Assembly (NCBI GenBank): GCA_011319805.1
Contig: SJRY01000095.1
Span: forward strand, 1 to 64,000
Direction of reading: 5' to 3'
DNA length: 64,000 nucleotides
Source: Macrocybe gigantea
Lineage: Eukaryota > Basidiomycota > Agaricomycetes > Agaricales > Callistosporiaceae
The notes beneath the pieces are model-generated. The model was given only the letters and a program-made list of their open reading frames with translations. It searched no databases and had not been told where the DNA came from. This document shows positions 1-64,000 of this stretch, one piece after another; the stretch's first letter is position 1; every line of letters begins with the position of its first letter. Position numbers and translations under genes: made by a program.

Positions 1-118
1 GAAGACAGAAACAGCTCCAAGAACAGCAAGCCCAAGTACAAGCACAGCAGACCCAAGAACAACAGATCCAGGAACAGGAAAACCAAGACCAAGAGAACGA
101 CGAAGAAACCCCCAAAGG

Positions 119-637
119 ATGACGACAGAATACAAGGGAATCATCGCCGACCCGAAATCCTTTACAGGAGATCGAACATCCTTCGATATTTGGTGGAGGA
201 AGATGAAACTTTACATAACCGCACATGGAGACCTCAGGATACACAGAAGATTGGAGCGGTCCTGTCTAGAATGACCGACGGACCCAGCCCACTGGGCGTC
301 AAAGAAGATCGACACCACTACCAACCAAAGCACATGGGCCGACTTCATAACCGAGATAGAGATACGATTCAGCAATGTCATGTCGCCATCACAAGCAGGA
401 AGCAAACTATTCAATATCAGACAGGGAAACCGACCCATCGACGAATTTCTGGATGAATTCGTAGACCTCGCAGGAAAGCAGGAATGACAGGAACAGCCCC
501 TCATTTCCTACTCGAGAAGAGCTTAAACCGAAGGACAGCAGAAGCCGTACACTCGATCTCCACACTTCCAACAGATGGAGATGAATATATCAAGACAGTT
601 CAGCGATTGGATGAAACATCGATGAACACAGAAATGT
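119..637 (+). pseudogene. gag: Gyp1 gag, capsid region (broken)
   Basis: The first usable ATG is at 119. The reading starts with a stretch typical of chromovirus Gag (DPKSFTGDRTSFDIWW) and continues after frame breaks near 250 and 485 with a retrotrans-gag style segment (FNIRQGNRPIDEFLDEFVDLA). Gag would form the particle that packages the element RNA. Upstream of 119 is a Gln-rich stretch that may belong to the true N terminus. Several frame changes and stops, including TGA-TGA near 637, make it non-functional. Identification rests on position before the zinc knuckles and on the gag-like motif. Confidence 0.75.
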
Positions 638-968
638 GATGAGAGGAGAATTCACAAGCAATCAGTGCAAGACCGGAAATCCAAGCCAAGGAGCAGGACA
701 GGCCATGGAAGTCGACAAAGTACGAAGCAACAACTGCTTCAACTGCAATAAACCAGGACACCTCACGAAACTGCCCGAACCACGAAAAGGAGCAGCAAAT
801 GTCACATGTTTCAATTGTGGCTTAAAGGGACACTATGCACGGAACTGCAAGAAGAAGAAGAAAGGAAAATCCCGGGTCAGAGAAGTGAAAGAAGAAGAAG
901 GAGAGGATGAAGAAGACAAGGATGAAGAAAGCTCTGACAAAGAGGGTTTTGCCGAAGGGTCCGACTAG
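636..968 (+). pseudogene. gag: Gyp1 nucleocapsid: tandem CCHC zinc knuckles
   Basis: This is the C-terminal Gag segment that would bind element RNA. Two zinc knuckles are visible about residues 33-47 and 57-71. The first begins CFNCNKPGH but its last cysteine is lost. The second, CFNCGLKGHYARNC, fits CX2CX4HX4C. A lysine-rich stretch follows, then a strongly acidic tail (Glu/Asp runs, codons around 880-960). The segment joins the capsid region upstream and precedes the protease. It ends at TAG near 966. The 636 start is only the first Met after a stop, not a real initiation site. Confidence 0.85.
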
Positions 969-1329
969 GAGGTGCTAAATCGTGACCCATACAACTGAAA
1001 CAGACTCGCTTTGATACCAGATGTAGATCATCCCATACTCTGAAATACACCATTCCTGCCAAGCATCTGAAGCACCAAGGAAAACCATCCAAGGGGACAA
1101 ACCACCAAAGAGAAAAGAACTCGCAGTACTAGCGAGGATACGAACACGAAAAGGAATCACAACGATAACACCGGAAGTCGATAGCAGAGCGATAGGACCT
1201 GCATCAACACCGCGATAGTAGCAAAAACAGGACTGAAGACATGATGAATCAAGAAGATTCCCATCATAAATGCAGACGGATCACCCAACCGCCAGAAAAC
1301 AGCAGACCGAGTAGCGGAGGTCCACATCG

Positions 1330-2930
1330 ACATTAAAGGACACAAGGAGCACATGAAGCCATCGTACTCGACATCGGAAAAACCGACATGCTACTAGGAC
1401 ATGACTGGCTTGTCTACCACAACCCAACAATCAAATGGAGGACAGGAGAAATTGTCTTTGACAGATGCCCTAAAATGTGCAAAATAAACCACCAGACGAT
1501 TAAGATACAGAAGGTGGCTGAACCAGCGAAAACCACAGCCAGCGACAAGACAGGAACCCAGATACCCCCATATCTGATCAGATTCAAACACCTCTTCAAG
1601 GAGAAGAACTTTGATCACTTACCAGACCACAAAGAATGGGACCATGAAATAAACTTAACAAAAGATGCACCCAAAATGATACTGAGCAAGGTCTATCCAA
1701 TGACGCAGAAGGAACTAGAGGAACTAGATGCCTTTGTCGAAGAAGGATTATGAACAGGAAAAATATGCCCATCGAAATTGCCTTACGCAGCACCCTGCTT
1801 CTTTCGCAACAAGAAGGATGGAAGCAAACGACTCATCCAAGACTACCGGAGATAAACAAATATATGGTCAAGGACAAGTTCCCACTACCATGCATCAGCA
1901 AGCTCCTCGACGTACTACAAGGAGCAAAGTACTTTAGCAAGATCAATATTATCTGGGGATACAATAACGTGTGCATCCAGAAAGGGGACGAATGGAAGGC
2001 AGCCTTCCTAACAGCAAGAGGACTTTCGAACTGACAGTCATGTACTTTGGGCAGTGCAATGCACCAGGCACTTTTAGCTGAATGATGGCGAGCCTCTTCC
2101 AAGACCAAATACGAAGGAGAGTGTGCATAATCTATATGGATGACATCATAATCATTGGACGAACACGAGAGGAACTCCAAAAGAACACCATAGAAGTCAT
2201 AGAAATACTGAACAAGAACGACCTGTTTATCAAAGGACCGAAATGCATCTGGGAATCATCAAAAGTCCCAGTACTAGGATACATCATAGGAGAAGGGAAG
2301 GTAGAAATGGAACCAGAAAAGATCACAGCCATACAATCCTGGCCAACCCCAAAGACGAAGAAAGAACTACAAAAGTTCTTGGGATTCACAAACTTTTACC
2401 GATGATTCATCAAGGGATATGCAAAGGTTGCTAAACCCCTGACAGAGTTGACTGGAAACAAAGCATTCCAGTGGACAGACAAGCAACAGGATGCTTTCAA
2501 AGAGCTGATCCGACATATAACCTCAGCACCCATTCTAGCACTACTACAAACAGAAGGAAAATTCCGAGTCAAAATGGATGCCTCAGGATATGCCATTGGA
2601 GCGGTACTATCACAACAGCAGAAAGGACTATGGCATCTGATCGCATTCATTTCGAGATGCATGACCCCAGCGGAGCAAAACTACGAAATCTATGATAAGG
2701 AACTTCTTGCGATAATGGTCGCACTAAAGACATGGAGACAATACCTCCTTGAAGCTCGAGAGAGGTTCGAAATATTGATAGATCACAAAAACCTATCATA
2801 CTTGCAGAAGCCACAGTGACTCAATTCGAGACAGATTGGCTGGTACCTGAAATTACAAGAATATGACTACGAACTACAACACGTACCAGGAAAGGCAAAT
2901 GGAAAAGCGGACGTCCTGTCACAGATGGCA
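1330..2930 (+). pseudogene. pol: Gyp1 pol: protease tail, reverse transcriptase and RNase H
   Basis: The protease C terminus is seen at about 1390-1440 (LLGHDWLVYHNP). The RT then follows, with the catalytic YMDD box at about 2135-2146 and the thumb start LGYIIGEGKVEMEP. RNase H follows with the tether motif FLGFTNFYR, FQWTDKQQDAFKELI, MDASGYAIGAVLSQ, the YEIYDKELLAI box and TDHK-like IDHKNL near 2780. The frame is broken by a shift between 1753 and 2025 and by TGA at 1751, 2079, 2403 and 2817, all at places where arginine is usual or plausible. These enzymes would copy the element RNA into DNA. In its present state it is not translatable. Confidence 0.93.
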
Positions 2931-4340
2931 GGATATGAAGAAAACCTAGCAGAGAAGGATGACATACAAATGATCAAAGAAGCAGCATTCATTCGACATC
3001 TGGAAGAGAATAATGAACGAGACTTCGAATTTATGATGTTCGAGGATGAACACCCATGGAAAGAAGAAGCAGAAAATAATGAAACAATACAAACAAGAGG
3101 AATCACAATGATCGAATCCTCAAGGATAGAACAAATTCGACAATGCACACAAAGGGAGACGATTGTAACAACAGGACTGAAGGAAAAACCACACTGGTTC
3201 ACAGAAGAAGACCACATCGTATACATAGGAGGAAAAATCTATGTTCCTCCAGACAACAAACTGAAGGAAGACATCATGTTTGAACACCATGACACACCCA
3301 TTGGAGGACACCCAGGACAATACTGCATGCACGAGCTCATAAACTGCACCTATTGGTGGCCATCAATGCTAACAGACATCAAGAAGTATGTCAATGGATG
3401 CGAAACATGTTAGCAAAACAAAATCATCCAACAAAAGAAACATGCACCCCTACACCCGCACGAAGTCCCACAGCAACCATGGGAAGATATCGGAGTAGAT
3501 CTCATAGGACCGCTACCCAGCTCGAATGGCCTTAATGCCATCACCGCAGTCACAGACCGCCTGACCAAGATGATCCACCTAGTTCCCACAAAGACCGAAC
3601 TCACAGCAGAAGGTCTTGCACGACTATACCGAGACAATGTGTGGCGGCTTCATGGAATCCCACGAAAGATCATCAGTGATCGAGGACCCCAGTTCGCAGC
3701 ATGATTCATGACAGCACTTCTAAAATTACTCGGAACAAAGCAAAATCTATCAACGGCCTATCACCCACAGACAGATGGACAGGCGGAACGATCCCACCAA
3801 GAAATGGAAGCCTTCCTCAGAAGCTTCACAAACAACTTACAGGACAATTGGGCAGAATGGATAGCAATCGCAGAGTACCAATACAATGACAAAGCACACC
3901 AGGGAACAAAGGAGACACTATTCTACCTCAACTATAGAATGCACCCCTGGAAGGGAGAGCCACAGACAACAGAAGGGAATAACCCCACAGCAAAGGACTT
4001 CGTCAAAAGAATGAACCAAATACGAAAGGAAGCAAATGCTGTGCTGCAGTATGCACAAACATGAGCCAAAGACAATTACAATGCGAGGCGAAGACCAGCC
4101 CATGAATACAAGAAAGGGGATAGAGTATGGCTCGAAGCCACCAATATCACAGTCAATCAACCATCAAAGAAGTTATCGGCACTCTGATATGGACTGTTCA
4201 AGGTGGTTGAAAAGAAAGGAGCCTCAGCATATTGCCTGGAACTCCCAGCATCATAGCAGCTGATACACTCCATATTCAATCAAACACTGCTCACACCCTA
4301 CAAAGGACCCCATTTCAAGATACAAGAGTGACCATTACCA
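2931..4340 (+). pseudogene. pol: Gyp1 integrase
   Basis: The HHCC zinc-binding domain lies at about 3285-3413 (HHDTPIGGHPGQY ... CETC). The DDE core follows: the first Asp in the VDLIGPLP box near 3500, the second in ISDRGPQF near 3675, and the Glu in YHPQTDGQAER near 3760-3790. The GPY/F-like region KKGDRVWLEA is near 4110. This enzyme would insert the cDNA into chromatin. The frame is interrupted by TAG at 3411 and 4254 and by TGA at 3702, 4062, 4185 and 4329 but shows no frameshift over the whole domain. Confidence 0.93.
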
Positions 4341-4344
4341 CCAC

Positions 4345-4530
4345 CCCCTGAAATCATAAATGATGAAGAAGAGTACGAGGTAGAAGAAATCCTAAAAAGG
4401 AAGAAACAAAGGAGGGGATGCTATTCCTGGTCAAATGGAAAGGATATGGACATGAGGAGAACACATGGATCAAAGAGAAGGAACTGGGGAATGCACAGCA
4501 AGCTCTAGACCACTTCCTAAAGAAGACTGC
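4345..4530 (+). pseudogene. Gyp1 C-terminal chromodomain
   Basis: After the integrase, EEEYEVEEILKRK starts a chromodomain; the conserved core FLVKWKGYGHEENTW continues in another frame after a shift near 4415. The aromatic cage residues (Y of EYEVE, W and Y of KWKGY) are present. In chromoviruses this domain targets integration to histone-marked heterochromatin such as H3K9me chromatin. It defines Gyp1 as a chromovirus and separates it from Gyp2, in which I see no chromodomain. Confidence 0.9.
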
Positions 4531-4575
4531 GAACCAGGATAAAAGGATCATGACAAGAGGGAAGAAGACCAAAAA

Positions 4576-4755
4576 TTGCACGTCATGACCACCAACACCC
4601 CCATCAGTATTGACAGCAGCAACGACAGCCGCGCACCTACCCCCAACTGCTCAAACGACCATGAGAATCTAGCAAGGATTCTCAACAGCAGCGACTACAT
4701 GGACCCCCTTGCCATCATACTTGGCACGTATATGTGCTATGTTATGACCATCCGC
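4576..4755 (+). pseudogene. Gyp1 post-chromodomain tail, 5' piece (continues at 16217)
   Basis: This short open frame follows the chromodomain and runs unbroken into the Gyp2 insertion at 4755. If Gyp2 and one copy of the CCGC duplication are removed, the frame passes straight into the open frame at 16221-16448 without a shift. The product is Ser/Asn-rich here. Its role is unknown; C-terminal tails after the chromodomain occur in fungal chromoviruses. Confidence 0.6.
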
Positions 4756-5881
4756 TGATAACTATCAGGAAGCACTAACCTACAAACCAACAAGGTGGAA
4801 TGAAGGAAGCATCAGTCCCTATCCGAGGCTGTATAAACTACAGCTGTTCAAGTCACAGAGTAACCTGAGGGACTGTAGAGTAAAGGGGGGGGAATGGAAT
4901 GGAGTGATTATGGATGGTTTTGAGCAGATTTCGGGGTTTTCGACACAAGGTGGTTAAACTTAGCTGAATTCCTGCGTGATATCGAGGGCTTCGGTGAGGG
5001 TTTCGGAAGGGTTTCACAATAGTTGGCTTCCACGTGAAGCCAGGGACACTGATTTTGAGACTGAGTACTGTGGCTCCACACGAGCGCGACACTTTGGGAT
5101 CGGATAACACAAGGACTCCATACGAGTCGTAGACTGCGAGACTGCTGAAGGACTGAGATGGTAACTTTTTCTATGTCTTTACAAATGCTAAGTACATGGG
5201 TTTTTATAGATGAGAAGATTTCGAGTATCGGAATAACTGGTGAAGTCGAAACCGAATGAGAGAACATATTGTATGATTTCGAAAGGGTCGTTTAGTGGCT
5301 GAAACATCGGGAGATGTAAGTCTGTTCGAAATCTGAACATAAAAGGTGAAACAGTAGGTAAAAGAACATCCTGAAACCAGTGCCACGCGTCATAGAATGG
5401 AACATGAAAATAATCTAAGGAACGTAGAATGTATCAGTGAAATATGAGTCATGAATTTCGAAATGAGAGTGGATGAAATGGTAGCATGCTCGAAATCCCT
5501 TGTTTCAAATGTACTGCGGCGAGGCATTGTCAGGAATGCGGAAAGGCATGAGGCAGTGCAATATCAAAAATGGTAGTAGTCTTGCCATATCGGGATCTGG
5601 GAATCGGGGGAGGCATATAGGAATAAGACTGCCTGACCAGATTGGGTGGTATAGGAAGCGCAGAAGGTCTGGAATGTACAGGTGCGATGCATTTGGCAAA
5701 GTGTCTGGGACCTGGAATGGAAGCCTCACAGAGTTGTCGACATCCTGAGTACTTGAATGAGAAGTCAGTGGCTGGACTGCGGTATCATGCTGAGGGGCCG
5801 AGTAGTGGTATGATTTCGAATGCGGGGGCAGGATTACCAAATTAGGACTTATCGGCAGTCAGTGGCATGGAGCGCTCATCA
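4756..5881 (-). repeat. Gyp2 3' LTR (1126 bp)
   Basis: The right end in sense orientation of Gyp2, bounded by TGAT...ATCA. It aligns along its length with 15305-16216 and with the solo LTR at 57319-58446. It is the longer of the two LTRs of this element; the other lacks about 214 bp corresponding to roughly 4949-5162 here. By analogy with the solo copy, a TATAAAA box lies in the middle on the minus strand near 5200 (revcomp TTTTATAGATGAG). Confidence 0.93.
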
Positions 5882-5896
5882 TCTGTCCTCCCCACT
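5882..5896 (-). other. Gyp2 polypurine tract
   Basis: On the minus strand the bases AGTGGGGAGGACAGA lie directly before the first base of the 3' LTR. A purine-rich tract at this place primes plus-strand DNA synthesis in LTR retrotransposons. Its position confirms the minus orientation of the element. Confidence 0.8.
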
Positions 5897-6064
5897 TAGC
5901 GGTCGACTGTCCTCAGTCGGCATTCCCATTGAATGGCGACCTTGGTCGTTATTCGGGTAACGTGGGTTTCGCGAGTTGATCTGCCATGACGAAGTCGCGA
6001 GGCATTTCGGGCATTCCCGTCGTTTGCAGATTTCGCCGCTTCTCAAAACCGTCTTGTGCACAAC

Positions 6065-8081
6065 ATGTCTGCTGAAATCGTCAAGACTGAAACTTCTATT
6101 GCTGAGCTTGAAGGGCTCTTCGAGGCCATCCCTGGACCGAACGCGAGCGTTGAGGCCATCAAGGCCTTTAGTGCTGCAGTCTTGAAACATTTTGTAAGTC
6201 CAACGGGGAGTGAGTGAGGAGATATCTTTATCCATATTGACATTAGGATGAGTGGGCAAAGGAGGGTCAAGACATTCCCGAAGATGTCTTTCAGGACTGG
6301 GTTTCACAATACAACGAGTGGGTCAGCCGCCTGGACGAGGATCGGGATGAGGTTGGGGGCCTGTACAAAAGTCCGGGATCTGGTGAGTCAGGCTATTTCG
6401 TCTCCACTATACTGGGTTGCTGATTTTGAAGGTTCTTCACTTGGCAGAATGGTGCTCATGAATGGTCCCCTGGTGCCACCGAACGCGATGCCGACTATGC
6501 ATGTCCCAACTGTGGGACCTTCTTGAAAGCGTGGGGCATCAGATTCTGCAGCTGGTGGTGCAGATTCAGGAGTGAAACGACGGCGTGCCAACGAGGATGA
6601 AAAGAAAGCGGCTGCTGGGAGAAGAACAAGCTCGCGCAGCAGCGATATCAGGAGCGCCACCTGAAACTCAGTTTCGAGGAGGTTACGGGTGAGGAGCGGG
6701 TGAGTGATTGTGTCTCCTTGCCACTGGACTGTTTCTGAGTCCTACTGCAGTTTAGTGCGAATGGTGTAAGAAGGCCGACCTCGAAATCTGCGAGAAGATC
6801 GATTCCGAGCCAGGCCCTTGTTGACGCTGCATCGAAAAACAGCTCAGCTGCTCGTTCAAAAGGCCATGTGCTGCGAAATCAGCTAAAACTACTTCATGGA
6901 TTAAAACTGACTCTGGCGACGGGGTCATGCGAACAAGGTCACAGTCTTGAAAGACCATCCATTCAAAGCCTAGGGATGAGGATGCCGAGCCAAGGCCGTG
7001 TCACAATCCAAAGGGAAAGGGCAAGATGTGAGCTTATGATACTGAGGCCAAGGAATCGATTTTGGAGACTTCGCAGGAGCCGCCGTCGCATCTCGAGGAT
7101 ATCGAAATGCATGCACCTTCGGAGGACATCCCGTATCATCCGGAACCAATTATTGCACCCACGCCTCCTCTGATGCCAGTGCCACCAATGGATTCATGCT
7201 ACGGTCCGGCTTTTACGATCATAAGTCTATTTTTTTTTTTTTTTTTTTTTTTTTTGAATTGCTCATTATCTTTGTGAGCAGGACTTCCTGGGCCACGTCA
7301 ATGGTTCGAGACGGGAACACTGCCTGCCGTGGATGATTTCGAAGATCAGGATTTCTGGAGGGAGGCTGTCGAAGCCCCAAACGTGCCCAATGGCTTCGAA
7401 GACATTGCTGAGACTGTGACGTGCCTTGCTGCTGATCATGTTCGGGATAGCGACGTTCAGTTGTGAGACACCCTCTGGTTCAATAATCAGGACTATGAGG
7501 ACATTTATAATTTTGTACTCCCGTATGATATCAAGGCCTTCGAATTTCTAGAGAACTCCTTCCGGAGTATGAACGAGGATTCCCGACACATGTACGATCT
7601 TACGGATACTCTTGAAATGGCTGCTCGTACTATGCATGAATGTGCCGATCGTCGGGAGGAATACCTGGAGCTTGGCGGCAATGTCCTTCAACACATTCAT
7701 CGGGCAACAGAGTTACAACAGCATTGGCTCTTAACTCAAGTCCATCAATTCATGGCACAGAATGTTCCGAGGGCGGTCAAAACTGAAGTCTGCTGGCTAC
7801 TTGCGCAGCAGCGGGAGTCGATGGTTTCGAGAGGCATAGGGACATTGGTCGAGATGCCAACAGTTCGGGAGCTCATGGTTTCGATACCGCCATCGATTGG
7901 TACTGGGGTCGATTCATTGGAAAGCTCAGGAGCGTCGTTGGGATCGGAGTCTGGAGAAGAGACATTGGAGGAGAGCGGTGAAGAAGGCAATGACCAGAAA
8001 GAAAACGAGTTGTCAGATGAGAGTGAGGGCGAGACGGATGAAGAGGAAGATGAGTTCGGCGGAATCCCATCCGAACTATAA
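6065..8081 (+). pseudogene. Antisense accessory gene inside Gyp2, spliced, with a Cys6 cluster
   Basis: A gene lies opposite to pol between the PPT and the pol stop. It starts at ATG 6065 (MSAEIVKTETS), close to the 3' LTR. Candidate introns: from the gtaagt near 6190 to about 6246; about 6381 to 6431 or 6450; about 6697-6755; and 7204-7281, where donor and acceptor join in phase. A six-cysteine pattern CX2CX7CX9CX2CX6C, with codons at 6756, 6765, 6789, 6819, 6828 and 6849, resembles a fungal Zn2Cys6 cluster. A Pro-rich part, a helical part (7560-7790) and an acidic Ser/Glu tail ending at 8081 follow. TGA at 6822 (between cysteines 4 and 5) and at about 7464 break it. A role as DNA-binding or element regulator is inference; the exact exon set is not settled. 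Confidence 0.65.
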
Positions 8082-8252
8082 AATTTGTAATAATTGTTTT
8101 CAAATCTGGTATTTTCTTGTTTCTGATGGATGTGAAACTAGACTTAAAAAGGATCGTGAAAATAGATAATGGTAAGTGAGAGTGTCAAATAACAAAGAAA
8201 ATGGATAGTGAATGAACGCAAAAAGAGTTGGACTTAATGAGAGTGAGCTAAG

Positions 8253-9960
8253 CTAATGTGGTGCCGAAAGTATTTCAACGTCGGAATCAACTTTGGGATC
8301 GCTGTCAGTAGGTACGTCAAAATCGTCCAGGATTTCATCACCTTGATCGTTTGAGACTTGCATTTCATGAAGCCGGGCAGCGTCGATATCGAGAAGTGTT
8401 TCGGAAATGGTGATTTCGCAGTGAGCGAAGTACAGGATGACTCGAAATGCTGCTACGGGACGATCCAGGACTGTGCCATCGAGTTCGGCAATGATGTAAG
8501 CACCTCCGAAATTCTGGGAGACAACGATAAGTGGTCCGAGATACCGAAGTCGCATTTTGTGATCGAGACTCTTGTTACAGATGCCGCCCAAAGGACTATT
8601 CATTTTCTTATCTTATCTTTCCCACATCCCTTATCTCCCCCATCATGCTGCGCAGCGCGCAGCCATCGAGTCATCCCACTTCCCTAGTCATCCTGAGTCA
8701 TCTCCTTCCAGTCTTACTCATCCGCAGTCCACAGCATTGCGCAGCCCATGGTCCGTGCTCGAGTACTGTAATGTATATAAGGACTCCCAGATGTACCAGT
8801 AGCGCTAGGCTTAATATTCCTTTTGCCATCATCTCAAGACCACTCTCACACTTAGTCTGCCCGAGTCCTTCTGAGATTCGTCTAGCCTAACAACTCTTCT
8901 CCACACAAGTGTTTCGGATGAGGACTAGGGCACCGCGTTTGAAATTGAAATCACAAATGGTGTGATAGTGCTTCTTTTCAAAACATTCGGCAGCCTTTCT
9001 ACAGGTATCGTATACATCGGCATGAAGGGCTTGTAGCTGTTCAGTCCATTTTTGTAAGGCAACAGCTCGACGAGCGATAAGATCTGTGGATGATAGTAAG
9101 GATTCGGGAGGAGGCTGCAGGTAGGTTGCTTCCATGATATTGAATGGGAGAATGGGATGGGTGCCAGTTACCGCGAAATAAGGTGAACAACCCATTCGAT
9201 GGCAGGCGGTGACTCTTTCAGCATAGAAGACCGAATGGACGTATTGTGACCACTTGCTTTCGACACCGTCTGCTGCCTTTATCAGTGATTGACGAGCATC
9301 ATAATGTGGCTGCTCAGCTATCCCGTTGGCGTGGGAATTGTATGTCGAGATTCGGATGTGGTAGATGCTGTAGCGTTTCCCGAGGTAGTCAAGACCTGCC
9401 ACGAAGGGACCACCGTTATCCGTGACAATTTCGCGAACACCACCCCATCGACATAATACATCCTGGAACAGCCATTCACCGATTGCGGGACCGTTTTCTT
9501 TCCGGAGGGCTCGAAATTCAGGATAGTGCATGAGGGAGCAACAACCTTGCACGATGTACTGATAGCCATTGGACTTTGGCATCTTCATGGTATCGGCATA
9601 GAATTTTCCGAAAAGGGGCACGGGTACGGCCATGACTGGTGGGATGAGAACCTGTCGGGACTGTCATTGCTGACAGATGTGACAAGTCCTGCAAAACCAA
9701 GAGATATTGGCCAGCATGTGAGGCCACCAAAAGCGCTCACAAACCAAGGTACATGTCGGGTAGATGCCCTTGTGACCGAGGTCATCATGGGCTTGGGCGA
9801 TGATGTTCATACACCGATTTCGAGGGATCACGAGTTTGTGACTACCTTGATCGTCCTTTCACCATAACTTGTCAGTGGCAACGAAGAAGTGGAAGCAATA
9901 CCGAACAAAGGCCTCGAAAGCAGAATCTGTGAGACTGGGTGGACGATGCAAGGTAGTCAA
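8253..9960 (-). pseudogene. pol: Gyp2 integrase, split by a solo LTR
   Basis: On the minus strand the HHCC zinc-binding part is at about 9840-9660 (HKGIYPTC...CRTCHICQ). The DDE core begins in ORF 9633-8887, with FYADTMKMP for the first Asp, IVTDNGGPF for the second and a degraded NGIAEQ box for the Glu. The C-terminal domain is interrupted at 8892/8573 by the 320-bp solo LTR. Taking out the LTR and one ACTCT copy joins ...CVEKS to LDHKMRLRYLGP in the same frame. The C-terminal reading stops at 8253. A TGA/TAG near 9665 breaks the N-terminal part. Confidence 0.9.
8573..8892 (+). repeat. Solo LTR, 320-bp family S, copy 1
   Basis: A 320-bp sequence bounded by TGTTACAG...CTAACA, flanked by the perfect 5-bp duplication ACTCT (8568-8572 and 8893-8897). 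Two more copies of exactly 320 bp lie at 16486-16805 and 25231-25550. A TATATAA box at 8774-8780 sits where an LTR promoter would be. The TGTTA...TAACA ends recall Ty1/copia LTRs, but no internal region is present in the window, so the superfamily is open. It inserted after Gyp2. Confidence 0.9.
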
Positions 9961-9966
9961 ATAGTC

Positions 9967-11720
9967 CTATACGAGGTCGAGACACTGATCGTCGGCAATG
10001 GCTGATTTCGAACGAGGAACAAATACATAGTCAGGGATGGAGCTGAGCTGTCGAAGGTCAGGGTTGGCTTCTAGATGGTCTTCAGACTCGGGAGAGGAGG
10101 AGTTTCGATGGAAGACAGCTTGACTGTCCTCTCCACTTGAAATGTCCTGTCTTAGGTATATCGAAATGAGGTGACTTCGACGTGTTTCGGGACAATATTG
10201 AGGGGTGTTAACAAAATGGATGAAGCCATAGACTCTGTCGATCCAATCATTGAAATCTTCATCTTGGTCAGGCTCAGGATCACCTGGTCGATGGGAAAGA
10301 CCATCAGGACCATGACTAGAGCCAGGAACATGAACAAGTGTAAAGTGGAATGTCAGGATCATCAGAATCCATCGATTGATACTAGCAGAGGGGACTATAT
10401 CGGGATTGTTTAGCATGCCTTTGATGTAGTGGGCATCGACTTCGACAATGAGGTTTCATACACCAATGATGTACATGTGTACTGCATGGACCGATCGGAA
10501 TAAGCCATAGATTTCAAGTTTCGGCTGTGAGAAGCGACATTCGCGATCGTTCAGGGTGATGGATCTGAAACAGTTGTAATATCGGACTCGAGGGTTATCG
10601 GGATCGCATTGGCAAAGGAAGTAACCAACTGCGATGTAGGAGGTATCGACGGCGAGGATAATGGGGGCTTCTGACTTGTAGTCAAGGGGTCGGAGAGCTG
10701 GAGAAGTGATAAGGGCTTGTTTCAGATCTTCCTGTGCATCAAGTTGCTCCTGACCGAAGACGTAGTCTACATTCTTCCATGTAAGGTGGACTAAGGCATC
10801 AGCGCGATGAGCGAAATTTCGAATGAAGATACGCATGACACCAATCGTTCCAAGGAAGGCACAAACGTCTGAGAGGTCTCGGCACGGTTTCCAAGTTTTG
10901 ATTGCGACAACTCGGGACTCATCAGGAAGACGACCTTTAGGCATACAACGGTGTCCAAGAACTGTGATTTCGGGGCTACAGAGCATGAGCTTTGTGCCAG
11001 AAAAGGTGCCTCCAGAATACTTCATGCGCTGGACAACACGGTTCAGATTGTAAAAGTGTTCCCAAATGAAGCAACGGATGCCAGGATTCTGTGGAATGGT
11101 TTTGAAACTGTTATTGGGACGTCGATATTCGGAATCTGGGCCTTTCACGGGGACATCATCGATATAAGGGATGGTAAGATGCAGTATCTCATCTTGTAGG
11201 ATGAAAGTTACATCATCATGGAATATAGGAATGGAATTGGTCCAGCCCATTGGGAGCGTAACAAGTCGCATAGCACCAAAGGGGGTCTGGAACGTAGTGA
11301 GATCCCGAGAGTTTTCAGTGAGGAGTCGTTCATCGTAGCCAACATAAAGGTCAAGCATCGCACCACAGGGGCAGCCACCAAATTGTTCTGCTAAGTGATC
11401 GGGGACCGGGGTAACTCCAGAATGACAGATGGTGACTTTGTTTAGCAGCTCGAGGGAGTGGACGATGCGAAGCGACTTGCCATCTTTCTTGATGACTGTG
11501 AACCACCGGGAGCGGTAGGAGGAATTCGAGGGCTCATAGATACCGGCATCGATCTTTCGACGAATGAGCTGACAAATTTCATCATAAATACCAGGAGGTA
11601 TCGGGATGTTCTTGTGAATCCAAGGCTTGTGCTGAATGACAGGGATTTCGGGCAGGGAAAAAGTCTTCTCGAAATCGACCGCGCTCTTGGTCAGTCCAAG
11701 CGAAGGTGCCATTCTGGAGG
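9967..11720 (-). pseudogene. pol: Gyp2 reverse transcriptase and RNase H
   Basis: ORF 11712-10456 (418 aa) holds the RT: the N-terminal NIPIPPGIYDEICQLIRRKI, the SRWFTVIKKDGKSLRIVHSLE box, FQTPFGAMRLVTLPMGWTN and the catalytic YIDD box near 11160. The RNase H starts near 10660 with ILAVDTSYIAVGYFL (usual DAS changed to DTS) and continues past a stop near 10455 into FTLVHVPGSSHGPDGLSRR-like sequence at about 10330-10290. The 9967-10416 ORF carries the connection and linker to the integrase. Frame is open for more than 400 codons, so this segment is less damaged than Gyp1. Confidence 0.93.
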
Positions 11721-11743
11721 CACATAAAGTGGTGCATCAGGCT

Positions 11744-12352
11744 TCATTCTTCTGGCCAAAGGAAGCCTTCAGGATGAGCCTTGTCGATGAGATTTCGATG
11801 ATCCTCGGTATAGCGACCGGTCGGGATAAAGGGAGGGGGATTTGGGGATAGTTTCAGCATACTGGCAAGGGGGTCTCTGCGGATTTCATGGAGGATTCGA
11901 AATTTGCCATTATCAGGAAGTGGGGCAATGACGGAACGGACTTTGAGGGTGACGGGCTTGTATTTACATTTCGCAAACGTATCATGTGATTCGGGAGGGG
12001 TATGTCTAGAAAGTTTGGGAGTGCACCTGGTCACATCATATAAATAAACAAAATCGCAAGAGGAAGTGTTCATGGTGGAAGTGTTCATGGTGTTGAAACC
12101 ACTCTGAAATTGTGTCTGAGGTCGTGTTGGATGACCACTAGACTCATACAGTAAAGCTGAATTCGGAGAAATGGAAATATCACAGGCCGAAAGGTATAAG
12201 GATGAAAGATAATTTGAAATGGATGTATCGGGAGCAGAATTAGAAACGGGATTGGGAGCAGGAACCTGGGCATAGTAATCGAGGTGAAGGTCCAAATTGT
12301 CTTGAGTTTTGTCTGAGGAAACAATGAAAGCATAATCACCATCAGCTAACAT
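11744..12352 (-). pseudogene. pol: Gyp2 protease-RT spacer
   Basis: This 202-aa open frame links protease and RT. It is rich in Asp, Ser and Asn in the first half. It ends with the segment PNPPPFIPTGRYTEDHRNLIDKA (only partly quoted from 11900-11800), then FLWPEE and a stop. I associate this spacer with gypsy elements of mushroom genomes, where it lies directly before the RT. No catalytic motif is seen and no separate function is known. Confidence 0.6.
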
Positions 12353-12401
12353 GTCCTCTATCTGCGAAAAAAATCCACTGCCACAGTCTTCTTTCCTGGC
12401 A

Positions 12402-13127
12402 TCATGTATTTCGGTTTGCCACGGGCTGAGTCGGGATCATAGTACATCTGTTGGTGTTGGGATCGTGTATTGTGATAGTTTGATCCTCGTTCCGGTAGTT
12501 CTTGATGAGAGATTCGGTTAAGACATCAAAGGGGTGACCGAGGAGGATATCATAGGTGGGGTTAGGCAATACATGGATTTGGGCATAGAGGGTGATTTCG
12601 TTGATAGTAACCAGGATGTTTCGGGATAATCCAAGCGATTTGTTGATTTCGCCATTGGCTGACTGCATATCGAGGCAGATGGTAGGATCATAGGTGATCC
12701 CGAGCTTGTGACATACTGCATCAGACATGGCTATAATTTGGGATCCAGGATCAATGACACATTCAACATAGTCTTGATGATCGATGAGACATGTGATAGA
12801 GTGAAGGGCATGACTCTCTTTGGCTACGATGAGGCATTCGGGATCGATCTGGTCATGGCTCATGCTCAAAATATAGGTTGAAATCAGGTCTTCGATGATG
12901 GTAGTGCCCCTTGGTGGCACGGCTTGTCCATATGTAGCGGTGTTGGAATCTGCGATGCCGAAAGGGAGTTCGTTAAGGTTGATTGATTTCGACGGGAAGG
13001 TATCTTCGTCAGGGATTTCCTCGATGGTAGCTCGAAACACAGGTTCGGGAATGCTGCACTCCTGGGACATGACTGCGATGGGGTTGGTCTCATTAGCTAC
13101 CTGTTTTGGAGTGACAAGCTCACGCAT
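12402..13127 (-). pseudogene. pol: Gyp2 aspartic protease (DPGS variant)
   Basis: A 241-aa open frame. The retropepsin-like core starts near residue 120 with CVIDPGSQIIAMS. In this lineage the usual D-T/S-G triad appears as D-P-G-S. The second conserved block, YDILLGHPFDVL near 12555-12520, is the ILG box of retropepsins. The enzyme would process Gag-Pol. The Pro in the active-site triad is a feature I recall from related fungal elements, so it is probably original, not damage. Confidence 0.85.
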
Positions 13128-15282
13128 CTTCGATCTGATTTTGGGGGAAAGGGAAAGGAGGGCCTCATTGGAGATTTGAGTGGTGCCTTTTAAAACGGTT
13201 TCGAAGACTTCATCTGCATGCTTCTTATCGATGACGGGGAAAATGTTCTTGTAGGCGGGTTGTTTTGAGGAGTCCTTGTTAGTTGGTTTGGCTACTGGGG
13301 CAGGAGCTGCAAAGTTTCAGGTTGTGGGAGGAGCGTAACGAACTTCAGGAACATCGCGGAAGGGATGGATGGGTCCCTCGTGATGGATGGTTTCGGCCTG
13401 GGTATTCTCGGGAAGAGTTTGCAATGAAGGAGCTGGGGATACTTCCTTTTCTTTACCTTTTGATGCTGAAGTACTGGCCTCGGGATTCAGCGGCTGACCT
13501 GGGGATGGTTCTGGATTTCGAGGTGAAGAAGCAACTGCAGGAGTTTCGGGATTGACTCAGCGGTTTGCACGAGGCGGACCTCTGCGGGTGATTTCGACAT
13601 GATCCATAATGGTGCAGCGGTTGGCGAGGACTTGGGCTTCAAGATTTAGCTGACAGATACGTTCTTGGATATCAGACAGGTGGTCGTTGACCTGGGTACT
13701 GGCCATGGGATTTACGGCATAAGCATAGGTGGAGTTGCTCGGGACTATGGGATTCTCTGTAGGGTTATAAGTTGTGACAGAAAGGAGCATTTGGCCAGTG
13801 GTGTCTGCATTGGAGGTAATGATTCCATGTGGTTGCTCGTTAGGATACTGCCTATAATATTCATTGACATGTTCCTGCATAGTGGCACCTCGAATAGCTC
13901 TCGGAATTTCGGCCTGTGTCGGGAGTGTGATTCATCCATTGAAATCATGGCAGATAAGGCCTTCACGGATATAATTCTTGGCCGTCTCACAGTCCCTAAT
14001 GCGACAATCGGGTTTACCACAGAAATGACAACTCTCGGGACAGTTTCTGGAAGCATGGGGTCAGAAGCCTCCAGTATTGGCTTGTGCCTGCATAAACTTG
14101 ATGAGAACGTCGCTGATCCCGGTTGTGATGTTTTGAGTCATACTTGCAAGGATAGTGTTAAGGTCCTCCTGTTTTACAGGGGTTTCAGGAGCAGCTGAAG
14201 TACTTCGGGTTGTGGGGGCTATGGACTGGTAATGGACTGATGAAGCTCCGGGCTGTTCTTCCCGTTTAAAAACATAGGCTGCAGCATCTTGTATATCGAC
14301 AAGCGAGTGGGTGAAATAGGGATCGTAATCCGGGAACTTGACTTCAAGGCGATCTCAGACTTTGGCTTGTAAATCCATGGGGAACGCGCATTCGTAGGCC
14401 CTAGCTTGCTCTTTGGCTGACATCTCTTCTTTGTCAACTAGATACTTCGTGATAGTGTAAAATTTGCGGTAATATTCCGCGAGCTGCTCATGGGTCCTGA
14501 TGCCGAGGCGACTGGTTTCGCCAATGAGCCGGTCTAAATCACCCATGTTATGGCGATGTTTGTCTTCAGCTCCAGGGTAGAGACGCTGAATGGCATCTCG
14601 GAAGTCGGCATAAGAGCGACCTTTGAACTCTGGGAGGCTTTCCCAAAGCTCAGAGGTTGCAAAATCAGGATAACGAATGGCATACTCCTTCTTCTGCGTG
14701 TCATCTGTGACTCCAGCATCACTGAAGAGGTGGTTGAGTTCTCTGAAGTATCGGGAGAGCTCACGGGGCTGCACGGGATCGAAATGTGGAGCTGTGGAGT
14801 GGCCACGAGCTGGCATAGTTACTAGCCATGCAGGAGCGGGGTCACCGATACCAGCGCCGGACGCGGGATTGTTGGTTTCATTGTTAGACATGCTGGATAA
14901 CAGATTTCGAACTGATTGTCAGAGATCACGGAGTTGTTGGATATTTCAGGAAGGGGTTCTTTCAGGAGGGGACTGTGATGGAGTTGGATTGATAAGGATT
15001 GGACTTGAGTCTAGTGTCGAAAGCGGGTCTGAAAGGAGTTCTAGATCGGAATCCGTTTCTTGTTTGACTGAGGCTGGGGATAAGGGTTCGGAAGATGAAG
15101 GTAGCGAGTCAGGAAGAGAGATAAGGAGTTCAGGAGAGGGTGCTCAGGAGCGCGGAACAGGTGATCGACGGAGATTTCAGGGACCCGGGGTTTGTCTCCT
15201 GCGAGTGGCTGCCTGGGCGCGGGAGGTAACAGTGGATGAGGTAGAAGATTGGCAGTTGGGGTTACTTGAAATCTTGAACTAG
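13128..15282 (-). pseudogene. gag: Gyp2 gag
   Basis: The reading begins near 15282, just after the PBS, with a Ser/Pro-rich N-terminal region. It continues through the 178-aa open frame 14891-14355, which holds a helical capsid-like part (YADFRDAIQRLYPGAED, LAEYYRKFY). Past a TGA it reaches a zinc-knuckle remnant at about 14045-14000 (CHFCGKPDCRIRDC, where the usual His is Cys). ORF 13880-13557 and a Pro/Ser-rich linker lead to the protease. Several TGA/TAG stops occur, e.g. at 14355 where an arginine (CGA) is expected. Confidence 0.85.
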
Positions 15283-15283
15283 C

Positions 15284-15301
15284 CCCTCGCAGTGGGCTCC
15301 A
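15284..15301 (-). other. Gyp2 primer binding site
   Basis: On the minus strand, 3 nt after the 5' LTR, the sequence TGGAGCCCACTGCGAGGG begins with TGG, the complement of a tRNA CCA end. It would pair with a tRNA whose 3' end is ...CAGTGGGCTCCA. I cannot say which tRNA without the genome's tRNA set; it is not the usual initiator-Met acceptor end. Confidence 0.75.
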
Positions 15302-15304
15302 AAA

Positions 15305-16216
15305 TGATAACTATCGGGAAACACTAACCTACAAACCAATAAGGTAGAATGAAGGAAGCATCAGTCCCTATCCGAGGCTGTATAAACTATGAGCTGTTCA
15401 AGTCACAGAGTAACCCGAGGGACTATAGAGTAAAGGGGGGGAATGGAACGGAGTGATTATGGATGGTTTTGAGCAGATTTTGGGTTTTCGACACAAACTT
15501 TTTCTATGTCTTTACAAATGCTAAGTACATGGGTTTTTATAGATGAGAAGATTTCGAGTATCGGAATAACTGGTGAAGTCGAAACCGAATGAGAGAACAT
15601 ATTGTATGATTTCGAAAGGGTCGTTTAGTGGCTGAAACATCGGGGAGATGTAAGTCTGTTCGAAATCTGAACATAAAAGGTGAAACAGTAGGTAAAAGAA
15701 CATCCTGAAACCAGTGCCACGCGTCATAGAATGGAACATGAAAATAATCTAAGGAACGTAGAATGTATCAGTGAAATATGAGTCATGAATTTCGAAATGA
15801 GAGTGGATGAAATGGTAGCATGCTCGAAATCCCTTGTTTCAAATGTACTGCGGTGAGGCATTGTCGGGAACGCGGAAAGGCATGAGGCAGTGCAATATCG
15901 AAAATGGTAGTAGTCTTGCCATATCGGGATCTGGGAATCGGGGGAGGCATATAGGAATAAGACTGCCTGACTGGATTGGGCGGTATAGGAAGCGCAGAAG
16001 GTCTGGAATGTACAGGTGCAATGCGTTTGGCAAAGTGTCCGGGACCTGGAATGGAAGCCTCACGGAGTTGTCGACATCCCGAGTACTCAAACAAGAAGTC
16101 AGCAGCTGGACTGCAGTATCATGCTGAGGGGGCCAAGTAGTGGTATGATTTCGAATGCAGGGATGGGATTACCAAATTAGGACTTATTGGCGGTCAGCGG
16201 CATGGAGCGCTCATCA
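15305..16216 (-). repeat. Gyp2 5' LTR (912 bp, internally deleted)
   Basis: Sense orientation is minus, with TGATGAGCGC...TTATCA ends. Compared with the 3' LTR it lacks about 214 bp: after CGACACAA near 15497 the sequence jumps to ACTTTTTCTATG. The rest aligns with scattered substitutions, so the insertion is not recent. The CCGC after position 16216 matches that before 4756. Confidence 0.92.
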
Positions 16217-16485
16217 CCGCATGCACCTCTGGACTGGGCAAACCCCTGATGGGACCAGCCCCACTGCAGCTGAATGTATCGCACTTCGCGAGGCAATAGA
16301 AATGCTTCGCACAGAAAACCGGCGACTTAAACTCCTCACCACCACACTCCATCACATCTGCGCCTATAATGAAGAGCTCATTCATACATGGGCCCCATGT
16401 GCTGCGACCGCCTGGGAGACCAATACTGGATGGGGACAGCTGGACTAAGGTTTTTTGCGAGGACACGAATCTACAGAGAGGGTGA
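16217..16485 (+). pseudogene. Gyp1 C-terminal tail, 3' piece after the Gyp2 insertion
   Basis: The open frame from 16221 to a TAA at 16446-16448 continues the tail that stops at 4755. After removal of Gyp2 and one CCGC the codons join exactly (ATC CGC then ATG CAC). The joined tail carries a helical, Leu-rich coiled-coil-like stretch (LREAIEMLRTENRRLKLL) and ends near GWGQLD. It probably is the true C terminus of the Gyp1 polyprotein. Some 37 bp of unassigned sequence follow before the next LTR. Confidence 0.75.
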
Positions 16486-16805
16486 TGTTACAGACGTCGC
16501 CCAAAGGACCATTCATTTTCTTATCTTATCTTTCCCACATCCCTTATCTCCCCCATCATGCTGCGCAGCACGCAGCCATCAAGTCATCCCACTTCCCTAG
16601 TCATCCTGAGTCATCTCCTTCCAGTCTTACTCATCCGCAGTCCACAGCATTGCGCAACCCATGGTCCGTGCTCGAGTACTGTAATGTATATAAGGACTCC
16701 CAGATGTACCAGTAGTGCTAGGCTTAATATTCCTTTTGCCATCATCTCAAGACCACTCTTGCACTTAGTCTGCCTGAGTCCTTCTGAGATTCATCTAGCC
16801 TAACA
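16486..16805 (+). repeat. Family S LTR, copy 2, no target duplication
   Basis: Again 320 bp with TGTTA...TAACA ends and the same TATA box (near 16687). The flanks are GGTGA before and CTTCA after, so there is no duplication. The left flank is the Gyp1 tail and the right flank is LINE ORF2 sequence. This suggests that the LTR marks a recombination joint and not a simple solo insertion. Confidence 0.85.
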
Positions 16806-17000
16806 CTTCAGGCAGACCCGGTCTGAAGGAGACCATTGCATCTGGCGGCGAGCTATTAAAGATGCTAAACACACCTTCTTTGATCAGCAAATCAAGGAAG
16901 TTGCTGAAAAGTCACAACATCCATGGGATCTAGCTGCATGGACAAAGCAATGGCCGCTCCCGGCCTATGAAGCCATCTCCTTCCAGGGACAACCTTGCAA

Positions 17001-17003
<3 letters not shown>
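16806..17003 (+). pseudogene. LINE fragment J (endonuclease-RT linker of ORF2)
   Basis: About 200 bp on the plus strand match LINE ORF2 at the positions seen in copy F at 53750-53945. Recognisable pieces are RSEGDHCIWRRAIKDAK, WDLAAWTKQ and EAISFQGQPCNS. The fragment is cut on the left by LTR copy 2 and on the right by the T-tract of LINE A. The matching sequence after the cut was not found next to the other end of LINE A. Confidence 0.85.
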
Positions 17004-17035
<32 letters not shown>

Positions 17036-18689
17036 ACAATTTATAAAGCAGTGCTCGATGGCAGTCTGGTTGTAAATACATGAGGGTAGCTACGATAACT
17101 ACAACTAGTTCAAATACAAACAGACTGAGGGGATGTACATAGAGGGTGCACTAACCCTGCTGTTTCCTGCCTGTGCATATGCCACTTTGGCATGTGCTCA
17201 TGCTGACTCGTCCACTAGGCCTGTTAAAACTAGGCACAGGGGACACTCTGGACGAGCCTTAGAACCTAGAAGTCCTGAGTGAGAACACTAGTAATTGAGT
17301 TATGTACAAGTACTTGCCTAGAAGTCCTGAGTGAGAACACTGGGGACTTCAAGGCGCTCTGTGCTACCTATATATACATGTAGAAGGCTGTGTGTGCAGC
17401 CATAGGCTGCGCATTGCTGTGGGCATAGCTGTAGGCTGTGCACTGCTGTGGACACAGCCATTTACTACGTATTACTGCATGCACAGCTTGTCCTGTGCAC
17501 AAGTCCGGACAGGAGGGGCATTTCCAACATTTCTAACAAGGCCTGCATTCCCCAGCTCCTAGGAGCCAGCTGTAGTCAATTTCATGTAAAGGGTCCAAAA
17601 GGGCCCATAATGAACAAGCATCACAGAGCTTGCAAATCGCAATGAAGCTTGGTGTCTGCTTTCATCAAACACCCTACTGAATTGATGCTCTAGGTCTCCC
17701 AGCCTGAAGGCTGGATGCAGTTAGTTCCACGCAAAGGCCCTGTGAGGAGCCATAACTATAAGTATCCCCCGCTGCGAAGAGGCAGTTACCTGCCCCCCAG
17801 ATCTGGAATAAAAGCACCTGCTGCCTTGTTCGACATGAGGTACTTAACAAACTAGGAACACATGAAAGCATCGTACTGGCATTCAGTTGGCCTGGTCCAA
17901 TTGCAGCACAGGGTCATGACATGGATGGAGTCTTCAGGCCCTCATCCACAGGAGCATTCATCACTCTCAATGAAATTGAACTGCGCTCAATACGCATTGA
18001 TTGGTGCATGTCCACATGCAATGTGACAGCAGCAAGCAAATAGCTCATTACCAGTCACCATCTTCATGAAGCCTGTTCTTTTATGAAGTGGTTGCTCATA
18101 GGATTCTGGCTTTCCTGCATTGTGGAATCGAAACGTGGAAGTGCCAATATATTTCTTGATTCCAGAATCATGGAACCATGAGGTATGCATGTCATCATCC
18201 GCCTCCTTCTGGAGTGCATCCGTGGTATAGAGGGGATGAACCCCCAGAGGAATGTCAAGCTCACATGCAGAATTGTGTGCTTTGACCTGAATAGCCCACT
18301 TCCATTGGGAGGGGACATGCCAGAGAGTAATCTGGTGCAGCTCGGACTGAGAAAACCAAGCACAAAGTGAACTGCACAGGGCAACAGAATGTGATTGCAC
18401 AGAGTGGGGGTTTGCAATCGATAATGCAGTTGATTGCATTTATCAAGTCAAGAAAGCACATGATGGATGTGGCTCCATCCTGTGCAATAGCCTTTTGAAT
18501 TGACATATGCAATCCAATAAGCTCCAAATCATTGCTTGTCGCTTTTCCAACAGGCTGATGAGTTTCGAAAACAAGTGTATTGCCTCGGTAGACCCGGGAC
18601 GAATACACTGATTGCCTAAGTGTATCTGTTTTTATGGGCATGGCGCCATGACTACTGGTATATACACAGTTGGGCTCAAGCTGGCACTC
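17004..18689 (-). mobile_element. Old LINE A, 3' part (RNase H, C-terminal domain, 3' UTR)
   Basis: On the minus strand this holds RNase H (ELIGLHMSIQKAIAQD, CFLDLINAINCIIDC), the C-terminal domain with ACGHAPINAY, the 3' UTR and a poly(A) tail (T-tract at 17004). The reading has stops and frameshifts. CpG sites of the younger copies appear here as CA or TG. A copia-type solo LTR (17222-17538) sits in the 3' UTR. The element continues upstream at 25048 after the insertion of LINE B: the 10-bp sequence GCTGGCACTC is present at 18680-18689 and 25048-25057. Confidence 0.9.
17222..17538 (-). repeat. Copia-type solo LTR (317 bp) in the 3' UTR of LINE A
   Basis: It starts TGTTAAAACTAGG and ends CATTTCTAACA on the plus strand and is the reverse of the copia 5' LTR at 38107-38510. 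A perfect AGGCC duplication flanks it (17217-17221, 17539-17543). It is shorter than the other copies (404 and 393 bp) mainly because it has fewer internal hairpin repeats. Confidence 0.92.
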
Positions 18690-19082
18690 TTTTTTTTTTT
18701 TTTTTTTTTTAAATCAATAATTTATATAGCGGTGCACGGTGGCAGTCCGCTTGTAAATACACCAAGGTACCTACTATAGATACGACTAGTCCGAGGCAAA
18801 CCAGACTGAAGGAAAATACATAGAGGGCTGCACTGCCCTGTTCTCTCGTGCCCGCTCGAACCATATGGCTCGAGCTCACGCATACTCACTCGCTCGAGCA
18901 CTGTCCCCCAGCCCCAAAGGGCCGGCTGTGGTCAATTCCACGTAAAAGGTCCAAAAGGACCTATAACAATGCTGTTGCAGAGTTTGCGATTCGCATACCG
19001 CTTGGTCAGTGCTTTGGTCACTGACCCAACTGTTTTAAGATTGTCCAGGTTGCCCTGGACGATCTCCGCTACAGAACGGCAG

Positions 19083-22000
19083 TCACCTGCTGCCTGGATC
19101 CGGAATAAAAGCACCTGCAGCCTTATTAGATGTCAGGTACTTAATGAACCAGTGACGCATAAAGGTGTCAAACTGGCGTTCGGTTGGCCTGTGCCAGTTA
19201 CGGCACTGAGTCATGACATGGACGGAGTCCTCAGCCCCTCGTCCGCAAGAGCATAAATCGCTCTCGACAAAATTAAACCATGCCCGATACGCATTGATCG
19301 GAGCATGGCCGCATGCAAGACGTGAGCAGTGAGCATAAAGCTCATTATCTGTCACTAACTTCATGAAGCCCATTCTCTTCCGAGAGGGGCATTCATAGGA
19401 ATTTGGCTTTCCTGCTTCGTGAAAACGAAAAGTGGAAGCACCAATATATTTCTTGTTCCCAGAATTCTGGAACCAAGTGCTATGCATATCATCGTCTGCC
19501 TCCCTTCGAAGGCCATCGGTGGTATAAAGGGGATGAAGCCCCAGAGGAACGTTCAGGCTTCGAGCGAACTCGTGAGCCTCGACTTGTATTGCCCACTTCC
19601 ATTTGGAAGGGACATGCCAGAATTCAATCCGGCGCTGCTCGGACTCTGAGAGCCAAGCTTTCAATGATCTACAAAGTGCAATAGAATGCGACTGCACAGA
19701 GTGGGGATTGCAGTCAATGATGCAATTAATCGCATTCATCGAATCCAGAAAGCACACGATGGAGTCAACTCCATCTTGTGTGATAGCCTTTTGGATTGCC
19801 ATTCGCAATCCAATAAGCTCGGCATCATCGCTCGTTGATTTGCCAACAGGCTGACGAATTTCGAAAACCAGCCTGCCCTCGCGATAAACACGCGAAGCTG
19901 ACACAGACTGCTTAAATGGCACTTCTGCTTTCGCAGGCACGGAGCCATCACTACTCACATAAGAGCAATTATGCTGGGTCAAACACTGGGTAAGTGTTTG
20001 ATCCAGCGATGCGCGATAAGCCTTGACCGAGTCCTCGTCTCGGCCAAGTAACTTATGAATCTCAAAGCGACTGTCAAACTCATTGACAAGCCGCCTGCCT
20101 GGGTTATTTGCATCTGCAAAATAATCCGTGGTTAAAAAGAGTGGTGGTTTCAGATCCACCAAATCCTTGAGTGGGGACTTAAGCGCAGAACGCTGTCTGT
20201 CAGACAAAGAAGCAAGATTTCTCACTTTAGATGGGTCGCCCCCAGATGAGGCGGGCGTACTAATTGACCTGAGAGCATGCCTCAGATTGGAATTGGCGAG
20301 GCGGGCAGAGGACCCGACCTTCAGCCTTTGGATGAACCCGCCGATGGGTTCGACGCAGGCCATTGTCTCAGCCGCACCCTCGGGAGTAGTGCGAAACTGT
20401 CCATTGATCCAGATGCAAGCTTTACGCTGCATCTGGCGTAGTTGTTTCAACAGTGCGACATTACGCATGCCATTGAAGTTCCATAATAAACAGCCGTACG
20501 TTGCGATGGGACGCGCGCACGACAAGTAGAGAATGCGTTTCTGCTGAGGGGATAAGCCCCGAACAGAATTGCCCAACATCTGAAAGGCTCTGGCAGTAGT
20601 CAAGGCCTTCGTAGCATAGAATCGAACATGCTCCTTAAAAGAGAGGCGCGCGTCCAAAAAGAAACCAAGGTATCGCCAGACATCCTTGGGTCGAAGCGGG
20701 GTATTGCCCGTAAATGGAGCAAAGCCCAAGTCAATAGATGGACGAGGGTCCATACTATTGCGCGAAAAGTGCTGTAGTTCAGTCTTGTTGTGTTCTACAA
20801 CAAGGCCGAAGTCAGTAAGAGGTTATGCACAGAGGCATAAGCCCTCTGCAGTTTCGGAACATTGTCCGATGTGGATCTGGACTGAGCGATGATCAGTCCG
20901 TCATCGATGAATGACATGATTACTGGCATATCACCAGCTTTCTGGTAAAGTTTCAGTACCGGCGCCAAGTAAAGCGCTGACAATACTGGGGAGAGTGCAG
21001 AGCCTTGACCAACTCCCACGTCGGCCTCGAACTCTGAGAGATGGCACTACGCCAGGCATAAGAAGTTTTGTGCCCGACGAGGTATGATTCGAAGAACTTT
21101 GACACCTGTGGTGCAAAGCCTCCGTGTTGAAGAATCTTCACCAACATACGATGGTTGAGTGAAGGAAAATACTGAGTGACATCGAAAGCAATGACACTCG
21201 TTTTAAATCCCTTAGACCACCCTTGACGGATAATATGGGTAAGGAAGACCCCAGCATCCTCAGTTGAGTTCTGACGGATGCCGCCGAACTGCTTCGGATC
21301 GAAGACAGCAAATTTCGTCGCTTCGTACTGCATACGTCGCGCTAGCATCTTCTCGACGAGCTTGCCGAGGGTATTCAAAAGCACAATCGGACGAAAGGCT
21401 TTCGGGGTATCATATGCAGGTTTGCCAGGTTTCGGAATGATAACCGACAAACTCTGCTTGAAGCAAGAGGGCCAATGCCCCAGATCTAAACATGCATTTG
21501 CAATGTTCAAGATGAATGCAGCTATGTGAGGAAATTTCACCAGCTGTTTGATGTGGCTCCAAGACAGATGGTCTGGTCCTGGTGCAGACATATTGCTACA
21601 GGGCTCTAAGGACTCTCGGAGCTCGGCAGCAGAGAACGGGACCCAGTCCCGTACTGGATGCACTTCAAGATCATTGAGGCGATCCAAATTAACTGTGCGA
21701 TCAGACGCAGCATTATAAGACTTATCAAGCGCATTCCAAAGCGCTTCGATAGAATTACAAGGCTGTCCCTGGAACGAGATAGCTTCGTAGTCAGGTAGGG
21801 GTCTCTGCTTTGTCCATGCAGCTAAATCCCATGGACGACGAGACTTTTCTGCAACCTCCCTGATCCGTTGATCAAAGAAGGCGCGCTTAGCATCTTTGAC
21901 AGCTCGCCGCCAGATGCGATGATCTCTTTCAGATCGGGTTTGTCTGAAAGTATCAAGAGTCTCAGAGCAGTGTTGGTTCCACCAACCCTTGCTCCGTTTT

Positions 22001-22989
22001 GAGAGCTTGCATTCCCTAGAATGGAGATTCCAAGCTCGATCAATGGCCTTTGATAGTGTCGACAAGACGCTCTCGAGGTCGTTATTAGTCTCGATAGGGA
22101 CAATGTCCATTCCGAGAAGATCACCAGCAATGTCGGATATAAACTCCGGTATGCTGTCCTTACTTAACGTTCATCGCTGGACGGATAGGTCTAGCAGAGG
22201 AACATCCAATACAAGTGACAATGGGACATGGTCCGATGTCAGCTTGAGCGCATCAATCATGCGAGGATGGCAATCCCCACTATCAATGGGGATGAACATC
22301 AAGTCAATAACCGAGGGCCGAAGCTCGGGGTTATGTGAAATGAAAGTCAGCCCAGGATTGCTAGGTTCCGACCATTCCAGACTGAGATCGAGAGCTGCAT
22401 TACACAGCATCTCCCCTCGAGACCACTGCGAATTATGAACTCTATCCCAGAGTTCATAATGACAATTGAAATCCCCTCCGAGATAAACTAAGTTGGGGAA
22501 GTCGGGGCGCTCAGCACAATCATGCAAAAGACGAATCGCGCTAGCATCTACATCAGAGTAGGCGTTAGCGAGAAAGAGTGGCTCGCCAGGGGTGGCGAAG
22601 CTAACAATCATAAGATCGCGACTATCAACTAGGTCACGACGAAGGGATGGATGCAGGCGACGAAGCCTGTTATGTACATAGGCCATAACCTGAGGAGGGT
22701 CCTCGAGAGATGAACGGCGAACGATACAGGTCCAATCTGGATGAGTGGGACCACCGATTACTGCCTCGCCCTCAACATTGAGGGCAGACGGAGCGTGTCT
22801 TATGAGATTCCAAGCAGGTTCTTGGAAAAACAGAATATCATAATCCCTCCCGAGAGTAGAGAGGAGCATGTCCATGTGTACATATTTTCTATTTACATTC
22901 TGAGAGAAAATACGAAGAGATGAAATCAATGAGCGTCCCCTTGAACCAGGGACCACAGCTGAGGCTGCACTACCTGAGGAGACACTCAT
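19083..22989 (-). pseudogene. LINE B ORF2: endonuclease, RT, RNase H, Cys/His domain
   Basis: About 1300 codons. The APE-type endonuclease is at the N terminus (FSQNVNRKYVH, FFQEPAW, GGDFNCHYELWDR, TSDHVPLSL). The RT is central (IIPKPGKPAYDTPKAFRPI, FDVTQYFPSLNHRML, GVGQGSALSPVLS and the catalytic FIDD box near 20910). RNase H follows (SSDGSVPAKAEV, DDAELIGLRMAIQ, CFLDSMNAIN). The C-terminal CX1CX7HX4C motif (CSCGRGAEDSVHVMTQC) is last. The endonuclease nicks target DNA and the RT copies the RNA there. A TGA after VQR at 22171, a frame break near 20960 and one near 20755 disable it. ATG at 22989 overlaps the ORF1 stop. Confidence 0.93.
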
Positions 22990-24847
22990 GATGCGTCGGC
23001 CTCCGCATTACGCTGCGGGGAGGCATTAGGATAAATGCTACCTGATCGTTTGCGATCACGTACCAGCTTATAATGTTCCTTGATCCAATCTGGATCAAAG
23101 CGATTTTTCCAGAAGGGACACTTCCGGTCGTCAGTGGAGTGGTCTCGGCCACAGCTGAGACACTTAGGAGGATGAGGGCAGGGCTGGCCCGCCGGAGTAG
23201 CCTCACGAGGAGGGTTAGCCTTGGGTCGAGCTTTGCAGCAAGACGCCAGGGTGCGATGGTGTTCTTTCTGTGAGATTCCCCACAGATCGGGCAGCGAAGA
23301 GATTGCTGGTTGCACTTCAATGCAGAGTGCCCCCAGCGCCAGCAGCATTCGCAAAGAGGAACTCCCGGCGAAGAGAGAGCGGCCTTGAATCGGCAACGCC
23401 AATTCCTGACCATAACTGTGCAATTGTCCAGAGCCTTTACGTTCTGGCCAGTTGACGTGTCTTTGATATTGAACCAGACGGTTGCAGTATCGGAATTCTT
23501 GGAGTTGCGCATGACGCGCGGTACCCCAACGAGAGTAATGAGATCCGAGAAGGAAGAGTCTCGGAGAATTCGTAAGCCTGCCAGGCAGTGATAATGCTAC
23601 CATTGGCATTGAAATAGGGAACGTCGAGCAGTTTCAAATAAGAAACACTCGTCGTGATTGTGAGCTCAACAGTAGATTCTGCCGGAGCACAGTGGAGAGC
23701 GGCCTCACGCAAAATGCTGAGGTCTTTCGGAGAAGCCACCCTCGTCATCAAGCAAGAGAACGAGGAGGCGGAATGATCCTGGATAGATTCGCATCGAATC
23801 CAGGACTTACCAGTGGTCAATGCCCTATTAAGGGCATTAAGGAGAGCTCCAGCGGCAACGGAATCGTTGTCAGCCGGAAAAGAGTAACTGACCTGGACGT
23901 TACGATGGGACGGTCCGTGAGAGGTGGACTTCGCCTTCTTCTTAGGCGGTCCTGATGACTCCCCGGTTGCTTCCTTTTGCAAGGAAACAATCTTCTCAGC
24001 AGGGAGGTGTGGAAATGTTTTTGCCAGAGCTACGATAGCTTCGGTGGGAGTATTGGCCAGTTGGGCCAAGGCTTGCACATAAGAGCGCTTGCCAGAAGAT
24101 GGGCGAGTAGCCCTATTGACCGGGGGGGCGGTCCACGTCCAGGAGTTCGGGAACGAGATTGCACGCGAGGGGGTAGAGGAGGGCGGTTAGGGTTCCGAGC
24201 CGGCCTCGGAGGGGGAGCGCCCTGATTCGAACGAGAGTCCTCCGGTCGCACAGTACCGGAAGGAGAGTGGTGAGTGGCAGGGTCGGCAAAGCGGGTCGAC
24301 TTCCCGTGACTAGGAAGGTGCGCGTTCACAATACTCTGCAAACGTGCTCCGAGTTCATGCTGAGGTCCCTGAAGAGTAGGGACGGAGAACATGTTAACAT
24401 CGCCAGCAGTAGCGACCAAGGCCGCAATACCCTCAGCGATGGCAAACTGGTAGCCCGCCGGAATGGAGACAGAGGCTTTGCCGACCTTAAGGATCCAATC
24501 CTTGAGGGCAGCGAGGGACTCGGTAGCAGCCTTCGCTTCACCGTGAAGGAACCGATGCCCTTCTGGAAAGATCGCTATCCCGATAGAATTGTCATTGTAA
24601 GCTGCCTCAGTGGACAGCATCGACGGAGAAGGGGCACAGTGGGTTCGGCAGACCCGCCAGTGTTAGAAGGGCCAGCGTCGTCGGTGTCCATAAGGCCGTC
24701 GCCGCTTTGAAAGAGGAGGCTCTTGTCTCCAGAGCGAGCTAGGGGTGGAGCAGAGGATCGAGAAGGACCAGAGGAGGTCCGACCTGGGTGGGGATTTAGC
24801 GGTGGAGGTCCACCGCCGCCGACAATGTTGAGCGGATCATTGCTCAT
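22986..24847 (-). pseudogene. LINE B ORF1: RNA-binding Gag-like protein with zinc knuckles
   Basis: ATG at 24847 starts MSNDPLNIVGGGGPPP, a Pro/Gly-rich N terminus. A conserved central part contains LSTEAAYNDNS and FPEGHRFLHGEAKA. A basic Pro/Arg-rich stretch is near 24150. The C-terminal half has three zinc motifs: CECCWRWGHSALKC, CPICGESH... and CLSCGRDHSTDDRKC. Such ORF1 proteins bind LINE RNA in a ribonucleoprotein. Frame breaks near 24610, 24080 and 23510 disable this copy. The stop TGA overlaps the ORF2 start in ATGA. Confidence 0.9.
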
Positions 24848-25047
24848 CGAAGAACTCTAATAAATCGGTGGATTTTCAGCCGATTTTCGCGATTTTAGAA
24901 ACGGGGAGTGCTCAAGGATATAGGTATCCGGATCTGCAACCTGATCGAAGATCGTCCCAAGTGTCGTCACCGTAGAACGAGGAGTGCGATTTGTGAGAGT
25001 TGTTTACAGTTGTTTACAAGTGGGGTTGTGGAAAGAGAAGCGCTGAG

Positions 25048-25230
25048 GCTGGCACTCAGTGAGCGCCTGTTCAAGCAATGCATGATAAGCCTTGACAGAG
25101 TCTTTGTCCCTGCCAAGCAGCTTATGGATCTCAAAGCGACTGCTGAATTCATCAACAAGCCACCTGCCTGGATTATTCACATCTGCGAAATAGTCTGTGG
25201 ATAAAAAGTTAGGTGGTTTAAGGTCCACCA
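25048..25230 (-). mobile_element. LINE A, small internal piece between LINE B and an LTR
   Basis: Continuation of LINE A ORF2 at the start of RNase H, reading on the minus strand PPNFLSTDYFADVNNPGRWL and RFEIHKLLGRDKDSVKAYHALLEQ. The left edge is the second GCTGGCACTC copy of the LINE B insertion. The right edge CACCA is the first copy of the duplication of the solo LTR at 25231. Confidence 0.88.
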
Positions 25231-25550
25231 TGTTAGGCTAGATGAATCTCAGAAGGACTCAGGCAGACTAAGTGCGAGAGTGGTCTTGAGATGATAGCAA
25301 AAGGAATATTAAGCCTAGTGCTACTGGTACATCTGGGAGTCCTTATATACATTACAGTACTCGAGCACGGACCATGGGCTGCACAATGCTGTGGACTGCG
25401 GATGAGTAAGACTGGAAGGAGATGACTCAGGATGACTAGGGAAGTGGGATGACTCGATGGCTGCGCGCTGCGCAGCATGACAGGGGAGATAAGTGATGTG
25501 GGAAAGATAAGATAAGAAAATGAATGGTCCTTTGGGCGACGTCTGTAACA
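25231..25550 (-). repeat. Solo LTR family S, copy 3
   Basis: Reverse orientation, 320 bp, with a perfect CACCA duplication (25226-25230 and 25551-25555). Removing it rejoins the LINE A reading around VDLKPPNF and NLVDLK (the fragment MVDLKPPNFL crosses the edge). Confidence 0.92.
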
Positions 25551-28446
25551 CACCAAGTTCTTGAGAGGGGACTTGAGTGCACTACGCTACCTGTCCGAGA
25601 GGGAGGTCAAATTCTTCAACCTCGAAGGATCCCCCCCACCTGTGGCAGGGTAGCTAGAGACCTGAGGGCATGTCTCAGGTTGGAATTCGCAAGACAGGCA
25701 GAGGACCTGACTTTCAAATGCTTGATGAACCTGGCAATTGGCTCAACACAGGCCATCATTTCAGCCACACCCTCTGGGGTAGTGCAGAACTGACTATTGA
25801 TCCAAATGCAAGCCTTATGCTGCATCTGGCATAACTGCTTCAGCAGTGTGACATTGTGCATGCCATTGAAGTTCCATAGCAAACAGCCATACATTGTGAT
25901 AGGATGTGCGCACAACAGGTAGAGAATGTGCTTCTGTTGAGGGATAAGCCTTGCACAGAATTGCCCAACATCTGGAATGCCCTGGCAGTAGTCAGCACCT
26001 TCATTGCATAGAAATGGACATGCTCCTTAAAGGATAGGCGGGCATCCAAGAAAAACCCAAGGTATCTCCAGATATCCTTAGGTTGCAGGGGAGTATTACC
26101 CATAAAGGGGGCAAAACCCAAGTCAATAGAAGGGCGGAGGTCCTTGCTATTGTGTGAAAAATGCTGCAATTCAGTTTTGTTGTGTTTGACAACAAGACCA
26201 AAGTCAGTGAAGAGGTTGTGCACTGATGCATATGCCCTCTGGAGCTTCGGAACATTGTCTGGAATGGACTTGGACTGAGCAATAATCAGCCCGTCATCCA
26301 CAAATGACATGATGGTTGGCATATTGTCAACCTTCTGGTATATTTTCAGTACTGGTGCCAAGTACAAGGCTGACAGTACTGGAGATAGAGCAGAGCCTTG
26401 GCCGACACCAACATCGGCATCAAACTCAGGTGAGATAGCACTGCACCAGGCATAGGAAGTTTTACGCCCCACGAGGTAGGATTCAAAGAACATTGACACT
26501 TGATGTGCAAAGCCTTCATGTTGTAGAATCCTCACCAACATACAATGGTTGAGTGAAGGGAAATATTAAGCAACATCGAAAGTGATGACACTCGTCTTGA
26601 GACCCTTTAGCCAGCCTTGCCAGATAATATGGGTAAAGAAGACACCAGCATCCTCCGTGGAGTTCTGCTGGATGCCACCGAACTGTTTCGGATTGAAGAC
26701 AGCAAATTTAGTCGCTTCGTATTGCATACACCATGCCAGCATCTTCTTGATGAGTTTGCCAAGGGTATTCAAAAGCACAATCAGGCAAAAGGCCTTTGGG
26801 GTATCATATGCAGGTTTGCCCAGTTTCGGAATCATGACAAGGCTCGAAGGACTCTTGGAGTTCTGCAGCAGAGAACAAAACCCAGTCCCGAATTGGATGA
26901 GGCTGGAGCTCATTGAGCTTATCCAGATTAACTGGTCTGTCAGACACAGCATTATAGGATTTATCGAGCACATTCCAAAGCGACTTGATAGAGTTGCAAG
27001 GCTGTCCCCAAAAAGAGATGGCTTCATAGGCCAGCAGCAGCCTTTGCTTTGTCCATGCAGCTAGATCCCATGGATGTCACGACTTTTCAGCAAATTCCTT
27101 GATTTGCTGATCAAAGAAGGTGTATTTAGCATCTTTAATAGCTCGACACCAGATGTGATGGTCACCCTCAGACTGGGTCTGCCTGAAGGTGTCCAAAGTT
27201 TCAGAGCAATGCTGATTCCACCAGCCTTTGCTCTGCTTTGATAGCTTGCACTCCTTGGAGTGGAGATCCCAAGCATGGTCAACTGATCTGCAGAGAGTCT
27301 GGAGAATGCTCTCTAAATCATCTGGTGACTCGATTGGCACCAAGTCCATACTGAGCAGATCACCAGCAATGTCAGAGATAAACTCAGGCATGCTGTCTTT
27401 TGGAAGAGTCCAGCATGGATCAGAGAGGTCCAATAATGGAATATCTAAGGAGATTGACAATGGACAGTGGTCCGACATCAATCTCAGGTCATTGCGAATA
27501 ACCGGTGCCATCCCAGCCACTTCACCAGGGATGAACATCAAATTGATAACCGAGGGCTGCAGCTCCGGGTTATGTGAAATGAAGGTTGGGCCATGATTAG
27601 ATGGCTCTGCCCAATCAAGACCAAGGTCAAGTGCTGCATTACACAACATCTCTCCTCATGTATGCTGCGAGGTATGGACTCCATCCCAGAGTTCATAATG
27701 ACAGTTGAAATCTCCTCCCTAATAAGTTAGATTGGGAAAATCAGGCCATTCCACACAATCATGTAGCAAGTGAATGGCGCTTCCGTCTACAAGGCATTTG
27801 TGAGAAACAGCAGCTCTCCCAGAGTGGAGAAGCTAACAATCATCAGATCACGACTGTCGACAAGATCATGTCTAAGGAAGGGACGCAACTGATGTAGGCA
27901 GTTGTGAACATATGCCATCACTCGAGGAGGATCCTCATATGATGAGTGGTGGACAATACAAGTCCAGTCAGGGTGACTGGGACCTCCAATTACTGGCTTG
28001 CTGTCAATGCTATGTGCAGATGGGGCTTATCTTAACAGGTTCCAAGCAGGCTCTTGGAAGAATAAAATATCATAGTCCTCTCCAAGAGTGGAGAGGAGAA
28101 CATCTATATGTACCTATTTCCTATTTACATTTTACAAGAAAATACAAAATGAAGAAATCAGTGAGCGCCCATCTGATCCAGGGACAACAGCTGGGGCTGA
28201 TCCACTGGAAGTGTTGCTCATGATGCGTCGGCATCTGCATTGCACTGTAGAGAGGTGTTAAAGTGTTTGGGACTTGATCGTGTTTGATCACATACCAGCT
28301 GATAATGTTGTTTAATCCATTCTGGATCAAAACAGTTCTTCCAGAAGGTGCACTTCCGGTTGTCAGTGGAGTGGTCTTTGCCACAGCTAAGACACTTCGG
28401 AGCATGTGGGCAGGGCTGGCCTGCCAGAGTTGCCTCACAAGGAGGG
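25551..28446 (-). mobile_element. LINE A, RT and endonuclease part of ORF2 and ORF1 end
   Basis: The minus-strand reading gives, from 26541 downward, LVRILQHEGFAHQVSMFFES, GVGQGSALSPVLSALYL, the FVDD box near 26305 and NKTELQHFSHNSKD. At 27649-27077 it gives the endonuclease end (DHCPLSISLDIPLLDL) and the linker. The EN core at 28100-27700 is badly broken. The ORF1 C terminus is at 28438-28200. Overall it diverges more from copies B, F and I than they do from each other, with many CG to CA/TG changes. It is interrupted by LINE D at 28447. Confidence 0.88.
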
Positions 28447-28843
28447 TTTTTTTTTTTTTTTTTTTTTTTAAATCAACAATTTATATAGCGGTGCACGGTG
28501 GCAGTCCGCTTGTAAATACACACAGGTACCTACTATAAATACGATGAGTCCGATCCAAACCAGACTGAAGGAAAATACATAGAGGGCTACAGTGCCCTGC
28601 TCTCTCGTGCCCCAGCTCGAGCTAAAAGACCCGAGCTCGTGCATACTCGCTTGCTTGAGCACCGTCCCCCAGCCCCGAGGGCCGGTTGTGGTCAATTCCA
28701 CGTAAAAGGTCCAAAAGGACCTATAACGGATGCTGTCGCAAAGTTTGCGGTTCGCATAATGCTCGATCAGCGCTTCGGCCGCTGGTCCTATTGCCTAAAG
28801 ATTGCCTAGGTTGCCCCGGGCGATCTCCGCTATAGAGCGGCAG

Positions 28844-30821
28844 TCACCCGCCGCCTGGATCCGGAATAAAAGCTCCTGCCGCCTTGTTGGATGCAAGGTA
28901 CTTGATAAACCAGTGATGCACAAATGCATCGAACTGGCGTTCGGTTGGCCTGTGCCAGTTACGGCACTGAGTCATGACGTGGACGGAGTCTTCCGGCCCA
29001 CGTCCGCAAGAGCATAAGTCGCTCTCAACGAAATTAAACCGTGCCCGATACGCATTGATCGGGGCATGGCCGCATGCAAGTCGTGCGCAGCGAGCAAAAA
29101 GCTCGTTCTCTGTCACTAACTTCATGAAGCCCATTCTCTTCCGAGAGGGCGTTCATAGGAATTTGGCTTTCCTGCTTCGTGAAAATGAAATGTGGAAGCA
29201 CCAATGTATTTCTTGTTCCCAGAATTCTGGAACCAAGTGCTATGCATATCATCGTCAGCCTCCTTTCGAAGGCCATCGGTGGTATAGAGGGACGAAGTCC
29301 CAGGGAACCTCCAGGCTCCGGGCAAACTCGTGAGCCTCGACTTGTATTGCCCACTTCCATTTGGAAGGGACGTGCCAGAATTCAATCCGGCGCTGCTCGG
29401 ACTCAGAGAGCCAAGCTTCCAGTGATGCACAAAGTGCAATAGAATGCGACTGCACAGAGTGGGGATTGCAATCGATGATGCGATTAATTGCATTCATCGA
29501 ATCTAAAAAGCACATGACAGAATTAACTCCATCTTGTGCGATAGCCTTTTGGATTGCCATTCGCAATCCAATGAGCTCAGCATCGTCGCTCGTTGATTTA
29601 CCAACTGGCTGATGAATCTCAGAGACCAGCCTGCCCATGCGAAGCTGACACAGACTGCTTAAGTGGCACTTTTGCTTTCGCAGGCACGGAGCCATCACTA
29701 CTCACATAAGAGCAATCATGCTGGATCGAACACTGGGAAAGTGTTTGATCCAGCGATGTGCGGTAAGCCTTGACCGAGTCCTCGTCTCGGCCCAGTAACT
29801 TATGGATCTCAAAGCGACTGCCAAACTCATCGACAAGCCGCCTGCCCAGGTTATTTGCATCAGCAAAATAATCCGTGGTTAGAAAGAGTGGTGGTTTCAG
29901 ATCCACCAAATCCTTGAGTGGGGACTTAAGCGTAGCACGCTGTCTGTCTGACAAAGAAGCGAGATTTCTCACTTTAGATGGGTCACCCCCAACACTTAAC
30001 GTTCGTCGCTGGACGGATAGGTCCAGCAGAGGAACATCCAATACAAGTGACAATGGGACATGGTCCAATGTCAACTTGAGCGCATCAATTATGCGAGGAT
30101 GGCAATCCCCACTATCAATGGGGATGAACATCAAGTCAATAACCGAGGGCCGAAGCTCGGGGTTATGTGAAATGAATGTCGGCCCAGGGTTGCTAGGTTC
30201 CGACCATTCCAGACCGAGATCAAGAGCTGCATTACACAGCATCTCCCCTCGAGACCGCTGCGAATTATGAACTCTATCCCAGAGTTCATAATGACAATTG
30301 AAATCTCCTCCGAGATAAACTAAGTTGGGGAAGTCGGGGCACTCAGCACAATCATGCAAAAGACGAATCGCGCTAGCATCTACATCAGAGTAGGCGTTAG
30401 CGAGAAAGAGTGGCTCGCCAGGGGTGGCGAAGCTGATAATCATAAGATCGCGGCTATCAACTAGGTCGCGACGAAGGGATGGACGTAAGCGATGAAGCCT
30501 ATTATGTACATAGGCCATGACTCGAGGAGGGTCCTCGAGAGATGATCGGCGAACGATGCAGGTCCAATCCGGATGAGTGGGACCTCCGATTACTGCCTCA
30601 CCCTCAACATTGTGGGCAGACGGGGCATGTCTTATGAGATTCCAAGCGGGCTCTTGGAAAAACAAAATATCATAATCCTCCCCAAGAGTAGAGAGGAGCA
30701 TGTCCATATGTACATATTTTCTATTTACGTTCTGAGAGAAAATACGAAAAGAAGAGATCAATGAGCGTCCCCTTGAACCGGGGACCACAGCCGAGGCTGT
30801 GCTACCTGAGGAGACACTCAT
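28844..30821 (-). pseudogene. LINE D ORF2 with in-frame loss of RT (endonuclease joined to RNase H)
   Basis: The 400-codon frame 30821-29619 starts with the APE-type endonuclease (FSQNVNRKYVH, FFQEPAW, GGDFNCHYELWDR). Right after SVQRRTLS it changes to VGGDPSKVRNLASLSDRQR, which in copy F lies just before RNase H, so the RT is missing but the frame is kept. RNase H starts normally (SSDGSVPAKA). It then breaks near 29630 by loss of about 13 bases compared with copy I. The rest of RNase H and the Cys/His domain run on in other frames to 28844. Confidence 0.9.
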
Positions 30822-32675
30822 GATGCGTCGGCCTCCGCATTACGCTGCGGGGAGGCATTAGGATGATTGCTACCTGATCGTTTGCGATCACGTACCAGCT
30901 TATAGTGTTCCTTGATCCAATCTGGATCAAAGCGATTTTTCCAGAAGGGACACTTCCGGTCGTTGGTGGAGTGGTCTCGGCTGCAGCTGAGATACTTAGG
31001 AGGATGAGGGCAGGGCTGGCCCGCCGGAGTAGCCTCGCGAGGAGGGTTAGCCTTGGGTCGAGCCTTGCAGCAAGACGCCAGGGTGCGATGGTGTTCCTTT
31101 CTGTGAGATTCCCCACAGATCGGACAGCGGAGAGATTGCTGGTTGCACTTCAACGCAGAGTGCCCCCAGCGCCAGCAGTGTTCGCAAAGAGGAACTCCCG
31201 GCGAAGAGAGAGCGGCCTTGAATCGGCAACGCCAATTCCTGACCATAACTGTGCAATTGTCCAGAGCCTTTACGTTCTGGCCAGTTGACGTGTCTTCGAT
31301 GTTGAACCAGACGGTTGCAGTATCGGAATTCTTGGAGTTGTGCATGACACGCGGTACCCCAATGAGAGTAATGAGATCCGAGAAGGAAGAGTCTCGGAGA
31401 ATCTCGTAAGCCTGCCGGGCAGTGATAATGCTACCATCGGCATTGAAATAGGGGACGTCGAGCAGTTTCAGATAAGAAACGCTCGTCAGAATTGCGAGCT
31501 CGACAGTAGATCCTGCCGGAGCACAGCGGAGAGCAGCCTCACGCAAAATGCTGAGGTCTTTCGGAGAAGCCACCCTCGTCATCAAGCAAGAGAACGAGGA
31601 GGCGGAATGATCCTGGATAGATTCGCACCGAATCCAGGACTTACCGGAGGTCAACGCCCTATTAAGGGCATTAAGGAGAGCTCCGGCGGCAACAGAGTCA
31701 TTGTCAGCCGGAAAAGAGTAACTGACCCGGACGTTACGACGGGACGGTCCATGAGAAGTGGACTTTGCCTTCTTCTTAGGTGGTCCAGACGGCTCCCGGT
31801 TGCTTCCTTTTGCAAGGAGACAATCTTCTCTGCGGGGAGGTGTGGGAATGTTTTTGCTAGGGCTACAATAGCCTCGGCAGGAGTATTGGCCGGTTGGGCC
31901 AGGGCTTGCGCATAGGAGCGCTTACCGGAAGATGGGCGAGTAGCCCTATTGACCGGAGGAGGCGGTCCACGTCCAGGAGTCCGGGAACGAGATCACGCGC
32001 GAGGGGGTGGAGGAGGGCGGTTTGGGTTCCGAGCCGGTCTCGGAGGAGGAGCGCCCTGATTCGAACGTGAGTCCTCCGGTCGCACTGTACCAGAGGGGGA
32101 GTGGTGAGTGGTGGGATCGGCAAAGCGAGTTGATTTCCCGCGCGAGGGAAGGTGCGCATTCACAATACTCTGCAAGCGCGCTCCGAGTTCATGCTGAGGT
32201 CCCTGAAGAGTAGGGATGGAGAACATGTTAACATCGCCAGCAGTAGCGACCAAGGCCGCAATACCCTCAGTGATGGCATATTGGTAGCCCGCCGGGATGG
32301 AGACAGATGCTTTGCCAACCTTGAGGATCCAATCCTTAAGGGCGGCGAGGGATTTGGTGGCGGCCTTCGCTTCACCGTGAAGGAACCGATGCCCTTCGGG
32401 AAAGATCGCAATACTGATAGAATTGTCATTATAAGCTGCCTCCGTGGACAGCATCGACGGAGATGGAGGAACGGGGGGTTCGGTAGACCCAGTCCGATTC
32501 GAGGGGCCAGCGTCGTCGGTATCCATTAGACCATTGCCGCTTTGGAAGAGAAGGCTCCTGTCCCCCGAGGGGAAGGAGCAGGGGGTCGAGAGGGGCCTGA
32601 GGGGGTCCGCCCAGGGTGCGGATTTAGCAGTGGAGGCCCACCGCCGCCAACAATGTTGAGCGGATCATCGCTCAT
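30818..32675 (-). pseudogene. LINE D ORF1
   Basis: ATG at 32675 starts MSDDPLNIVGG. The central part is intact over 32526-31993, and the last 278 codons (31654-30818) form one open frame ending with the three zinc motifs (CEHCWRWGHSALKC, CPICGESH, CLSCSRDHSTNDRKC). The stop overlaps the ORF2 start in ATGA, as in copies B and F. Frame breaks near 32560 and 31810 disable the full protein. Confidence 0.9.
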
Positions 32676-32874
32676 TGAAAAACTCTAATAAATCGGTGGA
32701 TTTTCAGCCGATTTTCGCGATTTTAAGAACGGGGAGTGCTCAAGGATGTGGTATCCGGATCTACAACCTGATCAAAGATCGTCCCAAGTGTTGTCGCTGT
32801 AGAACGAGGAGTGCGATTTGTGAGAGTTGTTTACAGTTGTTTACAAGTGGGGGTTGTGGAAAGAGAAGCGTGAG

Positions 32875-34143
32875 CTCACGAGGAGGGTTGGCCTTAGGTC
32901 TTGCTTTGCAGCAAGACGTGAGAGTGTGGTGATGCTCCTTTCTATGGGATTCCCCACAGATCGGGCATCAGAGGGATTGCTGGTTAAACTTTAAGGTGGA
33001 GTGCCCCAACGCCAACACCGTTCACAGAGAGGTACTCCTGGTGAAGAAAGAGCAGTGCAGAACTGGCAGTGCCAGTTCCAGACCATAGCTGTGCAATTGT
33101 CAGAGCCTTGACATTCTGGCCAGTTGACATGTCCTCAATATTGAACCAAATGGTTGCAGTATCAGAATTCTTGGAGTTGCACATGATGCGTGGAACTCCA
33201 ACAAGAGTGATGAGATCCAAGAACGAAGAGTCTCGGAGGATCTCATAGGCTTGCCAAGTGGTGATAACACTTCCATTGGCATTGAAGTATGGTATGTCAA
33301 GCAGTTTCACATAGGAAATGCTCATAGGAATAGCGAGCTCGACAGTAGATCCAGCTGGAGCACACTGGAGAGCAGCCTCGTGAAGAATGCCAAGGTCCTT
33401 GGTGATGCCGTGGCATACCTTTGTCATCAAACAAGAGAACGAGGAGGTGGAATGATCCTGGATGGATTCATCAGATCCAGAATTTGCCAGCAGTCAGTCC
33501 TTGATTGAAGGCAGAGAGAAGAGTTCCAGTGGCAATAGAAACATTGTCCGCTGGGAAAGTGAAGGTCATCCTGACATTTTGTCAGGATGAGCCATGAGAA
33601 GTGGACTTCGCCTTCTTCTTAGGCAGCCCGGAGGACTCCCTGGTCACTTCCTTTTGCAAGGAAACAATATTTTCCACAGGGAGGTGCAGAAAGGTCTTTG
33701 CCAAAGCTACAATAGCTTCAGCAGGCATGTTGGCCAGTTGGGCCAGAGCTTGCACATAAGAGCGCTTGCCAGCAATAGGGCGAGTGGCCCTATTGACAGG
33801 AGGAGGCAGTCCACGACCCGGAGTTCGGGAGCGGGACCACAGTTGTGGTGGAGGGGGGCGGTTTGGATTCCGAGGCGGTCTTGGAGGGCAGGTGCCCATG
33901 TTCAATCGAGAGTCTTCTGGATGTACAGTACCAGAAGGAGAGGTGTGAGGGTCAGCAAACGGAGTCACCTTTCCATGAGAGGGGAGGTGAGCATTGACAA
34001 TTTCTTGCAAATGCCTTCTGAGGGGGTGCTGAGGTCTGTCAAGCGTAGAGATGGAGAACATGTTGACGTTGCTGGCACTGCTGACCAGAGTCGCAATGCT
34101 CTCAGTGATAGCATATTGATATCCCACCGGGATGGAGACAGAC
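32875..34143 (-). mobile_element. LINE A, 5'-most remaining part (ORF1)
   Basis: ORF1 of LINE A on the minus strand: KKAKSTSHGSS, ANMPAEAIVALAKTFLHLPVE, SVSIPVGYQYAITES. The match to LINE B ends near 34143, inside ORF1, so LINE A lacks the 5' end. The next bases belong to a LINE in the opposite orientation (E). It contains TGA/TAG stops and a frameshift near 33080. Confidence 0.85.
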
Positions 34144-35575
34144 AGGCCACCTCTTTCCACAACACCTATTTGTAAACAAGTATAAACAACTCACCGCCAT
34201 TGTCTCTATCACTCTACACTGTCATCGACTGGGCTGATCTCATATCAAGTTGCAGACCCGAGTTCTACATACTCTTGAGCACCTTCATCTTTCATATCGC
34301 GAAAATCAGCTGAAAATCAACCGACCTACCAGAGCTTTTTCTATAAGCAATGACCTGCTTAATATTGTTGGTGGCAGTGGCCATGCACCGCTCAACCCGC
34401 ACCCTGGATGGCCCTCTGCTGGCCCATCCCGTTCCCCCGCTCCTCCTCCCCCGTCGGGGAATGCGAGCCTCCTCTTCCAAGGTGGCAATGGTCTCATGGA
34501 TACCGACGACACCAACCCCTCTAACGCAGGAGGGCCTACCATACCTTCTGCTCCTCCCTCTCCATCGATCCTGTCCACTGAGGCAGCGTACAATGACAAT
34601 GCTATTGGCATCGTGATCTTCCCCGAAGGGGATCGGTTCCTTCACAGTGAAGCTAAGGCCACAGCTGAATCTCTCATTGCCCTCAAGGCTTGGATCTTGA
34701 AGGTCAGCTCTTCCTCCATCTCCATCCTGGCAGGATATCAATATGCTATCACCAAGGACATTGCGACTCTGGTCAGCAGTGCAGGCGATGTCAATATGTT
34801 TTCCGTCTCTATGCTTGATGGGCATTTGCAAGAAATTGTCAATGCCCACCTTCCCTCTCGTGGAAAGGTGACTTGTTTCGCCGACCCTCACACCTCTCCT
34901 TCTGGCACTGTATGTCCAGAAGACTCTCCCTCGAACATGGGCACTCGCCCTCCGAGACCGCCTCAGAACCCGAACTGCCCCCCTCTGCTACAACCGTGGT
35001 CCCGCTCCTGAACCCCGGATCATGGTCCGCCCCCTCCTGTCAATAGGGCTACCTGCCCTGCTGCTGGCAAACGCTCGTATGTGCAAGCCTTGGCCCAACC
35101 AGCCAATACTCCCGCCGAAGCTATCATAGCTTTGGCAAAGACATTCCTGCACCTCTCCGCAGAAAAGATTGTCTCCTTGCAAAAGGAAGTGACCAGGGAG
35201 TCTTCCAGACTGTCCAAGAAGAAGGCGAAGTCCACTTCCCATGGCCTATCCCTATGTAATGTCAGGGTGTCCTTTACTTTCCCAGCAGACAATGTGTCTG
35301 TTGCCACTGGGACTCTTCTCTCTGCCTTCAATCGAGGGCTGACTACGGCCAGGGCTTTCCAGATGTTGGGCAACTCTGTGCGAGGACTATCCCCTCAACA
35401 GAAGCGCATCCTCTACCTGTCGTGCGCGCGTCCTATCGCGACGTATGGCTGTTTGTTATGGAACTTCAACAGTATGCACAATGTCACACTGTTGAAGCAA
35501 CTACACCAGATGCAGTGTAAAGCTTGCATCTGGATCAATGGTCAGTTCTGCACCACTCCGGAGGGTGTTAAAACT
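34144..35575 (+). mobile_element. LINE E, rearranged: 5' UTR and ORF1 fused to an ORF2 fragment
   Basis: A plus-strand copy that starts near the LINE 5' end (CTCTTTCCACAAC at 34151). The ORF1 start codon is ATA (34343-34345) in place of ATG. ORF1 runs with one TGA (35009-35011, expected CGA) to FPADN...LLSAFNRGLTT. There the frame passes without a stop into the end of the RT region of ORF2 (ARAFQMLGNSVRGLSPQQKR), a jump of several kb in the parent. The copy is cut at 35575 by a copia-type LTR. Confidence 0.88.
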
Positions 35576-35968
35576 AGGCACAGGGAACACTCTGGATGAG
35601 CCTTAGAACCTAGAAGTCCTGAGTGAGAACACTAGTAATTGAGTTATGTACAAGTACTTGCCTAGAAGTCCTGAGTGAGAACACTGGGGACTTCAAGGCG
35701 CTCTGTGCTACCTATATATACGTGTAGAAGGCTGTGTGCGCAGCCATAGGCTGCGCATTGCTGCGGGCACAGCTGTAGGCTGTGCACTGCTGCAGACACA
35801 GCCATTTACTACGCATTACTGCGCGCACAGCTTGTGCTGTGCATTGCTGCGGATGCAGCCACAGGCTGCGCATTGCTGCGCACACAGCTATAGGCTGTGT
35901 GCATTGCTAGGCGCATAGCCTGGGTCCTGTCCTATGCACAAGTCCGGACAGGAGGGGCATTTCTAACA
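35576..35968 (-). repeat. Copia-type LTR, reversed copy (393 bp), no target duplication
   Basis: TGTTAAAAC...TTCTAACA on the plus strand, the reverse of the copia 5' LTR at 38107. The flanks are GAGGG and CATGT, so there is no duplication. The left flank is LINE E RT sequence; the right flank is a short piece like the tRNA-headed segment. The inner hairpin-rich repeats lie at about 35730-35920. A joint made by recombination between LTRs is likely. Confidence 0.88.
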
Positions 35969-36188
35969 CATGTGCCAGCTGCTTAGTCACATGACCAAGT
36001 CACCTCCCTTATGAGAACAACTATCACAAGTCCAGATTCGATTGTGCTTGCTAACACTGCTCATGTGATGAGCTGTGAGTTGGGCCGAGGCAGAGCATTA
36101 GCTCGGCCAGGTACATGAAGTGAGAGCCGCTCACCCAATGACTACCCGCGGCTTGACACGAGCCGCAAGCCCAACCACCATGCTGTGT
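35969..36188 (-). repeat. Short piece similar to the tRNA-headed segment, and YR element 3' flank
   Basis: About 60 bp (35971-36031) match 45244-45305 of the 1.2-kb tRNA-headed segment with a few changes (GTGCCAGCTGCTTAGTCACA and on). The next 150 bp show no similarity to it and precede the recombinase stop. They may be the 3' non-coding part of the YR element, in which terminal repeats would be expected; I could not identify such repeats. Confidence 0.5.
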
Positions 36189-37300
36189 TCAGGTCTGCGC
36201 AATGTTTGTTAGGTGACGAGATGCCACCTGTTCAAAGGCTCGGATGTAGGCTTCATAGGCCAGAGATCTCCAGCATCTGGCGAGGCACACTATTTCAGGG
36301 TCAACCTTCTGAGCAAGATAAAAGGAGGCGCTCCCAATGCGGAAGGAATGCCCAAACAGGGAGCCAAAACCATGGCTTGACAGGATGGAATTGATACGGA
36401 GTAAGGCCTTGGTCTTGACCATTGGCCGAATGCTACCTTTGCTGTCAGCCTATGAGAATAAAGGGTCATTGGGTCCTGCTGGCACAACTCTCGCAAGGTT
36501 GGTCAGGGCATCCAGGGGGCAAAGTCCCTGTTGGCATGTTAGAAAGACATTTTGAGTCTCTCCAGTGGCAGCAGTTTTAGCACAAGGGAGGTCCAGGCGG
36601 GCATACTCCTGATGTTTTCGGTCCTTCCCAAAGAATGCATTCTGGCATGTTAGATGTAGCCGCGTGCTGAAACTGGCTCGCGACTTCACTGACACCTCTC
36701 CAAAACGCATCATGCCCCAAAATGCACAGGCGGCCATGGCTCAGATGCAGGCATCGAAGCCTTGGTTGAGGTCCAGAGAGGCCTTTAAGGCTGCTAGCAT
36801 TGGGAGCATGATTGGAGACCGGATTGGCCGCTTCCGCTGCCCTTGGATGTTGTCAAGACTACGAAGTGACTAGTTGATGCGCTCGTGGTCTGCAGAAGAG
36901 AGTGGCTCTGGCCAACCTTGTGCAATGTGCCAAGCTCACACTGCGGATAGATATTTTTGACCACCCACATGGAAACTGGCTCGAAATGAGTCACTCTGGC
37001 CAGTGACGGGTCAATTACTTCTGGATTTGTTGATGCCCAAAGGCAGAAGGAATGAAGAATCACAAAGGAGGGTGGGAGGCGGTCAGCTTCAGGAATCGAG
37101 AAAAGGTCACAAAAAATGTGGAACTTGCGCAGTCTGGCACCATAACTAGCTGTGTCCCTTAGCGAAGACCAGGAGGCAATCTGTGCAATTCTCTGTACAG
37201 CTGGGTGTGTAATTGTGCTGGGAGGTGGTGAGTTAGTGCCTCGCCACAGGAAGAGATGCTGGTTGGCTGGGCAGTCCGGGCGAAGAGCCGATGGATGCAG
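36189..37300 (-). pseudogene. YR retrotransposon: tyrosine recombinase
   Basis: On the minus strand the core-binding domain is at about 37210-36950 (AQIASWSSLRDTASYGARL, IPEADRLPPSFVILHSF). The catalytic domain follows: FWGMMRFGEVS near 36720 with the first Arg, then GHSFRIGSASFYLA near 36350 (the H-x-x-R box). The region around ARCWRS replaces the usual GRW box, and YEAYIRAFEQVASRH near 36245 has the nucleophile Tyr. Elements of the DIRS/Ngaro group use such an enzyme in place of an integrase. The frame changes near 36890, 36450 and 36420, so the protein is broken. Confidence 0.88.
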
Positions 37301-37350
37301 CTCGAGATGGGGCTCTCCTACAGTCTGGTGTCTGTGCACGCTGGATACCA

Positions 37351-38106
37351 TCATGGCCATGATCTTAGTCGGCCTACTAAGTGAGGTGGTAAGGGAATGT
37401 TGATTTGCCACGATGCTGATGGGAAGTTTCTGAGAAAGGCCAGGATGTCTCCCTGAGACAGGGCATCCGCAATGTTCTGATGCGTTGGCATCCATAACGG
37501 CTCGAGATTGACTAGGAGCTGGGCTTGGAGGAGGTAGATGTGCTTGAGAATTTTGTTCGTCTCGCGGCTGCACAATCGGCCTTTGGTGAGGACTGTCACC
37601 ACCCCAGAATTGTCGGAATGGACTAGAAAGGCACCCGGCTTCAGAACGCCAAGCTATAGGGCCATGCATAGGCCCAACTCGACAGCGACAGCCTCTGCTC
37701 AGCCAATGTCGAAGGTTTGCTTGGGGCCTACAGTGAAACCTGGGGCCCATGACCATACTGCCCAGGCTGAGCCGAGCACCACCCCCACACCAAAGGAGGT
37801 GCTGGTGTCACCCCACCAACCAATGTCGAATGGCGCAGATGGTGTGAGGGGCCGCGAGTTTGGCAGTGAGGCTAGGAGAAAACGGATCCAAGAGAGGTCA
37901 GCTAAGACCGCTGGCGAGGGGGTTAGCCTTGATCGGGTGAATGTAAATGAGGATGAAAACCAGGAGATAGCACCCAAGAAAGGCCGTATCAGACAAAAGA
38001 TACACGAGAGGTGGACTAACTTGCCGTGAAGGCTCGCGGCCTCTTTCATACTTACACGGGCCTCGGAAGCTAGCCAGCTGTCCAGGAGTTCCTTGACTCT
38101 GGCTAC
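37351..38106 (-). pseudogene. YR retrotransposon: end of RT and RNase H
   Basis: The minus-strand reading from the edge at 38106 gives ARVKELLDSWLASEARVSMK, KEAASLHGKLVHLSC, SAPFDIGWWGDTSTSFGVGV, then after a stop near 37699 FLVHSDNSGVVTVLTKGR and LWMPTHQNIADALSQGD. This is the RT-connection and RNase H order found upstream of the recombinase in DIRS/Ngaro-like elements. The catalytic RT core (YxDD) is absent here; the copia 5' LTR begins directly at 38107 and cuts the element. Confidence 0.85.
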
Positions 38107-38510
38107 TGTTAAGAAATGCCCCTCCTGTCCGGACTTGTGCATAGGACAGGACCCAGGCTATGCGCCTAGCAATGCACACAGCCTATGGCTGTGTGCGCAG
38201 CAATGCGCAGCCTGTGGCTGCGTCCGCAGCAATGCACAGCACAAGCTGTGTGTGCAGTAATGCGCAGTAAATGGCTGTGTGCGCAGCAGTGCACAGTCTA
38301 CAGCTGTGCCCGCAGCAATGCGCAGCCTATGGCTGCGCACACAGCCTTCTACACGTATATATAGGTAGTACAGAGCGCCTTGAAGTCCCCAGTGTTCTCA
38401 CTCAGGACTTCTAGGCAAGTACTTGTACATAACTCAATTACTAGTGTTCTCACTCAGGACTTCTAGGTTCTAAGGCTCGTCCCGAGTGTTCCCTGTGCCT
38501 AGTTTTAACA
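38107..38510 (+). repeat. Copia 5' LTR (404 bp) with hairpin repeats
   Basis: TGTTAAGAAATG...AGTTTTAACA. A TATATATAG box at 38356-38364 can drive transcription, with the R-U5 part after it. Between about 38165 and 38345 lie five or six imperfect units of about 30-36 bp built around CAATGCGCAGCC and its near complement GGCTGCGC, so each unit can fold on itself. Confidence 0.92.
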
Positions 38511-38525
38511 GGTTATGGGCCCCGG
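38511..38525 (+). other. Copia primer binding site, half-tRNA iMet type
   Basis: Directly after the LTR, GGTTATGGGCCCCGG is complementary to an initiator-Met anticodon stem-loop (GGGCCCATAACC contains the CAT anticodon). It does not match an acceptor end (no TGG start). Drosophila copia is known to prime from an internal half of initiator tRNA-Met, and this site has the same design. Confidence 0.7.
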
Positions 38526-38998
38526 CCTCTAACAGCCTTATCAGACATACACCAAGAGTCCGGATTTCCTTCCATCTTTCCCCTTCCTTGACTGTACTAG
38601 CCTGGAGTTCACTGTCCTTATAGGGTGTGTGTCTAAGTTTAGTAGTTAGGAGCACCAACTGTTGGGACTGGTCTTCATTTGAAGCAGTCTTTACTCCACC
38701 AGTAGAAAACCAGGTAGTCATTCCTGTGACTCTGGGGTTAGGCCTTTGTGCTGACAACTGGGTGCTCAGTAGATAGCCTTTTTACTTTACTTAAGTAGAC
38801 CAAGGGCACTTTCAGTAGCTAGACCTTTCTTGACACACACTCTCCTGAGGGCAAGGCCAGTAGCACAGTCCTTCTGTTGTGGAACCCTGCCCAAGCAAGA
38901 GGATTGTGGTTGTATTCCCAACCTCCCATTATTCCATTCCATTCCATCTCCTTGCCTCTATCCCTTTGCCATCTCCCTGCCTCTAGCATTTTGCCATC

Positions 38999-39835
38999 AT
39001 GTCTTCCTCTACCTCCATGCCTTCATTCACCAAACTCAACTCCACCAACTATCCTACTTGGTCTGGAGAAATGGAGGCTTGGCTCAGAGCCTGTGGCCTT
39101 TGGAGGATTGTCTCTGGTTCAAATCCAAGACCAGTAGACTCCACTTCTGCTGAAGCATGGGACCTAAAGTCAGACAAAGCAGCTGGCCAGCTCTACCTTA
39201 TGGTGGAGCAGGAACAAAGAATTCATTTCCATGGGATTAAAGATGATCCTGTGAAGATGTGGGCTGCTTTGGAAAAGGTCCATCTTCAAAAGAAGCCTGG
39301 CTCTAGGTTCAATGCCTATGATGATCTCTTCTCTATCAGGAAGAAGGAGGATGAAACTCTGCAATCCCTTATGAACAGAGTTGAGGACTATCTGGTCAAA
39401 ATTCAAAATCTTCGCCCAGCAGACTTCACTCTATCTAGCCTAGATAGTGAACTTGCTTCCATGGCCTTGATCAGAGCTCTTCCTGAGGAGTACAACTCCT
39501 TTGTCTCCTCCCTCCTTCTTCATGACAAGCTTGACAAAGACACTATCAAACAAGCCTTTGTTACTGAAGAGATCCAAAGGACTAGAAGATCTGCTGATGC
39601 TGCAGAGTCTGCCTTAAAGGCCACCACCACTTCTTCCCATTCCTCCAATTCATCTAAACAGAAGAACTCCAACTCTAATACATCACAGAAAAAGGACAAA
39701 ACATGCGGATTCTGTGGTCTGGATCACTTCTGGAGGAATTGCCAACTTTACAAGGAGGCTCAAAAGGTGGCTAGGCAAAAGACTAAAGGGCAGGAGCAAG
39801 CCAACAAGGCTACAGAGTCTGAAGTAACCGAATTT
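38999..39835 (+). CDS. gag: Copia Gag (intact to the LINE H junction)
   Basis: ATG 38999 starts MSSSTSMPSFTKLNSTNYPT, followed by W-S-G-E-M-E-AWL, the usual start of copia Gag (UBN2/DUF4219 type). The capsid core runs to about residue 200, then a Ser/Lys-rich linker and one zinc knuckle CGFCGLDHFWRNC (CX2CX4HX4C) near residue 238-250. There are no stops in 279 codons. The frame continues after 39836 into LINE H sequence up to 40354, giving a 451-codon open frame. Upstream 38526-38998 is leader sequence without a clear gene. Confidence 0.9.
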
Positions 39836-40721
39836 TGGAAGTGGGCAATACAAGTCGAGGCTCACGAGTTCACTCGAAGCCTGAACATTCCTCTGGGGCT
39901 TCATCCCCTTTATACCACCGATGGCCTTCGAAGGGAGGCTGACGATGATATGCATAGCACTTGGTTCCAGAATTCTGGGAACAAGAAATATATTGGTGCT
40001 TCCACTTTTCGTTTTCACGAAGCAGGAAAGCCAAATTCCTATGAATGCCCCTCTCGGAAGAGAATGGGCTTCATGAAGTTAGTGACAGATAATGAGCTTT
40101 ACGCTCGCTGCTCACGTCTTGCATGCGGCCACGCTCCGATCAATGCGTATCGGGCACGGTTTAATTTTGTCGAGCGCGATTTATGCTCTTGCGGACGAGG
40201 GGCTGAGGACTCCGTCCACGTCATGACTCAGTGCCGTAACTGGCACAGACCAACCGAATGCCAGTTTGACGCCTTTGTGCATCACTGGTTCATTAAGTAC
40301 CTGACATCTAATAAGGCTGCAGGTGCTTTTATTCCGGATCCAGGCGGCGGGTGACTGCCGTTCTGTAGCGGAGATCGTCCGGGGCAACCTGGACAATCTT
40401 AAAACAGTTGGGTCAGTGACCGAAGCACTGACCAAGTGGTATGCGAATCGCAAACTCTGCAACAGCATTGTTATAGGTCCTTTTGGACCTTTTACGTGGA
40501 ATTGACCACAGCCGGCCCTCTGGGTTGGGGGACAGTGCTCGAGTGAGTGAGTATGCATGAGCTCGAGTCCCATAGCTCGAGCGCGGGCATGAGAGAACAG
40601 GGCAGTGCAGCCCTCTATGTATCTTCCTTCAGTCTGGTTTGCCTCGGACTAGTCATATTTATAGTAGGTACCTTGGTGTATTTACAAGCGGACTGCCACT
40701 GTGCACCGCTATATAAATTGT

Positions 40722-40752
<31 letters not shown>
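39836..40752 (+). mobile_element. LINE H, 5'-truncated, inside copia
   Basis: 917 bp starting in the RNase H end of ORF2 (WKWAIQVEAHEF), with the Cys/His domain (CSCGRGAEDSVHVMTQC), the 3' UTR and a poly(A) tail to 40752. No target duplication is visible: the left flank is GAAGTAACCGAATT and the right flank is GATAGCCAAGG. The copia protease and the first part of the integrase (from Gag to IAKDNLVTGLDL) are missing at this joint, so insertion and target deletion probably went together. Confidence 0.92.
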
Positions 40753-42237
40753 GATAGCCAAGGATAACTTGGTAACTGGATTGGATCTCAAAACCTCGGA
40801 CAAGCCAGACCCCATCTGTGAACCATGTCTTGCAGGCAAAATGTCTTCAAACCCATTCCCCTCCTCAGACAGTCATGCTTCTCAACCCCTAGAACTTGTC
40901 CATTCTGATCTTTATGGCCCTCTTCCTGTTAAATCCCACTCTGGATTCAAGTATTGGATTACTTTCATTGATGATTGTACCAGATTCAGAGTGGTAATAC
41001 CTCTTAAACAGAAGAGTGATGCATTTGATGCCTTTAGACAGTTTAAGGCCTATGCTGAAAACCAACTTGGCTTAAAGATCAAAGCTTTACAGGATGACAA
41101 GGGTGGAGAGTACATGTCCAATGCCTTTATCAAATTCACCAATGATTGTGGCATTATCCGGAGACATACTGTCAGGAATAGGCCTCAACAGAATGGAGTT
41201 GCAGAAAGAGCTAATTGGACTATGGCAGAAGAGTTAACTGCTATGCTGTCTGAATCCAAGCTGCCTGCTTCATTCTGGGGAAATGGTCTTGCTTCTATGG
41301 TGCATATTTGGAACAGAGTACCTACTTCTGCTCTGTCTGGGACTACACCTTATCAGGCTTGGTTGAAACCAGATATCAGTCATCTCAGAATCTGGGGATG
41401 CACTGCATATGTCTTTGTGCAGAAGGATCAGAGGAAGAAACTGCAACCACACTACCAGAAATGCATCTTCATTGGTTACCCTGATAGTTACAAGGGTTGG
41501 AAGTTTTACAATCCTACCACCAAAAAGACCATTATCTCGGAGAGGGCTGAATTTGATGAGAGATACTTCCCTGGTACCTCTCAGAAACATTACAGCACTC
41601 AACCTTCTCTTATCCTTCCTCTTGACCCACCTGCCTTGCAACCAGTTTCTCCAGACTCAGCTGTGCTGGAGTTAGGGGGAGGCTTTGATGCAACAAGCCC
41701 TATTGTGCAAGCAGCTCCCTCTACTCCTGATCCAGATCCTACCCCTCCACAAAGTCCAAATCTTCGTCTTAGAACGCCTCCTGCTATTCACCAGGATGAT
41801 AACCTGCCCCACACACCTCCTGTTAAACACAGAGTCCCAACTCCACCACCTCTTCCCAAAACTCTGCCCATTGCTATCAGGAAACCAGTCAGAAATGTCA
41901 AACCACCTGGTAATTGGTGGGTCATCAGACCTGCTCCCCCACCAGTTCGAGATGATTCTGATTCAGAAGACTCAATTCATGAGGATCCTGATCCTAATCC
42001 TGATGAAGAGGCTGGTCTTGTGGATGTCCAATTTGCTGGTCTAGCTGAAGGTGCAAATTCAAGCACTTACAAGCAAGCTATGCAATGTCCGGATGCTCAC
42101 AAGTGGCAGGAAGCATGTAATGAAGAGATTATGTCTCTTATGGGACATGGGACATGGGAGATTGTGGACTTGCCTCCAGGAAAGAAGGCTATTGGTTATG
42201 GATGGGTTTTCAAGGTTAAACGCAATGCAGATGGCTC
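40753..42237 (+). pseudogene. pol: Copia integrase and start of RT (truncated)
   Basis: The frame has no stop. It starts in the pre-integrase region (IAKDNLVTGL, CEPCLAGKM as the last Cys pair of the zinc domain). The DDE core shows the first Asp in LVHSDLYGPLP, the second in LQDDKGGEY and the Glu in RPQQNGVAERANW. The C-terminal part (WGCTAYVFVQ, CIFIGYPDSYKGWKFYNP) is typical of Ty1/copia. A Pro-rich linker (41600-41950) leads to the RT start (WQEACNEEIMSLMGHGTWEIV). It is cut by the T-tract of LINE G at 42238. Confidence 0.93.
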
Positions 42238-42633
42238 TTTTTTTTTTTTTTTTTTTTTTAATTCAACAATTTATATAGCGGTGCATGGTGGCAGTCCGCT
42301 TGTAAATACACCAAGGTACCTACTATAAATTCGACTAGTCCGAGGCAAACCAGACTGAAGGAAGATACATAGAGGGCTGCACTGCCCTGTTCTCTCATGC
42401 CCGCGCTCGAGCTATGGGACTCGAGCTCATGCATACTCACTCACTCGAGCACTGTCCCCCAACCCCAGAGGGCCGGCTGTGGTCAATTCCACGTAAAAGG
42501 TCCAAAAGGACCTATAACAATGCTGTTGCAGAGTTTGCGATTCGCATACCGCTTGGTCAGTGCTTCGGTCACTGACCCAACTGTTTTAAGATTGTCCAGG
42601 TTGCCCTGGACGATCTCCGCTACAGAGCGGCAG

Positions 42634-44268
42634 TCACCCGCCACCTGGATCCGGAATGAAAGCACCTGCAGCCTTATTAGATGTCAGGTACTTAATGAAC
42701 CAGTGATGCACAAAGGCGTCAAACTGGCATTCGGTTGGTCTGTGCCAGTTACGGCACTGAGTCATGACGTGGACGGAGTCCTCAGCCCCTCGTCCGCAAG
42801 AGCATAAATCGCGCTCGACAAAATTAAACCGTGCCCGATACGCATTGATCGGAGCATGGCCGCATGCAAGACGTGAGCAGCGAGCATAAAGCTCATTATC
42901 TGTCACTAACTTCATGAAGCCCATTCTCTTCCGAGAGGGGCATTCATAGGAATTTGGCTTTCCTGCTTCGTGAAAACGAAAAGTGGAAGCACCAATATAT
43001 TTCTTGTTCCCAGAATTCTGGAACCAAGTGCTATGCATATCATCGTCTGCCTCCCTTCGAAGGCCATCGGTGGTATAAAGGGGATGAAGCCCCAGAGGAA
43101 TGTTCAGGCTTCGAGCGAACTCGTGAGCCTCGACTTGTATTGCCCACTTCCATTTGGAAGGGACGTGCCAGAATTCAATCCGGCGCTGCTCGGACTCTGA
43201 GAGCCAAGCTTTCAATGATCTACACAGTGCAATAGAATGCGACTGCACAGAGTGGGGATTGCAATCAATGATGCGATTAATCGCATTCATCGAATCCAGA
43301 AAGCACACGATGGAGTCAACTCCATCTTGTGTGATAGCCTTTTGGATTGCCATTCGCAATCCAATAAGCTCGGCATCATCGCTTGTTGATTTGCCAACAG
43401 GCTGACGAATTTCGAAAACCAGCCTGCCCTCGCGATAAACACGCGAAGCTGACACAGACTGCTTAAATGGCACTTCTGCTTTCGCAGGCACGGAGCCATC
43501 ACTACTCACATAAGACCAATCATGCTGGGTCGAACACTGGGTAAGTGTTTGATCCAGCGATGCGCGATAAGCCTTGACCGAGTCCTCGTCTCGGCCAAGT
43601 AACTTATGAATCTCAAAGCGACTGTCAAACTCATCGACAAGCCGCCTGCCCGGGTTATTTGCATCCGCAAAATAATCCGTGGTTAAAAAGAGTGGTGGTT
43701 TCAGATCCACCAAATCCTTGAGTGGGGACTTAAGCGCAGAACGCTGTCTGTCAGACAAAGAAGCGAGATTTCTCACTTTAGATGGGTCGCCCCCAGACGA
43801 GGCGGGCATACTAATTGACCTGAGAGCATGCCTCAGATTGGAATTGGCGAGGCAGGCAGAGGACCCGACCTTCAGCCTTTGGATGAACCCGCCGATGGGT
43901 TCGATGCAGGCCATTGTCTCAGCCGCACCCTCGGGAGTAGTGCGAAACTGTCCATTGATCCAGATGCAAGCTTTACGCTGCATCTGGCGTAGTTGTTTCA
44001 ACAGTGCAACATTACGCATGCCATTGAAGTTCCATAATAAACAGCTGTACGTTGCGATGGGACGCGCGCACGACAAGTAGAGAATGCGTTTCTGCTGAGG
44101 GGATAAGCCCCGAACAGAATTGCCCAACATCTGAAAGGCTCTGGCAGTAGTCAAGGCCTTCGTAGCATAGAATCAAACATGCTCCTTAAAAGAGAGGCGC
44201 GCGTCCAAAAAGAAACCAAGGTATCGCCAGACATCCTTGGCTCGGAGCGGGGTATTGCCCGTAAATGG
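42634..44268 (-). pseudogene. LINE G: end of RT, RNase H and Cys/His domain of ORF2
   Basis: The open frame 44154-42634 (506 codons) has no stop until the normal end of ORF2. It includes MLGNSVRGLSPQQKRILYLS, RNase H (SSDGSVPAKAEV, DAELIGLRMAIQ, CFLDSMNAIN) and CSCGRGAEDSVHVMTQC. The RT catalytic box lies upstream of the truncation and is missing. The lack of stops over 500 codons suggests a young insertion. Confidence 0.93.
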
Positions 44269-45468
44269 CGAAGTTTAGCCCCCCCTTGCGGGGGAGGCTG
44301 CTACCTAGGTGGGTCTGCCAGATTAAGGCTATTGTCCAGCACTTTCACCCCAGGGCCATCCACGCCCAGGGGAACCCTTAACCTAGGACTTCTTATGTGG
44401 GTCCAGTGTGCATCCGTCGGGCTTACGCCCTCCCTATTTGGTCTGCGGACCCCCCCTTGCCAACAGCCAAGGCCTCCCCAAATTGGGTGTGGACTCAGGG
44501 ATGGTACCGTCTTACTCAGCTGCGGTCTGCCGGATTAAGGCTTTTTGTCCGACACTTGCACCCCAAGGCCATCCACGCCAAGGGGAACCGTTTAAGCCTG
44601 CCAAGTAGGTCGGCATGGACTTTCACCTACACACTGGGGTCCCAGAGTCCCACGGAACCCAGGAGTTCGCACTTCGGATTCAACTTAAGCGGCAACCTGG
44701 GTGTATTATCCCAGGGCCACCGACAGAGGAGTTAGGTCTCTCGAGCCAAGGACTGGAGACTGTCCAGCCTTGCTACGGCCCAGCGGTGTCTGGGGCGCGA
44801 CCCCCAGTCCTGCCTTCCCGTCCTCTGGCAGATGGTTCGCTGATGCCCCTTAGGGCGCGGATCCCCATCTGTCCAAGGTCTCTGTCTTGCCATGTGCCTG
44901 CCAGACTGGCCTCCGATATCACAGCAAGGTCCATGGTCCTCCCATGACAGGTTCCCACAGGGGAAGCCCTTAGCTGAACGGGTCTGGATCTACTTCCGCC
45001 AAAGCGTACTGCGCCATGACTAACCTCCGTGGACCCCTACTTCAGGCAGCTCACACAGTACCGGGTGCCCTGTTGGCTCAAACGCCATCGGGTGGTTATC
45101 AGCCCAATTCCCGGTATAATCCCTTATCCTTTCGGCCCCTACACTTTTAGATCGGGGATCACGTGCTTGCACGTGAGTTAGGGTCATGTGACACTTGACC
45201 CACATAGTGGGGTAAGTCACATGTGTGACGCATAACCCAGCTTACGTCACGTGCCAGCTGCTTAGTCACATGACCAAGTCACCTCCCTCGTGGGAACAAC
45301 TGTCACAGGGTCGTGATACTTCCTGCCCACGTCACGTGGAACCAGCTTCGGACACTTCCGAATGCAAACCTGAAGATGCTACCTCCAGGACTAGAACCTG
45401 CGGCTTCGTGGCTTGCCACAGCCACAGGACTACCTGACTCGCGTTTACCGCTATGCCAACCAGCCCTT
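44269..45468 (-). repeat. 1.2-kb tRNA-headed non-coding segment, copy 1
   Basis: 1200 bp, sense on the minus strand, nearly identical to 49599-50800. It starts AAGGGCTGGTTGGCATAGCG and ends GGGGGGGCTAAACTTCG. The head has an A-box-like TGGCATAGCGG (45448-45458) and a B-box-like GGTTCTAGTCC (45388-45398) with a T-stem CAGG/CCTG, as in a tRNA or tRNA-derived SINE. No conserved protein frame is evident. The sense strand has no run of four T. It could be a long SINE-like RNA or another structured Pol III RNA; its cellular role is unknown. Confidence 0.8.
45388..45458 (-). promoter_or_regulatory. Probable Pol III internal promoter (A and B boxes), copy 1
   Basis: TGGCATAGCGG and GGTTCTAGTCC lie 49 nt apart on the minus strand, close to the first base of the segment. 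This fits the tRNA-type internal promoter (consensus TRGYNNANNNG and GGTTCGANTCC, one mismatch in the B box). Confidence 0.65.
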
Positions 45469-47381
45469 GGCATCGGCATTGATAAAGGAGTTGATAGAGG
45501 GAGTGGATGCTTTGTTGTGGGGAAAGGACAGGTCTTGAATTAAACAGAAGCTGGAAGAGTGGGGCTTGGGAACCAGTCCAAGCAGCAACGTTCGAAAAGG
45601 ACCAATTATAGCCTCGAGCTTGCTTGGCACATAGGCATGAGAATAGCGGCTGGCCTGCTGTTCGGAGGATATGTAGGAGGAAATAAATGAAGAGTCCAGA
45701 TGCGAGGAGGCATGGTTTGCGAAAAATTAGGGTATGTGGAATATGCTCATGAAAACCCACGTCGAAGCCTTCGGAGAGGCCACGGACAATGTGCTGCCAT
45801 GCACCAAACAAATTGTATTTATAGAGAGTGGTGGTAAGTACTTTTGGATCGAGGGGTGTGGCTACCCTACATGGATCAGCTTCCTTTGGCTGAGCTACAG
45901 TCGCCAGCTCCATGGGCAGTGTCTCCACACAAGGAGCAGGCATGGACATTGAAGCAGGAGTCACCAAAGGAGCAGGTGGATTTCCTTGCCCACTTGAAGC
46001 AGAATTGTCATCCATCAGTAGACTGAAGTGCATGCTTGTTCTTCGCGGCTTTGGCAAGGGGGGCTGTAGGAATGCCCACGGTGGTTTCCTCAGCACTGCA
46101 GGAGGCTGGGAGGCAATCGGCAAGTCCGCACTGAAAGCAGTGAAACTGACCTGAGTGCTGCTTCTTCAGTGGCTTGGGCATAGCTGTACCACTGGGTGAG
46201 TGGGAGCACTTAGGGGTTGGGAGAGAACTCCGTGCTGCGGACTGCAGGCGGGATGTGAGAATCAAGGTTAGGGCCTTCTCATCTAGGGTGCTCAGGTCAT
46301 GCTCAGGCTGCATCGCAACAAGTTCCCGCTGCTGGATGTTATAGGCCACAACCACAGGCCACTCGTGACGTTGGGCCAGGTCTCGCACGATCTTGTAGTG
46401 TGCTGTGCTCGCAGGGCATTCGCCCGCTCCAGGCCATGGTGGTGTTCTGTATGGTTCTCGGCCAGTTCAGATGCAGCAGTCCACCGCAGGAAGGAGATGG
46501 ATTCCTCTCCTTTGCGGTCGATTCCCCAGGCTGTGAGGCCACCTTGGGCATTGATGAAGAATTCCTCGTCACCCCAGGCCAGCTGGGCCTGGGAGCCCAG
46601 AGCAAGGGCTGAGTAAGGAATGTAGCAAAAGTTCCTGAAGAGGTCATCGATCTTCAGTGATACAACTGTGGAACAAAGAGGCCAGTCAGAGCCTGCAAAT
46701 TGTTCACAGTTACGGAATGACACTGTCTGTGGCACTGTATCGGCCAAGAATTCCAAACGAGAAATTGGCTGAATGCATGGCACCATGGCACATGTGTGTG
46801 CATGGACCCTCCTTCACACCCCTGTAAGGCGTGCTGCGGGTCCGCTGTGAAGGCAGCGACAAGTGCCTGACATGTGTGAAACAAAAAAAAGAGGAGGGGA
46901 ACTTACAGAGCTCGAGGGCATTGGCCTTGAACCCATGCACGATGGGTGGCAATGCAGGCTTCTTGGCCGTGTCTTTGGCACTGTCGTCCAGCTGCACGTT
47001 GGCTGAGAAAAGGCGTATGTCTGGCTGTGCCACCTGTGTCTCTGGTGGATCCAGCGTTGGCTCTGGGTCGTGGTCGCACGAGGGAACGCCTCCAGGTGGT
47101 GCGTCGCTTTCTTGCCAAATGGGGTCAGCAGCGTTGCCCACAGGGGCCATACCGGTGCTGGGAGCTGGAGCTTGTGTCACTGGTGGGGTCAGCACTGGAC
47201 CCACTGACGGGGCTCCCAAGTCTAGGCCGAGGTGAGCGTGCATGATGATGAATAATTCGAGGTAGGGAGCAGTATACGATGAGGCAATTACTACGGTACT
47301 GTGATGTGGATGGCAAAGACGGTGGAGAAAATTTCGTTCATGCCTTCCATATGAGGAAGGGTGTGTCACGTGCTCACTCAT
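45469..47381 (-). pseudogene. YR retrotransposon: Gag and start of RT
   Basis: The minus-strand reading starts near 47243 (MHAHLGLDLGAPS) with a Pro-rich N terminus. A Gag-like helical part is at about 46760-46390 (SFRNCEQFAGSDWPLCSTVV, ERANALRAQH), then VVAYNIQQREL. A zinc-knuckle remnant CFQCGLADCLPASC (His replaced by Cys) is near 46155. The RT N terminus starts near 45870 (TPLDPKVLTTTLYKYNLF) and reaches QDLSFPHNKASTPSINSFIN in a shifted frame at about 45540-45480. It is cut at 45468. Together with 36189-38106 this would make one DIRS/Ngaro-like element lacking its RT core. A possible 40-nt intron at 46867-46906 has good splice signals but leaves the frame unclear. Confidence 0.8.
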
Positions 47382-47994
47382 CTGGACGCTCGATTCTGCT
47401 TCCTTCGTCTGCAGAATCTGTGCTCAACACTGCTGCGGCCGGTAGATAGAACTGTGGGAGAAAGCTACTAAGATCCACTTCCACTTTATTTCTAAATTTT
47501 TCAAGAATATCAACCTGAGGTCTATAATAGCTTAAACTAGTAGAAATACATACAGGCAATATCACCTTTCTTCAAGTTTTTTCTGCATAAAAAAGGTGAT
47601 ATTGATTAATGGCTAGTAATGTGCAATCAGTATTTAATGCTGAAAATAGATATGCCACAGGATTATATCTTAGTTTTATTGAAGTGGAAAATAAATAAAT
47701 AAAGGTATCCCCTGTCCCTGCGAAAAATAAAATAAAATAAATAAATGATTTTTCACTGTGAAAGAGCCAAGGAAAAACTGATCACGTCTCTCATCACGTC
47801 GATGCCAGGCGCGATGAGCACGTCCCAAGCGAGACGATAAGCGTCGTATTCAGCGATGCAGCCGTAGTAGTCCATGAGTTAGTCGTGACATGTGCATGGC
47901 ATCACAACAACAGAGAAGCTTTTGAGCTTAATTTCGCAGTGCAAGAATCGTTGCTCATCACGTTCCGCTAACAGCAAACGTGCACTCTTAAAAT
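47382..47994. other. Non-coding, AT-rich stretch with a hairpin
   Basis: No gene was recognised. A perfect 13-bp inverted repeat (CAATATCACCTTT at 47557-47569, AAAGGTGATATTG at 47592-47604) encloses 22 bases. A/T-rich runs of TAAA/AAATA type lie at 47685-47755. This is probably the left boundary of the YR element or of an older insertion. Confidence 0.5.
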
Positions 47995-48356
47995 ATGCAC
48001 ATCTTCTCCTTCGACGCAATTCCAGAGCACCAGCTTGATACACTTCACGAAAGGGTGAAGCAGGTGGTGAACAAGCATGAACAAAAAATTCTCGACCACT
48101 TCAAGGGGTCAAGCATTGACTGGGTTGTCATGTAAGTATGTTTACTGGTCTGGAAGCACAAATATAGTAGACCTATTTACCTTGAAGGGGTGGACTCCAC
48201 GTTTCCGATGAACGTGAATTGCATTGGACAGTGCGAGGGTTCATCAAAGGTCATGCATATGGAACGTTGCATGTTTATCCTGCACGGAATGGCGCAGATT
48301 GGTTTCCTAATGGAGGGAAAAAATGGAGAGGGAGGGGTAGACGGGCTCATGTGATG
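47995..48356 (+). CDS. Possible host gene start with one short intron (unrecognised)
   Basis: ATG 47995 opens 45 codons (MHIFSFDAIPEHQLDTLHER) to a GTAAGT donor at 48132. An acceptor TAG at 48168-48170 would join in frame to a further open stretch (PIYLEGVDSTFPMNVN) ending at TGA 48354-48356, about 107 residues in all. The 39-nt intron is short but within fungal range. Without splicing the frame stops at once (TAA 48133). No domain was recognised. It may be a gene fragment. Confidence 0.3.
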
Positions 48357-49583
48357 GACATTAACAAAATGTGTCATAAGCTGTAAAATTGCAACTGTGA
48401 ATGGGATATGCACTGTAACATCATTTGCGGAATTGCGCATCACAAGTCTTGATTTCTTGCCTTTCGAGCTTCGCCTTTTAATTTGGAATATCGCGCGACA
48501 TACAGAGATAGTGTCTTCCCTTCGTCCCCTCTGGATTACGACTGTGAGCCATCGTGCAATGAATTTGGTTATGTGCGACAGCTATTAGCTATGCACAAGT
48601 AGTGCGTTACGGTTGCATCGCTGTAGCATTGAATACATGCTAGGTAGCGATATCAAAACTGCAACTCGAGTCTTCAGATCTGCCTAGCATCACGTTGTCA
48701 CTACAGATAGAGACGTAGTCCCGCAGAACAAGCGCTTCAGTGAGTTCATGCATGACGATGACTGCGTCACGATCACCGACAGCCGGTGGCAGACTAGGGA
48801 GACATGTCTTGCTCATACAGATTCCGCGCAATATATGTGATCCTAGGAAATGAGCACATAATTTAAAGCGACATATTAGACCCACCAGAAGGGCTTTGAC
48901 ATGGCAAAATGTTGGTGAGTCCTTTGGCACGCAGAACCATTAAGGGAGGTCGAATTTTGGCACAGAAGGTGGCCCGTCCTTGCCTCATTAACTGCCACAA
49001 TTGCTGGTGCACAATGACTTCATCGTGCAATGGTACTACAAATGCACCGAAGGCTTGGGAGCCGCAAAAAGTTGAAGCGAACACATGAAGTGCACCAAGA
49101 TGATGATGATCAAGGGCAGGCATGAGCGACGCATTCCTTCCAAAAGAAGCAGATGCAAAGCATGCCTCGCGGGTGCTCAAAATCTCTCACAGACAAGGGA
49201 AAGCAGAAAGAAGACCCCAGCAATCTCGAGTTTCTCATTGTCTGTGCTTACCTTGGAAGCCAGGCTGAAATGCCCACGTCCGCCACAGCAGTCCAATTCG
49301 CAGATGATCAGCACCAGTACGGGCACATTCAGCCAGATATCCCATGCATATTCAAGCTCGCTCAGCAAGACGCTGTCCAAGTCATCCAATTCTTACGACC
49401 ACTCCATGACGGACTCCTTTGGGTGATCGGTGTTGAGGAAGTCTAGTGAATCTTCGCAGGCAGCCAAGGCTCCAGAACAGCAACAGGACGAAGGCCCAGA
49501 GCGACAGCGCCCACCGCATCTCCATTCATATGTCCAGGCATCGCGCAATTCATTCGACGATGGCGCTAGCTCAAGGACGGCCT
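48357..49583. other. Unassigned single-copy-like region with possible exons
   Basis: No transposon similarity was seen. Short open frames exist on both strands, e.g. 49153-49446 plus (contains DKGKQKEDPSN, a Lys/Glu stretch) and 49180-48863 minus (105 codons). From about 49450 the plus frame QAAKAPEQQQDEGPERQRP runs toward the LINE F insertion and continues after it at 57024. None could be assigned to a family. Confidence 0.35.
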
Positions 49584-49598
49584 GACAGCAACATTCTT
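49584..49598. repeat. 15-bp target-site duplication of insertion F, left copy
   Basis: GACAGCAACATTCTT at 49584-49598 and again at 57009-57023 after the poly(A) tail. The perfect match brackets the tRNA-headed segment and LINE F as one insertion. Confidence 0.95.
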
Positions 49599-50800
49599 AA
49601 GGGCTGGTTGGCATAGCGGTAAACGCGAGTCAGGTAGTCCTGTGGCTGTGGCAAGCCACGAAGCCGCAGGTTCTAGTCCTGGAGGTAGCATCTTCAGGTT
49701 TGCATTCGGAAGTGTCCAGAGCTGGTTCCACGTGACGCGGGCAGGAAGTATCATGACCCTGTGACAGTTGTTCCCACGAGGGAGGTGACTTGGTCATGTG
49801 ACTAAGCAGCTGGCACGTGACGTAAGCTGGGTTATGCGTCACACATATGACTTACCCCACTATGTGGGTCAAGTGTCACATGACCCTAACTCACGTGCAA
49901 GCACATGATCCCCGATCTAAAAGTGTAGGGGCTGAAAGGATAAGGGATTATACCGGGAATTGGGCTGATAACCACCCGATGGCGTTTGAGCCAACAGGGC
50001 ATCCGGTACCGTGTGAGCTGCCTGAAGTAGGGGTCCACGGAGGTTAGTCATGGCGCAGTACGCTTTGGCGGAAGTAGATCCAGACCCGTTCAGCTAAGGG
50101 CTTCCCCTGTGGGAACCTGTCATGGGAGGACCATGGACCTTGCTGTGATATCGGAGGCCAGTCTGGCAGGCACATGGCAAGACAGAGACCTTGGACAGAT
50201 GGGGATCCGCGCCCTAAGGGGCATCAGCGAACCATCTGCCAGAGGACGGGAAGGCAGGACTGGGGGTCGCGCCCCAGACACCGCTGGGCCGTAGCAAGGC
50301 TGGACAGTCTCCAGTCCTTGGCTCGAGAGACCTAACTCCTCTGTCGGTGGCCCTGGGATAATACACCCAGGTTGCCGCTTAAGTTGAATCCGAAGTGCGA
50401 ACTCCTGGGTTCCGTGGGACTCTGGGGACCCCAGTGTGTAGGTGAAAGTCCATGCCGACCTACTTGGCAGGCTTAAATGGTTCCCCTTGGCGTGGATGGC
50501 CTTGGGGTGCAAGTGTCGGACAAAAAGCCTTAATCCGGCAGACCACAGCTGAGTAAGACGGTACCATCCCTGAGTCCACACCCAATTTGGGGAGGCCTTG
50601 GCTGTTGGCAAGGGGGGGTCCGCAGACCAAATAGGGAGGGCGTAAGCCCGACGGATGCACACTGGACCCACATAAGGAGTCCTAGGTTAAGGGTTCCCCT
50701 GGGCATGGATGGCCCTGGGGTGAAAGTGCTGGACATTAGCCTTAATCCAGCAGACCCACCTAGGTAGCAGCCTCCTCCGCAAGGGGGGGGCTAAACTTCG
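49599..50800 (+). repeat. 1.2-kb tRNA-headed non-coding segment, copy 2
   Basis: 1202 bp with the same start and end as copy 1. The A box is at 49609-49619 and the B box at 49669-49679. The part after the head is GC-rich and likely structured. Two related 70-bp units lie near the 3' end (about 50477-50547 and 50690-50760), sharing GGTTCCCCT.GG and GGATGGCC.TGGGGTG. There is no TTTT in the sense strand. The tRNA-like head lacks a matching 3' acceptor strand, so it is not a functional tRNA. Confidence 0.82.
49609..49679 (+). promoter_or_regulatory. Probable Pol III internal promoter (A and B boxes), copy 2
   Basis: TGGCATAGCGG (49609-49619) and GGTTCTAGTCC (49669-49679), unchanged from copy 1. 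The first base of the segment lies 10 nt upstream of the A box, as expected for tRNA-type Pol III initiation. Confidence 0.65.
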
Positions 50801-50852
50801 CTTAAAATCGCGAAAATCGGCTGAAAATCCACCGATTTATTAGAGTTTTTCA

Positions 50853-52709
50853 ATGAGCGACGATCCGCTCAACATTGTTGGTGGTGGTGGGCCTCCACCG
50901 CTAAATCCGCACCCTGGGCGGACCCCTCAGGCCCCTCTCGACCCCCTGCTCCTTCCCCCTCGGGGGACAGGAGCCTTCTCTTCCAAAGCGGCGACGGTCT
51001 AATGGATACCGACGACGCTGGCCCCTCGAATCGGACTGGGTCTACCGAACCCCCATTCCTCCATCTCCGTTGATGCTGTCCACAGAGGCAGCTTATAACG
51101 ACAATTCTATCAGTATTGCGATCTTTCCCGAAGGGCATCAGTTCCTTCACGGTGAAGCGAAGGCCACCACCAAATCCCTCGCCGCCCTTAAGTATTGGAT
51201 CCTCAAGGTCGGCAAAGCATCTGTCTCCATCCCGGCGGGCTACCAATATGCCATCGCTGAGGGTATCGCGGCCTTGGTCGCTACTGCTGGCGATGTTAAC
51301 ATGTTCTCCGTCCCTACTCTTCAGGGACCTCAGCATGAACTCGGAGCGCGCTTACAGAGTATTGTGAATGCGCACCTTCCCTCGCGCGGGAAATCAACTC
51401 GCTTTGCCGATCCCGCCACTCATCACCCCCCTCTGGTACAGTGCGACCGGAGGACTCACGTTCGAATCAGGGCGCCCCGCCTCCGAGACCGGCTCAGAAC
51501 CCAAACCGCCCTCCTCCACCCCCTCGCGCGCGATCTCGTTCCCGGACTCCTGGACGTGGACCGCCTCCTCCGGTCAATAGGGCTACTCGCCCATCTTCCG
51601 GTAAGCGCTCCTATGCGCAAGCCCTGGCCCAACCGGCCAACACTCCTGCCGAGGCTATTGTAGCCCTGGCAAAAACATTCCCACACCTCCCCGCAGAGAA
51701 GATTGTCTCCTTGCAAAAGGAAGCAACCGGGGAGCCGTCTGGACCACCTAAGAAGAAGGCAAAGTCCACTTCTCATGGACCGTCCCGTCGTAACGTCCGG
51801 GTCAGTTACTCTTTTCCGGCTGACAATGACTCTGTTGCCGCCGGAGCTCTCCTTAATGCCCTTAATAGGGCATTGACCACTGGTAAGTCCTGGATTCGAT
51901 GCGAATCTATCCAGGATCATTCCGCCTCCTCGTTCTCTTGCTTGATGACGAGGGTGGCTTCTCCGAAGGACCTCAGCATTTTGCGCGAGGCCGCTCTCCG
52001 CTGTGCTCCGGCAGGATCTACTGTCGAGCTTGCAATCCCGACGAGCGTTTCTTATTTGAAACTGCTCGACGTTCCCTATTTCAATGCCGATGGTAGTATT
52101 ATCACTGCCCGGCAGGCTTACGAGATTCTCCGAGACTCTTCCTTCTCGGATCTCATTACTCTCGTTGGGGTACTGCGTGTCATGCGCAACTCCAAGAATT
52201 CCGATACTGCAACCGTCTGGTTCAACATCGAAGACACGTCAACTGGCCAGAACATAAAGGCTCTGGACAATTGTACAGTTATGGTCAGGAATTGGCGTTG
52301 CCGATTCAAGGCCGCTCTCTCTTCGCCGGGAGTTCCTCTTTGTGAACACTGCTGGCGCTGGGGGCACTCTGCGTTGAAGTGCAACCAGCAATCTCTCCGC
52401 TGTCCGATCTGTGGGGAATCTCACAGAAAGGAACACCATCGCACCCTGGCGTCTTGCTGCAAGGCTCGACCCAAGGCTAACCCTCCTCGCGAGGCTACTC
52501 TGGCGGGCCAGCCCTGCCCTCATCCTCCTAAGTGTCTCAGCTGCAGCCGAGACCACTCCACCGATGACCGGAAGTGTCCCTTCTGGAAAAATCGCTTTGA
52601 TCCAGATTGGATCAAGGAACACTATAAGCTGGTACGTGATCGCAAACAATCAGGTAGCAATCATCCTAATGCCTCCCTGCAGCGTAATGCGGAGGCCGAC
52701 GCATCATGA
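50853..52709 (+). pseudogene. LINE F ORF1
   Basis: ATG 50853 gives MSDDPLNIVGGGGPPPLNPH. After frame breaks near 50915, 51050 and 51420 the last 422 codons (51441-52709) are open. They hold the Pro/Arg-rich part, AEAIVALAKTFPHLPAEKIV, the conserved core and the three zinc motifs (CEHCWRWGHSALKC, CPICGESH, CLSCSRDHSTDDRKC). The product would coat LINE RNA. The stop is TGA in ATGA, shared with the ORF2 start at 52706. Confidence 0.9.
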
Positions 52710-55700
52710 GTGTCTCCTCGGGTAGCACAGCCTCGGCTGTGGTCCCCGGTTCAAGGGGACGCTCATTGATCTCTTCTTTTCATATTTTCTCTCAGAATGT
52801 AAATAGAAAATATGTACATATGGACATGCTCCTCTCTACTCTTGGAGAGGATTATGATATTTTGTTTTTCCAAGAGCCCGCTTGGAATCTCATAAGACAT
52901 GCCCCATCTGCCCACAATGTTGAGGGCGAGGCAGTAATCGGTGGTCCCACCCATCCGGATTGGACCTGCATCGTTCGCCGATCATCGCTCGAGGACCCTC
53001 CTCGAGTCATGGCCTATGTACATAATAGGCTTCGTCGCCTACGTCCATCCCTTCGTCATGACCTAGTTGATAGCCACGATCTTATGATTATCAGCTTCGC
53101 CACCCTGGCGAGCCACTCTTTCTCGCTAATGCCTACTCTGATGTAGATGCTAGCGCGATTCGTCTTTTGCATGATTGTGCTGAGCGCCCCGATTTCCCCA
53201 ACTTAGTTTATCTCGGAGGGGATTTCAATTGTCATTATGAACTCTGGGATAGAGTTCATAATTCGCAGCGGTCTCGAGGGGAGATGCTGTGTAATGCAGC
53301 TCTTGATCTCAGTCTGGAATGGTCAGAACCTAGCAACCCTGGGCCGACATTCATTTCACATAACCCTGAGCTTCGGCCCTCGGTTATTGACTTGATGTTC
53401 ATCCCCATTGATAGTGGGGATTGCCATCCTCGCATGATTGATGCGCTCAAGTTGACATTGGACCATGTCCCATTGTCACTTGTATTGGATGTTCCTCTGC
53501 TGGACCTATCTGTCCAGCGACGAACGTTAAGTAAGGACAGCATGCCAGAGTTTATATCCGATATTGCCGGTGATCTTCTCGGAATGGACATTGTCCCTAT
53601 CGAGACTAATAACAACCTCGAGAGCGTCTTGTCGATACTATCAAAGGCCATTGATCGAGCTTGGAATCTCCATTCTAAGGAATGCAAGCTCTCAAAATGG
53701 AGCAAGGGTTGGTGGAACCAACACTGCTCTGAGACTCTTGATACTTTCAGACAAACCCGGTCTGAAAGAGATCATCGCATCTGGCGGCGAGCTGTCAAAG
53801 ATGCTAAGCGCGCCTTCTTTGATCAATGGATCAGGGAGGTTGCAGAAAAGTCTCGTCGTCCATGGGATTTAGCTGCATGGACAAAGCAGAGACCCCTACC
53901 TGATTACGAAGCTATCTCGTTCCAGGGACAGCCTTGTAATTCTATCGAAGCGCTTTGGAATGCGCTTGATAAGTCTTATAATGCTGCGTCTGATCGCACA
54001 GTTAATTTGGATCGCCTCAACGATCTTGAAGCGCATCCAGTATGAGACTGGGTCCCGTTCTCTGCTACCGAGCTCCGAGAGTCCTTAGAGCCCTGCAGCA
54101 ATACGTCGGCACCAGGACCAGACCATCTGTCTTGGAACCACATCAAACAGCTGGTGAAATTTCCTCACATAGCTGCATTTATCTTGAACATTGCAAATGC
54201 GTGTCTAGATTTGGGGCACTGGCCCTCTTACTTCAAGCAGAGCTTGTCGGTTATCATTCCGAAACCTGGCAAACCTGCATACGATACCCCGAAAGCCTTT
54301 CGTCCGATTGTGCTTTTGAATACCCTCGGCAAGCTCGTCGAGAAGATGCTGGCGCGACGTATGCAGTACGAAGCGACCAAATTTGCTGTCTTCGATCCGA
54401 AGCAGTTCGGCGGCATCCGGCAGAACTCAACTGAGGATGCTGGGGTCTTCCTTACCCATATTATCCGTCAAGGGTGGTCTAAGGGATTCAAAACGAGTGT
54501 CATCGCTTTCGATGTCGCTCAGTATTTTCCTTCACTCAACCATCGTATGTTGGTGAAGATTCTTCAACACGGAGGCTTTGCACCACAGGTGTCAAAGTTC
54601 TTTGAATCATATCTCGTTGGGCGCAAAACTTCCTATGCCTGGCGTAGTGCCATTTCTCCAGAGTTCGATGCCGACGTGGGAGTTGGTCAAGGCTCTGCAC
54701 TCTCCCCAGTATTGTCAGTGCTTTACTTGGCACCGGTACTGAAACTTTATCAGAAAGCTGGTGATATGCCAGTAATCATGTCATTCGTCGATGACGGACT
54801 GATCATCGCTCAGTCCAAATCCACATCGGACAATGTTCCGAAACTGCAGAGGGCTTATGCCTCTGTGCATAACCTCTTCACCGACTTCGGTCTTGTTGTA
54901 GAACACAACAAGACTGAACTACAGCACTTTTCACGCAATAGTATGGACCCTCGTCCATCTATTGACTTGGGTTTTGTTCCATTCACGGGCAACACCCCGC
55001 TTCGACCCAAGGATGTCTGGCGATACCTTGGTTTCTTTTTGGACGCGCGCCTTTCTTTCAAGGAGCATGTTCGATTCTACGCTATGAAGGCCTTGACTAC
55101 CGCCAGGGCCTTCCAAATGTTGGGCAATTCTGTTCGGGGCTTATCCCCTCAACAGAAACGCATTCTCTACTTGTCGTGCGCGCGTCCCATCGCAACGTAC
55201 GGCTGTTTATTGTGGAACTTCAATGGCATGCGTAATGTCGCACTGTTGAAACAACTACGCCAAATGCAGCGCAAAGCATGCATTTGGATTAATGGACAGT
55301 TTCGCACCACTCCTGAGGGTGCAGCTGAGACAATGGCCTGCGTCGAACCTATCGGCGCGTTCATTAAAAGACTGAAAGTTGGCTCGTCTGCCCGCTTAGC
55401 TAACTCCAATCTGAGGCATGCCCTCAGATCCATTAGTACGCCCGCCTCAGTTGGGGGTGACCCATCTAAAGTGAGAAATCTCGCTTCTTTGTCAGACAGA
55501 CAGCGTGCTACGCTTAAGTCCCCACTCAAGGATTTGGTGGATCTGAAACCACCACTCTTTCTAACCACGGATTATTTTGCTGATGCAAATAACCCGGGCA
55601 GGCGGCTTGTTGATGTGTTTGGCAGTCGCTTTGAGATCCGTAAGTTACTTGGCCGAGACGAGGACTCGGTCAAGGCTTACCGCACATCGCTAGATCAAAC

Positions 55701-56613
55701 ACTTTCCCAGTGCTCGATCCAGCATGATTGCTCTTATGTGAGTAGTGATGGCTCCGTGCCTGCGAAAGCAGAAGTGCCACTTAAGCAGTCTGTGTCAGCT
55801 TCGCGTGTTTATCGCGAGGGCAGGCTGATCTCTGAGATTCGTCAGCCAGTTGGTAAATCAACGAGCGACGATGCTGAGCTCATTGGGTTGCGAATCGCAA
55901 TCCAAAAGGCTATCGCACAAGACGGAGTTAATTCTGTCGTGTGCTTTTTGGATTCGATGAATGCAATTAATCACATTATCGATTGCAACCCTCACTCTGT
56001 GCAGTCGCATTCTATTGCACTTTGTGCATCACTTAAAGCTTGGCTCTCTGAGTCCGAGCAGCGCCGGATTGAATTCTGGCACGTCCCTTCCAAATGGAAG
56101 TGGGCAATACAAGTCGAGGCTCACGAGCTTGCCCGGAGCCTGGATGTTCCCCTGGGGCATCGTCCCCTTTATACCACCGATGGCCTTCGAAAGGAGGCTG
56201 ATGATGATATGCATAGCACTTGGTTCCAGAATTCTGGGAACAAGAAATACATTGGTGCTTCCACATTTCGTTTTCACGAAGCAGGAAAGCCAAATTCCTA
56301 TGAACGCCCCTCTCGGAAGAGAATGGGCTTCATGAAGTTAGTGACAGATAATGAGCTTTACGCTCGCTGCTCACGTCTTGCATGCGGCCACGCTCTGATC
56401 AATGCGTATTGGGCACGGTTTAATTTCGTTGAGAGCGACTTATGCTCTTGTGGACGAGGGCCGGAAGACTCCGTCCATGTCATGACTCAGTGCTGCAACT
56501 GGCACAGGCCAACTGAACGCCAGTTTGACGCATTTGTGCGTCACTGGTTTATCAAGTACCTTGCATCCAACAAGGCGGCAGGAGCTTTTATTCCGGATCC
56601 AGGTGGCGGGTGA
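52706..56613 (+). pseudogene. LINE F ORF2, the best-preserved copy
   Basis: About 1300 codons with only two defects: a frameshift near 53103 in the endonuclease and a TGA at 54043-54045 where other copies have Arg. The endonuclease motifs are FSQNVNRKYVH, FFQEPAW, GGDFNCHYELWDR and LDHVPLSL (the usual S of SDH is L). The RT has FDVAQYFPSLNHRML, GVGQGSALSPVLS and FVDD near 54795. RNase H has SSDGS, DAELIGL and CFLDSMNAIN. The C-terminal CSCGRGPEDSVHVMTQC is intact. 819 codons from 54154 are continuous. It starts at ATG 52706, overlapping the ORF1 stop. Confidence 0.95.
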
Positions 56614-57008
56614 CTGCCGCTCTGTAGCGGAGATCACCCAGGGCAACCTAGGCAATCTTTAGGCAGCAGGACCAGCGACCGAAGCGCTGATCGAGCATTA
56701 TGCGAACCGCAAACTTTGCGACAGCATCCGTTATAGGTCCTTTTGGACCTTTTACGTGGAATTGACCACAACCGGCCCCTCGGGGCTGGGGGACGGTGCT
56801 CAAGCAAGCGAGTATGCACGAGCTCGGGTCTTTTAGCTCGAGCCGGGGCACGAGAGAGCAGGGCATTGTAGCCCTCTATGTATTTTCCTTCAGTCTGGTT
56901 TGGATCGGACTCGTCGTATTTATAGTAGGTACCTGTGTGTATTTACAAGCGGACTGCCACCGTGCACCGCTATATAAATTGTTGATTCAAAAAAAAAAAA
57001 AAAAAAAA
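56614..57008 (+). other. LINE F 3' UTR and poly(A) tail
   Basis: The 3' UTR is conserved in all copies (TTATAGGTCCTTTTGGACCT, a palindrome-like block near 56730, and the end TATATAAATTGTTGATT) and is followed by about 20 A. Presence in 5'-truncated copies fits recognition of the 3' end by the LINE RT. Confidence 0.85.
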
Positions 57009-57318
57009 GACAGCAACATTCTTCCGACCATGAAGATCTGGGCGGCATGGTCACGTCCCGGGAGGTCTCGGAAGCGACCTCAACGATGCGCCGGACCTCA
57101 AGCATGGATGATCTCTGCCGGTTGAGCCTCTTGCCAGGTGTGGTGTCTGACAACCCATGACATGTTCGCGTTTTGGGACAACGATAGGAAAGCGGTGACA
57201 GCGGCATCACTGGGGGCTATGACGTTGACGAGCTTGCTGTGTTCGCGGCTGCCGCGGATGGGCAGTGGGTTGACAAGCCTCGCGTGATGGCTGAGCGAGG
57301 AGTACGAGCAGCTCGCGG
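57009..57318 (+). pseudogene. Remnant of a disrupted host-like exon region
   Basis: After the second target duplication copy, the plus frame gives QQHSSDHEDLGGMVTSREV and TMRRTSSMDDLCRLSLL, in frame with the sequence before insertion F (SYVQASRNSFDDGASSRTA) except for one TGA (49583-49585) that could have been CGA. A second open stretch, HDMFAFWDNDRKAVTAASLG, follows after a possible acceptor near 57133. No family was recognised. The solo LTR at 57319 cuts it again. Confidence 0.35.
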
Positions 57319-58446
57319 TGATGAGCGCTCCGCGCCGCTGACCGCCGATAAGTCCTAATTTGGTAATCCCGCCCCCGCATTCGAAATCATACCACTACTC
57401 GGCCCCCTCAGCATGATACCGCAGCCCAGCCGCTGACTTCTCGTTCGAGTACTCGGGATGTCGACAACTCCGTGAGGCTTCCATTCCAGGTCCGGACACT
57501 TCGCCAAACGCATCGCACCCGTACATTCCGGACCTTCTGCGCTTCCTATACCGCCCAATACAGTCAGGCAGTCTTATTCCTATATGCCTCCCCCGATTTC
57601 CCAGATCCCAATATGGCAAGACTACTACCATTTTCGATATCGCACCGCCTCACACCTTCCCGCGTTCCCGACACTGCCTCGCCGCAGTACATTCGAAACA
57701 AGGGATTTCGAGCGCGCTACCGTTTCATCCACTCTCATTTCGAAATTCATGACTCATATTTCACTGATACATTCTACGTTCCTTAGATTATTTTCACGTT
57801 CCATTCTACGATGCGTGGCACCGGTTTCGGGATGTTCTTTTACCTACTGTTTCACCTTTTATGTTCAGATTTCGAATGGACTTACATCTCCCCGGCGTTT
57901 CAGCCACTAAACGACCCTTTCGAAATCATACGATACGTTCTCTCATTCGGTTTCGACTCCGCCGGTTATTCCGATACTCGAAATCTTCTCATCTATAAAA
58001 CCCATGTACTTGGCATTTGTAAAAACATAGAAAAAGTTACCGTCTCAGTCCTTCAGCAGTCTCGCAGTCTACGACTCGTGTGGAGTCCTTGTGTTATCCG
58101 ATCTCAAAGTGTCACGCTCGCGTGGAGCCACCGTACTCAGTCTCGAAATCAGTGTCTCTGGCTTCGCGTGGAAGTCATTATCATCGAAACCCTTCCGAAA
58201 CCCTCACTGAAGCCCTCGATATCGCGCGGGAATTCAGCTAAGTCTAACAGCCTTGTTTCGAAAACCCCGAAATCCGCTCGAAACCATCCATATTCACTTC
58301 GTTCCATTCCTCCCCTTTCACGCTACAGTCCCTCGGGTTACTCTGTGACTTGAACAGCTCGTAGTTTATACAGCCTCGGATAGGGACTGACGCTTCCTTC
58401 ATTCCACCTTGTTGGTTTGTAGGTTAGTGCTACCCGATAGTTATCA
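57319..58446 (+). repeat. Solo LTR of Gyp2 (1128 bp)
   Basis: TGATGAGCGC...TAGTTATCA, full length and in sense orientation. The flanks are GCGG at 57315-57318 and 58447-58450, a 4-bp duplication. A TATAAAA box at 57994-58000 marks the likely promoter. It lacks the 214-bp deletion of the Gyp2 5' LTR. Solo LTRs arise by recombination between the two LTRs of a full element. Confidence 0.95.
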
Positions 58447-60532
58447 GCGGTCGAGCATTACAGTGCCGAACACGGCGGACTTGAATGGTGGTGGCAAGCA
58501 GGGGGAGTCGAGCTTGGAGTTTGTGTTCGAGGAGGACCCCCGGAGGGAGGTGCGCACGCCAGGGCAGGCATGCTGATGGATCCGATACAGGCGTTCAAGC
58601 CCTCTGGGACGCTTCCGGTGGATGTAGAAGCTGAGGTAGAGGTGGTGTGCTTAGGGTCGTCGTTGCCTATGGATCCGGATCATGGTGGAACTGGTAAGAA
58701 CTGTTCATAACAAGGAAATGCTTGTGCTGACGTCTCGCATGATGGACGAAGAACTGTTCAGTCATTGAGTCCGTGACAACGCCACCAGTGGTGCAGACAG
58801 ACCACCTGTCATTGATGGCAGGCTAGATATCAGAGGGTTACTATAGCAGGTCCGAGGAGCACGCTAGTGCGCATGAGCACGAAAGCGAGTCCACCATCAT
58901 GCAGCCACTCATCGCGTCGTCCAGCCAGCCAGCCCTCTGCCGACCTGATACGGAGCAGCTACATGACGGCGTCCACGGCATCGTGCATGTACAACCTGTC
59001 CGACTTCCCTCCGCCTCCGTGGCACGCAGGGCACATGTCACTCTTGAGCTCATACTTTGAGGAGGTCCTGTCACAGCACGATTTGCGTGTTTCAATGATG
59101 GTGATTGTGAACACAGGTTCACGTTTGGTGATGAGGTTGATGAGATGACCGCTGTGTTCTCGAGTATGTCTAATGCACGATATACACTTTGTTCATAGCA
59201 ATGCGCCTCTCCTTTATCCTTTCCTTCTTTTTTTTTCCAACGTTCATTTGAGCTATCAGATTAATTCTTTACTTTACTCTACTTGTTGCCACTAATAGTC
59301 ATCGGGAAGGCATGTGGGTCATTTCTAGGTGCAGTATCTGTTATTTTCAAAGGAAATGCTTTTGTCCGCAGGATGCAAGGCATGCTGAATACTTGTTCTT
59401 TGCGTGTCAGATAGTATCTTGCAACGCAGGATACTTGTAGAGATGTCCAGTCCACAACTATCGACCTCCACATACATAAGTTCCATGGCTGTGAGGCCTG
59501 CCACCCTACATGATCCTGACCGAGAAGACGCCCCCAATCAGCCTCTTCTCATTTGTCCATATATTTCGAGTACTGTGTACCTCGTTCATTGTATCCAGCA
59601 CTTGGCCTACGAATGCCTGCACTAATAAATGGCTTACCTTGGGCAGGCACTGCATGAAGATAGATGGCTGGAAATCTCTATGGAGGCCGCCATGCACCAT
59701 GAGTGTAGAGAGTGGCACTTCTAAAAGTGTCCTGTAGCAGTGCATTGAATTCGGTGGATGAAGCATGTTCACAAGATGCTTGGTTGAGAACTGTTGCTGC
59801 CCTTTCGCATCTTATAATCGAGGTGGAGCCAATCGAGGTCGCAGCAATGAATGAAAGCAACAAGAATCCAAGGCAAAAATTGTCCACGGTAGAAACAGAG
59901 GTGAGGTTGAGACCTCACAACTTGTACTCCAATTAGTTAATACGCATAGCGCGATGTGCGTGTTGCATCGCTGACAGCCTGTGTGGGCAGAAACGGGCAG
60001 AGAAGCCACGCATTTCTTTATTTCAACATGAACGCTCTCTGGAGGTGATATGATTTGCTTCAGCCATCGAAGTGTGACGCGTTGCAGATGCTGAACAGCG
60101 GCTATATCACCTCATGGATTTTGGCTGCGCACTCACTGCGGGTGGAGACAGAGAAGCAGCATTTGATTAGCTCACTTGGTCAGCACTATTTGGATGTTCA
60201 CTGTCATGCTTCCTTGGGTAAGTGAGTAGCACGTGCGACACATAGTCTATAGAAATCATCACGCCGGCAGTGCATGAGTTGCGGTGGAAGTCCATGACAT
60301 TTGTAGTCACATCATGCAAGACTAAGCAATGTAATGATTACAAAAAACGTGTTGCCAATATAGTAGTGCCTTTTCAATCGAATGCCTGATCCTCTCCATC
60401 GCAAGCCATACAGCCTGTCTGACATTAATAAGTCCCTCCTCATATCTTGCCCATGAAAGTCACAAGTGGTTGGATGTCACGATAGCGAACCAAGTTTGGT
60501 TGAAGTCAGGAATATTGCGGACTACTGGTGGG
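58447..60532. other. Unassigned, probably host-derived region
   Basis: No transposon similarity was seen. Directly after the LTR the plus frame gives LNGGGKQGESSLEFVFEED and REVRTPGQA up to TGA near 58575. Possible splice donors occur at 58697 and elsewhere. Minus-strand frames of 60-90 codons exist at 59887-59678 and 59772-59506. Nothing could be tied to a family, and the region may be gene remnants that continue those at 49450-49583 and 57024-57318. Confidence 0.35.
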
Positions 60533-63500
60533 TTTTTTTTTTTTTTTTTTTTAAATCAACAATTTATATAGCGGTGCACGGTGGCAGTCCGCTTGTAAAT
60601 ACACCAAGGTACCTACTATAGATACGACTAGTCCGAGGCAAACCAGACTGAAGGAAAATACATAGAGGGCTGTACTGCCCTGTTCTCTCGTGCCCGCACT
60701 CGAACCATATGGCTCGAGCTCACGCGTACTCACTCGCTCGAGCACTGTCCCCCAGCCCCAAAGGGCCGGCTGTGGTCAATTCCACGTAAAAGGTCCAAAA
60801 GGACCTATAACAATGCTGTTGCAGAGTTTGCGATTCGCATACCGCTTGGTCAGTGCTTCGGTCACTGACCCAACTGTTTTAAGATTGTCCAGGTTGCCCC
60901 GGACGATCTCCGCTACAGAACGGCAGTCACCCGCCGCCTGGATCCGGAATAAAAGCACCTGCAGCCTTATTAGATGTCAGGTACTTAATGAACCAGTGAC
61001 GCACAAAGGCGTCAAACTGGCGTTCGGTTGGCCTGTGCCAGTTACGGCACTGAGTCATGACGTGGACGGAGTCCTCAGCCCCTCGTCCGCAAGAGCATAA
61101 ATCGCTCTCGACAAAATTAAACCGTGCCCGATACGCATTGATCGGGGCGTGGCCGCATGCAAGACATGAGCAGCGAGCGTAAAGCTCATTATCTGTCACT
61201 AACTTCATGAAGCCCATTCTCTTACGAGAGGGGCGTTCATAGGAATTTGGCTTTCCTGCTTCGTGAAAACGAAATGTGGAAGCACCAATGTATTTCTTGT
61301 TCCCAGAATTCTGGAACCAAGTGCTATGCATATCATCATCAGCCTCCTTTCGAAGGCCATCGGTGGTATAAGGGGACGATGCCCCAGGGGAACATCCAGG
61401 CTCCGGGCAAGCTCGTGAGCCTCGACTTGTATTGCCCACTTCCATTTGGAAGGGACGTGCCAGAATTCAATCCGGCGCTGCTCGGACTCAGAGAGCCAAG
61501 CTTTAAGTGATGCACAAAGTGCAATAGAATGCGACTGCACAGAGTGAGGGTTGCAATCGATAATGTGATTAATTGCATTCATCGAATCCAAAAAGCACAC
61601 GACAGAATTAACTCCATCTTGTGCGATAGCCTTTTGGATTGCCATTCGCAACCCAATAAGCTCAGCATCATCGCTCGTTGATTTACCAACTGGCTGATGA
61701 ATCTCAGAGACCAGCCTGCCCTCGCGATAAACACGCGAAGCTGACACAGACTGCTTAAGTAGCACTTCTGCTTTCGCAGGCACGGAGCCATCACTACTCA
61801 CATAAGAGCAATCATGCTGGATCGAACACTGGGAAAGTGTTTGATCCAGTGATGCACGGTAAGCCTTGACCGAGTCCTCGTCTCGGCCAAGTAACTTACG
61901 GATCTCAAAGCGACTGCCAAACACATCAACAAGCCGCCTGCCCGGGTTATTTGCATCAGCAAAATAATCCGTGGTTAGAAAGAGTGGTGGTTTCAGATCT
62001 ACCAAATCCTTGAGTGGGGACTTAAGCGCAGCACGCTGTCTGTCTGACAAAGAAGCGAGATTTCTCACTTTAGATGGGTCACCCCAACTGAGGCGGGCGT
62101 ACTAATGGATCTGAGGGCGTGCCTTAGATTGGAATTGGCAAGGCGGGCAGAGGACCCGACCTTCAGCCTTTGAATGAACCCGCTGATGGGTTCGACACAG
62201 GCCATTGTCTCAGCCGCACCCTCGGGAGTGGTGCGAAACTGTCCATTAATCCAAATGCAAGCTTTACGCTGCATCTGGCGCAGTTGTTTCAATAGTGCGA
62301 CATTACGCATGCCATTGAAATTCCATAATAAACAGCCGTATGTTGCGATCGGACGTGCACATGACAGGTAGAGAATGCGTTTCTGTTGAGGGATAAACCC
62401 CGGACAGAGTTGCCCAACATTTGGAAGGCTCTGGCTGTAGTCAAGGCCTTCGTAGCGTAAAACTGAACATGCTCCTTAAAAGAAAGGCGCGCATCCAGAA
62501 AGAAACCTAGGTATCGCCAGATATCCTTGGGTCGGAGTGGGGTATTGCCCGTAAATGGAGCGAAACCCAAGTCAATAGACGGACAAGGGTCCATACTATT
62601 GCATGAAAAGTGCTGTAGTTCAGTCTTGTTGTGTTCTACAACAAGACCGAAGTCAGTGAAGAGGTTATGCACAGAGGCATAAGCCCTCTGCAGTTTCGGA
62701 ACATTGTCCAATGTGGATTTGGACTGAGCGATGATCAGTCCATCATCGACGAATGACATGATTACTGGCATGTCACCAGTTTTCTGATATAGTTTCAGCA
62801 CTGGCGCTAAGTAGAGCACTGACAATACTGGAGAGAGTGCAGAGCCTTGACCGACTCCAACATCGGCATCAAACTCTGGAGAGATGGCACTACGCCAGGC
62901 ATAAGAAGTCTTGCGCCCGATGAGGTATGATTCAAAGAACTTTGACACTTGTCGTGCAAAGCCTCCGTGTTGAAGAATCTTCACTAACATGCGATGGTTA
63001 AGTGAAGGGAAATACTGAGTGACATCAAAGGCAATGACACTCGTTTTAAATCCCTTAGACCATCCCTGACGGATAATATGTGTAAGGAAGACTCCAGCAT
63101 CCTCAGTAGAATTCTGACGGATACCGCCGAACTGCTTCGGATCGAAGACAGCAAACTTGGTCGCTTCGTATTGCATATGTCGTGCCAGCATCTTTTCGAC
63201 AAGCTTGCCGAGGGTGTTCAAAAGCACAATCGGACGAAAGGCTTTTGGGGTATCGTATGCAGGTTTGCCAGGCTTCGGAATGATAACCGACAAGCTCTGC
63301 TTGAAGTAAGAGGGCCAATGCCCCAGGTCTAAACATGCATTGGAAATGTTTAAGATAAATGCAGCTATGTGAGGGAATTTCACAAGCTGCTTGACATGGC
63401 TCCAAGACAGATGATCTGGTCCTGGAGCCGATGTATTGCTACAGGGCTCCAAGGACTCTCGGAGCTCTGTAGCAGAGAACGGGACCCAATCCTGCTCTGG

Positions 63501-64000
63501 ATGCGCTTCAAGGTCATTGAGGCGGTCCAAGTTAACTGCACGGTCAGATGCAGCGTTATAAGACTTATCAAGCGCGCTCTGAAGCGCTTCGATAGAGTTG
63601 CAAGGCTGTCCCTGGAAAGAGATAGCTTCGTAGTCGGGTAGAGGTCTCTGCTTTGTCCATGCAGCTAAATCCCATGGACGACGAGACTTTTCTGCAACTT
63701 CCTTGATCCGTTGATCAAAGAAGGCACGTTTAGCATCTTTGACAGCTCGCCGCCAGATGCGATGATCTCTTTCAGACCGGGTTTGTCGGAAAGTATCAAG
63801 AGTCTCAGAGCAGTGCTGGTTCCACCAACCCTTACTCCATTTTGAGAGCTTACATTCCTTAGAATGTCGATTCCAGGCTCGATCAATGGCCTTCAATAGT
63901 GTCAACAGGACACTCTCGAGGTCGTTGTTAGTCTCGATAGGGACACTGTCCATTCCGAGAAGATCACCAGCAATATCGAAGATAAACTCCGGCACGCTGT
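60533..64000 (-). mobile_element. LINE I, 3' part, cut by the window edge
   Basis: A minus-strand LINE with T-tract at 60533, 3' UTR ending AATTGTTGATTT, and ORF2 back to the endonuclease end at 64000. The 5' part lies outside the window, so truncation and target duplication cannot be judged. Confidence 0.95.
60927..64000 (-). pseudogene. LINE I ORF2: RT, RNase H and Cys/His domain
   Basis: The open frame 63995-62289 (568 codons) covers the linker and complete RT: WDLAAWTKQRPLPDYEAIS, IIPKPGKPAYDTPKAFRPI, FDVTQYFPSLNHRML, GVGQGSALSPVLS and FVDD near 62745. A frameshift near 62385 (LSLNRNAF in place of LSPQQKRI) and one near 62090 move the rest to other frames. RNase H (62068-61205) and CSCGRGAEDSVHVMTQC near 61080 are preserved. 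It is close to copies F and G in sequence. Confidence 0.93.

Follow-up and report, generated by a model that had tools for sequence, protein, structure and literature searches.

A Non-coding Segment and a LINE within One Target Site Duplication

On the + strand of the window (the whole stretch of DNA that was analysed, 64,000 nucleotides), a segment runs directly into a LINE, and one duplication encloses both. A second copy of the segment and a LINE copy with a complete 5' end lie on the − strand. The consensus sequences of the A and B boxes are TRGYNNARNNG and GWTCRANNC, respectively, and the features of the window are as follows.

49584..49598, + strand: 5' target site duplication GACAGCAACATTCTT, exact
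49599..50800, + strand: full-length segment of the long subfamily (1202 nt), without evident coding
49609..49619, + strand: A-box-like TGGCATAGCGG, consensus matched exactly
49670..49678, + strand: B-box-like GTTCTAGTC, one mismatch to the consensus
50175..50239, + strand: central domain common to the segment and the resident SINE (80.6% over 67 columns, E 2e-11)
50476..50544, + strand: 69-nt internal repeat, unit 1 (84% to unit 2)
50689..50756, + strand: 69-nt internal repeat, unit 2
50770..50800, + strand: 3' terminal hairpin GCCTCCTCCGCAAGGGGGGGGC and tail TAAACTTCG, common to the long and short subfamilies
50801..57008, + strand: LINE part of the chimera, without the first 148 LINE nt, with a poly-A end
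53167..54045, + strand: ORF with an endonuclease domain (PF14529, Exo_endo_phos_2, 1.8e-08)
54154..56613, + strand: ORF with a reverse transcriptase domain (PF00078, RVT_1, 2.5e-22)
57009..57023, + strand: 3' target site duplication GACAGCAACATTCTT
44269..45468, − strand: second segment copy (98.4% over 1203 columns to the first copy)
42238..44268, − strand: truncated LINE fused to the second segment copy, joint GCT^CCATTT
18691..25047, − strand: LINE copy with a complete 5' end, the reference LX (6357 nt)

The + strand of the window contains GACAGCAACATTCTT only at 49584 and 57009, and AAGGGCTGG and CTAAACTTCG each occur once on that strand, at 49599 and 50791. The poly-A run of the LINE directly abuts the second GACAGCAACATTCTT, and there is zero duplication where the segment borders the LINE at 50801. 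The second segment copy joins its LINE at a base that corresponds to 54979 in the first copy; a target duplication was sought around this second chimera and none was recognised. The original prediction had described a pair enclosed by one duplication, a joint without duplication and a second copy at another LINE position, all of which are seen. The LX copy is flanked by an exact 10-nt duplication and the LINE copy at locus L023 by an exact 12-nt duplication, placing their 5' ends at LX 1 and LX 3, respectively. The window holds LINE copies whose own 5' end differs from the segment.

Features of the Segment RNA

The segment of the window recurs in the genome far beyond chance. Among the best 40 of 149 genome candidates, 31 are long copies of nearly full length; both ends are present in 30, and the remaining one starts from base 34. 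The family consists of a long and a short subfamily, which have the same 3' end and rearranged bodies, and old decayed members are present. Segments are about 0.9–1.2 kb in length and lack a LINE tail of their own. At the 5' end are candidate tRNA-like A and B boxes, a pair that arises in 6–7% of shuffled sequences, and at the 3' end a hairpin is followed by CTAAACTTCG.

The resident SINE, for which 50 5' ends and 41 joints were found, has a 3' end resembling that of the segment, followed by a fixed LINE tail. BLAST scores this likeness at an E of only 0.5; what supports it is that a hairpin and then CTAAACTTCG adjoin the tail border in both, the hairpins themselves being alike by eye. Given the A and B boxes, the 3' hairpin with CTAAACTTCG and the like 3' end that precedes the fixed LINE tail of the SINE, the segment looks like a tail-less SINE-type RNA.

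Searches for known genes and RNAs returned little. ARAGORN reported zero tRNAs across the window, and Rfam matches to the segment, the SINE and the short subfamily all fell below the curated cut-offs. A single Rfam match to the chimera stretch of the window, far below its cut-off, lies within the LINE part. Three segment ORFs (182 of 183, 66 and 61 residues) gave nothing above the curated cut-offs of Pfam; the one match, of 17 bits, lies below its cut-off of 26.3. None of the 22 long copies contains TTTT. Shuffling the window copy also gives a count of 0 in ∼1/5 to 1/4 of cases, so the scarcity of TTTT was dropped as a sign of Pol III (P about 0.2, not significant).

The same 22 long copies are nearly star-like, with a median distance of 1.7%, and their alignment has 77 singleton and 59 informative columns, a few of which are LINE bases at the edge. 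Four long copies have three linked sites in common, which points to more than one source sequence.

Partners of the Segment across the Genome

The 41-Mb genome was scanned and segment ends were located by pattern. This yielded 87 3' ends, and the downstream sequence was inspected at each. In 84 of the 87 the segment continues in sense into a LINE (74) or into the related SINE (10). BLAST placed 71 of the LINE partners and all 10 SINE partners, on the criterion that the match begins no more than 12 bases from the joint; the other three LINE partners were assigned from a partial match or by visual inspection. The BLAST-placed sense joints occupy 61 positions in the LINE (71 joints) and 9 in the SINE. 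The lowest LINE joint is at LINE base 10, and none is at LINE base 1. Two of the three departing places share one old joint with a short LINE-like stretch, and the third has an antisense LINE. In a further exception (L100), the LINE begins after about 322 segment bases rather than at the usual 3' end.

No solo segment copy was found among the 87 3' ends. The pattern search also gave 107 5' ends, seven of which are not among the matches listed. Thirty-one 5' ends have no paired 3' end; 13 of these were inspected and are mostly fused to LINE or SINE, with L102, L103, L104 and L108 broken or ambiguous. Two loci considered as solo SINEs (L105 and L107) were rejected, both being segment–SINE chimeras. 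Many segment loci are nested repeats, and contigs C143 and C151 resemble alternative copies of one region.

A single duplication encloses segment and LINE in 9 of 22 long chimeras, compared with 1 of 420 usable points in a random-point control. In 11 of the remaining 13 no duplication was recognised, and in two (L010 and L023) the LINE 3' end was out of reach. The expectation that each pair would sit inside one duplication thus holds for those nine.

This is a MINE-type system: a full-length non-coding 5' part with constant ends is followed, on the same strand, by a variably truncated LINE 3' part, with one duplication around the pair. The varying partner positions do not form a fixed 3' tail of the kind that a SINE has, nor is there the single fixed LINE position expected of a LINE 5' UTR. 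The fixed segment ends and many LINE positions bear out the proposal that this basidiomycete-type genome holds a MINE-like chimera, and the predicted abundance of same-ended copies was found (87 3' ends, 61 LINE positions). Neither a segment occurring mostly alone nor one fused at one fixed LINE position, the outcomes named as contrary to that proposal, was seen.

A Base Rule at the Joint

Bases just upstream of each joint are missing from the chimera itself and were read on LINE or SINE references. Ninety joints were extracted; L082 and L101 yielded none. In 80 of the 90, some LINE or SINE copy that lacks the segment matches up to the first post-segment base, and these 80 were counted. One antisense joint (L013w) was set aside, as were L060, L061, L067, L074 and L077, for which either no reference existed or none of the four retained extends to the joint base; L026, L040, L044 and L024b also have no reference reaching the joint. 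For several of the 80 the best-scoring reference ends 1–2 bases short, and the best joint-reaching one was used instead. The 80 are not all independent, some lying on apparently alternative contigs, and reduce to 70 distinct joints.

G is present at position −3 in 60 of the 70 distinct joints, compared with 9 to 24 at 29 other offsets, and G at −1 is never observed (0 of 70). When any close reference is accepted, 73 of the 80 joints have G at −3. In the long subfamily, 26 of 29 joints read G-Y-Y^, 13 of them GCC, and joints outside this subfamily have G at −3 in 40 of 51. The +1 base in the long subfamily is T in 12, C in 13, A in 2 and G in 2, and does not match the A/U found at +1 in Magnaporthe. 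The fixed joint of the SINE breaks the rule of G at −3. No pattern of reading frame was evident by inspection at nine joints. An assignment of the segment's final G to the LINE was rejected; this base is uncorrelated with LINE base −3, and its changes resemble CG decay.

Ordinary LINE 5' ends served as a control (n = 10) and have G at −3 in 2 and G-Y-Y in none, which differs from the 70 distinct joints (Fisher, 5e-5 and 4e-4, respectively). Four control ends are truncated copies with a duplication, taken from 27 segment-free LINE 3' ends; five come from 20 stretches and one from another 20. The control is small: a duplication was verified for four of its ten ends, an internal deletion may explain one, and two adjoin inverted repeats. 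Thirteen further boundaries among the same 27, inspected by hand, neither at an edge nor full length and without duplication, were kept out as uncertain; three have G at −3. Since ordinary truncations lack the motif (2 of 10), this small control suggests that the joint motif is not evidently a general LINE stopping site.

Origin of the Chimeras

We propose, with a probability of about 85%, that these loci arise by chimeric retroposition of a 1.2-kb non-coding RNA, whichever of two joining routes is used. At the sequence level the chimeras have fixed ends, sense joints, no solo copy among 87, the joint rule and a single duplication in 9 of 22. The source would be a tRNA-headed RNA, kin to the resident SINE and without the LINE-derived 3' tail that SINEs need, and is probably transcribed by Pol III. 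Its 3' end (the hairpin and CUAAACUUCG) would be joined to LINE or SINE RNA that would have lost its 5' part at a site marked by G at −3 and by any base but G at −1; for the long subfamily this site is mostly G-Y-Y^. LINE machinery would copy this composite template, starting at the LINE tail and ending at the segment 5' end, and the joined copy would be inserted with one target duplication. The partner RNA of the original prediction is not an arbitrary abundant one: it is SINE-related and probably tRNA-headed, exists in at least two subfamilies and is also fused to SINE.

We infer the step at which joining happens, and lean slightly toward joining of cleaved RNA before reverse transcription. 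The strongest competitor, to which we give somewhat less than even odds, makes the same chimeras by a jump of the LINE reverse transcriptase, which would leave the LINE template at an internal position and continue on the segment RNA from its 3' end. Such a jump is compatible with chimeric retroposition and is the model of both the original prediction and the Magnaporthe authors, whose report proposes it and describes the same site preference together with predicted hairpins at the joints (PMC2104539). A second report describes in vitro template jumping by a non-LTR enzyme; however, the R2 enzyme requires non-templated bases that match the acceptor and with balanced dNTPs adds mostly adenosines, and chimeras in a human assay are attributed to preligation (PMC8857657). 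The lack of the motif at ordinary LINE truncations in the small control (G at −3 in 2 of 10) also speaks against a jump, as does the fact that LINE base 1 is never a LINE joint. The joint rule is explained no less well by a ligation of the RNAs ahead of reverse transcription than by template switching.

A separate question is the source of the segment RNA. That it is a host housekeeping RNA gene absent from the assembly, as was suggested for the corresponding WEIRD RNA (PMC2104539), is compatible with chimeric retroposition, and the nearly star-like long copies (median 1.7% apart) would suit it. We consider such a gene unlikely given the three linked sites in four long copies, which indicate more than one source sequence, the subfamilies (at least two) with rearranged bodies and old decayed members, and the segment block related to the SINE. 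Moreover, no source copy is present among the 87 3' ends, and none was found in Magnaporthe either (PMC2104539).

The nested repeats at many loci and the alternative-looking contigs C143 and C151 could suggest an independent element that lies beside LINEs by chance, or later recombination or misassembly, but this is highly improbable in view of the same 3' end at 87 places with sense LINE or SINE in 84, the pair-enclosing duplications (9 of 22 against 1 of 420 random points) and the base rule. Least probable of all, and refuted by the spread of joints, is that a LINE lineage has the segment as its 5' UTR, as the nearly whole LINE after the segment in the window chimera might suggest: the segment joins 61 LINE positions, has a SINE partner at 10 places, and LINE copies in the window have a different 5' end of their own.

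Implications

A broader reading can be put forward only tentatively: that fungi harbor a class of tail-less retroelements existing solely as 5' hitchhikers, with G-Y-Y^ RNA joining conserved between ascomycetes and basidiomycetes, and that WEIRD is a member of this class rather than the product of a host gene. If so, MINE-type hitchhiking would be recurrent in fungi and not peculiar to the rice blast fungus. Each chimera would carry an internal promoter and a 3' hairpin signal and would thus be usable as a new source. An RNA cleavage and joining pathway would act at G-Y-Y^ of LINE and SINE RNA, and a chimera joined near the LINE end could turn into a SINE, a step to which the resident SINE points. 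A genome containing both a tail-less RNA and a fixed-tail SINE related to it bears the expected trace of SINE birth through such joints. The joint rule also bears on whether LINE chimeras originate by RNA ligation or by template jumping.

Comparison with Known Systems

No second fungal MINE system was found in the open-access literature. In Magnaporthe, MINE elements consist of WEIRD RNA fused to the MGL LINE or to Mg-SINE, solo WEIRD was not found, and the joint motif is given as GCC^A/U (PMC2104539). New here is the joint rule, G at −3 and never G at −1, which is also present in Magnaporthe MINE joints: of the 18 representative rows in print, which comprise 12 distinct strings, 17 read G-Y-Y^ (PMC2104539). 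The two systems share a full-length non-coding 5' part of 1.1–1.2 kb, LINEs 5'-truncated at many positions, SINE chimeras, an RNA never found solo, one duplication and the same upstream joint rule. The present system differs in its basidiomycete-type genome, its two RNA subfamilies and its resident SINE, which has a similar 3' end followed by a fixed LINE tail; the putative tRNA-like head of the segment may be another difference from WEIRD.

Mammalian U6/LINE-1 chimeras are similar in having a full-length small RNA at the 5' side, in sense, with a truncated LINE and duplications, whereas the mammalian RNA partners of LINE-1 are host RNAs with genes of their own, several of which also insert alone (PMC13174262). 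Among tRNA-derived SINEs that carry a LINE tail, the resident SINE is built as an ordinary member. The segment would share their tRNA-like head but measures about 0.9–1.2 kb and lacks a LINE tail. As for the joining step, U6/LINE-1 ligation was reportedly described by Moldovan in 2019.

Segment copies are fused to LINEs and SINEs throughout the genome

The chimera in the window and a related copy comprise the following features.

49584-49598, + strand: 15-base target duplication, upstream copy
49599-50800, + strand: 1202-base non-coding RNA-like segment
50801-57008, + strand: LINE, joined directly to the segment
57009-57023, + strand: 15-base target duplication, downstream copy
44269-45468, - strand: second fused segment copy

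All parts of the chimera described in the original prediction are present, including the direct joint at 50801. The second fused copy is also confirmed, is 98.4% identical to the first, and is joined at a different LINE position. The LINE carries reverse transcriptase and endonuclease domains. Its protein has 469 relatives, and the organism-named ones among the 120 listed are from mushrooms (e.g. Candolleomyces, Cyclocybe, Agaricus, Tricholoma), which makes a basidiomycete the likely host.

The genome (41.2 Mb, 333 contigs) was searched for further copies. A DNA search, in which the best 40 of 149 candidates were scored, gave 31 near full-length long copies plus a rearranged family. Pattern searches located 87 segment 3' ends (2 with the reversed pattern) and 107 segment 5' ends (6 with the control). 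Pairing of the listed ends defines two subfamilies, long (~1200 bases) and short (~930-950 bases).

Downstream sequence was fetched for all 87 3' ends, window included, and a partner was assigned if its BLAST match started no more than 12 bases from the joint. A sense LINE follows the segment directly at 71 of these ends and a sense SINE (nine SINE positions) at 10. Among the remaining six, three (in stretches L065, L067 and L096) adjoin divergent LINEs recognized by partial match or by eye. Two (L079 and the copy at the start of L025) have one old joint in common, followed by a short LINE-like stretch. The last (L013:8687-9383) is a short-subfamily copy without its 5' part, where antisense LINE poly-T begins directly at CTTCG. 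No solo segment occurs among the 87 3' ends read. With both ends intact in 30 of the 31 long copies and joints at 61 LINE positions, the genome holds the constant-ended, variably fused copies that had been predicted; neither a mostly solitary segment nor one fixed LINE position is seen.

Of 31 unpaired 5' ends, 13 were read; most are joined to a LINE or SINE, and four are broken or unresolved. The fixed 3' end has one exception, L100:1077-1401 (oriented 101-425), where ~322 bases of segment head are followed directly by LINE. Such a structure may stem from a shortened RNA having been joined, or from a deletion that came afterwards. At L148:1-372, a LINE and an inverted short-subfamily segment meet head to head, 5' end against 5' end. 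Contig C151 has joints and LINE ends in common with C143, which suggests that part of C143 is represented a second time by C151 as an alternative copy, and counts over contigs are therefore not all independent.

The window holds other repeats. Three 320-base repeats (8573-8892, 16486-16805, 25231-25550) start with TGTTA and end with TAACA, the first flanked on both sides by ACTCT; they look like solo LTRs. A ~1.13-kb repeat occurs three times (4752-5881, 15305-16216, 57319-58450; 91-96%), with an internal deletion in one copy. Inverted 404-base copies (35566-35968 and 38107-38510, 97% identical) contain 29/57-base tandem repeats. An isolated fragment of the segment family (35969-36028; 60 bases, inverted, 92% identical to segment bases 162-221) adjoins the tandem-repeat unit.

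Target duplications and 5' ends

Each segment-LINE pair was expected to lie inside one duplication. This holds for nine of 22 long chimeras, in which a single duplication of 11-18 bases lies directly before the segment and directly after the LINE poly-A (control, 1 of 420 usable random points); none was recognized in 11, and in two (L010, L023) the sequence covered stops short of the LINE 3' end. The segment starts with AAGGG, AGGG or GGG, separated from the duplication by 0-3 other bases, and therefore the RNA was copied through to its own 5' end. L010 and L023 have the same 800-base 5' flank (96% identical), yet their LINE joints differ (5597 versus 4589); the two seem to have inserted independently at a single site within a repeat.

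Nature and source of the segment RNA

No coding capacity is evident in the segment: none of its three internal ORFs has a Pfam match above cut-off. It also lacks a match to any Rfam family. An A-box-like sequence without mismatch (TGGCATAGCGG) lies at base 11 and a B-box-like one with one mismatch (GTTCTAGTC) at base 72, a pair expected by chance in 7% of shuffles. Both subfamilies end in a hairpin followed by TAAACTTCG. The resident SINE (~1.15 kb, 50 5' ends) has a different tRNA-like head and a central block akin to part of the segment (80.6% over 67 columns, E 2e-11). Its 3' part, found in 41 places, consists of a hairpin with CTAAACTTCG, a fixed joint, and the last ~93 bases of the LINE. 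By BLAST alone the two 3' ends score E 0.5; they resemble each other in how their parts are arranged next to the tail. The boxes, the 3' hairpin, the related block and this arrangement point to a putative SINE-type RNA without a tail as the best reading of the segment. The SINE may itself be an old chimera; its fixed joint departs from the base rule described below.

The long copies form a nearly star-like set (median 1.7%), as one or a few sources would leave behind, with the qualification that four copies have three linked sites in common. No source locus is among the 87 3' ends read, and the Magnaporthe study likewise reports none found (PMC2104539). Either such a locus is absent from both assemblies or, in a somewhat speculative reading, new RNA arises from the chimeras, its 3' end being set by the hairpin and the joining pathway being conserved.

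A base rule at the joints

For each joint (^), the LINE or SINE bases upstream of it (-1, -3), which are absent from the chimera, were taken from segment-free copies. In 80 of 90 joints, such a copy aligns right up to the base that follows the segment, and these joints therefore call for no extra bases. The bases G-Y-Y^ (Y, pyrimidine) precede 26 of 29 long-subfamily joints, versus 6.5% in the LINE, and G occupies -3 in 40 of the 51 others. When repeats of one joint are removed, G is at -3 in 60 of 70 distinct joints (9 to 24 at 29 other offsets) and at -1 in none; when any close reference counts, G is at -3 in 73 of 80. References exist for seven of the 10 SINE joints, six with G at -3.

Ordinary LINE 5' ends (n = 10, duplication verified in four) have G at -3 in two and G-Y-Y in none, which differs from the 70 distinct joints (Fisher, 5e-5 and 4e-4, respectively). 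Among 13 further hand-read LINE boundaries of uncertain exactness, three have G at -3. No LINE joint falls at LINE base 1. The joint at LINE base 4691 recurs in four places (one long copy and three others) and looks like a hot spot, although two of the three non-long copies may be alternative copies.

Possible routes of joining and comparison with Magnaporthe MINE

Chimeric retroposition is well supported. LINE or SINE RNA may be cleaved and then joined to the segment RNA. This order of events fits the rule on uncopied bases, its absence from ordinary truncations, the clean joints and the lack of joints at LINE base 1. A jump by the LINE reverse transcriptase is a slightly less likely rival and is the view published for Magnaporthe (PMC2104539). 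According to PMC8857657, R2-type jumping requires non-templated addition, and chimeras in a human assay arise by preligation. Both routes are listed in PMC13174262.

Among the representative joints printed in PMC2104539, 17 of 18 rows (12 distinct strings in all) have G-Y-Y, and none has G at -1, as for the segment joints here. Judged from these sequences, the joint rule appears common to both systems. Macrocybe carries a MINE-type system, very likely in a second fungal phylum, built on a tail-less, SINE-like RNA.
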